Assembly (NCBI GenBank): GCA_002724245.1
Contig: PBOG01000092.1
Coordinates: forward strand, 14,393-65,107
Direction of reading: 5' to 3'
Length of the DNA stretch: 50,715 nt
DNA from: Planctomycetaceae bacterium
Lineage (GTDB): Bacteria > Planctomycetota > Planctomycetia > Pirellulales > Pirellulaceae
Positions 1 to 50,715 of the stretch are shown here, in pieces; position 1 is the stretch's first letter; every line of letters begins with the position of its first letter. A program made the position numbers and the translations under genes. The notes beneath the pieces were generated by a model. That model worked only from the letters and a program-made list of their open reading frames with translations, was not told where the DNA came from and ran no database searches.

Positions 1-481
1 CTGTTTCGTCAGTTGCCTGCGGCAGTTTGTCAACCGAGATGATTTGCCAACGTCCCAGCTCATTTTTCTCGTAGATTCTGCCGTCGAGTAGATTGATGAG
101 CCACCCTGACAGAACAAAGACAAATAGTACCCACCAGGTTGCAGCTAGAGCGATGAACAAGTCGACCGAAAGATGGGCCAGAAATCGCACGATACCACTG
201 GAAGCCAACGCGCGGCGGATCAGTTGCACGGTGACAAAAAAGGAAAGACTGTCAAATAGAGCACCGAGCAGACCGACAGGAAATTGGATTTTGGCGTAAT
301 GAGTCAGGGCGTTTCCGAAGACAAGATGCGGAAAAGCGGTGAGCAAGGCGAGCCAATAGCAGCTGACATTAAGGACGACAAAAAACAGAAACAACTTAGG
401 ATAAAACCAACGCACTTCCACACGGCGGTGTCGGTACCAGTCGTACGCATGTTTGAGCTGTGCTCGCCAGAGTTGGATCAC
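1..481 (-). CDS. Membrane protein of unknown function, cut by left edge
   Basis: An open frame of 160 codons runs from a GTG at 481 off the left end. The start was chosen because GGAG sits 7 bases upstream of the GTG; no ATG lies nearby in frame. The visible part has a basic, aromatic N-terminus and then about three hydrophobic segments: one around residues 25-45 (FLFFVVLNVSCYWLALLTAF), one around 60-80, and one around 100-130 (LFIALAATWWVLFVFVLSGW). It is therefore probably an inner-membrane protein. It begins about 30 bp after the ROK kinase stop on the same strand, so it is likely the last visible member of that operon. I do not recognise the family, and the C-terminus is outside the window. 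Confidence 0.7.
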   Translation of the reverse strand, partial: MIQLWRAQLKHAYDWYRHRRVEVRWFYPKLFLFFVVLNVSCYWLALLTAFPHLVFGNALTHYAKIQFPVGLLGALFDSLSFFVTVQLIRRALASSGIVRFLAHLSVDLFIALAATWWVLFVFVLSGWLINLLDGRIYEKNELGRWQIISVDKLPQATDET

Positions 482-510
482 GTCGCTACTCCGTGCCTTG
501 GCACCCGATC

Positions 511-1497
511 TCAGACGTCTGCCTTCCAGGCTTCTGCCGCGAGTGCCAAGGCACCGTGGACCACCACTTCTTCACCCCATTGGGCAGGGACCAGTTGCCA
601 GGCGTTCTGCAATGGACCAAACACATAACGCGTTACTTCGCGTCGTAGCGGAGCGAAGAAACGGGTTTCTCCAATCAGGGAGACTCCGCCGCTGATGACC
701 ACGATCTCTACGGCAGTCAGCGTGATCACCTGGGCAATGGCCCAGCCCAGTGCGCGGATCGCCTCGGCGAGTACGGCCTCTGCCAACGGATCGCCGGCCT
801 CGGCGGCTTCAGCAACACGCTGCGCTGTGAGTTGCTCCGTGTCACCGTGACAGACGGACCAGAGGGTGACCGCTGCGGATTGTCGTCGTTGAGAATCTCG
901 GGCCGAGGCAGAATACGAGGGTTCTGCCATACGTCGCTGTGCCGCCTTGACGATTCCCCATCCACTCGCCAGGGACTCGACCGTGTCGCTGGGATCTGTG
1001 GCTTGCAGACCAGGGCGTAAATGGCCAATCTCAGCGACAGCCGGCCGGCTTGCTGCGTGCAGTTGCCCGTCAACTGCCAGGCCACCACCAACTCCAGTGC
1101 CGACGGTCACAAAGTAGACAAGGCGTGCTTGCAGGCCTGCGCCGAGGCGTGCTTCGGCGATCGTGGCAGCATCGCAGTCGTTGTACAACAAACACGGCTT
1201 GCCGAATGTCTGTTGCGTCCAATCCACTAGTGGGAAATCATCCCAGCCATCGATTTGATGGCTGGTGGTAACACAGCCAGTCCGCCGGTCGACAGGTCCG
1301 CCAAATCCGTAAACGATCCCATCGACGGGGAATTGCTTGAGAAGCTCAGGTACGACTTGTTGAATGTGCGAACGGATTCCCGCGCTGCCGTGTGTTGGTT
1401 CGACAGCACGGCGTTCCAGGCGCAACAAGGGCGTACCATCACCATTACCGATGCCCAATTGCAGTTTGGTGCCACCAATTTCAATTCCCAGGAACAT
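511..1497 (-). CDS. ROK-family sugar kinase (glucokinase-like)
   Basis: The 328-residue protein has the ROK/ASKHA fold signatures. These are an N-terminal phosphate loop (IEIGGTKLQLGIG, residues 4-16), a YNDCDAA segment near 105 that carries the likely catalytic Asp, a second phosphate motif (TVGTGVGGG, near 130) and EIGHLRPG near 155. ROK kinases phosphorylate hexoses or N-acetylhexosamines in the cytoplasm with ATP. The family's zinc motif CxCGxxGCxE, which normally follows the EIGH segment, is absent, so this is a metal-less variant. AAGGA lies 7 bases before the ATG and supports the start. The gene follows the SIS-domain gene by 44 bp on the same strand, so both probably act on the same phosphorylated sugar. 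The substrate cannot be read from the sequence. Confidence 0.85.
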   Translation of the reverse strand: MFLGIEIGGTKLQLGIGNGDGTPLLRLERRAVEPTHGSAGIRSHIQQVVPELLKQFPVDGIVYGFGGPVDRRTGCVTTSHQIDGWDDFPLVDWTQQTFGKPCLLYNDCDAATIAEARLGAGLQARLVYFVTVGTGVGGGLAVDGQLHAASRPAVAEIGHLRPGLQATDPSDTVESLASGWGIVKAAQRRMAEPSYSASARDSQRRQSAAVTLWSVCHGDTEQLTAQRVAEAAEAGDPLAEAVLAEAIRALGWAIAQVITLTAVEIVVISGGVSLIGETRFFAPLRREVTRYVFGPLQNAWQLVPAQWGEEVVVHGALALAAEAWKADV

Positions 1498-1541
1498 CTG
1501 CGCATCCTTGGCGGAGTGTTGCTGCTTGCCACCGAAGGTGA

Positions 1542-2162
1542 CTAGGAGCGAGACGCTTCGGCGTAGCGTCCTGCCTGATTAATTCGCGCATAGACGTCGT
1601 TCAAGACCCAGTGGAACAGACAGAGATGAATACTCTCGACCATTCCCATGTCGTTGAGATCACAATGCAAGCCATCCTGTTGAAGTTGTTTGAGACGCCC
1701 GCCGTCGTAACCCGTCAGGCCAAAACTTGTGAGTCCGTGTCGGTGCGCCCATTCGACTGCATTGAGTACGTTCGGACTGTTTCCGGAGCCGCTAATAGCG
1801 ATCAGAAGGTCCCCAGGTTGTCCGTAATTCATCAACTGTTGTACGAAAATCTGGTCGTAGCTGAGGTCATTTCCGACTGCCATCAGCCAGCCTGCATTGT
1901 CGGTTAAGCTCAGTACTTTGAGTCGCGATTTGGATTCATCGCGGAGGTCTTCTTCGCGCAGTGTGCTTTTGCCGAGGTCCTCAGCCATGTGACTGGCGGT
2001 GGTTCCGGATCCACCGTTACCAATAATGAACACAAATCTTTTCTGTTCCCACGCACTGAAAATGAAATCGGACCAGCGCCGCAAAGCGTCCCGGTCGATT
2101 TGTTCCAGCTCCTGTTGCAGCCGTTCTAGATAGGGCTCGGCCGCAAGTTGGGCTCCCAGCAT
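1542..2162 (-). CDS. SIS-domain phosphosugar isomerase (GmhA-like)
   Basis: This 206-residue protein is a single SIS domain, close in layout to sedoheptulose-7-phosphate isomerase GmhA. It has FIIGNGGSGTTASHMAEDL near residue 45 (phosphosugar-binding loop), LTDNAGWLMAVGND near 85, and LIAISGSGNSPNVL near 120, the second Ser-rich phosphate loop. It ends with a helical segment containing VESIHLCLFHWVLND, where GmhA has catalytic and metal-binding residues. The start is supported by GGGGAGAGAG just before the ATG. It lies between the helicase gene (102 bp upstream) and the ROK kinase, all on the minus strand. GmhA function (heptose precursor of lipopolysaccharide) is possible, but no other heptose genes are present, so a generic sugar-phosphate isomerase is safer. 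Confidence 0.85.
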   Translation of the reverse strand: MLGAQLAAEPYLERLQQELEQIDRDALRRWSDFIFSAWEQKRFVFIIGNGGSGTTASHMAEDLGKSTLREEDLRDESKSRLKVLSLTDNAGWLMAVGNDLSYDQIFVQQLMNYGQPGDLLIAISGSGNSPNVLNAVEWAHRHGLTSFGLTGYDGGRLKQLQQDGLHCDLNDMGMVESIHLCLFHWVLNDVYARINQAGRYAEASRS

Positions 2163-2264
2163 TCTCTCTCCCCTTTGTCAGATCAGTGATGTTTGCATGT
2201 GAATGTGCGGTCACCAGGAACCGCCTGAAGCAATCCAGACGTGCGATGCGCCGACGAGATTGCG

Positions 2265-4331
2265 TTATGACCAGAGCTCTTTGACCTGCTGGCGTATATC
2301 GACCGCGGCGGGTGAATTGGTGGGATCGGGTGGATCGGGGTCTTCCGCGCCGTTCGCGGCGACACAGTCAAGATGACGAATCGTAGCAGGTGTCAAGAAG
2401 CGGGTCAGCTGTGCCATGCCGTGACGATCGGATCGTGGTCCGCGGGCGGCGTGGTAATAGCATTGGGGAAAGCAGATGAACAGGCGATCTCGGGCTCGTG
2501 TCAAAGCGACGTAGAACAAGCGTCGTTCTTCTTCCAGTTGTTCTGCGTTGCGAGTTGCCAGGTCGGCAGGAATATTTCCGTCCGCCGCATGAATGGTGTA
2601 CACATTTTTCCACTCCAGGCCTTTGGCGGAGTGCATCGTGCTGAGGATCAGGTAATCCTCGTCGAGAAGCGGGTCTCCGGCATAATCTTCCGCAGTGACT
2701 GGCGGATCCAATGCCCATTCACTAAGCATCGTCTGCCGATTGGGAAAACGGTCGCTAAGGCGTTCGAGTTGCTCCAGATCTCTCGCACGGGCGGCGGGCC
2801 GGTTGTGGTTTCGTTCCAACAGCGGCTGGTAGACTGTGCGGGCCAGCGCGACCTGGGATGCCAGATCATGGTCTGCCATTGAACGCAACTCTACCAGCAT
2901 GTCAACCAGAGCACGCAGGAATGGAGCTGCTTCGAGGGGGACCTGGGCGTCACTCCAGGCACGGTAATCTCCTCCGTGTTCTGAGAGCAGGTCCAATAAC
3001 TTGCGTGCCCGCGCCGGGCCGATGCCAGGCAAGAGCAGCAGCACGCGATTTCCAGCGACCCAGTCGCGGCAGTTTTCCGCCAGACGAAGCAGTGCCATCA
3101 GGTCTTTGGTGTGCGCCGTCTCGATGAACTTGAGTCCTCCGTATTTGACAAATGGGACATTGCGCCGTGCCAGTTCGGCTTCCAGAACACTGCTGTGCTG
3201 GGCGGCTCGGAAGAGCACGGCCTGCTCGCGCAACTCAATGCCTGCTTCACGCTGCTGAAGAATCTCAGTGACCAGAAACTCGGCCTGTTCGTCCTCATGC
3301 TGGCAGGTGACGAGCTGTGGAATAGCACCGCCTTGACGCGCTGTCCAAAGTTCCTTCGTGTACCTTTGGGAAGACTCCGCAATCACCTGGTTTGTTAATT
3401 TCAGGATAGGCATCGTACTGCGATAGTTTTGCTCTAGTCGGAGGATACGACTCCCTGGGAAGTGTTCGGGAAAATCAAGGATGTTTCGTATGGTGGCTGC
3501 TCGGAACGAGTAGATCGATTGTGCGTCATCTCCGACCGCCGTCAGACCTTTCCCTGCTGGAGACAAATGGCTGAGAATATTGGCTTGCAGTTGGTTGGTG
3601 TCCTGGTACTCGTCGACCAGCACCGCGTCGAATTGCTGTACGATGCGCGGCCCGACCTGCGGGGCATTCAGCATGCCCTGCCAGAAGAGCAGCAAGTCGT
3701 CGTAGTCGCAAATATTGGTCTGGATTTTTCTATCGACATAAGCGCGAAACAGTCGCTTGAGGTCTTCTACGTAGTCTTTACACCAAGGGAAGTGTGCACT
3801 CAGGATGTCCGGGAGCGGCTGCTGCGCGTTGACCGAATGGCTGTAGATTGCCAGGCAGGCGGCTTTTCGCGGGAAGCGTTTATCGGTCCGGCTCAACTCC
3901 AGCTCGGCGCGGACCACATCGAGCAGGTCCTCGGCGTCGCTGCGGTCGACAATCGTAAATCCTTCGTCGATGCCGATGGCGGCCGCATGGCGGCGCAACA
4001 ATCTGGTGGCTACCGCATGAAACGTGCCACCCCACACCTGGCGACTGAGCGCACCACTGGCGAGGACTCCCTGCTGGCAAGAATCGTGGAGCACTTCGTC
4101 GACACGTCGCAGCATTTCGGAGGCTGCCCGGCGGGTAAAGGTGAGCAGCAAGATCCGCGCCGGATCAACCCCTTTGTGAATCAAGTGCGCCACACGATGA
4201 ACGAGCGTCCGCGTCTTGCCGGTACCCGCGCCGGCAATCAGCAACAGCGGATCCTCGCCATGCAGAACGGCCTCCCGCTGTTCGGCATTCAATCCTTCGA
4301 GCAGGTAGTGTGAGGGGTCCTCGGGTGACAT
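2265..4331 (-). CDS. UvrD/PcrA-like superfamily 1 DNA helicase
   Basis: The 688-residue protein carries the SF1A helicase motifs in order: Q-motif region LNAEQREAV (14-22), Walker A AGAGTGKT (33-40), motif Ia LLLTFTRRAASEM (60-73), Walker B VLVDEYQDTNQ (237-247), motif III GDDAQSIYSFRAA, motif IV LEQNYRST (about 299), motif V TMHSAKGLEWKNV (about 570) and motif VI YVALTRARDRL (about 620). It is an ATP-driven 3'-5' DNA translocase/helicase, probably in repair or recombination. It is slightly shorter than UvrD/PcrA (about 720-750), and I see no C-terminal Tudor-like region. The ATG at 4331 has a purine-rich but very close AGGG. Neighbours give no specific functional hint. Confidence 0.92.
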   Translation of the reverse strand: MSPEDPSHYLLEGLNAEQREAVLHGEDPLLLIAGAGTGKTRTLVHRVAHLIHKGVDPARILLLTFTRRAASEMLRRVDEVLHDSCQQGVLASGALSRQVWGGTFHAVATRLLRRHAAAIGIDEGFTIVDRSDAEDLLDVVRAELELSRTDKRFPRKAACLAIYSHSVNAQQPLPDILSAHFPWCKDYVEDLKRLFRAYVDRKIQTNICDYDDLLLFWQGMLNAPQVGPRIVQQFDAVLVDEYQDTNQLQANILSHLSPAGKGLTAVGDDAQSIYSFRAATIRNILDFPEHFPGSRILRLEQNYRSTMPILKLTNQVIAESSQRYTKELWTARQGGAIPQLVTCQHEDEQAEFLVTEILQQREAGIELREQAVLFRAAQHSSVLEAELARRNVPFVKYGGLKFIETAHTKDLMALLRLAENCRDWVAGNRVLLLLPGIGPARARKLLDLLSEHGGDYRAWSDAQVPLEAAPFLRALVDMLVELRSMADHDLASQVALARTVYQPLLERNHNRPAARARDLEQLERLSDRFPNRQTMLSEWALDPPVTAEDYAGDPLLDEDYLILSTMHSAKGLEWKNVYTIHAADGNIPADLATRNAEQLEEERRLFYVALTRARDRLFICFPQCYYHAARGPRSDRHGMAQLTRFLTPATIRHLDCVAANGAEDPDPPDPTNSPAAVDIRQQVKELWS

Positions 4332-4957
4332 CCCTGTCCGCTTTCTGGGAACATCCGTGATTGGTCAGCTGGAGAAAGTCAGGTGGTGCGGCGACTGGCC
4401 CGGATTCGTATCCAGATGCGTTTCGACACCACAGTGGAAATGATACCATGAAGCGGCGAATTGGTACCTGCCTCGGTCCTGTTTGGTGAGTAACAGCGAT
4501 GATCGCTGGACGTACTGGGAAGGTTGCCAGCTGGCGATATACGAAGCGTTTCGTGGTCACAGATGCTGATTATCCTGGCCGAGAGCCTGTCGGCGGAGCC
4601 TCGGAAACCCCCTCCGGGCGTTGACTATCTTGGAGCCAGCCTTTCGCTTGGATACCAGCAGACACATGCTTTCCTGGTGGCAGCCTCCACTGGGATCGTG
4701 GGTTGCCGCCGACCAGGCCCGGTCTGGTACGTTGGCCTGGGTACACGGTTTGACGATCGACAGCAAAGGCAATTGGTATCCGGGTGGCATCATGAGCAAA
4801 CGGGTCGAGTGAGTCGATCGAGTGGCCTCTGAGCCACGCAGGTGCGGAGCATATCATAGCGTTGGCCGCGAGTAGAATGTGCTGCTGGCGGAATGGGTCC
4901 GAGAGGAACATCACTGGGGCCGTGAAATGATTACGGACCTCTCAGTTGAGGAATACC
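4332..4957. other. Gene-poor gap with a possible beta-propeller remnant
   Basis: No convincing intact gene lies in these 626 bases between the divergent helicase and esterase genes. On the plus strand, frame of position 4621, there is a short stretch up to a stop at 4810-4812 that reads like an NHL/six-bladed propeller repeat (WVHGLTIDSKGNWYPGG, about 4738-4788). Stops cut that frame at about 4567 and the other frames do not continue it well, so it could be a decayed gene end or chance. Both flanking genes need promoters here, but I see no strong -35/-10 pair. Confidence 0.4.
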
Positions 4958-6250
4958 ATGCAGACGAAAATCCTGTGGAGCCTGTTTTGTGGACTGCTTT
5001 TCAATAGCACGATGACCGGGCTGGTGTCCGCGCAGTTCAAACCGAATTACGACGAAGCCAAAGTTCCCAGTTACGCTTTGCCTGCTGCGCTAGTCAGCCT
5101 TTCCGGAGATCGGGTGACCACCGCGGAACAATGGCGCGGTTCGCGTCGTGCGGAGGTGCTCCAGTTGTTTCGGCAGCACGTCTATGGGCGCAGCCCCGAT
5201 CCATCTCCCCAAATGCGATTTGAACTGGTGTCGACTGATGACCAGGCATTAAACGGACAAGCGGTACGTAAACAAGTGGACGTGTTGTTTACCGGTAACG
5301 CGGACGGACCACAGATGCGAATCTTGATGTATCTGCCGAAAACGGCGACGGCTGCTGTGCCGGTGTTCTTGGGGCTGAACTTCAATGGGAATCACTCGGT
5401 CCGCAACGAACCCGGTATCACACTTTCGCCATCTTGGATGCGCCCTGGAGACGGGATTGAAAACAACCGAGCTACCGAGCAGAGTCGCGGTTCCACGGCG
5501 AGCCGCTGGGCTGTGGAGAAGATACTGCAGCGGGGGTACGCTCTGGCGACGATCTATTACGGGGATATTGATCCTGACTACCACGATGGTTTCAAGAATG
5601 GCGTACACCCGGCGTTCTATCAGAAAGGGCAAACCGAACCCGCGAAAGATGAGTGGGGATCGATTGCTGCCTGGGCCTGGGGGCTCAGTCGGGCAGTTGA
5701 TTATTTTGAGACCGATGAGGCGATCGATCACCAGCAGGTGGCGGTCCTGGGGCACTCGCGGTTGGGCAAGACGTCATTGTGGGCAGGTGCCCAGGATACG
5801 CGTTTCGCGCTCGTCATCTCCAACAACTCGGGTTGTGGAGGCGCCGCCTTGAGCCGACGCCAATTCGGTGAAACGGTGGCGCGAATCAACACCTCTTTTC
5901 CACACTGGTTCTGTGGCAATTTCAAGCAATTCAACGATCGCGAAGATGCGTTGCCCGTTGACCAGCATTTGTTGCTGAGTCTGATTGCGCCACGCCCGCT
6001 CTACGTGGCCAGTGCGCAGGGTGACCAGTGGGCCGATCCGCGGGGCGAGTTCTTATCGGCCTGGCACGCCGACACGGTATATCGTTTGCTGGGTACCCAG
6101 GGGATTGCGACGCTGCAGATGCCTCCGGTGGACCAACCCCTGAAAACCGGTACCATCGGCTATCACCTTCGCTCAGGTGAGCACGACGTGACCGACTACG
6201 ACTGGCAGCAGTATCTCGATTTTGCTGATTTGCACTTTGACCGCCGCTAA
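4958..6250 (+). CDS. Secreted CE15-like (glucuronoyl) esterase, alpha/beta hydrolase
   Basis: The protein starts at ATG 4958, preceded by TTGAGGAATACC as ribosome binding site. A TTG at 4946 would add four residues but lies inside that site. The 430 residues begin with a signal peptide (hydrophobic core to about 20, cleavage near VSA-QF). The mature part is an alpha/beta hydrolase: an oxyanion-side strand [10 protein letters not shown], nucleophile elbow GHSRLGKT (Ser about 267), [14 protein letters not shown] after it, [20 protein letters not shown], and a C-terminal [10 protein letters not shown] with the likely catalytic His (about 409). This order is that of CE15, whose members cleave esters between glucuronic acid side chains of xylan and lignin alcohols. 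Substrate is inferred from family only. It is a monocistronic plus-strand gene. Confidence 0.8.
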
Positions 6251-6291
6251 TCAGAAATGCGTTCACCTATTGTAAATGGGGACGCTGACGG

Positions 6292-6789
6292 TCATTGGGA
6301 GGTGTTGCTGTCAGGCTGCAACGCCATACAGTAATGGACTTGTCGGGCGACTTCTTCAAATCCCAGTTCAGGGTAGAGTGTCCGACCAATTTCATTTTGT
6401 TGAAGTGTTTCGATCCGCGCGAGTACCAGTCCGGCCACACGGAAGGACGCCAGTGCATAGTTGATGAGCTGGCGACCAATCCCCTGCCCTCGCCAGCGTT
6501 GGTCAACTGCCAGGTTGGGAATATGTCCAATGCCCGCTTCGCGATCGCACCAGGTGGTGATGTAGCCGACCAGCTGGCTCGCTTGTTCAGCAACATAAAT
6601 ACCGTTGGGGTCACGTGCCGCATCTTCGTCCAAGTGCCGCGCCTTGCGCCATTGCCAGTTGCGGTTGCCAATCGGGCCAAAACGATCTTCGATATTGCGG
6701 TCGATGGAAACACCATCAAATGCTTCGATAGTGATTTCCTTGATGCGCGCCAGGTCTGCGGTGTTAAACGGACGAATGGTGGTGTTCAT
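6292..6789 (-). CDS. GNAT-family N-acetyltransferase
   Basis: The 165-residue protein is a single GNAT domain. It opens with TIRPFNTADLARIKEI (strand 1 and helix 1). It has IPNLAVDQRWRGQGIGRQL near residues 90-110, which contains the acetyl-CoA pyrophosphate loop (R/Q-x-x-G-x-G/A). It ends with RTLYPELGFEEV, the usual C-terminal segment. These enzymes transfer acetyl from acetyl-CoA to an amine; the acceptor here is unknown. An ATG four codons upstream (6801) is also possible: GGAGAA lies directly before it, while it is 14 bases from the chosen ATG. A longer reading frame continues up to 7539 but overlaps the TolC gene and has no plausible protein character. The gene converges with the esterase gene. 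Confidence 0.8.
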   Translation of the reverse strand: MNTTIRPFNTADLARIKEITIEAFDGVSIDRNIEDRFGPIGNRNWQWRKARHLDEDAARDPNGIYVAEQASQLVGYITTWCDREAGIGHIPNLAVDQRWRGQGIGRQLINYALASFRVAGLVLARIETLQQNEIGRTLYPELGFEEVARQVHYCMALQPDSNTSQ

Positions 6790-7058
6790 GAAGTAGTCCA
6801 TTTCTCCAGGGGCGCGATGCAGAGAATTACCCGAGTTGATTGCGGCGATTGACCTGTTTGCTGGTGCTGCATTGGCAGCGTTGTCTGTTTGGAGATGACC
6901 ATCCTTTGTTGCGACTGTTCTCGCTGGATCGATCCGTGTTCGCGGTTTACCCCAAGTGGCGCTACCGCCCACGTTTACCGACGAAGACAACACCGTTTGC
7001 TGCTGGGATGAACGTAACAACTGCCGGCTGCTCGGTGTACGAGGATTACACCGCCCGG

Positions 7059-9335
7059 CTAAGGCCGGTCGACGGTTTGGTGCTTCCCTGCGGGAATCAC
7101 AGCGGAGCCGTTGGTTTTGCCCCAGTCGTACGTTCCTGAACGCGGTTTGCGTTCGGGGACCACTTCTTCCAGCGCCACAGGCCGTACGGAACTGGAGGCT
7201 GACGCAGGAATTCCCGCGCTGGCCGCCGGTGCGGTCGACTCTGTTTCTGGAGTTTCTTGTTCCCTGTCCTGTGTGGGGGGGACAGGCAGGGATTGGTCCA
7301 CGCCAGGGAACAATCCCTCGGAGTCCGATAAATGATGGGTTCCGGCGGCCTGGCTGACGTTGTCCGGACGTGTCCATCCGTAATCCAAGTGGCGACTGGC
7401 ATTGCGTTTGCGAGCTTGCGCCATTGCATCCCAATAGGCTTTTTCTGGCCAGGGTCCTTCGGCCAGCTGAACGCCGTTGTATTCCAGCAGCGAGCCTTTC
7501 GTAAAATGCAGGTTCGCAATCGACTTGTTGTAGGCACACACGATTCGGTAGTACTCATCGTAGGCAGCGGCGCGTTCATTGATCGCATTCAGTAGCTGGT
7601 TGATCAAGACTCGGGTGTCTCGCCCGGTTGCCCCACCCTGGGACCAGATCGTTGAGATGACGTCGGTCCATTCGTCGGCGGCCTGCAGGCGATTGAGATT
7701 GGAGTTCGCTTGGACATAGTTACCATCCAGTGTGCGCAGTGCAGAACTGAGCAGATGGGTGGTGTTCAGCTCCATATCTTCCAGGACTGCTTTGGAACGC
7801 GCCACCTGCAATTGAGCATTGCGAACCGCGGCCAGTTCACGACGGTACCCTACGGGCATGCCAAAGCTGAAAAAGACGTCGAATTCCTGGTAATTTCCCT
7901 CCGTCAATTCGTCAAATGCGGTGGATCCGGCGTTGGGGAAATTCAGGCCGTTGCGATCGGCGTTGATCAGTTCATCGCCCATACCCAGCCAGCGGTAAGT
8001 GGCCCCGACGTCGAGGACGGGAAGCAGACGATTTCTGGCGGCGACCAGTTCGAGTTCTCGTTGTTTGAGTTGCCATTTCTGTTGACGCACTTCTGCCCGT
8101 TGAAACAGTGCTTCTAGATTGGTTGATGTCCATTCGAATTCCAGTTTGGCGGTGGCCGGTTCATCGATCGGTCGTATCAGGCGACCGTCGGCAGGTGCAA
8201 TTCCCATCAGCCAGCGCAGACGGCTTTCGATTTCGAAAACGTTGATCTGAGCTGCTTCGACGCGTACTCGAAAAGAAAAGTACTGGGCCCTGGCCTGTGC
8301 TTCGGCATCTGCCGGGTCAACTTGACCCTCGCGACGGGCTTGGATTTTCTGCCAGGCCCACTGTGCCGCATCGCGGCCCTGTTTGGCGGCTTCCAGCGAA
8401 CGGTAGGCGTAGTGCAAGTCCCAGTAAGTGTTTTCGACATCCAGTAGCTCGTTGCGAACTGCGATTTCAAATGCTGTCAGCGAGATATCCTCGTTGATCC
8501 GTGCCAGCACTACGGGAATGCGATTGATCTGCGTGCCACGGCCCTGCAGGAGGTGGTGTTCTGCCTTCACTTCCAGGAACTGGAGCCAGTTGCTGGGCAC
8601 AGCCTGAAACGACCCTCGACGATTGCTGCGGCTGTAGACCGAGACACTACTGGCGGCGAAGCTTGCTCCAGTGGCGGTCTTCTTGGCCAGGTCCATCCGC
8701 AGGCCGCCGTCGTTGGCTTCTGTGACGACGGGAAAACCGGTGAATTGGCCGGTCGTATTGACCGGGCGGTCGGTGCGCCCCAAGAGTGTGCCACTCGCCG
8801 AGCCACCTGAAGCACCAAGCACGGAGAGTTGGGCGTCGTAAGCTGCCAACGCGGATTCGGTGCCGCCCGCGGATGCCGCCGTAATACGGTTTGGCTGGTC
8901 GCCGGAAATAGTCAAACCGGGGCCCGGACGTGCTGTCGCCAGACTGCTGCCGGCGGTTGCCGTAATGGCCGGGTCGTAAACGGTCGAATTCCCTGATCGT
9001 TGTATCAAGCCGTCGGCGAACCCGATGGGAGTCACGCTGGCCAGATTGCGAATCACTTTGCTATTGTGCAAAGTGACCTGGATGACCTCTTCTAATGCGA
9101 TGTCCCAGAAGTTGTCGAATTTGGGGTCACTGACGGTCAGTGGTGGATGGCTCTCGCTCGCGTCCGCCAGGCTGGCTGTCTGGACATCCGGATAATCAAT
9201 TTTGAGCTGCTCTTCCAGCAGTCCCGAGAGGTCTCCGTGATCGCGAAGATACCGAGGTTGCAGAGGATGGCAGCCCACCGTCAGCGCGAGTACGGTGAGA
9301 AAGAGCGCCAAATAGGACGTGCAAATGCGGCGCAT
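7059..9335 (-). CDS. TolC-like outer membrane efflux lipoprotein
   Basis: The start at 9335 is chosen because the protein then opens with a lipoprotein signal: MRRICTSY, a hydrophobic core, and the lipobox LTVGC with the modified Cys at about residue 22. An upstream extension to 9491 is basic and unlikely. The 758-residue product has TolC/OEP-type regions: two long helical blocks with ENTYWDLHYAYRSLEAAKQGRDAAQWAWQ-like heptads (shown in part), RAQYFSFRVRVEAAQ, LRWLMGI, and a second half with RELELVAARNRLLPVLDVGATYRW and VRNAQLQVARSKAVLEDME. Such proteins form trimeric export channels in the outer membrane. It is longer than usual (about 450-500), because of a low-complexity insert around residues 100-250 and a Pro/Ala-rich tail. 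No inner-membrane pump gene is adjacent. Confidence 0.82.
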   Translation of the reverse strand: MRRICTSYLALFLTVLALTVGCHPLQPRYLRDHGDLSGLLEEQLKIDYPDVQTASLADASESHPPLTVSDPKFDNFWDIALEEVIQVTLHNSKVIRNLASVTPIGFADGLIQRSGNSTVYDPAITATAGSSLATARPGPGLTISGDQPNRITAASAGGTESALAAYDAQLSVLGASGGSASGTLLGRTDRPVNTTGQFTGFPVVTEANDGGLRMDLAKKTATGASFAASSVSVYSRSNRRGSFQAVPSNWLQFLEVKAEHHLLQGRGTQINRIPVVLARINEDISLTAFEIAVRNELLDVENTYWDLHYAYRSLEAAKQGRDAAQWAWQKIQARREGQVDPADAEAQARAQYFSFRVRVEAAQINVFEIESRLRWLMGIAPADGRLIRPIDEPATAKLEFEWTSTNLEALFQRAEVRQQKWQLKQRELELVAARNRLLPVLDVGATYRWLGMGDELINADRNGLNFPNAGSTAFDELTEGNYQEFDVFFSFGMPVGYRRELAAVRNAQLQVARSKAVLEDMELNTTHLLSSALRTLDGNYVQANSNLNRLQAADEWTDVISTIWSQGGATGRDTRVLINQLLNAINERAAAYDEYYRIVCAYNKSIANLHFTKGSLLEYNGVQLAEGPWPEKAYWDAMAQARKRNASRHLDYGWTRPDNVSQAAGTHHLSDSEGLFPGVDQSLPVPPTQDREQETPETESTAPAASAGIPASASSSVRPVALEEVVPERKPRSGTYDWGKTNGSAVIPAGKHQTVDRP

Positions 9336-9640
9336 CGTGACTTGAGTTCCTGGGAGAGTGGACGCGCGCTTCATCCGCGTCGCTTCGCGGATTTGCGGTT
9401 TCCCCCCCTGGACAACCACGTTTACGGCCAGCGTTGCCCAAGGCGCGAACCTCCAGCGACGTAACCGGTACGCCCAATATCGGCGTTTCACGGAACAAAC
9501 TTTCGAGGATCCCCGTTAATCCGGCGCACTTTTTCGATTTTCCTGGTCTGGGGAAACACGGTTGCCAGGAAACAGAGAACGGATCGGACAGCTATCGACT
9601 GGGATTACGGTCTGCAGCATGCCGCTCCAGGCTGTGGCTG
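9336..9640. other. Intergenic gap with one inverted repeat
   Basis: About 305 bases between the TolC-like gene and the STAS-like gene hold no convincing gene. An 8-bp inverted repeat, TTTCCTGG at 9539-9546 and CCAGGAAA at 9565-9572, could form a hairpin with an 18-base loop. It lies downstream of the STAS-like gene on the minus strand but has no U-run, so terminator function is doubtful. Confidence 0.4.
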
Positions 9641-10027
9641 CTAGCAATCGTGGACTGGCGCATTTGCTGTGCGACCGGCGGTGACGGCGGCCCGTCGCGT
9701 CGGATAATGCGCCAAGTGGTGCTGTCGGTCGGCGGCTGGCAAACTGGCATCACTGGCACCACTGATCCGCAGCAAGCCCCCTGTAGTTTCCAGGCGGCAG
9801 CGGAGTGATTCCAGTTCTTCAACCAGCTCCTCGGTGAGGTTTTCCACTTGATCCAGTTCCACCAGCAGGCGTCGCAACAGCTCAGCACGAAGTAGCTGGT
9901 CGAGTGAGTCGGCCAGGCCCGCGTAACCGTGGGATTGGTCAGCCGGGGTGGCGGCGAGTCGCACGAAAAGCCAACCAGGACCCCGGCTACATTCCACAGG
10001 CCACTGTCCAACCAGCGTATGTGTCAT
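9641..10027 (-). CDS. STAS-domain-like protein (anti-anti-sigma-factor type)
   Basis: This 128-residue protein has the pattern of a STAS domain: an N-terminal strand GWLFVRLA, a helix LADSLDQLLRAE, a strand LLVELDQVENLT where anti-anti-sigma factors have D-x-S, a long helix EELVEELESLRCRLETTGG, a strand LLRISG, and a polar C-terminus. STAS proteins of this type (SpoIIAA/RsbV-like) bind anti-sigma kinases or act in partner-switching regulation. The phosphorylatable Ser/Thr would be the Thr in VENLT, but this is an inference. No anti-sigma kinase gene is next to it. The overlapping minus-strand frame at 9592-10011 is Cys/Trp-rich and does not look like a protein. Confidence 0.6.
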   Translation of the reverse strand: MTHTLVGQWPVECSRGPGWLFVRLAATPADQSHGYAGLADSLDQLLRAELLRRLLVELDQVENLTEELVEELESLRCRLETTGGLLRISGASDASLPAADRQHHLAHYPTRRAAVTAGRTANAPVHDC

Positions 10028-10190
10028 CGCGATCAGGCCCTTTGAGGTCGTACGTCTGTCCAGACGGCCTATGGTAGAGATTGGCTCGAATCCGGCAAGA
10101 CAGATTTGTTTTGAGGCGTTTCCGTGGTGGACGATTTACGTTGCCGGATTTTCCTGGTGCTGATATCCTGGTCTTCTACAGGGAGCGAAC

Positions 10191-11039
10191 ATGACGAATC
10201 TTGACCAATTCGAAAGCACTTTCAAATCGGCTGACAAAGCCCGATTTTCCTATGAATCGGTCTCTTTGCAGAAGCTGCTTTTGGTCACCGATGGCGACGA
10301 GGAGAAGGGCAGCGAATTTCGCAATAATGTCGAGCAAATGTTGACTGGGGCGACGGGCATTGAGAGTCTGGAGTTGTCCCTGCTGCTGGGCAACGATTTC
10401 GACAAGATTTCGACTCTGCTGCAGCTGATCGATGAACGGCAACCTGACCTGGTTTGCACGTACCGCAATCTGCATGTGGAAGCCGCGGACTATCCGTACA
10501 GTCTGGGTGGTTATCTGGATGTCTTGACGCAGGTTTCGACAACTCCCGTATTGGTGATGCCACATCCGCGCTTTGATGCCTGTCCGACTTCGACGCAATC
10601 GGTTATGGCGATTACTGATCACCTCACGGGAGATGATCATTTAGTGAGCTTTGCCACGGCGTTGACCACTGCGGGTGGTACGCTCTCATTGACGCATGTT
10701 GAGGACCTGGCGACGTTCGAACGGTACATCGAAACGATCGGAAAAATTCCAGAAATCGATACGAGCTCGGCACAGCAGTTCCTGTTGGAGCAATTGCTCC
10801 GGGAGCCGCGCGACTATATTGACTCTTGCACCGAAGTATTGGGAAGCCAGGGGTTGCCGTTTCAAGTAGAAAGTCATGTTTCGGTCGGTCACCACCTGGC
10901 GGACTACCGGAGACTCGTTGAAGAACATGACGTTGATCTGCTTGTTTTGAACACCAAGGACGAAGACCAACTGGCAATTCACGGGTTAGCCTATCCGCTC
11001 ACGGTTGAATTGCGCAGGACGCCGATGTTACTGCTGTAG
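10191..11039 (+). CDS. Tandem universal-stress-protein-like protein
   Basis: The 282-residue cytoplasmic protein appears to contain two USP-like alpha/beta domains. The first opens with LQKLLLVTDGDEE (about 25) and continues to TTPVLVMPHP (about 120). The second opens at SVMAITDHLTGDD and ends VDLLVLNTKDEDQLAIHGLAYPLTVELRRTPMLLL, the usual HG...Y/V...E..R.P.L.L ending of UspA. The classical ATP-binding G-x2-G-x9-GS/T is not clear, so nucleotide binding is uncertain. GGGAGCGAAC supports the ATG. Its stop is only 24 bp before the downstream transporter gene on the same strand, so the two form an operon and this protein may regulate or respond with the transporter. Confidence 0.75.
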   Translation: MTNLDQFESTFKSADKARFSYESVSLQKLLLVTDGDEEKGSEFRNNVEQMLTGATGIESLELSLLLGNDFDKISTLLQLIDERQPDLVCTYRNLHVEAADYPYSLGGYLDVLTQVSTTPVLVMPHPRFDACPTSTQSVMAITDHLTGDDHLVSFATALTTAGGTLSLTHVEDLATFERYIETIGKIPEIDTSSAQQFLLEQLLREPRDYIDSCTEVLGSQGLPFQVESHVSVGHHLADYRRLVEEHDVDLLVLNTKDEDQLAIHGLAYPLTVELRRTPMLLL

Positions 11040-11063
11040 TCACGGGCGTCATGGTCTGCACAG

Positions 11064-12527
11064 ATGGATGCGCGCATGGTTCACTATCTACTGGCAAATA
11101 CGTCGCATGAAGTGTCTTCGGGGGTCACCATTCTTTTTGCCAGTCTGCTGGTAGCGCTAATTCTCTGCCTGGCGCTGGAAGAAAAACTGCACGCCAAGAA
11201 GTCCGTGATTGCCGGCGTGGCTGCCGTAGTCTGTCTGTTCCTCGGCGCCATGTGCGACATCTTGCCTTTCCAGAAGGTGCTCGTAGGCAGTACGGAAGTC
11301 GTTCAGGGCGAGCAGACGTTGCACACGGGTGGCCATGAAATCAGCATGCCGGTCTACATTCCGGGCATTGACTGGGGTGTGATTGCCATCATCCTGGGCT
11401 CGAGTTTATTCGTAGACATCACCAGCAAATCCGGGTTGTTTACCTGGATCGCGATCAAAGTGACCAAGGCGTCGCGCGGCGACCCTCAAAAGCTACTGTT
11501 TTCGTATGGCTTGATGACCGTCGTGTTTTCGGCGGTACTGAACAATGTTACTGCCATGATCATCGTAGGGTCACTGACGGCGGTCTCACTGGACAAATTG
11601 AATCGTCGTGAGAAATTACTCGGGTTTCTGCTGATCGAGGGGCTGTTGACCAATATTGGTGGTTTGTTGACTCTGATCAGCTCGGTTCCCAACATCATTG
11701 TCGGTACCACCGCCGGAATCAGCTTCGTTGAGTTCTTCATGAAAGCCGGTCCGTACGTGGTCGTGGCAACGATCGCGACGTTGGTGATGGGTGGCAAACG
11801 GTTCGGAATCCAGCGTCTCAAAACCGACGAAGAACGTGCAGAAGCGCAGGAGTTGGTCGCGAGTTTTGATGAGAACACAGGAATCGAAAGTTGGCGTTTC
11901 TTTTATTTCGCCACAGTAATGCTGATTCTCTTCATCGCCACCATCGCCACCACCAGTATCTTGCCCTGGATTCAGAACCTGGAAATGGGTTATGTGGCTT
12001 TAGCGTTCGCCGCCATCATGTTGATTCGCTATGCGTCTCGAGTGGATGAATTTTACAAAGCGGTGGATTGGGACCTGTTGGGATTCTTTATGTGCTTGTT
12101 TGTTGTGATTTATGTGATGGAACACGCACTTGTCCTGGAAGCGATTGGCCATGGGTTGCAAATGGTGTTGCGTGATATCACGAACGAAACAGCGAATTTG
12201 ATAGATGCCAGTGTCTTGCTGGTTGGGGCGGCCGGGTTCAGTAGCGTCACCGATAATATCCCCCTGGCAGCGATGCTCGCCAGCATCTTGCACAAATTAG
12301 GCGCACCGGAGTCATCTGGCCTGTGGTGGTCGGTCATTTTCGGGGCGAACCTGGGAGGCAACCTGACACCCATCGGGTCGGCATCCACCCTGGTGGCGGT
12401 GACCATTATGCACAAGCATGGGTTGGCGATGTCTTTCGGCAAATTTGTCAAGATCGCGGTGGCTTATGCGGCGGTTCAAATCGTGCTGGCACTGGTCTAT
12501 GTGGCGATCTTGATTTACGTGACCTGA
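11064..12527 (+). CDS. NhaD/ArsB-type ion transporter
   Basis: A 487-residue integral membrane protein with about 11-13 hydrophobic segments throughout. It shows ion-transporter superfamily landmarks: VLNNVTAMIIVGSLT (about 155), LLTLISSVPNIIVGTTAG (about 210), SVTDNIPLAAMLASI (about 395) and NLGGNLTPIGSASTLVA (about 430). The paired re-entrant N-rich motifs are those of NhaD Na+/H+ antiporters and ArsB-like carriers. It likely moves Na+ or another ion across the inner membrane; the ion cannot be read from sequence. It follows a USP-like gene by 24 bp and is probably co-transcribed with it. Start alternatives are ATG 11064 and ATG 11076 (residue 5). Confidence 0.82.
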   Translation: MDARMVHYLLANTSHEVSSGVTILFASLLVALILCLALEEKLHAKKSVIAGVAAVVCLFLGAMCDILPFQKVLVGSTEVVQGEQTLHTGGHEISMPVYIPGIDWGVIAIILGSSLFVDITSKSGLFTWIAIKVTKASRGDPQKLLFSYGLMTVVFSAVLNNVTAMIIVGSLTAVSLDKLNRREKLLGFLLIEGLLTNIGGLLTLISSVPNIIVGTTAGISFVEFFMKAGPYVVVATIATLVMGGKRFGIQRLKTDEERAEAQELVASFDENTGIESWRFFYFATVMLILFIATIATTSILPWIQNLEMGYVALAFAAIMLIRYASRVDEFYKAVDWDLLGFFMCLFVVIYVMEHALVLEAIGHGLQMVLRDITNETANLIDASVLLVGAAGFSSVTDNIPLAAMLASILHKLGAPESSGLWWSVIFGANLGGNLTPIGSASTLVAVTIMHKHGLAMSFGKFVKIAVAYAAVQIVLALVYVAILIYVT

Positions 12528-12612
12528 CCTGAGTGGGCTGAGACGCTTGCCACCGATATTTCCCAGAGCCGTAACCTGGGCCAGGGGAATCCCGGGGCTG
12601 TAACCCGCCGAG

Positions 12613-13002
12613 TCAGGGAAACTGATCAGGAGTGACTCCTAAATCGACGATGCTGCAGCCGACGATGAGCTGCAGTCCCAGTTCGCGGCCGCGCTGGATT
12701 AAATCAGGACTTTCGCTCCCGGGATTCAACCAGATCTCCGGCGTTCCCTTTTCCAGCATGGCTTCGAGTAATTGCAGTCCCACCTGCGGTGGGACGTAGA
12801 TGCTAATGCGGTCGATGTTTGGCCGGTCAATGGCGGCGAGCGAAGCATAGGTCGTCAGGCCCTCGATTGGCTCACCGCGGGGATTGACCGGAAAAACTTC
12901 GTACCCGCACTCCAGGTGCGCACGTACTGATTTGTTCCCGAATTTGTGGCGATCCGCACTGGCACCGAGGATTGCCACTGTGGGTTTTGCGTTGGATGGC
13001 AT
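12613..13002 (-). CDS. CoA-binding domain protein (YccU-like)
   Basis: This 129-residue protein is a single Rossmann-type CoA-binding domain. It starts TVAILGASADRHKFGNKSVR (nucleotide-binding loop ILGAS), then GYEVFPVNPRGEPIEGL, DRISIYVPPQVGLQLLE, IWLNPGSESPDLI and LIVGCSIVD. In YccU/DUF-type CoA-binding proteins these segments occur in the same order, and the motif C-S/P at the end is typical. GGGGACACAATC before the ATG supports the start. The physiological role is unknown. It is convergent with the transporter gene. Confidence 0.85.
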   Translation of the reverse strand: MPSNAKPTVAILGASADRHKFGNKSVRAHLECGYEVFPVNPRGEPIEGLTTYASLAAIDRPNIDRISIYVPPQVGLQLLEAMLEKGTPEIWLNPGSESPDLIQRGRELGLQLIVGCSIVDLGVTPDQFP

Positions 13003-13395
13003 GATTGTGTCCCCTGTTTCGACCTTGGTTTCACATTGTGACTTGTGATGCTGGTCCAGACGGATACGTGTCGTTACTGGGCGGGGCGTGTGTTCCAGTG
13101 TTGCAGCGCGTCTCCTGCGAGGTCGCAGTCTATCCGCTGAACCGCTTTAAGTGGACCTCGTTTACGTGGGCCTCGCGGAGCACATTACAGGATGAAGCCG
13201 TTCGTACAACCTGCCCGATGACTTCGTTTGCCTGGTGACTTGATTCCTGCAGCAGGTATGATAACCGCACTGCAGGGGAATACGAGTTCCCCTGGATTCA
13301 TTGGTGTCAGTTGCCGCCCTGTGCTCTGTTTGCCCGGCGCTCGCGGCCTGCTGTAGGGAAATCGGGAACGTGCCTGATTGACGGGAGAAGTAAAC
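13003..13395. other. Intergenic region with candidate promoter for the S41 protease gene
   Basis: These 393 bases contain no supported gene and separate two divergently oriented genes. A possible sigma-70-like pair, GTGACT (13235-13240) and TATGAT (13257-13262), has a 16-base spacer and points toward the protease gene. It leaves a leader of about 130 bases. Confidence 0.35.
13235..13262 (+). promoter_or_regulatory. Candidate promoter of S41 protease gene
   Basis: GTGACT and TATGAT are separated by 16 bases. The match is 4/6 and 5/6 to the sigma-70 consensus. No transcription data support it. Confidence 0.3.
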
Positions 13396-14730
13396 GTGCC
13401 ACCTCGCAATGTTTCGATCATCGTGATTACCGCGGTCTTGTCGCTCGCCTGTTATTTTCAGGTGCCGCGCAGCAGAGAGGCTCGTTCGATCGTACGCGCG
13501 ATGCACATCATTAGTGACCGCTACGTCAAGCCTGTTGAAACGCGCGAACTCTATCGCCATGCCATGAATGGAATGGTGGAGAAGTTGGATCGTTATTCCA
13601 ATTACATTGGCCCGGATGACTACAGTGCCCTGCAGTCCAGTCTTCAACAGAAGTTTGGTGGGATTGGCATTATGGTCGATGGTCCACCGCGGGTTGAACG
13701 TTTACGAGTCGTTAGTCCATTGGTGGGTACGCCAGCTTATCGCGCTGGGATTCAGGCAGGCGATGTGATTCTCTCCATTGATGGAACTTCGACCGAAGGA
13801 GTTACCTTGGAGCAAGCCGTCGTGATGATGCGCGGCGAGAAGGGAACAGAGGTTCGCTTGCAGGTCCTGCATCCGGGCAGCACTGAACCCGTAGAAGTCG
13901 CTGTGCGTCGCGATACCATTCAAACGGAATCGGTTAAAGGTGATACGCACCGCGAAGATGATTCCTGGAGTTTTGTTCTGGAGAGTAATCCGCATATCGG
14001 GTATGTGCGTATTACGACCTTTGGTGATCGTACGACAGGAGAATTGTCTACCGCTTTGGAGCAGATCCGCAACCGCGACGTAACGGGTCTGATTCTTGAC
14101 CTCAGGGGATGCCCGGGTGGCTTGTTAACGACTGCAGTCGAAGCTTGTGATTTGTTTCTTGAACAAGGCCGTATCGTTTCCACGCGAGAACGTGATCAGG
14201 TGCGGGATGTCAGCGATGCTTCCCCCGGCACTGAGTTCCCGCTGGATTTGCCGATGGTCGTGTTGATCGATCGGAATTCTGCCAGCGCTGCCGAAATCGT
14301 TGCGGCTTGTCTGAAAGACCAGCAGCGTGCCGCGGTTTGCGGTCAGCGATCGTGGGGCAAAGGTAGTGTCCAGAATATTATCGAACTCGATGACGGGCGT
14401 AGCGCGTTGAAGTTGACGACGGCTACCTACTTTCGTCCGAACGGGAAAAATATTCACCGCGCTATCCGCGACTACGAGGAAGAGGATTCGGAAGAATGGG
14501 GCGTCAAGCCAAGTGAGGGCTTGCGGGTTTCAATGCCGGACGAACAGTTGGCCGCCGTGTTTCAGGCGCGGCGCACTCGTGATGTGGTGACGAATCGTAC
14601 CGTGACGTCCAGTTCCGAAACGCCGGGCCAGGCGGCGGAAGAACCTGTCGTTGATCTGCAACTCCAAAAGGCAGTGGAGTTTCTGCGTAAAGCGGTCAAA
14701 ACGTATCCAGGTAAAGCCCGTAAAGCGTAA
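13396..14730 (+). CDS. S41 carboxy-terminal processing protease (CtpA-like)
   Basis: The start is taken as GTG 13396, with GGGAG 8-9 bases upstream; a TTG at 13378 would overlap that site. The 444-residue protein opens with one membrane anchor or signal (VSIIVITAVLSLACYF). After a helical segment with LDRYSNYIGPDDY come a PDZ domain (FGGIGIMV to LRVVSPLVGTPAYRAGIQAGDVILSIDG), then the S41 core: GYVRITTFGD, LILDLRGCPGG, the nucleophile Ser in DRNSASAAEIVA and the general base Lys in GQRSWGKGSVQ. The enzyme cleaves proteins at C-termini in the periplasm. The C-terminal 60 residues are polar and basic. It stands alone, and is convergent with the desaturase gene. Confidence 0.9.
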   Translation: MPPRNVSIIVITAVLSLACYFQVPRSREARSIVRAMHIISDRYVKPVETRELYRHAMNGMVEKLDRYSNYIGPDDYSALQSSLQQKFGGIGIMVDGPPRVERLRVVSPLVGTPAYRAGIQAGDVILSIDGTSTEGVTLEQAVVMMRGEKGTEVRLQVLHPGSTEPVEVAVRRDTIQTESVKGDTHREDDSWSFVLESNPHIGYVRITTFGDRTTGELSTALEQIRNRDVTGLILDLRGCPGGLLTTAVEACDLFLEQGRIVSTRERDQVRDVSDASPGTEFPLDLPMVVLIDRNSASAAEIVAACLKDQQRAAVCGQRSWGKGSVQNIIELDDGRSALKLTTATYFRPNGKNIHRAIRDYEEEDSEEWGVKPSEGLRVSMPDEQLAAVFQARRTRDVVTNRTVTSSSETPGQAAEEPVVDLQLQKAVEFLRKAVKTYPGKARKA

Positions 14731-14822
14731 GCTTGGACGCGTTGCGATGACAAGCCGTTTTCGCTTTCCGAACGGGTGCTTCTTGAACGGTGCCGCAGGC
14801 GAATGCGACACTGGGCGGATGT

Positions 14823-15851
14823 TCAATTTGGGTCTGCGACTCTGACGCGTCCGGTGCGATGCGTTTTGACTTCTTTTGCCAGTCCTATCCAGGACAGAAA
14901 ACAGATGGTCCAGTAGGTTGGATCGAATTCCCACCAGCGATGTCCATGCGCAGCCGAGACGGGATGCGCGTGATGGTTGTTATGCCAACCTTCTCCACCT
15001 GTAAATAAGGCGACGATCCAGCTGTTGCGGCTATTATCCCGAGTCTGGTAATTCCGATATCCCCACATATGGGCTACGGAATTGACTGCCCAGGTTACGT
15101 GCCACGTAAACAACGTACGCACGACAACGCCCCAGACAAACAAGCTGGCACCAAATTGCAGACCTTTCCATGGGCCTTCACTGACCCAGCCCACAGCGAA
15201 GCCGACAAGGAAAAAGGCGACGGCGTGCGCCACATAAATCCAGGCCCACATAACGTTCCGTTCCAGTTTCAGATAGAACGGATCGCGGAGGATATCGGGT
15301 GCGTATTGATGGTAAAAACCGGCCGCGTTGGACTCCTCGTCACGGCGAATGAGCCAGCCAAAGTGCCCCCAGATAAAACTGACCAGCGGACTGTGTGGAT
15401 CAGGTTGTTCGTCCGAGTGTTGATGGTGCTTTCTATGAATCGCGACCCAGCGCGCGGGTGAATCCATCAAGGTACAGACGCCCAGAATCGCACAAGTGTG
15501 CTCGAACCACTTGGGCATGATGAGGCCGGCATGTGTCAACGTGCGGTGGTAGCATAAGCCAATTCCCACCCAGTCGAACACGTACAGTCCCAGCGGTACG
15601 AGCAGCAAACCGGTCCAACTGAAAAGAGCAGGAACGAAAGCCAGCGAGAGCATCAGGTGCAAAGCGATAAACGTAATCAGGTAACCCCACATGATGCGGG
15701 TGCCGACAGTTTCAGGAACCGCGAGGCGGTCGAGCGCAGGTTGGCTCGAGCTCGCGGCATTCGTATTACCGCTGGGTTCGAGCGCTAGATCGTCGGCGGG
15801 AAAATCGACATCAGAGGCAACCGTTTCCGGCAAAGGCGTACTCGCGGACAT
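14823..15851 (-). CDS. Membrane fatty acid desaturase (delta-9 acyl-CoA type)
   Basis: The start is set at ATG 15851, preceded by GGAAAGAAG; an ATG at 15893 would add 14 residues with no membrane or targeting character. The 342-residue protein has four hydrophobic segments and the three histidine boxes of the di-iron desaturases: HRTLTH (about 100), HRKHH (about 140) and GEGWHNNHHAH (about 285). These enzymes insert a cis double bond into acyl chains in the membrane, using O2 and electrons from ferredoxin or cytochrome b5. The N-terminal 50 residues are Ser/Pro/Ala-rich. It is monocistronic and convergent with the protease gene. Confidence 0.9.
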   Translation of the reverse strand: MSASTPLPETVASDVDFPADDLALEPSGNTNAASSSQPALDRLAVPETVGTRIMWGYLITFIALHLMLSLAFVPALFSWTGLLLVPLGLYVFDWVGIGLCYHRTLTHAGLIMPKWFEHTCAILGVCTLMDSPARWVAIHRKHHQHSDEQPDPHSPLVSFIWGHFGWLIRRDEESNAAGFYHQYAPDILRDPFYLKLERNVMWAWIYVAHAVAFFLVGFAVGWVSEGPWKGLQFGASLFVWGVVVRTLFTWHVTWAVNSVAHMWGYRNYQTRDNSRNSWIVALFTGGEGWHNNHHAHPVSAAHGHRWWEFDPTYWTICFLSWIGLAKEVKTHRTGRVRVADPN

Positions 15852-16208
15852 GACTTCTTTCCACGCTACACCGGCTCGGCAAACATCCATCATTGCGGCC
15901 AGCGTCGGATCATTACATATGAAAAAAGGCCCAGCGAGTGGTAGTGGCTGAATGCAAGATTCTTGCTATTCGCTGAAGCCAACTGGCCTTAAGGTTCGCT
16001 TCCTGCAAACGCGGATGAATTGAGGGTCACCCGCCCCTGAACCGAAAAGCCATGCCTATAGCTTCACGTAGCGGAGCGCCAAATGCAAGCCTCACCCCGA
16101 GTTTGTGATAATGTCGGGTTTTTGATGGTTGCAGCGTCTGGGAACCCCAGGTGATTTCAGTGGATCTGGGGCTGTTTCCGGCGGGAGACCGGTTGCTGCC
16201 GAGCGAGA
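15852..16208. other. Intergenic gap
   Basis: These 357 bases hold no supported gene. They include a 6-bp inverted repeat (CCCCAG at 16145-16150 with CTGGGG about 15 bases later) without a T-run, and they must carry the promoter of the desaturase gene and any terminator of the DUF151 gene. Confidence 0.4.
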
Positions 16209-16613
16209 TTACTCATTGAAGCACTCCTCGAGAACTTCCTCGCTTACATAGATTGGCAGTGGTGGCGTGCAAGTCATCGCTACAGCAATCGCATCTGAAG
16301 GCCTGGCATCCACTTCAATCAGCTGTCCGTCCTGGCGGATCCGCAATTTGGCGAAATACGTGTGCTCACGCAAATCGCTAATTACGACGCTGTCCAGCTC
16401 GGCGCCTAGTTCCTGGACCAGATTGACCAGCAGGTCGTGCGTGAGAGGCCTCGGCGAAGGTCGCTCTTTGACACGGCGGTCGATACTAGTGGCTTCAAAG
16501 ATACCGATCACAATTGGAAACTGGCGATCGCCATCCATCTCTTTCAGATAGATGACTTGTTGATCACTAATTTCGCTAATTATGATCCGCGAGAGGATCA
16601 TCTGCACGGGCAT
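16209..16613 (-). CDS. Bifunctional nuclease family (DUF151) protein
   Basis: The 134-residue protein matches DUF151 in length and layout: MILSRIIISEISDQQVIYL, then the core GDRQFPIVIGIFEATSID, LTHDLLVNLVQELGAELDSVVI, and DARPSDAIAVAMTC near 105-118. The last segment, with R-P-S-D-A, is the family hallmark. Members have been reported as bifunctional DNase/RNase in plants and bacteria; the biological role is uncertain. AAGGGG precedes the ATG. It is downstream of valS on the same strand with a 171-bp gap... the order on the minus strand is valS first at 19913, then this gene further upstream in coordinates of transcription is not implied, so co-transcription is possible but unproven. Confidence 0.85.
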   Translation of the reverse strand: MPVQMILSRIIISEISDQQVIYLKEMDGDRQFPIVIGIFEATSIDRRVKERPSPRPLTHDLLVNLVQELGAELDSVVISDLREHTYFAKLRIRQDGQLIEVDARPSDAIAVAMTCTPPLPIYVSEEVLEECFNE

Positions 16614-16784
16614 CGAGAACGCCCCTTCCCGATAAGTATGACCAGATCGGGGAAACGGAACTGAACAGTGGGTGACAAGATTGCCTGATTATACGACGTG
16701 CATTCTATCGGCGACAAGGTGCGGTCGAGCAAGAGGCTGACGCACCCGGGCGGGGTGTTACCAGCGGGGTCTGCTGGCCGCCGT

Positions 16785-19913
<3,129 letters not shown>

Positions 19914-20096
19914 GGAATCACAGACCGAGAAGGAAATGAAAACAAAGAAATGTTACCACTGCGAATGACCATGCACTGCCACTGGGATCGTCACGACCGA
20001 TCTGGCAACGGCAGACACTTCTAGAATCATAGAGCGGCAAAGTCATCATAGTCAGGCCAGGATGGGATGAAGCGAGCAATCCTGTTGGACACTGGT

Positions 20097-21716
20097 TTAT
20101 TGGACACCGGCCAGCCGGTTGTCGGAAGTACCCTCTGTAGTGTCAGCTGTTTCATCCTTGACCAGCTTGTATTCGATGGCGTCAACCAGGGCCAGCCAGC
20201 TGGCTTCAATGATGTTCTCGCTGACGCCTACCGTTCCCCATGTTTCCTCCTTGTCGGCACTTTCGATCATCACCCGGATACGGGCGGCGGTGCCGGCCTC
20301 CGAGTTCACGACACGGACTTTGTAGTCGACCAGTCGCATCGTTTGCAGGTTGGGGAAATGGACACTGAGGGCTTTACGCAGGGCCGCGTCGAGGGCATCG
20401 ACCGGACCGTCTCCTTCTGCGACTTCGTGTTGTTCGCTGTCTTCGACGCGCACCTTGATCGTTGCCTCAGTCAGCACGTGGCCTGTCTGGTCGGTGCCCA
20501 CTTCGACGTGGTATTTGATCCGTTCAAAGTGTGGTTTGAAGGTGCCGGCACAGCGTTTGACCAGCAGGTCGAAGGATGCTCTGGCTGCTTCAAACTGGTA
20601 GCCGTCGTGTTCCATTTCGACAACCCGCTTGAGGATGCGATCCATCAAGTCTCGGTCGTTTTCCAGGTGGTAGCGGGTCGTCAACGCGATGATGTTGGAT
20701 CGTCCTGAGAGTTCACTGACGAGAATACGTCTTTCATTACCGACGTTTTGTGGATCCATATGTTCGTAGCTCTCTGTCGCCCGATTGACTGCGTGCACAT
20801 GCATGCCCCCTTTATGGGCAAACGCACTTTGTCCCACGAAGGGCTGATGTGTGCGCAATTGCATATTGGCAGTTTCATAGACGAAGCGAGACAGTTCCGT
20901 CAGCCTCTCCAGGCGATTTTCTGCGAGTACTCGATAGCCTTGCTTCTTGATGCCCAGATTGGCGATCACGGAAATCAGGTCTGCATTTCCACAGCGTTCG
21001 CCAAAGCCGTTAATGGTGCCCTGCACTTGCAGCGCGCCTGCGTCGATCCCGGCCAGAGAGTTGGCAACGGCCAGGTCGCAATCATTGTGGCAATGGATGC
21101 CGACGGGGATTTGCTGTGGCGTCAGGACTTCTCGCGCCAAGCGGGTGAAGTGAGCGATTTCTTCTGGCAGGGTTCCTCCGTTGGTGTCACACAGTACGAT
21201 CAGCTGGGCCCCTGCTTGTGCGGCGACGCGCAGCGTCTCGGCGGCGTAATCTGGATCTTGCTTCCAGCCATCAAAGCAATGTTCCGCATCGTAAATGACC
21301 TCACGTCCACCCTCTGCCAGGAAACGAACGCTGTCGGCAATCATTGCCAGGTTTTCTTCGAGTGACACACGCAGTACTTCGGTGGCGTGAAAAGACCACG
21401 TCTTACCCACGACAGTGCAGACCGGAGCATCTGATGCAAGCAGAGCCTGCATGCCAGGGTCCGCTTCGGCACTGATTCCTTTGCGGCGCGTCATACCAAA
21501 GGCGCAAATCTTCGCATGTTGAAGGTCCAGTTCGGCGACCCGTTTAAAGAACTGGACATCTTTTTCATTGGAAAGCGGATAGCCGCCTTCGATATAGTCG
21601 ACACCAATTTCATCGAGCCGCTGCGCGATCTGCAATTTGTCCTGGAGGGACAGACTGATGCCCTCGCCCTGGGTTCCGTCCCGGAGTGTCGTGTCGTAAA
21701 TCTGAATGGATTTCAT
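20097..21716 (-). CDS. cimA: (R)-citramalate synthase
   Basis: The start is ATG 21716 (MKSIQIYDTTLRDGTQGEG); an upstream in-frame extension is not protein-like. The 539-residue enzyme condenses pyruvate and acetyl-CoA to citramalate, the first step of the threonine-independent route to isoleucine. The catalytic barrel has YDTTLRDGTQGEGI (R/D metal and substrate site), GGYPLSNEKD, HCHNDCDLAVANSLAGI (metal-binding His-x-His) and GTINGFGERCGNAD. The helical subdomain has HKGGMHVHAV. A C-terminal LeuA-dimer regulatory domain (from about 400) probably binds the feedback inhibitor. LDGTQGEG and GGYPLSNEKD distinguish CimA from 2-isopropylmalate synthase. It is divergent from the ThiF-like gene. Confidence 0.92.
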   Translation of the reverse strand: MKSIQIYDTTLRDGTQGEGISLSLQDKLQIAQRLDEIGVDYIEGGYPLSNEKDVQFFKRVAELDLQHAKICAFGMTRRKGISAEADPGMQALLASDAPVCTVVGKTWSFHATEVLRVSLEENLAMIADSVRFLAEGGREVIYDAEHCFDGWKQDPDYAAETLRVAAQAGAQLIVLCDTNGGTLPEEIAHFTRLAREVLTPQQIPVGIHCHNDCDLAVANSLAGIDAGALQVQGTINGFGERCGNADLISVIANLGIKKQGYRVLAENRLERLTELSRFVYETANMQLRTHQPFVGQSAFAHKGGMHVHAVNRATESYEHMDPQNVGNERRILVSELSGRSNIIALTTRYHLENDRDLMDRILKRVVEMEHDGYQFEAARASFDLLVKRCAGTFKPHFERIKYHVEVGTDQTGHVLTEATIKVRVEDSEQHEVAEGDGPVDALDAALRKALSVHFPNLQTMRLVDYKVRVVNSEAGTAARIRVMIESADKEETWGTVGVSENIIEASWLALVDAIEYKLVKDETADTTEGTSDNRLAGVQ

Positions 21717-22140
21717 ACAACCGGATTCCAACTGGACCAGAGCAGACAGAATAGGGGCGCGGTAGTGCCCGCTTTCATTGGAGACATCTGATTGCCGCGA
21801 ATACCACAAGAAAACCCCGAAACCGCAGGGTTGGGGGGGGCTGTTAGTGGGCATATTTGGCCTGGCGGCCCTAAACCCAATACCCGCAAACAGAACGTAC
21901 CCGTCCAGGGTTGCCAGGCCGCTTGTTGCCCGGCTCCATGGTGCCGTTCAGTCCGCCGCATTCGTGACGTCAGTTGCCGCCTTGCTAGAATGTTTTTGTC
22001 GATTGACGCGCACGTCTTTTCGAGCAATTTCAGAATACTTCTTGCCCGTCAGCGTGTCAACTCGCGACGCCTTGTCAGGATGAACGTTCCTCGCCTAGGA
22101 TCAGCAGACTGTGTTTCTCTTTTTCACCGTGGCCTGACAG
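21717..22140. other. Divergent intergenic region
   Basis: About 424 bases separate cimA (minus) and the ThiF-like gene (plus). No supported gene lies here. A run of eight G occurs at about 21833-21840. The region must hold both promoters, but I see no clear -35/-10 pair. Confidence 0.45.
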
Positions 22141-23172
22141 ATGACAGAGCTTGACCGTTACGTCCGTCAGATGCGTTATCCACCGTTTGGTGAGCAGGGA
22201 CAACGTAACCTGCTCGCTAGCCGCGTGCTGATTTGTGGATGTGGTGCCCTCGGTTCCGTCCTGGCTAATACGCTGGCTCGCGCCGGTGTGGGATCCCTCA
22301 GGCTGGTCGACCGGGATTTCTTGGAGACGAATAACCTTCAACGTCAGGTGCTGTACGATGAGGCAGACGTGGCTGCTGGCGTACCGAAAGCCGTGGCTGC
22401 GGCGACACGTTTGCGGCAAATCAATTCGCAAATTGCTATCGAAGAGGTTGTCGCTGACGTGGATCATGTGACGTTGCCCGGATTACTTGAGGGCGTCGAC
22501 TTGATTCTCGACGGTACGGACAACTTTGAGACACGTTATTTATTGAACGATGCTGCGGTCCATTACGGCATTCCCTGGGTGTATGGGGGGTGCCTGGGAG
22601 CCGAAGGGAAAACCATGACGGTGCTTCCGGGTGTCACACCGTGCATGCGTTGTGTTTTCCAGGAAGCGCCGCCACCGGGGACGACGGCGACCTGTGATTC
22701 AGCGGGCATCCTGAGCCCCATTATTAATGTGATCGCTTCGATCCAGGCGATGGAAGGTCTGAAAATACTGAGCGGCAATCGCGACGCTGTCAGCCGTGTC
22801 TTGACAGTGTTCGAACTTTGGGACAACCGGATCCTGCAGATCAAGTTGGATGGGGTTCAGGAGGAAAAATCTTGCCCCACCTGTCACGGCGGGGAATTTC
22901 CCTGGCTGCGTGGCGAACGGGGCAGTCATACGGCCATTTTATGTGGGCGTAATGCAGTGCAATTGACGTTTCCCGAGCGCCCCGGATTGTCCCTGGAATC
23001 GCTGGCCGAACAGTTGCAATCAGTCGGTCAGGTGACGCGGAATCGTTATTTGCTCAGGCTCGTCGTTGACGACTACCAGATTACGGTTTTTCCAGACGGG
23101 CGGGCGATTATCGGAGGGACCGAGGAGATCGCAGAAGCCCGGACGGTGTATGCACGCTACATTGGCAGTTAA
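22141..23172 (+). CDS. ThiF/MoeB-family ubiquitin-like-protein adenylyltransferase
   Basis: The 343-residue cytoplasmic enzyme belongs to the E1-like family. It has RYVRQMRYPPFGEQGQ, the ATP-binding loop ILICGCGALGS, VDRDFLETNNLQRQ (Asp and Arg contacts with ATP), DGTDNFETRYLLND, zinc Cys pairs (CMRC at about 180 and CPTC at about 245), and a Cys in ATCDSAGILSP that aligns with the catalytic Cys region. It adenylates the C-terminal Gly of a sulfur-carrier protein such as ThiS or MoaD. The C-terminal extension (about 90 residues) ends with GRAIIGGTEEIAEARTVYARYIG, seen in many ThiF/MoeB proteins. No thiS or moaD gene is adjacent, so the pathway is open. Confidence 0.85.
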   Translation: MTELDRYVRQMRYPPFGEQGQRNLLASRVLICGCGALGSVLANTLARAGVGSLRLVDRDFLETNNLQRQVLYDEADVAAGVPKAVAAATRLRQINSQIAIEEVVADVDHVTLPGLLEGVDLILDGTDNFETRYLLNDAAVHYGIPWVYGGCLGAEGKTMTVLPGVTPCMRCVFQEAPPPGTTATCDSAGILSPIINVIASIQAMEGLKILSGNRDAVSRVLTVFELWDNRILQIKLDGVQEEKSCPTCHGGEFPWLRGERGSHTAILCGRNAVQLTFPERPGLSLESLAEQLQSVGQVTRNRYLLRLVVDDYQITVFPDGRAIIGGTEEIAEARTVYARYIGS

Positions 23173-23324
23173 GCGCTTCGCCATCAGTCGATAGAGCCTG
23201 CCACGTGGCGCGCTAGGGTCCGGTGGGTCAAACGGGTATACTGTTTGATGACGGCTGGCGGGCGAGTTCGGTCGGGCAATGCCTGACCTGCGGGTACTCT
23301 TGGTTTGAAGGTGGGGTAAAGGCG

Positions 23325-24416
23325 ATGGCAGCAGGAATACCGAAACTGCGACTGGCCTGGTGTGTGGTCCTGGGGATTTGGGTGACCGAGGCATGGGTTG
23401 CCGCGGCACCGTTCGTACCGGAGCGAAATGCACAGTGTATTGCTGTGTCGGCCGATGGTCTGCTCGTCGCGACGGCCAAGTCGGGTATGTCGAATTCTGA
23501 GTTCCCGCCGCGTCCTCATCCAACCGTGCGCAAGTGTGGCTTGATCCAGATCTGGGACGCGCGGACCGGGCAAATGCTCCAGCGGCTGCAGTCGTTTGGA
23601 GACTTTACGAATCTTCGCTTTTCACCCGATGGCAAACGTCTCGCTTCGTGCCGTTTGTTTACTCCAGGTGGCGGTTTGGAGTTGAGTGAAGTCAGGTTGT
23701 GGGATGTGGCGACAGGCAAGTCGTTGCGTCAGTTTAATCGCTGTCATGCATTTTCGTTTTCTCCCGATGGTGGTGAAATTGCGGTACTTAGCCGGACCAA
23801 ATGCGTCATTTACGAAGCTGAGTCATACACCAGATTACGACGCTGTGATCCACTCGGCAAAGCAGTCGCTGTCGAGTACTCGGTCGATGGTCGCCACTTG
23901 CTGGGTATTCGGGAGCAGGAGGGGCGTTTTCAAGTGGTGATGTGTGATTCTCAGACTGGAGCACTTCAGCGAGCGTCGATGGACTTTGCCGAACCGTTTT
24001 ACACGCTGGCCATGTCACCGGACAAAATTGCGTTTGCGACCGGACACAAAGGTGGTGTCGTGTTGCATTGGAATTTGGAGTCACTCGTGCCAGTGGCGCA
24101 GTTTCGCACGCTGGACAAGAACATTCAGCACCCGTTCTTTTCTCCCGATGGTCAGACGCTGGCTGCTGGCAGCCAGCGGACTGGAGATGTTGAGTTTTGG
24201 GATTTGACGACCGGTCGACAAGTGTACCGCTACACTTTTGCACGGGGGACGATGCGTACCTATCACCCTCGCGATCCAGAAGATCGCATTTGCCCGGAGA
24301 GAGATCCCCCCCGCTTTTCGTTCATGCCAGATGGTGGAACGTTTATTGCCGGTTGTTATGGCGGTATGATTCGAGTGGTGGCCAATGGGCAGGAAGTCAA
24401 ACGTTTTGGTTATTAG
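23325..24416 (+). CDS. Secreted WD40-repeat protein
   Basis: The start at ATG 23325 gives a signal peptide (LRLAWCVVLGIWVTEAWVAAA, cleavage near AAA-PF). A GTG at 23223 would put this inside the protein. The 363 residues carry about five to six WD40-like blades, with recurring FSPDG (LRFSPDGKRLAS, FSFSPDGGEIAV, PFFSPDGQTLAAGS, FSFMPDGGTFIAGC) and WD-like ends (IQIWDARTGQ, VRLWDVATGKSL, VEFWDLTTGRQV). It is probably a periplasmic or surface beta-propeller used for protein interaction. Such proteins are common in planctomycetes. Function is unknown. Confidence 0.8.
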   Translation: MAAGIPKLRLAWCVVLGIWVTEAWVAAAPFVPERNAQCIAVSADGLLVATAKSGMSNSEFPPRPHPTVRKCGLIQIWDARTGQMLQRLQSFGDFTNLRFSPDGKRLASCRLFTPGGGLELSEVRLWDVATGKSLRQFNRCHAFSFSPDGGEIAVLSRTKCVIYEAESYTRLRRCDPLGKAVAVEYSVDGRHLLGIREQEGRFQVVMCDSQTGALQRASMDFAEPFYTLAMSPDKIAFATGHKGGVVLHWNLESLVPVAQFRTLDKNIQHPFFSPDGQTLAAGSQRTGDVEFWDLTTGRQVYRYTFARGTMRTYHPRDPEDRICPERDPPRFSFMPDGGTFIAGCYGGMIRVVANGQEVKRFGY

Positions 24417-24553
24417 GCTACGGAACCAGCCACGTCCTGGCCACGGAGCATCTGCCGTATCGCGAGCGCGGCGCAGAGATCAAGTGTCAGGGGAAACTTT
24501 CGGCGGGCTGTCACCGAGCGGACAGTCGCCCGATACCGCGAGGCAGACCTGCG

Positions 24554-27373
24554 GTGGTCAGGAAGACGCATACCGATTGGCGAGACCTGCAGGCGGTGAC
24601 TGCTGCGGCAGAGCTTCAGATTGCCCGTAGGCTCTCCCGACCAGGTGTGGCACCACCCTTGCGGTTGCTGCAGGTGCAGCTGGAGAGGCACCTTTCTGCC
24701 GATGCGGTCAATCGCCAGCTGGCTCAGGCCCTGGTCTGCGGCCGGATGGCCTGGTATCTGGCGGGGCGCCGTTTTCAGGAGGGGCAGATCCCCACCTGGT
24801 TGATGGCACAGGCGGACCCCGCAGTGGCGACCGTGTTTCAGGCGGTGTTTCAGCCGGCCCAGGCTTCCTGGCTACAGGAGGTGCTGGACGTGCCGAGCTG
24901 GGACGACGCCTGTAAACGCTGGGTCGTGAATGCGGCCGAGACATTGCCAGCGGTGCAGTGCCTGGAGAAGTTTGATTTTCTCGAGTCGTTTCTCAGCCAG
25001 GTCGCTGCGCAGGACCGCAGTCGACGCGGCGTTTATTATACCGCGTCGACACTTGCCCGGTTCATGGTGGATGCGGTGGACCAGTCGCTGCGCCAGGAAT
25101 TCGATTTGCGCGGTGGCCTGGCGAGTTGTCAGAGCTGGCAGTCGGTACTGGCAGAGAACGTACCGCGCGCTTTGGATTCGCCTGATTCCCAACGCCCTTT
25201 TGTGCGTGTGCTTGATCCGGCGTGTGGCACAGGCGTCTTTTTGCGTGCGGTCGTAGCGAGAATTCACGCAACCTGGCAGACAGATTTCTCCAGCGGTGGG
25301 ACAAATTCACAGTCTTGCAGGGAAGCCTGGAATACGTATGTAGTCGATCAGCTGTTGCCGCGTTTGACGGGAGTCGACTGGATGTTGGCTGCGGTGGTGG
25401 TGGCCCAGATCGGTCTGGCGTGCCAATTGGAGCAGACGGGGTTCGAGTTTCAGCGGCCTGGGTGCCTGCAGATTGTCGTTGCCGATAGCCTGGCCCAGCC
25501 CGGTGCCAGTGCGTCGGCGGCCGCCGGCGGCGAAGAAGTGGGTTCGACAAGACAGTGGTTTTCATCGCCGCACACAGTGGTCGTCGGCAACCCGCCCTGG
25601 GCGGCCTTGTCAACGAACCGCAGCAGCTGGACCGATCAGCTCTTGCACGGCCGGGTGGAGCATGCGCCCGCAGACTATTTTTCGATCGATGGTCACCCGC
25701 TGGCAGAACGCAAGTTGTGGCTGCACGACGACTATGTCAAGTTCTTTCGCCTGGCGCATTGGCACATCGAACGGGCGACGGCCGGTCTGGTTGCCCTGGT
25801 GACGAATCATGGTTATCTCGAGAACGCCACGTTTCGTGGGATGCGACAGGCCCTATCGACAACGTTTTCACGGATCTCACTGTTAGACCTGCATGGAAAT
25901 CGCAAGAGCCGGGAACGTCCGCCAGCCGGTGTTTCAGATCAGAACCTGTTTGGCATCGATCAAGGGGGCGCGCTCGGTCTGCTGCGGCGTTTGCCAGGTC
26001 CACAACAACCGGCAGAGAGTGTCCATTACAGCGAGCTTTGGGGACAGCGTGTAGACAAGATCGCCCGCCTGAAAGAGACACCGTGGAGTGAGTTTACTGC
26101 GCAGTCGGTTGCGCTGCAGTCTCCTTATTATTTTTTTTCTCCCCGTGTTCCGCCACCGACCGCATTACCCGAGCGTAGTTTTCGCTTGCCCGATATTATG
26201 CCGCTGCACAGCACTGCTCCCATCACCGCCCGTGATGGATTTGTGGTGGCGCTGAACGATGAGGAGCTCGAGTCTCGATTTCGCGACTTTCGCGATTTGA
26301 AGATTCCGGATGATCAGATTCGCGCAGAGTATTTCAGAAAAACCCGTTCGGCGCGTTACGAACCGGGAGACACACGTAGCTGGAAGCTGCCGCTGGCTCG
26401 CAAGAAGCTGGCGGCCGATGAAACGTGGCGCAGTCGGATTCGAGGTTGCTGTTATCGGCCTTTTGATCAGCGACGCATCTACTGGTCAAGAACGATGGTG
26501 GACTGGCCTCGCACGGAGGTGATGCGCCACCTCGTCCAGGGCCAGAACCTGGCGTTGATCACGCGCCGACAGATGTTGCCCAGTCAGCCCTGCAATTTTT
26601 TCTGGGTGGCGGATCGAATCGTCATCGATGGAGTGATCCGTTCGGATAATCGGGGCAGCGAGTCGGTGTTTCCTCTCTGGGTCTATGAAGGTAGCAAAAA
26701 TGGGAGCACCACCGGAGAGCGTGTATTGAATTTTTCCAAACCATTCCTGGAAGCGATGGAGGAAGCCACCGGAGTGCCGTTGTGGGGAGCACAGCAGCTG
26801 TCGGCGGAGACCGAGCAAACGGCGCGGGAATTGCTCGGGTACGTGTATGGATTGTTCCATGCCTCGACCTATCGGGAACGTTATGCGGCCACGTTGTGCG
26901 TCGACTTTCCCCCGGTACTGATACCCGCGTCTGCAGAACTCTACCGTCGACTGAGCCAGCTGGGATGCGAACTCATCAACTGCCATCTGGGATACGATCA
27001 GTCGGGCACTAGACCGGTGGCGCCAATGCCGGGACTTCATTGGAACACGCCAGCAGGGGATCCGCTGATCGCAGCCGGCTTTCCGCGATGGCAGGATGAG
27101 TCTGTCTATGTGAGTCCGGAGGCGGAGTGCCAGCGAGTTCCCCGTGAGGCCTGGGAACTACGGGTGGGATCGTACCAACCGTGTCGCAAGTGGTTATGGG
27201 ATCGTCGTGGCAAGCGGCTTGCCGCGGTTGACCGCGCGCATTACCTGAAGTTGGTATCCGGTGTGGCCGAAACGGTCAGGAAGATCAAGGCCATTGATCA
27301 GTTGCTGGTCGAGACAGGTGGCTGGGAGGACGCGTTTCGTTTGAATTCAAAGTCTGCCCTGGAGACACGTTGA
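24554..27373 (+). CDS. Type-ISP-like N6-adenine DNA methyltransferase, no helicase or nuclease
   Basis: The start is uncertain; GTG 24554 has GAGG about 10 bases upstream, and the open frame extends back to 24197 inside the WD40 gene. The 939-residue protein has the layout of the methylase and specificity part of type ISP systems. It opens with a helical module with LAQALVCGRMAWYLA, then FDFLESFLSQ and RSRRGVYYTASTLARFMVDAVDQSL. The methylase has motif I DPACGTGVFLRAV (about 225) and motif IV NPPW (about 345), followed by LVALVTNHGYL. The C-terminal part has CCYRPFDQRRIYW and CNFFWVADRIVIDG, like the ISP target-recognition domain. The nuclease and RecA helicase found N-terminally in LlaGI-like enzymes are missing, so this is probably an orphan methylase. 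Alternative: an Eco57I-type enzyme with a diverged nuclease. Confidence 0.78.
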   Translation: MVRKTHTDWRDLQAVTAAAELQIARRLSRPGVAPPLRLLQVQLERHLSADAVNRQLAQALVCGRMAWYLAGRRFQEGQIPTWLMAQADPAVATVFQAVFQPAQASWLQEVLDVPSWDDACKRWVVNAAETLPAVQCLEKFDFLESFLSQVAAQDRSRRGVYYTASTLARFMVDAVDQSLRQEFDLRGGLASCQSWQSVLAENVPRALDSPDSQRPFVRVLDPACGTGVFLRAVVARIHATWQTDFSSGGTNSQSCREAWNTYVVDQLLPRLTGVDWMLAAVVVAQIGLACQLEQTGFEFQRPGCLQIVVADSLAQPGASASAAAGGEEVGSTRQWFSSPHTVVVGNPPWAALSTNRSSWTDQLLHGRVEHAPADYFSIDGHPLAERKLWLHDDYVKFFRLAHWHIERATAGLVALVTNHGYLENATFRGMRQALSTTFSRISLLDLHGNRKSRERPPAGVSDQNLFGIDQGGALGLLRRLPGPQQPAESVHYSELWGQRVDKIARLKETPWSEFTAQSVALQSPYYFFSPRVPPPTALPERSFRLPDIMPLHSTAPITARDGFVVALNDEELESRFRDFRDLKIPDDQIRAEYFRKTRSARYEPGDTRSWKLPLARKKLAADETWRSRIRGCCYRPFDQRRIYWSRTMVDWPRTEVMRHLVQGQNLALITRRQMLPSQPCNFFWVADRIVIDGVIRSDNRGSESVFPLWVYEGSKNGSTTGERVLNFSKPFLEAMEEATGVPLWGAQQLSAETEQTARELLGYVYGLFHASTYRERYAATLCVDFPPVLIPASAELYRRLSQLGCELINCHLGYDQSGTRPVAPMPGLHWNTPAGDPLIAAGFPRWQDESVYVSPEAECQRVPREAWELRVGSYQPCRKWLWDRRGKRLAAVDRAHYLKLVSGVAETVRKIKAIDQLLVETGGWEDAFRLNSKSALETR

Positions 27374-27463
27374 GGTCATGGAAAGTTGCACGACCGGTTG
27401 CCCAGGGAATCCGTCCGAAATGTTGACAGAGATGGTGGCGACATCCCCTTGAGGAGATCTGCG

Positions 27464-27760
27464 ATGACCGATCCGATGTTGATTGTGACTGTTGTTTTGG
27501 GATTGCCGGGTAGTTTGTTGTTGCTCTTTGGAGGTGGGCTGTTACTGCGTTCCTGGTGGCGTGGTCAGCCCATATCGCGTTTCGTCGCCGTCAGTCTGGC
27601 CGTGGGCATCACGAGCACGCTGGGGGCGGGCTTGGCTCTGAGCACCGTCGCCTCCAGGCCGCACGAAAAAACAGATCATGAAAAAGCGATGGACGAGAAA
27701 GCGGAGGACGTGCTCCAAGTCGACTTGGATCTGGGGGGCTTGGACGACCTGGACCCCTGA
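27464..27760 (+). CDS. Small two-helix membrane protein
   Basis: A GAGGAG 7 bases before ATG 27464 makes this start firm. The 98-residue protein has two hydrophobic segments (MLIVTVVLGLPGSLLLLFGG, and VSLAVGITSTLGAGLALS), a short basic loop between them, and a polar, acidic C-terminal tail (EKAMDEKAEDVLQVDLDLGGL). It is probably an inner-membrane protein. I do not recognise the family. It lies 90 bp after the methylase on the same strand. Confidence 0.65.
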   Translation: MTDPMLIVTVVLGLPGSLLLLFGGGLLLRSWWRGQPISRFVAVSLAVGITSTLGAGLALSTVASRPHEKTDHEKAMDEKAEDVLQVDLDLGGLDDLDP

Positions 27761-27778
27761 TCGAGTCGGGATGGTGAC

Positions 27779-27815
27779 AAAAAAACGGCTGGATCGCCTG
27801 GTGGCGGCCCAGCCG
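27779..27815 (-). terminator. Rho-independent terminator of the Gfo/Idh gene
   Basis: On the minus strand a hairpin (outer stem CGGCTGG/CCAGCCG, inner stem CGCC/GGCG with a short loop, 27786-27815) is followed by seven T (27785-27779). It lies 32 bases after the stop of the minus-strand gene at 27847. Confidence 0.88.
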
Positions 27816-27846
27816 TAGTCGGTTGTTGCTTGCGCGCGTGGCGGGC

Positions 27847-29307
27847 TCAGACTTTTTCTGGAACCACGAATGGTTTGCGATAAGGCCGGCTGAGTAACGC
27901 ATTGGCCTGGTCATCGCCCTGGAAGCGTTCTGTCTTGGCGTCGAATTCGAGAACGCGTCCCAGCGTGTACTGGGTTTCCGCGAGGTCGACATCGACGGCC
28001 TTGAGATTGTCTTTGAGCGTGTCGAAGGCGGCCACCACCTGGGTATTGTCGCCCAGTGTTTTGGATTGTTTGTTGAAGGGCACCGGTTCTCCCAGGCGAT
28101 ACGAGATGTTGCCCAGATGACACAAGGCACTGGAGTAATGTCCGACCTGTGCATCGCAGTTGACATCGTCGGGGTTGCGGCTGCGGACCGCAGCGATGAA
28201 GCTGCCGAAGGGACCGCCGGGCGTGACGGTCGCCGGGTCTCCCTGAATGGTCTCTGGCTTGCCACCGTTCTTGGGATAGAACTTGCCCTCTGTGATTTTC
28301 ACCAGACCTTCAGTCGTATAGACCTCGTTGCTGACGTTGCGTGCCGGCGAGCCTTTTTTGCCAACCAGGCCACGCGTTTCAAACACCAACAAAGTGTCGT
28401 CGTACTCGTACACGCTGAGCTGCATGTTGGGGGTCTGGCCCTGATCAATCAGGTTCTCTTCACCGGGAATGAAACGACCACCGAGGCTCCAGATACGGTT
28501 GGGCATGGTCGCACCCTTGATCGCCCAGTGGGCCACATCCATTTCGTGCACGCCTTGATTTCCCGTGTCGCCGTTCCCGGTATCCCAGAACCAGTGCCAG
28601 TTGTAGTGCACTAGGTTGCCATGGAAATCCTGCTTCGGCGCGGGGCCCAGCCACAGGTTGAAGTCGAGATGCGACGGTGGCTTGCTGACCGGTTTGCTGC
28701 CGATACTCCAGCGTGGTTTGCAGCAGTAACCCTTGGAAACCAGGACCTTGCCGTATTTTTCCGCCTGAATGGCAGCCATCTGCTGGGCGCGACCCTGACT
28801 GCTACGTTGCTGGGTACCGTGTTGCACAATGCGATTGTACTTGCGAGCTGCTGCTGCCAGCTGGCCCCCTTCGAAGACATTGTGGCTGATCGGTTTCTCG
28901 ATGTAGGCATCCTTGCCCGCCTGGCAGGCCCAGACACCGATCAGGGAATGCCAGTGATTGCAGGTGGCGACCGAGACGGCATCCAGATTCTTGTCATCCA
29001 ACGCGACGCGAATATCTTGCACACACTGTGGCGTATTGCCACCGCGCGCTTTGACCGCTGAGGTGGCCGATTCAAACAGACTGCTATCCGGGTCGATCAG
29101 GTAGCTGACATCGACCTTGTCCATTTTGGAGTAATCGCCGTAATGCGATTTTCCGCGACCGTGAATCCCCGCGACACCAATACGGATGGTGTCATTGGCC
29201 CCCAGGACGTTCCCGGAAGCTTTGGTACCGCCAATGGTGAACAGTGGGAAAGCCGTACTGGCGGCAGCAGTCGTCTTGATGAACTTGCGACGATTGAATC
29301 TGGTCAT
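27847..29307 (-). CDS. Tat-exported Gfo/Idh/MocA-family oxidoreductase
   Basis: The 486-residue protein begins with a twin-arginine leader (RRKFIKTTAAASTAFPL), so it is probably exported folded to the periplasm. The Rossmann domain starts IRIGVAGIHGRGKSHYGDY; the EKP motif (AYIEKPISHNVFEG, about 130) carries the catalytic-site Lys; a C-terminal alpha/beta domain follows, with NWHWFWDTGNGDTGNQGVHEMDV. Family members oxidise or reduce sugars, inositols or related compounds with a tightly bound NAD(P). The GHWH-like ...CNHWHSLIG... segment is common in the planctomycete exported subgroup. It is monocistronic with a clear terminator. Substrate is unknown. Confidence 0.88.
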   Translation of the reverse strand: MTRFNRRKFIKTTAAASTAFPLFTIGGTKASGNVLGANDTIRIGVAGIHGRGKSHYGDYSKMDKVDVSYLIDPDSSLFESATSAVKARGGNTPQCVQDIRVALDDKNLDAVSVATCNHWHSLIGVWACQAGKDAYIEKPISHNVFEGGQLAAAARKYNRIVQHGTQQRSSQGRAQQMAAIQAEKYGKVLVSKGYCCKPRWSIGSKPVSKPPSHLDFNLWLGPAPKQDFHGNLVHYNWHWFWDTGNGDTGNQGVHEMDVAHWAIKGATMPNRIWSLGGRFIPGEENLIDQGQTPNMQLSVYEYDDTLLVFETRGLVGKKGSPARNVSNEVYTTEGLVKITEGKFYPKNGGKPETIQGDPATVTPGGPFGSFIAAVRSRNPDDVNCDAQVGHYSSALCHLGNISYRLGEPVPFNKQSKTLGDNTQVVAAFDTLKDNLKAVDVDLAETQYTLGRVLEFDAKTERFQGDDQANALLSRPYRKPFVVPEKV

Positions 29308-29540
29308 GGCTTACTCCTGGCCTCTGGGAAATGGCGTAGTGAGGGATCGAGAACAGCAATTCGCGTAAGACGGTGGTTCCAGAACGGTGGAACTGTACTG
29401 GTTCATCCGTGTCTGCCGGGGAAGATGAATCGCAGTTGTCAAGAACTGGCCGTTGCCCGGTTGGAGGAATCGACTGGGTCCATTACAACAAACCCCGATT
29501 TGGTTGTCCAGGAGATTCACGTTGTCAGGAGTGACTGCCT

Positions 29541-30080
29541 GTGGGACCCGCTGAAGAAGAGTCTCCAGAAGAGCCTGTTGAGATTGCCCTGGTGGGAGAT
29601 CTAACCGATCAGGAATCGGATATCACCGAAAAGCTGCTCTCCGTTCCGGCGGAAGGAGAGTGTGTGCTCTATTTCAATTCTCCCGGTGGTAGCGCTTATA
29701 CGGCGATTTCCTTGATGTCGGTTGTGCTGTTGCGTGGCCTGCAGGCGACGGGAATCGTGACGGGCGAGTGCTCCTCGGCGGCTCTCTGGCCTTTCGGCGC
29801 TTGCCAGCGGAGACTGGTGCACCCGGGAAGCGTACTGCTGTTCCATCCGATGAAATGGCAAAGTGAAGACCACGTTGGCCTGGCCGAAGCCGCCGAATGG
29901 TCGCGCCACTTCGGTTACCTGGAGGCCGATATGGACCAACGGTTGGCACAGCTGTTGGGGGTTTCCGATGCGCAGCTGCGCGAGTGGATGCAGCCAGGTC
30001 GTTACCTGACGGGACCTGAGCTGGTGGCCGCTGGCTGCGCGGAACTGGTGGACTTGCCGTTTCCGAAACCGGCCTCGTAA
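29541..30080 (+). CDS. Solitary ClpP-like serine protease homologue
   Basis: The start is GTG 29541, with AGGAG about 9 bases upstream. The 179-residue protein has a ClpP/crotonase-like fold: VEIALVGDLTDQ, then VLYFNSPGGSAYTAISLMSVV (the oxyanion GG is present), GECSSAALWPFGACQRRLVHPGSVLLFHPM, where Ser in CSSAAL and His in LFHPM align with the ClpP Ser and His. The Asp expected in the following helix (ClpP ...D..., before SAEEA) is not visible in MQPGRYLTGPELVAAGCAELVD. It is somewhat shorter than ClpP (about 195-200) and no ClpX/A gene is near. It may be a degenerate ClpP paralogue or a related peptidase. Confidence in the fold is good, in activity low. Confidence 0.7.
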   Translation: MGPAEEESPEEPVEIALVGDLTDQESDITEKLLSVPAEGECVLYFNSPGGSAYTAISLMSVVLLRGLQATGIVTGECSSAALWPFGACQRRLVHPGSVLLFHPMKWQSEDHVGLAEAAEWSRHFGYLEADMDQRLAQLLGVSDAQLREWMQPGRYLTGPELVAAGCAELVDLPFPKPAS

Positions 30081-30104
30081 GGAGGCGTCTGGCGCGGCGG
30101 TCAT

Positions 30105-31352
30105 CTACAACGCCGGTTGTTTGTGGAACTTCCCGTCTTTCATGATCATCACCAGCTTGTCCGGGTTGGTCAGCAGTGTGAGATCTTCCAGCGGATTGCC
30201 GTCGACCAGCAGCAGGTCGGCCAGGAAGCCGGGTCGGACTTGTCCCAGGTCGTCCGGGCGGTCCATAGCCTGTCCGCCGTCCCGTGTCATCGTCAACAGC
30301 GCTTCCAACGGTGAATAGTCGAGATAGTTGACGAAGTGGTCCAGGTCACGGGCGTTGGTGCCGTGGGGTGTCAGGCCGAAGCCGTAGTCACCGCCACCCA
30401 GGATGCGCACTCCACGTTTTCTCAGTTCGCCTACCACCTGGGCCGCGGAAGCCAGTTCTTCCCGGAATCCCATGGCCTGGACCTGCTCTTCGGTGAACCA
30501 GGCGGAGCCTTCGTAAGCAGCCACTACGGTGAAGCCGATGTTGGGGCTGATGAACACGTGTTCTTTGTGTTCTTCCAGCAGGTCGAGTGCCTCTTCGTCC
30601 GCGTAATTGGCGTGATAGATCACCTTCACTCCGTGGCGTACACAGCGTTTGACCGATTCCGCGCTGCGGGCATGGGCGCTCATCCGTTTGCCGTGCGCGT
30701 GCACGACTTCGGCCGCGGCGGCGACCTCGGCTTCACTCATCACGGTCGCCTGTGAACCGGCGTGTGGCACAAAACTGTCCCCGGAGACGACCAGCTTGAT
30801 GATGTCGACACCTTCACGGATCAGTTCGCGCGTGACCTGCCGGTACGCTTCGGGGCCATCGACCACCAGCGCCATCGACTCCACATGTGGCATGTGCAGC
30901 GTCCGCATGTCGCCCAGGCCACCCGTCACGGTCAACCAGGGGCTGGCCGCCAGCAATCGGGGACCGGGAATTTGCTCCGCTTCGATGGCATTACGAATGA
31001 CCACGTCCAAACGCGGTTTGGCGGCGGCCGCACTGATGCAACTGGTGATCCCATGGTCCAGATAAAGCCGGGCGTTGTGCATTGTCAGCAGTGTGTGTTC
31101 TTCGGGGGGAATCCGTCCCAGTGCTGCCAGATCGTCGGTGTTGTCGATGCTCAGATGGGCATGTGATTCCACCAGGCCGGGCATTAGCCAGCGCCCTTGT
31201 CCATCGAGGGTGGCCACTCCTGCGGCGTTGATCTCACCTGGTGTATTGGCCACCGCGGCGATCCGGGTATCCTCGATCAAGACCTCCCCGTGGAACGGTT
31301 CGGCGCCACTGCAGTCGATCACGTGCACGTTGGTCAAGAGCGTGCGGGTCAT
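30105..31352 (-). CDS. Amidohydrolase-family metal-dependent hydrolase
   Basis: The start is ATG 31352, with GGAG 10 bases upstream; a 132-residue upstream extension to 31748 is low-complexity and overlaps the next gene, so it is rejected. The 415-residue enzyme has the amidohydrolase barrel: LTNVHVIDCSG..GEVLIEDTRIAAV, the metal-binding HAH in PGLVESHAHL (about 65), Lys in IIKLVVSG (possible carboxylated Lys), HAR in MSAHARS, HANY, and Asp in GGGDYGFGLTPHGT. It then ends with GFLADLLLVDGNPLEDL. It is closest in layout to imidazolonepropionase-like and prolidase-like members of the family. The substrate is unknown. No signal peptide is seen. Confidence 0.85.
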   Translation of the reverse strand: MTRTLLTNVHVIDCSGAEPFHGEVLIEDTRIAAVANTPGEINAAGVATLDGQGRWLMPGLVESHAHLSIDNTDDLAALGRIPPEEHTLLTMHNARLYLDHGITSCISAAAAKPRLDVVIRNAIEAEQIPGPRLLAASPWLTVTGGLGDMRTLHMPHVESMALVVDGPEAYRQVTRELIREGVDIIKLVVSGDSFVPHAGSQATVMSEAEVAAAAEVVHAHGKRMSAHARSAESVKRCVRHGVKVIYHANYADEEALDLLEEHKEHVFISPNIGFTVVAAYEGSAWFTEEQVQAMGFREELASAAQVVGELRKRGVRILGGGDYGFGLTPHGTNARDLDHFVNYLDYSPLEALLTMTRDGGQAMDRPDDLGQVRPGFLADLLLVDGNPLEDLTLLTNPDKLVMIMKDGKFHKQPAL

Positions 31353-31654
31353 GCGATTGTTCTCCCTGGCCAGACCGGTGATTGGGGATTGTTCCAGACG
31401 CGCGCCAGCTAGACGCATGTCTGTCAGACTAACAGGCTCGCTGATTCGAGCGCTGCTGGCAAGTTGAGGAGGCTGATTCGGGGTGGCTTTTTGATTCTCG
31501 GCGCAGGTGGTGGAATCGGCTGGCTGTGGCCGCCATGGCGGTTGCGATTGCGTGCGGTGGAGATCAGAATGCCTTGCTGGCCGCACCTGCGCTTCGGTCC
31601 GTTCGGAGACGCTCGTCCCCGCGGCCGGTTTCTCGAGTCGAGGAGTTCGTACCC
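31353..31654. other. Divergent intergenic region
   Basis: These 302 bases separate the amidohydrolase and the Tat-exported isomerase genes, which are transcribed away from each other. I see no supported gene and no clear promoter. Confidence 0.4.
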
Positions 31655-32596
31655 ATGCATGTCTCCCAGTCCATGCACCTCCGCCAATGCAGCCGGCAGC
31701 GGCGCGATTTCCTGACCGCCTGTGGTAGCGTGGCGACGGGCCTGGCAACCTGGCAGCTGGCGGGCGAGTCCGCCCCGGCGATCGAGCCGATTGTCCGTAA
31801 TGGTCGCGCCAAATTCAAATTCAGCCTGGCTGCCTACAGTTACCGCAGCCTGCTCCAGGGCAAACCGGCCAAACTGACGCTTTCGGATTTTATTCGTGAT
31901 TGTGCGCAGCTGGGATTGGAAGGGACCGAGCTGACTTCCTACTATTTTCCCCAGAATCTGACGCTCGATTACTTGCGGCAGCTCAAGAGTGAGGCCTTCC
32001 GGCTGGGGCTGGATGTGTCGGGGACCGCGGTCGGTAACGATTTTGGCCACACCGACCCGGCGCGGCGCAAGCAGCAGATCGCCGACGTCAAACGCTGGAT
32101 TGATTACGCCGAAATCCTCTCGGCACCCGTGATCCGGATTTTTGCCGGACATGCCCAGCCAGGTTCTTCGCCGGCGGAGGCGCATCGCCTGATGGTCTCC
32201 GGGATCGAAGAGTGTTGTGATTACGCCGGTCAACACGGTGTCCATTTGGCGCTGGAGAACCACGGTGGACCGACCAGTACCGCCGATGGGTTGCTGGCTT
32301 TTGTCCGCGATGTCAAGAGTCCCTGGTTTGGGGTTAACATGGACACTGGGAATTTCCACAGCGACGACATCTATGGAGATCTGGCCCGGGTGGCACCTTA
32401 TACACTGAATGTCCAGGTCAAAGTGGTTGTTTCCGGGAGTGATGGCAAAAAGCGTCCGAGTGATTTCCGACAGCTGGCGAGACTGCTGACTGAGGCCGAT
32501 TACCGGGGCTACATCGTGCTCGAATATGAAGAAGCGGGTGATCCGCGTAAGGAATCGGCCCGTTTTCTGGACCAGTTGCGTCAGGCTTTTGCCTGA
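31655..32596 (+). CDS. Tat-exported sugar phosphate isomerase/epimerase-like TIM-barrel protein
   Basis: The start is ATG 31655, with AGGAG 9 bases upstream. The 313 residues open with a twin-arginine leader (RQRRDFLTACGSVATGLATW), so the protein is probably exported. The TIM barrel of the AP-endonuclease-2 family follows: FSLAAYSYRSLLQGK, LEGTELTSYYF, RIFAGHAQPGSS, HLALENHGGPTST (metal-site Glu), FGVNMDTGNFH and GYIVLEYEEAGDP (metal-site Glu near the end). Such proteins are often called sugar phosphate isomerase/epimerases, but an exported form is unlikely to see phosphorylated sugars, so the real substrate may be a free sugar or cyclitol. It ends in a hairpin at 32578-32599. Confidence 0.85.
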   Translation: MHVSQSMHLRQCSRQRRDFLTACGSVATGLATWQLAGESAPAIEPIVRNGRAKFKFSLAAYSYRSLLQGKPAKLTLSDFIRDCAQLGLEGTELTSYYFPQNLTLDYLRQLKSEAFRLGLDVSGTAVGNDFGHTDPARRKQQIADVKRWIDYAEILSAPVIRIFAGHAQPGSSPAEAHRLMVSGIEECCDYAGQHGVHLALENHGGPTSTADGLLAFVRDVKSPWFGVNMDTGNFHSDDIYGDLARVAPYTLNVQVKVVVSGSDGKKRPSDFRQLARLLTEADYRGYIVLEYEEAGDPRKESARFLDQLRQAFA

Positions 32597-32599
32597 CGC
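32578..32599 (+). other. Hairpin overlapping the isomerase stop codon
   Basis: A perfect 9-bp inverted repeat (GCGTCAGGC and GCCTGACGC) with a TTTT loop spans the end of the isomerase gene; the stop codon lies in the right arm. There is no T-run after it, so it is not a classical terminator. Confidence 0.55.
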
Positions 32600-32634
32600 G
32601 CAACCTGGCCCCATACCACACGTTGCGACACGCT

Positions 32635-32663
32635 TTGCTCCGGCGGGCGTAAACCCGTAAAAT
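32635..32663 (+). promoter_or_regulatory. Promoter of ssrA
   Basis: TTGCTC (32635-32640) and TAAAAT (32658-32663) are separated by 17 bases. This is a good sigma-70-type match. It lies about 70 bases before the mature tmRNA 5' end, leaving a leader to be removed by RNase P. Confidence 0.6.
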
Positions 32664-32732
32664 AGGGGTGGTGAACAGCTCAAGTCGGACTGACTCGACG
32701 GTCGAGTCAAAGACGAGAGAGCTGGTCGTACA

Positions 32733-33088
32733 GGGGGCGACCTGGTATCGACCGGATAGACGAAGGGTGAGTGGCGTGCCGTGGTTGGTCAGCTGGCCAC
32801 GTTAAAAGCTGACTACAACTTTATTTGCCGAGAATAATCTCGCATTGGCTGCCTAGTTAAAGGCGGCCCCGGCTGCGGGTTTTCGCCGGAGAGACCCAAA
32901 AGCCGGCCACAATTCCGGCTAGTTTCGAGTCATGTCGGGCACGCTCGAAGCGAAACTAAGTTTCCGACTGGTTGATCTGGAATCCTGTCGAGGGGAGTCC
33001 GGAAAGACGAGATTCAAATCATCGACTATGCACGTAGAAGCTGACTTGGAAGTATCGCGGGACGCGGGTTCGATTCCCGCCGCCTCCA
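32733..33088 (+). ncRNA. ssrA: Transfer-messenger RNA (tmRNA)
   Basis: The tRNA-like ends are clear: GGGGGCG at 32733-32739 pairs with CGCCTCC at 33081-33087, followed by the discriminator A at 33088, and the T arm contains GGTTCGATTCC (about 33068-33078). CCA is not encoded. In between, the tag reading frame is best read as GCC GAG AAT AAT CTC GCA TTG GCT GCC TAG at 32827-32856, giving AENNLALAA, with the usual ALAA-stop end that targets trapped proteins to proteases. The frame is open a few codons further upstream, so the first tag residue is inferred. This is a one-piece tmRNA. It rescues stalled ribosomes together with SmpB. A strong terminator follows. Confidence 0.96.
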
Positions 33089-33092
33089 CTGA

Positions 33093-33133
33093 AACGGCCA
33101 CTTGCGATTTGTCGCAAGCTGGCCGTTTTCTTT
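33093..33133 (+). terminator. Rho-independent terminator of ssrA
   Basis: A hairpin with outer arms ACGGCCA/TGGCCGT and inner arms TTGCGA/TCGCAA is followed by TTTTCTTT. It begins five bases after the tmRNA 3' end. Confidence 0.92.
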
Positions 33134-33449
33134 GACTTACCCATAATCACTTGCTTTCCCGAGTGTCTTGCCGTTCAATCAGGTCCAGCCAGAGGTTCAA
33201 TTAGCTGGATTTCTGGGTCCAATAAGACGCGAGTGGGCAGCTTCTGAGATTGCCATCAGCCAGGTCAGCAGGAAACGAACCCGGCAGCACACCCGGGGAA
33301 AGTCAGGTCAACGTAGCCATGCCAAGGGAGAGCGATTCGCGCTGCAGGGCAAGCGGTGGTGATTTCCTCGCGGGCCTGGCCCTGCAGACATGGACGACTG
33401 AGTGCAGCGTTTCGCAAGCAAGTGACACCGAACAGAATTGAGTGATGCG
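33134..33449. other. Intergenic gap after ssrA
   Basis: These 316 bases show no supported gene. Short open frames on both strands are basic or low in hydrophobic character and have no good ribosome binding site. Confidence 0.45.
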
Positions 33450-33719
33450 ATGTCTGACTCGACCAGGGAATTGTTGGAGACGACTAAAGACGTGCTGCTG
33501 CGATGCTGGATGTTCGGTTTCGTGCTGCTTGTCATTTCGCTGGGTGCCACCCTGCTCACGGGGAACCTGATCCATGATCTCCACGGCTCAATGTTCGGGC
33601 TGACAAATCACGAGCTTGATCTGATTTTCTATTGCCTCATGGGCATTCTGAAGTTGATCGTCATCGCCTGCTTCTTTATTCCGTGGTTGTCGATCAAGTT
33701 GGTCCTGAAGCAATCATGA
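33450..33719 (+). CDS. DUF6868-like small membrane protein
   Basis: The ATG at 33450 gives 89 residues (MSDSTRELLETTKDVLLRC...); a TTG at 33438 would add four. Two strongly hydrophobic segments (CWMFGFVLLVISLGATLLTG and LIFYCLMGILKLIVIACFFIPW) flank a polar part with HDLHGSMFGLTNHELDLIFY. This order, with H-x-x-H-G-x-x-F in the loop, resembles DUF6868 proteins. Such proteins are small, inner-membrane and of unknown role. There is no good ribosome binding site. Confidence 0.6.
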   Translation: MSDSTRELLETTKDVLLRCWMFGFVLLVISLGATLLTGNLIHDLHGSMFGLTNHELDLIFYCLMGILKLIVIACFFIPWLSIKLVLKQS

Positions 33720-34023
33720 CTGAAGTGACCTGCCCCCCTTAACCGCGATCAGTTCCATCCCAGCCTCCCCTCCGCCTCACTTGCAGTCAGCCCGCGTCTG
33801 GACTTCCGCGTTAGCCCGAACTGTGCCAGCAGGCTGCGGAAGTGCCCACACATATCAGCACTGCGTCGTAATCGTTGCCGACGCAGTCGGCATCGTTTCG
33901 GGGTGACAGGCAGGGGATATTGACTATGGTGGGGGCATTGCCGCAACTCGACAGTGCCCGATCAGAAGGTTGATCAGGACTTGGGTCCGATTTCAGCAGA
34001 ACCCTTAATAGGAGGAGAACTCT
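33720..34023. other. Intergenic gap before the GC-rich secreted protein
   Basis: These 304 bases hold no supported gene; short frames on both strands look like chance. The end contains the strong ribosome binding site AGGAGGAG of the next gene. Confidence 0.45.
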
Positions 34024-37000
34024 GTGAAGCACCTTCTCTGGCGAGTTTCAATCCCGATACCGCTGCATACACTCATCCTGGCCGGCGCCGCTCTCGCGGT
34101 CGCCGCTGACGGTGCGCCCGCGGCCGACGGCGTCTTGCTTGACGCCTGCGAAACACCGGACCGGTGGCACTCGGTCGGAAACCCCTACGGCAACGTCGAG
34201 CTGAGCACCGGTGACTTCGGCGCAAAGGAAGGCGGGAAATGCTTGCGCATGGGTTTCGGTGGCGGGCAAATTTCGTACGTTCGTTTCAGCACGCCTCATT
34301 CCTGGGGCGACAAGCGCCTGGCTTACCTCTCCTTCTGGTTGCGTGCCGAGAAGAAGGCGGAGGGCGACTGGAAGCTGCGCATTGAGACGGATTCCTCGGA
34401 CGGCGTGTTCACCATCAACCGGTTCATCGACCTGGATTTCGACGGGTGGCGGCGCGTGCGCCTGGCGCGCTCGGATTTCGAGTTCATCTATCGCCAGCCC
34501 GGCGCGCCGATCGATTGGGGCAAGGTCAACCGATTCACGTTTGGCCAGTTGGGCGGCGTCGGGATGCCGGATATCTACATTGACGACGTCCGTTTCGAGG
34601 CCGGCACGACGAACGCGGATGCGAAGGCCGCCGAGACGGTGGTTGTCAGTCGCTGCGAATCGGCCGACCAATGGGCGGTGACCGGCCTCGACGTCAGGGC
34701 GCTGCCGGGGTTTGCCGTGGAAGGGAAAAACGCCTTGCAGCTGGCGTACAAAGGTGTTGCCAAGGGGCGTCTCGCCAAGACGCTGGACGGCGAGCGAATT
34801 GGCCCGCATCACGCGCTCGCTTTCGGCCTCAGGGGGCCTGGGGTCTCCACCAAGGCACGCTTCACCGCGGTGCTTTCGACCCCGGCCGGCGGGCGCTTTG
34901 AAAAGACTGTGACCATCGCCGGCTTCGAGATGCGCCAAGACATTCTGTTCCCGAATGAGTTCCGTAAAATCCCCGCCGCTGACGGTGCCGTGCCAGCTTG
35001 GCAGGAGATCTCCGAAGTCGCCTTCTTGCTGGACAGCCCGAACGCCAACGAAGTCGGCGAGATTATCCTGGACAACGTCTACTTCAAGCGGATGGAGCCG
35101 GCGAAGCGCCGGGTCGTGCCCGACAAGAAGTTCTGGTGGTGGGACGGTGGTTACGACCCATTCTGCATGATGCACGCAGTCCACGCCGACTGGCCGCACC
35201 TGCAGTCCGACGCCCGCAGCGCTGTCCTCAAGTTCAGCGAGTTCCTGCTGTCGCCGTTGATGCCGTACACGATCTACCTGCATAACGACGGGCGCTACCG
35301 CTCCTTTCGCGTGACGATCACGGATTGGCAGACGAACGTCCAGAGGGTCCTCACGATCGACAGCCTCGCCAAGGGCGTGGTCAGTCGGGACCTCGTCGCG
35401 CCGGCAGAGGTCGGCACGCAGCTATTGAACGTCGATTGCCTTGATGCCGCCGGCCAGGTGGTGAAGCACTACCAGACGGGCACGATCGTGCTGGCCAAAC
35501 GCCTGAAGGAACCGGAGGGCGTGTGGGGTATGCACACGTTTGTCGGCGGCAAGGGCGCCAGTTGGCCACATCACCGACAAGTTATGCGCATCTTCCAGGC
35601 GGTCGGGGTCATGGTCATGCGCGAGCGCATCCCCTTCATCAAGGACCCGGCCTTTCAGGCCAGGTTAGTCGCCGGCTCGCAGGGACAGGTGGCGCGGATG
35701 GCAAAGGAGTTGGGCATCAAGGTCGTGACCAGCACCCACCTGCATTCGACCGGGAAACTATGGGCGAAGCACCGCGGCATCGCACCCGGCATGGAAGGCG
35801 AGATGGAGGCGACCATGGCTTCGATCACGAAGGCTTGGAAAGGGGTCATCGACAACTGGGAGATCGGCAACGAAGGCAACAGCGACGGTACCCTGGCTCC
35901 CTACGCCAAATCACTAGCGGTGCTCTACCGCGGCGCGAAGAAAGGGAACCCGCATTGTCAGGTCGGCATGGGCGGCGCGCACGTGCTGAACAACCCTAAG
36001 GCCTGGCAACTCGCCTTGTGGGAGACCGAGAAGGAGACCGGCGTACAGCTCCAGGATTTCCTCACCACGCATCTCTACCCCGGTCCCGCCAGTGTGGAGA
36101 GTTTACTTCGCCCCTGGGTCCGCTCGCTCGGCCCGGCGCTGGTCGAGAAAGGGATGATCATGACTGAGGGCGGCTGGGAGACCTTCCCGCTCAAAGACCA
36201 GGCGCTTATGCGTCAAGGCCTGCTGCCGGAAGGGTATTCCGGCGAACGAATCGTCCAGGACTGGTACGCGCGCTATGCGAACGTCATCCTCGGCGAACAC
36301 TTGGCAATGGGCGCCAAACTGAAAGGGGTCTGCTACTTCCTCGCCATGGGCGCGATGGGCGACTGGATGTTTGACGAAGGCCGAGACCTCTCCGGCGAGC
36401 TGCGCAACTCCGGGCTGTTCGCCGCGAAATGGAACGACCGCCAGATCACGGTGGGCCGCCCGATGATCTACACGCATAACACCATCGCGCGCCTGCTCAC
36501 CCATGAAGTCATGCCCGCCGCGGTCCCCGTCACCTACGACAAGGCCGTCGGCAAGGTCGAAAACTATGCTTTCCACCGGCCGGGCGAGACGGTTGTCGCT
36601 CTCTGGATCGGTGTCGGCACCGGCAGCCGGGCGGACGCGATCGAGGCGATCGTTGAGGTGCCCGCCGGCGCTGCCATCGCGTTGGCGGTGGATCTGAACG
36701 GCAACGAACGCGAACTGATCCCCGCCGGCAGGTTCGTGACCGTCAAGCTGCGCAAGGAATCACCGCAGTACCTGCGCTTCCTCGCCGGCGAGCGGGTGGA
36801 CGACGTCTTCGTCCAGGGGATGAGCGGGTATGATGCCGACTTCAAGGTCGCCGCCGGCGTGCCCGCGGCCAACGGCGCCATCATTGCCGGCGTCGCCGCC
36901 GACCGCAATCTGCCGACGCTCAGCGATGTGGTGCCGCTGCCGGATCGGCCGATGGTACTTGTCTCGCCGGCGCAACAGACCGTCTACGTTGTCGGCCAGT

Positions 37001-37053
37001 CCAACGCCGACGTGGTGAAGGCAACCGGGGTTCTCAAAGGGAGACGCAAGTGA
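34024..37053 (+). CDS. Secreted glycoside-hydrolase-like protein with carbohydrate-binding-like domains
   Basis: The start is GTG 34024, with AGGAGGAG 6 bases upstream. The 1009-residue protein has a signal peptide (IPLHTLILAGAALAVAADG). Two beta-sandwich domains resembling carbohydrate-binding modules follow: LLDACETPDRWHSVG...INRFIDLDFDGWRRVRL...IYIDDVRF (about 37-190) and VSRCESADQWAVTG...IILDNVYFKR (about 208-355). A clan GH-A-like TIM barrel comes after, with IDNWEIGNEGN (about 615; NE, likely acid/base Glu) and MIMTEGGWETF (about 710; likely nucleophile Glu). It ends with a beta domain. It is probably an exported polysaccharide hydrolase, of no GH family that I can assign. GC content and GC at third positions are far above the neighbours, which suggests transfer. 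Confidence 0.72.
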   Translation: MKHLLWRVSIPIPLHTLILAGAALAVAADGAPAADGVLLDACETPDRWHSVGNPYGNVELSTGDFGAKEGGKCLRMGFGGGQISYVRFSTPHSWGDKRLAYLSFWLRAEKKAEGDWKLRIETDSSDGVFTINRFIDLDFDGWRRVRLARSDFEFIYRQPGAPIDWGKVNRFTFGQLGGVGMPDIYIDDVRFEAGTTNADAKAAETVVVSRCESADQWAVTGLDVRALPGFAVEGKNALQLAYKGVAKGRLAKTLDGERIGPHHALAFGLRGPGVSTKARFTAVLSTPAGGRFEKTVTIAGFEMRQDILFPNEFRKIPAADGAVPAWQEISEVAFLLDSPNANEVGEIILDNVYFKRMEPAKRRVVPDKKFWWWDGGYDPFCMMHAVHADWPHLQSDARSAVLKFSEFLLSPLMPYTIYLHNDGRYRSFRVTITDWQTNVQRVLTIDSLAKGVVSRDLVAPAEVGTQLLNVDCLDAAGQVVKHYQTGTIVLAKRLKEPEGVWGMHTFVGGKGASWPHHRQVMRIFQAVGVMVMRERIPFIKDPAFQARLVAGSQGQVARMAKELGIKVVTSTHLHSTGKLWAKHRGIAPGMEGEMEATMASITKAWKGVIDNWEIGNEGNSDGTLAPYAKSLAVLYRGAKKGNPHCQVGMGGAHVLNNPKAWQLALWETEKETGVQLQDFLTTHLYPGPASVESLLRPWVRSLGPALVEKGMIMTEGGWETFPLKDQALMRQGLLPEGYSGERIVQDWYARYANVILGEHLAMGAKLKGVCYFLAMGAMGDWMFDEGRDLSGELRNSGLFAAKWNDRQITVGRPMIYTHNTIARLLTHEVMPAAVPVTYDKAVGKVENYAFHRPGETVVALWIGVGTGSRADAIEAIVEVPAGAAIALAVDLNGNERELIPAGRFVTVKLRKESPQYLRFLAGERVDDVFVQGMSGYDADFKVAAGVPAANGAIIAGVAADRNLPTLSDVVPLPDRPMVLVSPAQQTVYVVGQSNADVVKATGVLKGRRK

Positions 37054-37345
37054 AGGCAACCATTGCCACACGAGTCTGGTCAGCGAACTCCCTGGTCAGA
37101 CGTTTCTCAGCCACGGTCGGTCTCCTGGAACCACCCCAGTCTCCCCACCCCAGCCACGGCATTCAACGCCGTCGTATCGCTTAGAATGGATCCGTCAGTT
37201 CCGACGCCGGCAGTGTTTTCAATCCTCTGTGGCCCAGCCACAGCCACCTGCCGAACGCGGCAACGCTGGCATAGCAGTTCACGAAGTACCACTTTCTTAA
37301 GTGTATCTTCTGCCGGCTTTTTCTTCCGCTTGTGAGGTGAACGAA

Positions 37346-39493
37346 ATGCGACGCACGACATCAGACGCGATCCGAAGAACAACGACGGCAGCCACAGCGA
37401 CCTCTGTTTTCGTTTGCGTCATCGGTCTCTTCTTTCAGTGGCGTGCCGGTGGTGCGAACCTGGCAGCGCAGAATCCGTCACCGGTGTTGCTGCGGCACCC
37501 CTATCTGCAAAAAGGTACCAGCCACTCGATGGGGATTGCCTGGATGATCGATGATGATCGTCCGTGCACGGTCGAGTTCGGACGGACCCGTAAACTCGGC
37601 CGAGAGGTTGAGTCGTCCAAGTCGCGGCGGATGCACTTTGTTGAGCTTACCAACCTGAAACCGGATACGCGCTATTTTTACCGCATCCGCTGCGGGCACA
37701 ATTGGTTGACTCCGGATGACGAGTCGTATCACTTTCGAACACACGCAGTCGATTCGAATCGACCATTTTCGTTTGTGGTGCTGGGAGACAGCGGTTGGCC
37801 GGGAACCAATGATCAATGCCCGCTGGCCGATCTGCTGGTTGCGCTCAAACCGAAGCCGGATTTTATTATCCACACCGGCGATCTTTCCCAGCGGTGGGCT
37901 GTCGATGAGGCGGAATACGATCTGCTTACGTTTGGCGTATACCGCGACACGTTACGCAACACACCGTTCTATCCAACACAGGGGAACCACGATTGGGTTA
38001 CGGACTGGGAGCACAGCCTGGATCCGTTGTATCCTCGTTTCTTTAAGCCGGGCCGGTTGAAAAGTCAGTTGACCGAGCGGTTTGACATGCCCTTTTGGCG
38101 CGTGTTCCACAGCCATCGCGACAACGAGGCGGGCGACGTCGCGCCGTTCAGCTTTCGTTACGGCAACGCGGTCTTCGTTGGTGCAGGTGGCGGCGGCAAA
38201 GGGGCAGGGCAGACGCTGGCCGAAAAGCGGTTTGCACAGCAGGGCGTTACCTGGCGATTCTTTTACAGTCACTACTTCGGATTGTCGGGCAATGCCGTCC
38301 CCGGCGGCGATCTGAAGTGGGACCCACCTCTACCGAAATGCGACATGACCTTTCGCGGTCATATTCATGTCTATAGCCGATCTGCTCCCTACGGTCCGCA
38401 CCAGACTGTGGATATGCTGGTCGGGAGTTCCGGCGCGACGATTGGCAAGTCCTATTTTCAAGCGACCGTCAGCGCCGAGAATCCGCATGGTCTGCGGCCC
38501 GGCATCACCGAGTGGAATGAAAAATGTCCTCACCTGGTTCACATCCTGATTGACGGCTCGAAACTCACGCTCCGGTCTTACTATCCGGACGGCCTGGTGT
38601 TTGACTCGCTGGTCATTACCAAGTCTGGCGAAGAGAAGAAAGTGGTCGGTATGCGTTCGAGCCAGCATCCGGTGCACCCGGCGTGGCAACGCGGACTGAC
38701 GCCGTTAATGAAAAGACTTTGGGTTGATGAGAATCCGAAATGGCGTTCGCTGGGATCAGGCCTGTGGGATTACGTTGGCCGCGAACCGCTGGAACGCATT
38801 ACCCAGCCAATTCAGCGTCGCAGCCGTTACATTGAACCACGTTTTGTGTTACCGCGTCGCCCCAGCCACGCACCGCCCAAAGATTTGAAAGCAGCGCGAT
38901 CCGCGCTGGCGAAGCTGATGGATGTCCACTATCGACTGGGGCATCACGAATGGGATGACACGACCTTTGACTACTTCAACAACCGGTTCCGATATTTGTT
39001 CGGCAGTGGGGAAACCTCACTACCATGGTTGGTTCAACTGGTTCGAGACAAAGCACTGCCGATCAAACAACGACTCGGGGCGTTAGGGGGTTTGGGCCTA
39101 TTGGCTCGCCACTCCCAAGTCGCTCGCCGTCACCTTGCTGAGTTCTCCGCCAGTGACGATTTCAATTTGCGCTTCTCGGCTTGCATCATCCGCGCCTGTT
39201 GGCTTGGTGAACAGCGTGCGCTCGATGAACTGATCGGTTGGATGAAACGCGAGTCGGTGCGCAAGCCGCCCAATCCGCAATTTAACGTGAACGCTCCCGG
39301 CCATTACGGTAACCCCATCTTTGTTCTCAGAAGATTCACGTTTCCCACTTTGTTCGGTCTCGAAACCAAGAAGAACTGGGGAGAAATTCGCCCACCGATC
39401 AGCTATTGGATCAAGTTCTATGAAATGAACAAACATCGCCTGAGGTACGTCGCGACCGAACGCCGCTACCAAATTGTGAACGAAGGGAAGTGA
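37346..39493 (+). CDS. Purple-acid-phosphatase-like metallophosphoesterase
   Basis: The start is ATG 37346, with GAGGTGA 5 bases upstream. The 715 residues open with a hydrophobic export segment (SVFVCVIGLFFQW). An FN3-like domain follows (MGIAWMIDDDRPCTVEFG to DTRYFYRIRCG), then the phosphoesterase: VVLGDSGWPG (Asp), IIHTGDLSQRW (GD), TQGNHDW (GNHD), FYSHYFGLSG (His) and FRGHIHVYSRS (GHxH). All metal ligands of the metallophosphatase fold are present. The C-terminal 250 residues are a helical region of unknown kind. It probably releases phosphate from organic esters outside the cytoplasm. The EEP-family gene begins 6 bp after its stop. Confidence 0.88.
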   Translation: MRRTTSDAIRRTTTAATATSVFVCVIGLFFQWRAGGANLAAQNPSPVLLRHPYLQKGTSHSMGIAWMIDDDRPCTVEFGRTRKLGREVESSKSRRMHFVELTNLKPDTRYFYRIRCGHNWLTPDDESYHFRTHAVDSNRPFSFVVLGDSGWPGTNDQCPLADLLVALKPKPDFIIHTGDLSQRWAVDEAEYDLLTFGVYRDTLRNTPFYPTQGNHDWVTDWEHSLDPLYPRFFKPGRLKSQLTERFDMPFWRVFHSHRDNEAGDVAPFSFRYGNAVFVGAGGGGKGAGQTLAEKRFAQQGVTWRFFYSHYFGLSGNAVPGGDLKWDPPLPKCDMTFRGHIHVYSRSAPYGPHQTVDMLVGSSGATIGKSYFQATVSAENPHGLRPGITEWNEKCPHLVHILIDGSKLTLRSYYPDGLVFDSLVITKSGEEKKVVGMRSSQHPVHPAWQRGLTPLMKRLWVDENPKWRSLGSGLWDYVGREPLERITQPIQRRSRYIEPRFVLPRRPSHAPPKDLKAARSALAKLMDVHYRLGHHEWDDTTFDYFNNRFRYLFGSGETSLPWLVQLVRDKALPIKQRLGALGGLGLLARHSQVARRHLAEFSASDDFNLRFSACIIRACWLGEQRALDELIGWMKRESVRKPPNPQFNVNAPGHYGNPIFVLRRFTFPTLFGLETKKNWGEIRPPISYWIKFYEMNKHRLRYVATERRYQIVNEGK

Positions 39494-39499
39494 TAACCT

Positions 39500-40339
39500 A
39501 TGTTCTCCGGGCCACTCAAGATTCTCACGTTGAATCTCAACATCGACCGTCCTCATCCGGGAGGTGATCAGCTGGTGCGCGCCGAAGTCGAACGGCTGAA
39601 GCCTGATCTGATCTCATTTCAGGAAGCGCTCTGGCATGACGAGGAGGAGGATCAAGCTCGACAGATTCTAAGTGGGCTTTCGTATCAGGTCGTTCATCAA
39701 TTCGAACTTCAGACGCCGGACCGGCACTACGGCACGGCGATCGCCAGTCGATTTCCCATCGCTCGTTCAGATCTCTGCAAGTTGCCCAGTACGGCTCGCG
39801 GTCATGGTTTTCCACGGGCCCTGCAAGCGGCCGAGATCGATGTGCCCGCGCCGGTCGGCCCGGTGTTGCTGGTGAATCCCAAGCCGCACTTTGAGCCGAA
39901 TCTAGAATGGGAACGCGAGATGCAAGCCGTGGCCGTTGCAGATTACATCGAACGGAATGCCGATCCAAGTGGCTTTCCTCCACTGATCGCCAGTGATCTG
40001 GATGCGAGCCCCGATGCTTCTAGCATCCGATTTCTGACCGGTTTGCAATCACTTCACGGGCGGAGTACCTGCTTCATCGACGCCTGGATTGCCAGCGGCA
40101 ACACTGATCCAGGATATACCTGGTCGTCAAGGAACGAATTCACTCGTGAGTTGGCCGATCAGCACTTTGGATGCGAAGTGCATCGCCGTATCGACTACAT
40201 TCTGCTCGGCTCCCCGCTGTTGTACGACGGATTTGCGCGGGTCCAGCGGTGCGAAGTGGTTCTAGATCAGTCGCACGGCGGTGTGTGGGCCAGTGGTCAT
40301 TTTGGAGTCTATGCGGAGATCAAGGTAGCTCGCCAATAG
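39500..40339 (+). CDS. Endonuclease/exonuclease/phosphatase (EEP) family protein
   Basis: The ATG at 39500 is supported by AGGGAAG 10 bases upstream, inside the end of the upstream gene. The 279-residue protein has the EEP active-site set: LKILTLNLNID (Asn), LISFQEAL (Glu), YGTAIASRFPI, LIASDLDASPDA (Asp and Asp/Asn), RRIDYILLG (Asp) and SGHFGVYAEI (His). The fold hydrolyses phosphodiester or phosphomonoester bonds, for example in sphingomyelinases, inositol phosphatases and nucleases. No signal peptide is seen. It lies 6 bp after the purple-acid-phosphatase-like gene, so the two are co-transcribed, and a joint role in degrading phosphate esters is likely. Confidence 0.85.
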   Translation: MFSGPLKILTLNLNIDRPHPGGDQLVRAEVERLKPDLISFQEALWHDEEEDQARQILSGLSYQVVHQFELQTPDRHYGTAIASRFPIARSDLCKLPSTARGHGFPRALQAAEIDVPAPVGPVLLVNPKPHFEPNLEWEREMQAVAVADYIERNADPSGFPPLIASDLDASPDASSIRFLTGLQSLHGRSTCFIDAWIASGNTDPGYTWSSRNEFTRELADQHFGCEVHRRIDYILLGSPLLYDGFARVQRCEVVLDQSHGGVWASGHFGVYAEIKVARQ

Positions 40340-40516
40340 AGGGAAGTCTGTGATAGGTACGCTCGCCAGCAGTCGGCTTTCGGCGGTCCGGATGACGAGC
40401 ACATCAAAATGATCCGCTCACTCATCGTCCAGTGCCGTGATACTGCGAATGCGCTGAGGTGAATTTCACTGACTGCAGATTTACCGTATCAGCCTGCTCG
40501 CCCCACCCTGCTCTGC

Positions 40517-42262
40517 TCATGCCACCGGCAAATCGGTGCGGAGCGATTTGTCGGGCCCGCACTCTTTTCCCAGTTGCGCCGAATCGGGCGGCATTTCACC
40601 AGGCACTGGGGGCTGGGATGGTGTTTGAGGTTGATCCTGGAAGCCCTGCTGTGGGCTGGCCAAAGTTGATTCAAAAATATGTCCGAAGGCATTTTGGCGA
40701 ACTGAGCTGGACGTGCTGGCAGCCACTGGTGAATCAACGGCCAGGCCGGACTTGCCAATGATCTCGTTTGCGATGGCTTCAAGTTGCTCGAGATTCAAGG
40801 CGAATCTTTGGCGAAGTTGCTTATTGGTAAGCATGTCTTTCAGGCGACCGTTCGTTTCGCTGACGATGGGCATTTTGGTTGTATTTACGTAGCCACAAGC
40901 AGACGTCCCTGCTGTCGATGCGTGCCACCGGCGGAAGAACTCTTGCATGAAGTGGTTCAGCGCAGAAATTTGCTTGAGCCGCCCCCGGTTTTGCATATAC
41001 ATCGTCTGATGACACATGCGGTCGTGGAAAAAAATGAAGCCTGTGATTGACCAATAGATCATGTAATCCCACAAGATTTTCGCAGGCATCACGTTGGGAT
41101 TGCCAAACATCTGATATTGGTCCCGGTAGGCCGTCAGCGTGCCGTAGTAAAAACTCTTGAATATCTTGTCGTAAGAAAAAGCGCGTATGCGATGACCACG
41201 CCACGTCCTGTCTCGCCAAATCAAATCGACCAGAAAGGTATTCGCAAATGCGATGAAGTCACTTCCCGGTGAGTAAAACGGATCGTGGAAAAAGCCAGCT
41301 TCACCTGTGATGCCCCAACGATTTGCTGAAAAGACTTGTTTGCATTCGGTTGAATAGTGCTTGATGGCGTTGAAGTCCTGCAGTTCAGTCCTGTGTTCAC
41401 GAACGGCAGCGGCACATTGCGGCTCATGCTTCTCGAGCCAGGCCAACGCCTTCTCGAAAGAGTTATAATCCGAAAGTGAATGGAATTCTTCGGCGGCCAC
41501 AATACCCATGCTGGTCGAACCCGAAGCCAACGGGATCAGCCACACCCAATAGCCTGGGCCCATCAAGTGATTGGTGCTGTACCACCTGCCCGTCTTGTCC
41601 TGGTGTCCTTCGCTCCAAGCCGGATCGTCGCACCAATCGTCGACTTTGATTTGTTTTCCGAATCGAAACCAGGCCGCGTTTGCCGTGTGGGGCGATGATT
41701 TGTTCAAGCCAAGTTTGCGCTTCAAGAACGCGCGGCGGCCACTGGCGTCGACGACCCAATGACTATGAATCTGGCCGGGCATTTGGTTGATTTCGAATTC
41801 AACACGGTGGCGGCCCCATTTGCGGATGTTGACATCTTTGATTTGTGCTTCGTCAAGGAAGACGATCCCGCGCGCGCGGCAAAGATCGCCAAGATAGTTC
41901 TCAAAACGCCCGCGATCCAATTGATAGCTTGGGCAGGGACTATAACGTTGTCCACCAAGCTCCAGTCTCTGCTCAATGCGAGAGTTGTCTCCGTTGGGAA
42001 AGAAGAATCGTAGTCCCAATTTCGGCAGTTGGGACTCTGTGATGTGCTCCTCAAGGCCAAGGACTTCCCCGAAATAACGCGCGCCGACTTCGACCGTGGA
42101 CTCGCCTACCTTGTGGGCTGCTTCAGGGACTGGATGCTGGCGTTTTTCCAGGACGACAATCTTGCATGCGGGTAATTGTTGCTTCAACTGCAACGCAAAC
42201 GAAAGCCCCGCCAGTCCACCGCCGAGAACCGTCACATCCGATTTGGTTGGTAAGTTCTGCAT
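40517..42262 (-). CDS. Flavin-dependent halogenase-like oxidoreductase (second of two)
   Basis: The 581-residue protein has a [16 protein letters not shown]-binding motif at residue 13, VGESTVEVG near 53, and LPKLGLRFF near 80, whose Lys aligns with the catalytic Lys of flavin halogenases. It also has [13 protein letters not shown] (about 235), which matches the halogenase WxWxIP signature, and [12 protein letters not shown] (about 325), like the F-x-P-x-S-x-G region of phenol halogenases. The C-terminal 80 residues are a Pro/Gln/Ser-rich tail. It is about half identical by eye to its neighbour at 42415-44055. It is 152 bp downstream of that gene on the same strand. It probably halogenates a phenolic or other activated carbon of the PKS product. 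Oxidation without halogen is possible. Confidence 0.85.
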
Positions 42263-42414
42263 TCAGTAATCCGATTCGCTATCCGGCTCGGGAGTGGATT
42301 CGTGGAAGGAACGGGTTGAGGTCTGTGTACAGGCAAACGGATGCCATGCTTCAGGCTTGCGTGAGATGCTCATGTGACGCGGCACAGGGCAGCCATGCCA
42401 TGATCCTGAAAGGC

Positions 42415-44055
42415 TCAAATGTTTAACATGTCGAAGACGGGTGCAAGCCGTTGCTCGCGCGCTGGCTCCTGGCTGATGCTCGTGTCAATGTCGGTTAATG
42501 ATTCACGTACGCGACTGGTGATCTCTAGCATCAGCTCGCGAATCAAATCGACATTGCTGTCAAATCGTTTCCGTAGTGCTTCATCATCCAACCGCTCGGT
42601 CAGTTCCTGGTTCAATCGTGTCATGATTTCAATGTTGCTCTGGTCAACAAATGCCGGCACGGCGTTCACCTCTGGATCGGCCCGGTACCAATCGCGGAAA
42701 AAATCCTGCATCTTCAAGTTCATGTCGCGAATCTCTTCGACACCGCGCGACAAACTCTGAATGAAACCGGCGTCGGTCAATTTGTCATTGAAATACAACA
42801 ATGCCGGAAAACCCCAGTAAACCGCGTAATCCCAAACGAACTTGATCGCCATGATTCGCGGATTGCCAAACAGAGGGTATTGATCACGGTAAGTCAGCAA
42901 GTTGTTTTGAAACAGAGTCAGGAAAACGCTTTGCAACGTAGGGGCAAGATGTGTGATCGAATTGCCCGCCACATCTTCTTCGATCAATCTGCCGACCATG
43001 GTGTTGCCGATCGCGATGAAATCACTACCGGGAGAATAGAACGGATCGAGGAACGCGGCGGCTTCTCCTACCAGGCCCCAACGGTCGACCGAGAAGATTT
43101 GTTTCGACCCCATTGACATTTTCTTGATTGCGAGGAAATCCTGCATTTTGTCGACATGTGGCTCGATTGCGTGCGCACATTGCGGCTCGTGTTCACTGAG
43201 CCAGTCGAGCGACTTTTCAAAACTATTAAATGTGTTGAGTGGATGAATCCTTGGGTCGGCCACGATTCCGATACTTGTGGAACCCGTGGCCAATGGAATC
43301 AGCCAAACCCAATAGCCTTCACCCATCAAGTGGTTGGTGCTCAGCCAACGGCGCGGCACCTTGCCGGTGAGTTGTTGCCAGTCAGTATCTTCACACCAAC
43401 CATCAATCTGGATTTGGGCGTCGATGCGAAACCAGGTTGCGTTGATGTCGTGTCCGAGGTCTTCGTCGAGGTTCAACTTGCGTCGAATAAAGGCCGCCCG
43501 ACCGCTGGCGTCAACGATCCATTTCGAGGTGATCTTCTGCAGCGAATCATCACGCAAGAAAGTGATTTGATGATTCGTTTCTTTTGTTCCGTTGTCAGAG
43601 GAATCGAGTATGACTTCGCGCACCTGCGTACCGTCAAAAATCGTGGCTCCAGCCTCGGTATCGGCTTTCGCCAGATGATTTTCCAGGCGTCCCCGATCGA
43701 CCTGATAACTTGGCGCGGAAAAAAAAGTGCTGCCGCCAACTTCAGTACCTTCTGACAAGGATTGAAAGGCATCCTTGAAAAAAAAACGCAGCCCAAATTT
43801 TGGTAGCTGATGGTCGATCAAGTGTTTCTTGAGACCAAGTCGTTCACCAAAATAGTGCGCTCCAATCTCCACCGTCGACTCGCCGACTTTATGGGTTGTT
43901 TCGGAAACGGGAAACACCTGTTTTTCGGTGATGGCAATCTTAAGGTCAGGATGCTTGCGCAGTAGTTGTCGCGCGAGAGTGAGTCCGGCCAGGCCGCCAC
44001 CCAGTATGGCGACGTCAAAATGGTCTGTCGTGTGTTTTTTGTTTTCGGTGATCAC
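42415..44055 (-). CDS. Flavin-dependent halogenase-like oxidoreductase (first of two)
   Basis: The 546-residue protein starts at GTG 44055, overlapping the PKS stop codon by four bases (GTGA). It has [16 protein letters not shown] (FAD), VGESTVEIGAHYFG, LPKFGLRFFF (Lys in the halogenase position), [19 protein letters not shown] (WxWxIP), and [14 protein letters not shown]. The product is most like the phenol or pyrrole halogenase branch (no Glu of tryptophan halogenases seen in the last motif). Translational coupling to the PKS argues that it acts on the polyketide. Motifs support halogenase fold; the actual reaction is inferred. Confidence 0.87.
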   Translation of the reverse strand: MITENKKHTTDHFDVAILGGGLAGLTLARQLLRKHPDLKIAITEKQVFPVSETTHKVGESTVEIGAHYFGERLGLKKHLIDHQLPKFGLRFFFKDAFQSLSEGTEVGGSTFFSAPSYQVDRGRLENHLAKADTEAGATIFDGTQVREVILDSSDNGTKETNHQITFLRDDSLQKITSKWIVDASGRAAFIRRKLNLDEDLGHDINATWFRIDAQIQIDGWCEDTDWQQLTGKVPRRWLSTNHLMGEGYWVWLIPLATGSTSIGIVADPRIHPLNTFNSFEKSLDWLSEHEPQCAHAIEPHVDKMQDFLAIKKMSMGSKQIFSVDRWGLVGEAAAFLDPFYSPGSDFIAIGNTMVGRLIEEDVAGNSITHLAPTLQSVFLTLFQNNLLTYRDQYPLFGNPRIMAIKFVWDYAVYWGFPALLYFNDKLTDAGFIQSLSRGVEEIRDMNLKMQDFFRDWYRADPEVNAVPAFVDQSNIEIMTRLNQELTERLDDEALRKRFDSNVDLIRELMLEITSRVRESLTDIDTSISQEPAREQRLAPVFDMLNI

Positions 44056-47000
44056 GAGTGTATCGGTTTCGTTTCTGGTGTTTCTTCAGCTTCCATGAAT
44101 CGAGAAATTTCGGTAATCCAATACCGCTTTTTCTGGAACGGATAGGTTGGCAAACTGAGCTTGCGCTGATTTCCAAGAACCGCAGGAAAATCGGGATTGC
44201 AACCTTGTTGGTAGAGTTGTCCTAGAATTGCGAGTAAAGAATCATCGATGGAGTCTTTCGAACGCGAACAGGCACGTATCAAGAACGGGCCTGCATTATC
44301 TCCACTGGCAAACAGTAATTTCGATTCGTCCATTGGGCCCAGGATCAAGCCGATTTGGCAATTCAAGTCAATGAGTGCTTGTGAGCTTTGCTCAAGCTGC
44401 ATCTCTGAAGTTGCCTGCTGGCGCCAATAGCTACCACCCAGGGATCGGTGAACCGGCACCACTTCCCCCGAGAGACTGCAGACCAGCGGCAAGTTTGGCG
44501 GGTAGTAGTTAAACTGATCCGCCAATTTCTCGAACGCATTCTGTTCCGCGTCGCCAAGTGAACCGGCGAGCAATGTCTGTCGCTCGTGAACGAGTACCAT
44601 TGCATCGAGGAAGCACAGGCAGCCAGCAACACTAGCAGCAGTGTATTGGCCAACACCGTAGCCAGCGACGGCATCTGGCTGAATGCCCCACGACTGCCAA
44701 AGCTTGGCCAAACTGGCTTGGAGCAAATACTGCAGCGAGTCATTGTGGCGGTGTTTTGTGTCCTGAGTCGTAATCAATTCCGCTAGCGAAAGTGTTTGCT
44801 CAGAGGCAGTGGGTCCTGAAATGGTGCTGTGCTCGCGGAGACGCTGATCACATTCCGAAACAAACTTGGCGATGACCGGGTGGGTTGCAATCAGCTCTCG
44901 TAATGTTGTTCGAATGTCTGCGAACCCGTCACCGAAGATCCACGCCAGTTGTGGCGAACCGGCGTTCTGAGTCGACTTGACTCCGGTTGTGCGATTCTGC
45001 GCAGAGCCATTCCCATTCTGGCTGCGCAGCACAGACGGGTCGTAGCTGCCAAGAGCTTGTTCAAGTTTTCCTTTGACATCGGCGAGAGAGTTAAAAGGCA
45101 GCGCCATGCGGTGCTCAAAGTGCCGGCGTCCTGCACCAATGGTGAAACAAAAATCGTCCAGGTCGGTGTGCGGATGGGTTTCCAGATAATCCAAATACCG
45201 CTGAGACAATTCGTGCAGTGCGTTTTCACATCGGGCGCTAACAACCAGCAGCCGGTCCTTGGGTTCAACTGAATCTGTTGCCAATAAGTCGGTTTCAACG
45301 GTTTCCACAGGAGAACTCAAGACCAGGTGTGCATTAGTTCCTGCGAGGCCGAGTGCGGTGATGCCCGCGGTTCTTCGTTCGCATTGTGGCCACTCCCTGG
45401 TTTGGCTGACCATCTTGACCGGCATCCGCGTCCACGGGATGTGGGGAGATGGCTCGTCGAACTGAACTTGTGTCGGAATCACAGCATGATGAATCGCGAG
45501 GACTGTCTTGATTAATCCGGAGGCACCCCCCGCCGCTTCCAAATGACTGATATTGGCTTTTACGGAACCAACCAGCAGGGGATTATCTTTCGAGCGGCCT
45601 TTCCCATAAATCGTGACGGCCGCCCCCAACTCGATCGGGTCTCCATACTCGGTTCCTGTGCCGTGGGCTTCCAGGTATTGTATCTGTGAAGGGGCGAGTC
45701 TCGCGTCCTTAATGGCAGCGTCTATGACTCGGCTTTGAGCTTTGCCATTGGGTGAAGTGATCCCTCCACTGAAACCGTTGTGCACGACTGCCCCACCACG
45801 AAGCACGGCCATCACGCGATCGCCATCACGTTCGGCATCACTCAATCGTTTCAAGACCACGACGCCACAGCCTTCTCCTCGACCAAACCCGTCCGCTGAT
45901 TTGGAAAACGATTTACAGCGTCCATCGGGCGAAAGTAAACCGGCTTTTGACATCAGTAATGAATTCACTGGCGCGAGAATGGCGTTAACTCCGCCCGCCA
46001 AGGCCAGATTGCAGTTGCCGTCCTGAAGGCTACGCATGGCCTGGTAGACGGCGACCAGTGAACTGCTGCTGGCCGTATCCACGGCAACACTTGGCCCCTC
46101 AAAGCCGAACAGGTAACTGATCCGACCGACACCTGCGCTATGTGAAAGACCTGCGCCCTGAAATCCCATGATGATGTCTTCGTCGTCCAGCGTCGGCAGG
46201 AAAGCGTAGTCCGAACCCATAATTCCCATGAACACACCAACATTGGCATCGACCAACGGTGAAGTTGGAATTCCCGCATCTTCCATCGCCCGGTAACTGT
46301 TTTCCAGCAACATCCGGTGCTGTGGATCAATCCAGCAAGCTTCCTGATCGGAGATATTGAAAAACGCTGCGTCAAAGTCGGCGATGTCATCCAGAAAGCC
46401 GCCACGCCGCGTGTACATTTTCCCAGGCTTGCGATCGGCACTATAAAAGCGATCAATATCCCAGCGGTCGTTCGGAATATCGCAAACGGAATCGACACCG
46501 TTGAGCAGGTTCTGCCAGAACTCATCAAGGTTTCTGGCTCCGGGGAAACGGCAGCTCATGCCAACAACAGCAATGTCTTCGCGAGCGGAGTGAACCATGC
46601 TTTCATCGGCTGGACCAGGGGCCGCTGGCTGGCTGTTGACTGTTGGTGAGTCGTTGCTGTCGTCAGAAGTCACCAGGTCCAGAACGAAATCGGTAATCGC
46701 AGTGATCGTAGGATGATCGAACAGCATGGTTGGACCAAAATTGAATTGGTCCCCGAGCATCTGTTGTAACTCAGTTCCAAATTCAACTGCCATCAAGGAA
46801 TCGAGTCCCATTTCGATCAGCGGTCGATCTGTGTCGGGAACGTCGGGTGTGGAAAGGATGCCTTGCAGAGAATCTTGAATTGTTTTGACCAACAATTCGC
46901 GTTGGGCATTACCGCGAAGCTGTTTGAGTTTGCTGACCAAAGCGGAATCAGCCGCACGCGACTTTTTCCCAGCGCCGACAAGTTCCTGGAGTATGGCAGG

Positions 47001-50000
47001 AACGTCGCCGTTCGGTCCCGTCCGCATCCGACGCCAGTCCACATCCATCACAGTGGCCTGAACCGTATTGCTGGCCAGCATTTGTTCCAAGGCTGCGTGG
47101 GCGTCATTCCCTTCAAGTGGTGTGATGCCCTGGACAGCAAGTCGTTTAACGACTCGCTCATCGTCCGCCATGCCTTCGGTCCACGGTCCCCAGTTGATCG
47201 TGATTGCAGGACGTCCCAATTGCCGCCGTCGGTAAGCCAATCCGTCAAGGTAGGCATTGCCCGTTGCGTAATTACTTTGGCCAGGTGAGCCCAACACCGA
47301 TGCCGCCGATGAGTAAAGGACAAACAGGTCAATCTCAAGATCCTGCGTTAGCTCGTTCAACAAATCCGCACCGGCAACCTTGGGCTTGAGGACTTGTTCG
47401 AATCGTTCATTCGTTTGCGACTCAAGTAAACCATCGTCCAAGACGCCAGCAGCGTGAATAACTCCGGCCAGATTCTTCAAATCGTCGCCAAATCGCCCGA
47501 ATAAACTTTCAACGTCGTCGCGGTCTCCGACATCGGCCGCATGAATCACGACCTGGCAACCGGATTGTTCAATCGATTCAATGAAAGCCAACGCCTCTTT
47601 ATCAGGCTGCCGTCTGGAAACCAGAACAATTTGTTGCGCTCCGTGTTCGGCCAGCCACCTGGCAACTTGTCGGCCGAGCTTGCCCAGTCCGCCGGTGACG
47701 AGGTAACAACCGTCAGCACGAGATGAGAATCCCGTCGACGGCGCCAATTTGGGTTGTGTCATTCGGGGGACCAGCAGTTGCCCGCGACGAATGGCATGTT
47801 GGTTGTCAGCCGTTTCCGTCAGCGCGATCTCGGCCGCCAACGCTGCGACGTTGTCGTCGGCCATCTCGCTGGCACACAAATCCAACAAGCGACAGCGAAA
47901 CTCAGGTTGCTCGGCACCGACCACACGGCCCAGTCCCCAGAACTGAGTTTGTTGTGGCTGGACGAGCTGCTGATCTTCCCCCGTGTCGATCGCGTTTTGA
48001 GTAATCAATTGCAACCCGCAAGGCAAGCGTCGCCACTTGCGTCCCAGCATTGCTTGCACGAATTGCAAGACCGACTCGACACCGTAAGGGACGATCGATT
48101 CAGTGTGGTCGTTTGCAGCACCAAGCACCCAGGCGATGCCATCAATCTGTGGTGCCGAGTTTTCATTAGAGAAGATGTCAAGCAGCCGTTTCCAGTTCGC
48201 TGTCAAGCGACCACAAAATGCAAACGCATTTTCTGCTTCGTTATCAAAGTCAGAATCGGGTCGCAGCGTGATCGCAGAGACGTTGTGGTGTTGTTCCCGC
48301 AAGTTGTCGACAAGCTGGCTCACAAACACCTTCTGCAATTCATCCTGTTCGCAATCGTGTGAGATCACCAGCCAGTTTCTTGGTTCCAGTTTTGTGGCAG
48401 CCAAACGAATCGGCTTCCACTGCAGTTCGTGTACCAAACGCTCGGCACCGGAGCCACTCATTTGACGCATTGCTGCGAGGCTGACTTGTTGAACTTGCAA
48501 GCCATCAATTCTGAGCAGTACTTCGCCGCTCTCGGAAAACAGGACCAGGTCCGCCGTGCGCGTGGTACCTTCGTTGTGATTCCAGCTGGCAACACACCAG
48601 GCCTCCGACTCGATGGGTGCAAAGCACTCCACTCGGGCCATTCCGACAGGAAGAAACAGTGTACCGTCGTCGCTTTTCAGCAGCCCCGCGGCCAACGAAT
48701 GTAAAGCGGCATCGAGGAGGGGTGGTGGAATCGTGTAACCGCGGAGGTCGCCAGAAGATTGCAAATGCGTTAGCACTTGTTGGTCGGAAAAATGTAGTTC
48801 ACCAATACACCGGAACGCAGGGCCGTAATTCAGCCCGAGCGAAGTCATCTTTTGATAGAAGTTGTCCGGTGAATCGGTTTCCTCGAGACGGTCTTGAATC
48901 GCCTGGCGATCGACTGGGTCCGGCCTTTGATGTTGTTCGTCGACAAAGTCGCAAGCAAAATGCCGATTCCAATTCTTGCTGGTTGCAGGACAGGCGTACG
49001 TGGCAAAATGCAATCGACCCGAATCCGCAACATCAGGTTTTGTGATGACCGATTGCAAGGCCATTCTGGTAGTGGGGCGAATTGGCTGCTCGAATGTGAC
49101 GTTTTCGATAATTCGTGATCCAGCCGCTTGGAGCGCCATCTCGACCAACGCGGCACCAGGAAGCACTGTCGTGTTCAGGACGTCGTGGTCGGGCATCCAA
49201 GCTGGACTATCGGTGTCGATGAATCCTTCATAACGCGTTTCGTCAGGGAGACCGGCCAGTGAAACTTTGCTGCCAAGCAGTGGGTGCGCTGTGTGATGTT
49301 CGGCGTGGGCAGCGCGTGGTTTGTCCGGCCCCCAGAATCGTCGACGTTGAAACGGGTAAGTCGGTAAATCGACGCGTTGCCACTCCTTCTCGATATGCAT
49401 GGCGGCGAAATCGGGCGTGATGCCCTGCGCGTACATTTGAGCAATCGCCACGCCCAGGGAGTGGTTGTCGTCACGGTCCATTTGCAGGCAGCTGACCAGC
49501 GTATTTGCCGGCGGATTCCAGTTGGCGGCTGCCATGCGGGTGAGTACGGATTGCGGACCTAACTCGACCAGCAACTCACAATTGAGTTCGGTCAGGGCGG
49601 CAATGCTCGGAGCAAAGCTAACGGGCTGGCGGATGTGGTCGGCCCAATACACTCCATCCAGCTGTTTGTCTGTGGGCAAGACTTGACCCGACACATTACA
49701 AACCAGCGGCATTGTGGCAGTGTGAAATCTGACATCAGCAGCGAATTGTGCAAACGGTTCCAAAACGGGATCCATCAAGTGCGAATGAAACGCGTGCGAT
49801 GTGTTTAGTTGTTTCGTTCGTACAGTACGCTCAGCAAATGACTGTTCAATCCGGGAGATTGCGGCTGCGTCACCACTGATCACAACATGTGTGCCGTTCA
49901 AAGCCGCCAGCGAAACGCCGGGTGCATGGGTAATGGCTTTTTGAACCGCCTCCGCAGGAGCAAACACGGCCAGCATCTGACCGTCGTGCGGCAACTCACT

Positions 50001-50715
50001 AATCAATCGCCCACGCTCGGCGATCAAACGCAAACCGTCTGACCAGGTCATGATCCCGGCGACACAGGCCGCTGCATATTGTCCGACGCTATGGCCAAGC
50101 ACCACATCGGGCTGTATGTTCCAACTGTTTAGCAGTTGTGCCAAACCCATTTGCACCGCGAAAGTAGCGGGCTGTGTCCAGTACGTGTTGTTGAGCGCGG
50201 GCTGTGTGGCTACATCATTGAACAAAACGTCGAGCAGTGAATCATCCCGGATTGACTTTAGTTGTTGGTCGCATTGGTCGATGGCTGCACGAAAGACGGG
50301 CTGCGAATCATACAACTGGCGCCCCATGCCGACATACTGTGCGCCTTGGCCGGTAAACTGCCAGGCGACTCGAGGGGACCGGCGCCGGTCACCCATACAG
50401 ATCGGATCAACCGCGTTTCCTCGACCAAGCGATTGCATCAGTCGAATCGCTTTCTCACGTGAGTCGGTCGGGATCGCCGCGCGGAGTTCAAGATGGCTGC
50501 GTGCTACGTTGGTCGTCGAGGCAAAATCAGCGATTGAGACGGAGGCATCTTGCGCAAGTGATTTAGCGTAGGCAGCGGCAAGTTCGAAGAGGGCATCTTC
50601 GTTCTTTGCCGATAGCGTAATGATGGCCGTCTGAGGTCCGTTCGTTGCCACTTTGGTTCGCGGTGTCGTGGCTTGTGGTGTCGTAATTTGTGGTTCGACT
50701 CGGTGGTTTGCCTTG
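44052..50715 (-). CDS. Type I polyketide synthase, N-terminus beyond right edge
   Basis: The frame is open to the right edge; the first 21 codons there read as a KS-AT linker, so the true start and a first KS are outside. From the first visible codon (2220 residues) the order is AT (about 115-460; GHSVG Ser codon 50088-50090; HAFH, malonyl-type), DH (about 475-750; DHDVLNTTVLPG, PPLLDAALH), KR with structural half (about 760-1220; TGGLGKLG, SNYATGNAY), ACP (about 1265-1345; Ser of GLDSL at 46797-46799), KS (about 1375-1800) and a second AT-like region (about 1890-2190). In that KS the active site reads VDTASSSS, so Cys is Ser (codon 46068-46070); EAHGTGT and ISHLEAAG keep the His pair. In the second AT, GHSxG is GYGVG (Ser to Gly, codon 44655-44657), and HAFH is lost. 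No ER or thioesterase is visible. Confidence 0.95.
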   Translation of the reverse strand, partial: KANHRVEPQITTPQATTPRTKVATNGPQTAIITLSAKNEDALFELAAAYAKSLAQDASVSIADFASTTNVARSHLELRAAIPTDSREKAIRLMQSLGRGNAVDPICMGDRRRSPRVAWQFTGQGAQYVGMGRQLYDSQPVFRAAIDQCDQQLKSIRDDSLLDVLFNDVATQPALNNTYWTQPATFAVQMGLAQLLNSWNIQPDVVLGHSVGQYAAACVAGIMTWSDGLRLIAERGRLISELPHDGQMLAVFAPAEAVQKAITHAPGVSLAALNGTHVVISGDAAAISRIEQSFAERTVRTKQLNTSHAFHSHLMDPVLEPFAQFAADVRFHTATMPLVCNVSGQVLPTDKQLDGVYWADHIRQPVSFAPSIAALTELNCELLVELGPQSVLTRMAAANWNPPANTLVSCLQMDRDDNHSLGVAIAQMYAQGITPDFAAMHIEKEWQRVDLPTYPFQRRRFWGPDKPRAAHAEHHTAHPLLGSKVSLAGLPDETRYEGFIDTDSPAWMPDHDVLNTTVLPGAALVEMALQAAGSRIIENVTFEQPIRPTTRMALQSVITKPDVADSGRLHFATYACPATSKNWNRHFACDFVDEQHQRPDPVDRQAIQDRLEETDSPDNFYQKMTSLGLNYGPAFRCIGELHFSDQQVLTHLQSSGDLRGYTIPPPLLDAALHSLAAGLLKSDDGTLFLPVGMARVECFAPIESEAWCVASWNHNEGTTRTADLVLFSESGEVLLRIDGLQVQQVSLAAMRQMSGSGAERLVHELQWKPIRLAATKLEPRNWLVISHDCEQDELQKVFVSQLVDNLREQHHNVSAITLRPDSDFDNEAENAFAFCGRLTANWKRLLDIFSNENSAPQIDGIAWVLGAANDHTESIVPYGVESVLQFVQAMLGRKWRRLPCGLQLITQNAIDTGEDQQLVQPQQTQFWGLGRVVGAEQPEFRCRLLDLCASEMADDNVAALAAEIALTETADNQHAIRRGQLLVPRMTQPKLAPSTGFSSRADGCYLVTGGLGKLGRQVARWLAEHGAQQIVLVSRRQPDKEALAFIESIEQSGCQVVIHAADVGDRDDVESLFGRFGDDLKNLAGVIHAAGVLDDGLLESQTNERFEQVLKPKVAGADLLNELTQDLEIDLFVLYSSAASVLGSPGQSNYATGNAYLDGLAYRRRQLGRPAITINWGPWTEGMADDERVVKRLAVQGITPLEGNDAHAALEQMLASNTVQATVMDVDWRRMRTGPNGDVPAILQELVGAGKKSRAADSALVSKLKQLRGNAQRELLVKTIQDSLQGILSTPDVPDTDRPLIEMGLDSLMAVEFGTELQQMLGDQFNFGPTMLFDHPTITAITDFVLDLVTSDDSNDSPTVNSQPAAPGPADESMVHSAREDIAVVGMSCRFPGARNLDEFWQNLLNGVDSVCDIPNDRWDIDRFYSADRKPGKMYTRRGGFLDDIADFDAAFFNISDQEACWIDPQHRMLLENSYRAMEDAGIPTSPLVDANVGVFMGIMGSDYAFLPTLDDEDIIMGFQGAGLSHSAGVGRISYLFGFEGPSVAVDTASSSSLVAVYQAMRSLQDGNCNLALAGGVNAILAPVNSLLMSKAGLLSPDGRCKSFSKSADGFGRGEGCGVVVLKRLSDAERDGDRVMAVLRGGAVVHNGFSGGITSPNGKAQSRVIDAAIKDARLAPSQIQYLEAHGTGTEYGDPIELGAAVTIYGKGRSKDNPLLVGSVKANISHLEAAGGASGLIKTVLAIHHAVIPTQVQFDEPSPHIPWTRMPVKMVSQTREWPQCERRTAGITALGLAGTNAHLVLSSPVETVETDLLATDSVEPKDRLLVVSARCENALHELSQRYLDYLETHPHTDLDDFCFTIGAGRRHFEHRMALPFNSLADVKGKLEQALGSYDPSVLRSQNGNGSAQNRTTGVKSTQNAGSPQLAWIFGDGFADIRTTLRELIATHPVIAKFVSECDQRLREHSTISGPTASEQTLSLAELITTQDTKHRHNDSLQYLLQASLAKLWQSWGIQPDAVAGYGVGQYTAASVAGCLCFLDAMVLVHERQTLLAGSLGDAEQNAFEKLADQFNYYPPNLPLVCSLSGEVVPVHRSLGGSYWRQQATSEMQLEQSSQALIDLNCQIGLILGPMDESKLLFASGDNAGPFLIRACSRSKDSIDDSLLAILGQLYQQGCNPDFPAVLGNQRKLSLPTYPFQKKRYWITEISRFMEAEETPETKPIHS

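Follow-up and report, generated by a model that had tools for sequence, protein, structure and literature searches.

The window, the whole stretch of 50,715 nucleotides that was analysed (G000:C87:14393-65107), reaches the end of its contig at its right edge (50715) and belongs to a draft genome of 287 contigs with 3.29% contamination. The gene under study (the target) lies past the tmRNA gene ssrA, with an intergenic repeat element on each side, and the features of the locus and of the encoded protein are as follows:

32733..33089 (+): tmRNA gene ssrA, with the tag AENNLALAA (ARAGORN; Rfam RF00023, E 1.1e-68)
33067-33090 (+): presumed attachment site at the ssrA 3' end (synteny with the congener G001 stops at 33090)
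33438..33719 (+): gene for a small membrane protein of 93 aa, DUF6868 (PF21742, E 1.5e-9)
33763..33900 (no strand): 138-bp intergenic element common to the genus (90% to G001:C83; shorter 75% matches, G001:C89, C263)
34010..34017 (+): ribosome-binding site AGGAGGAG, read from the sequence, 6 nt ahead of GTG
34024..37053 (+): gene for a 1009-aa secreted glycoside-hydrolase-like protein (ORF call and composition; the ORF is real)
34024..34131 (+): residues 1-36, signal-peptide-like (by eye)
34132..34611 (+): residues 37-196, binding-module-like segment D1 (weak; no Pfam or PDB match)
34630..35103 (+): residues 203-360, binding-module-like segment D2 (marginal repeat of D1; no Pfam or PDB match)
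35116..35499 (+): residues 365-492, middle domain (Ig-like by eye; no homologue found)
35500..36528 (+): residues 493-835, predicted (beta/alpha)8 barrel, clan GH-A type (hhalign; strand and helix order in a weak AlphaFold model)
35869..35874 (+): N616-E617, predicted acid/base (invariant in the alignment)
36166..36168 (+): E715, predicted nucleophile (invariant in the alignment)
36529..37050 (+): residues 836-1009, C-terminal part (mostly beta structure, as seen in weak models; no homologue found)
37132..37167 (no strand): 36-bp dispersed intergenic repeat (copies on four other contigs of the same genome and two of G001)

The ORF starts with GTG and, from a search of its own genome, is present there in a single copy. 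An initial annotation of this DNA had placed it between gaps without supported genes, which does not hold, as the upstream gap contains both ssrA and the DUF6868 gene. The compositional part of that annotation fared better. The GC content of the gene is 63.8% against 56.7% for the window, and the count of 42 G or C among the 60 nucleotides at 36601-36660 was exact upon recounting. In a reference set of 146 ORFs of at least 300 aa, drawn from 350 kb of the same genome (the window plus 20 stretches), GC3 has a mean of 0.608 (sd 0.064); the target, at about 0.825 (0.824 in the gene-by-gene count; z 3.4), ranks first of the 146 and is followed by ORFs at 0.787, 0.779, and 0.757. Its codon-usage distance to the other ORFs (0.441) is likewise the largest of the 146, ahead of 0.423, and when only the 29 ORFs of 700 aa or more are compared the runners-up are at 0.375 and 0.274. 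The target is a compositional outlier to which a few other ORFs come close in GC3, and the GC3 of the genes adjoining it is ordinary. Hence the excess of G and C over the neighbours and at third positions is real, and codon usage, whose uniformity would speak against a foreign origin, is not uniform, the target being first in both measures.

The protein begins with a signal-like stretch (by eye), in agreement with its description as secreted. The two binding-module-like domains that had been proposed ahead of the barrel have thin support: residues 65-193 show a 30% match to a secreted multi-domain protein (L030), which has CBM96 and laminin-G domains, but elsewhere than in the matched part; D2 repeats D1 marginally, with 6 of 1000 shuffles reaching the score; and the two segments end in YIDDVRF- and ILDNVYF-like motifs of a kind present in jelly-roll binding modules. 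However, no Pfam model (CBM models included) matched residues 1-369 up to E 1, D1 and D2 found no match in the PDB, and D1 alone as the query recovered only its own locus at E 0.01, which leaves the modules unproven. From the sequence, two binding-module-like domains appear plausible but weak.

The barrel could be placed with the aid of A6, a coherent family of nine secreted GH39-like relatives of about 600 aa (L002, L008-L011, L013-L016; motif WE[VI]WNEGN) from planctomycete records and one Phragmitibacter record. In hhalign comparisons with A6, the target barrel reached a probability of 94.9% (E 4.5e-8) and the whole protein 93.6% (E 2.1e-7, residues 601-879 aligned), while residues 37-360, 365-492, and 831-1009 gave 0.2%, 0.1%, and 0.9%; the controls gave at most 1.7% for 100 shuffles, 0.75% for the reversed sequence, and 0.3% for the window's own sugar-isomerase barrel. 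The A6 profile in turn matches the GH39 structure 5jvk (E 1e-10; a GH39 enzyme by its title, from Bacteroides cellulosilyticus), GH10 xylanases, and PslG, which we take to be filed under GH39. Six residues (R533, N616, E617, H683, Y685, and E715), which we take to be those of clan GH-A, are invariant in the alignment with GH39-like proteins. Both the NE (IGNEG, E617) and the TE (TEGGW, E715) that had been named as catalytic are present and aligned with the catalytic pair of these proteins. The AlphaFold model is weak (pLDDT 41) and alternates between strands and helices, E617 following strand 4 and E715 following strand 7; by the alignment and this weak model, the target carries the predicted N-E acid/base and nucleophile glutamate at the positions that define clan GH-A. 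The best PDB match of the weak model is 5jvk, at a TM-score of only 0.28, and a full-length single-sequence structure model is weak as well (pLDDT 33.5). As judged from sequence comparison, the barrel is a distant homologue of GH39-like secreted proteins, and this homology together with the retained E617 and E715 supports the clan GH-A type suggested in the initial annotation.

No Pfam, NCBIfam, or PHROG model accepts the target and PDB sequences gave no meaningful match, which is consistent with the earlier remark that the family was not a recognised one. Neither PF01229 (GH39) nor PF00331 (GH10) matched the target up to E 10. Pfam matches to Ribosomal_S11 and Flavi_M were weak, below cut-off, and were discarded. 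In the two A6 members tested (L002 and L008), GH39 and GH10 Pfam matches were also below cut-off, and one relative (L004) passes the PF00331 cut-off (24.7 vs 22.1 bits). We conclude that the target is of clan GH-A type, closest to GH39, and outside GH39 and GH10 by their Pfam models. Most likely it is a clan GH-A glycosidase of the retaining kind that belongs to none of the families tested, with activity and mechanism as predictions.

We then considered the distribution of relatives, using genome sets that overlap. Besides the target itself, no full-length relative was found in 392 genomes of the phylum at E 1e-6, nor in the other 240 genomes of the family at E 0.01; the five matches in the 241 family genomes comprised the target, three barrel-only proteins, and one judged to be noise. 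The L007 match (residues 851-992, E 0.006) was rejected as noise, as it runs on the opposite strand to an ORF of 937 aa that looks cytochrome-like by eye. At E 0.001, 2 of 246 genomes (phylum of G651) and 8 of 347 (class of G645) matched over short stretches only. None of 387 genomes from the phylum of a Verrucomicrobiota record matched at E 1e-5, a set without a positive genome, for which an empty answer shows nothing. An alignment-guided pattern scan of genome contigs yielded eight genomes with distant barrel-only relatives, no close relative was confirmed by 8-mer patterns in genome or viral contigs, and tblastn against plasmids and phages returned no close relative. Among the papers that literature searches brought up, none names the protein in its title or abstract opening. 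As no close relative of the whole protein was found, the gene looks acquired. Relatives from the same order with shared synteny would argue against foreignness, and none with shared synteny was found.

Mobile DNA frequently inserts at tmRNA genes. A tmRNA match at E 0.001 was present in 167 of the 170 family genomes of at least 90% completeness, 144 of them above cut-off, and 20 ssrA loci were chosen from the 170 genomes for their long contigs; one (L126) ends 300 bases past ssrA, leaving 19, and another (L129) is cut at 6.7 kb. The target was absent from the 19 loci at E 1e-5. Of the window genes downstream of ssrA, the only match in the 20 loci was a weak one of a metallophosphatase (28.8%, L130), and two window genes upstream of ssrA match weakly (27% in L137, 20% in L128). 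Recombinases, transposases, or integrase remnants occur within about 5.6 kb downstream of ssrA in at least 8 of the 19 loci, a count made without a random-locus control and to be read as a lower bound because the Pfam test was applied to 20 of the 54 ORFs that reach 200 aa within 4.5 kb, and to 19 of the 20 loci. Four of the eight loci have, respectively, a PF00589 integrase (L140), a recombinase of resolvase type (L142), an rve transposase (L124), and a broken integrase recognised by tblastn (L130, E 1e-26). The other four have mutually homologous proteins of about 600 aa (L128:3612-5453, L133:3487-5349, and L135:3551-5320, all +; L141:10841-12820, -), which are the first ORF of at least 200 aa past ssrA in these 4 of the 19 loci. 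They have no Pfam recombinase match, and of the two compared with PHROGs, that of L128 has a weak integrase match (E 0.035) and that of L135 a weak DNA-binding match only; by eye, they look like degenerate tyrosine recombinases. The region downstream of ssrA is variable across the family.

Among congeners, window 24123-33090 is collinear in pieces with G001:C111 (68-79% DNA identity), and window 23958-31881 with G002:C47 (85%) up to the end of that contig; the flanking orthologues are up to 85% identical. A Type IIG restriction enzyme-methyltransferase (window 24500-27370; Type_ISP_C, PADLOC E 8e-109) has a 68% DNA match in G001. On G001:C111 the homology does not extend beyond 33090, precisely the 3' end of ssrA. 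There, ssrA is followed on the opposite strand by a tyrosine recombinase gene (L056:8702-10216, -; PF00589, E 9.7e-20) whose C-terminal reading frame overlaps the tmRNA 3' end. Since the break falls at an integrase of G001's own, it does not by itself show an insertion in the genome studied here. The better argument for transfer is the absence of 33091-42300 from both congeners: a DNA search with 31000-42300 found only short dispersed repeats beyond 33090 in G001 and G002, whose completeness (81% and 82%) implies that both assemblies would lack a given locus in about 3% of cases, if gaps are random.

The ssrA gene at one end of the region is an intact tmRNA, as in ssrA islands. Six recombinases used as queries found no relative in 33110-50715, and the window holds no second ssrA 3' end that could serve as an att repeat. 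With neither of these before the contig end, an ssrA genomic island in this genome is putative, and its far end may lie outside the contig, which ends at 50715. Towards the contig end (window 40517-50651) lie two genes resembling FAD-dependent halogenases (PF04820) and, by eye, a large ORF of polyketide-synthase type; together they probably form a natural-product cluster within this variable region. Elsewhere in the genome, the ssrA 3' end recurs (at most 2 mismatches) only once, where it closes a second tmRNA gene on C75 (L066:2791-3150, -; tag ANKQFALAA). Immediately downstream of that gene is what by eye looks like the C-terminal remnant of an integrase; this tmRNA is either cargo of a mobile element or contamination. 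G001 has a further, identical copy of the ssrA 3' end on C89 (L057:3405-3427), a contig on which no tmRNA was found; this copy is possibly the far end of an island there.

We consider it reasonably probable that the target encodes a glycoside hydrolase of clan GH-A type that is secreted and modular, and that it was acquired into the variable region past ssrA from a lineage of higher GC3. The protein would be exported and its N-terminal modules would keep it attached to a polysaccharide, where the (beta/alpha)8 barrel may hydrolyse a glycosidic bond in the two steps of a retaining mechanism, E617 serving as acid/base and E715 as nucleophile. The gene would have arrived by transfer at a site where integrases act in related genomes, the donor being a lineage with higher GC3. 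We infer the activity, the retaining mechanism, the binding role of the modules, and the transfer event from the features described above. Conceivably, the barrel could instead be catalytically dead, the protein having a secreted sugar-binding or structural role; its activity is predicted only and no family model accepts it, but both carboxylates and the other clan residues are retained, and we regard a dead protein as improbable.

As to origin, the claim that the gene is foreign stands in its compositional part and in the absence from relatives, but no donor was found and the flanks are neither empty nor foreign; the case for foreignness is therefore built on the composition of the gene, its position, and its absence from relatives. 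An old native gene, lost in the relatives and raised in GC3 by local mutation or selection with no transfer, would fit the native-type repeats on both sides, the GC3 of up to 0.787 in other ORFs of the genome, the lack of a donor in any search, and a window without integrase or att repeat. Such a history is rather unlikely in our estimate, as it has to accommodate the lack of a full-length relative in 240 other genomes of the family (E 0.01) or 391 others of the phylum (E 1e-6), the first rank of the target among 146 ORFs for both GC3 and codon distance, and the ordinary GC3 of the adjoining genes. The repeats also bear on an assembly chimera, in which the contig right of ssrA would come from another organism. 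The fragmented draft with its measurable contamination, and a synteny break that sits at a conserved sequence, are what a chimera could produce; yet repeats known from other contigs of the same genome or of G001 flank the gene on both sides, and most of the right part has a GC content near the genome-sample average. Genus-type repeats on both flanks favour an odd gene embedded in DNA of the genus over a contig of chimeric origin, and we regard a chimera as highly improbable. An integron cassette array, raised by the same repeats, was dropped since they are dispersed over contigs.

In essence, the target is an unusual orphan enzyme gene within an ordinary kind of integration region. To go further, and assert that it founds a new clan GH-A family with new N-terminal binding modules and is cargo of elements at the ssrA 3' end in planctomycetes from an unsampled donor lineage, is a speculation that we offer only tentatively. 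A large secreted orphan beside an integration site that varies across the family suggests that part of a hidden sugar-degrading repertoire arrives as mobile cargo, and the target is itself a predicted enzyme candidate. For one planctomycete, Paludisphaera borealis, many putative glycosidases are reported to lack a family assignment (PMC5352709).

Compared with known proteins, the A6 family shares the clan residues and the barrel with the target (residues 601-879 aligned), but at about 21-24% identity, with unlike N- and C-terminal parts and no full-length match. GH39 proteins such as 5jvk and PslG are linked to it by barrel homology through an intermediate profile and by the NE and E positions, whereas the target has no PF01229 match at E 10 and no direct PDB sequence match, and bears extra N-terminal segments. 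A 1110-aa secreted protein of G026 (L004:2772-6104) resembles the target in its long N-terminal part ahead of a GH-A barrel (31% identity over 124 residues), although at useful scores the match is limited to the barrel. As for the site, ssrA is known to harbour genomic islands (Islander, PMC4383910), and the vcr islands of Dehalococcoides carry genes of odd codon bias downstream of ssrA (PMC3146451). Unlike such islands, the present region shows no integrase or displaced ssrA fragment before the contig end; what it has in common with them is strain-specific DNA of odd codon bias directly past ssrA.
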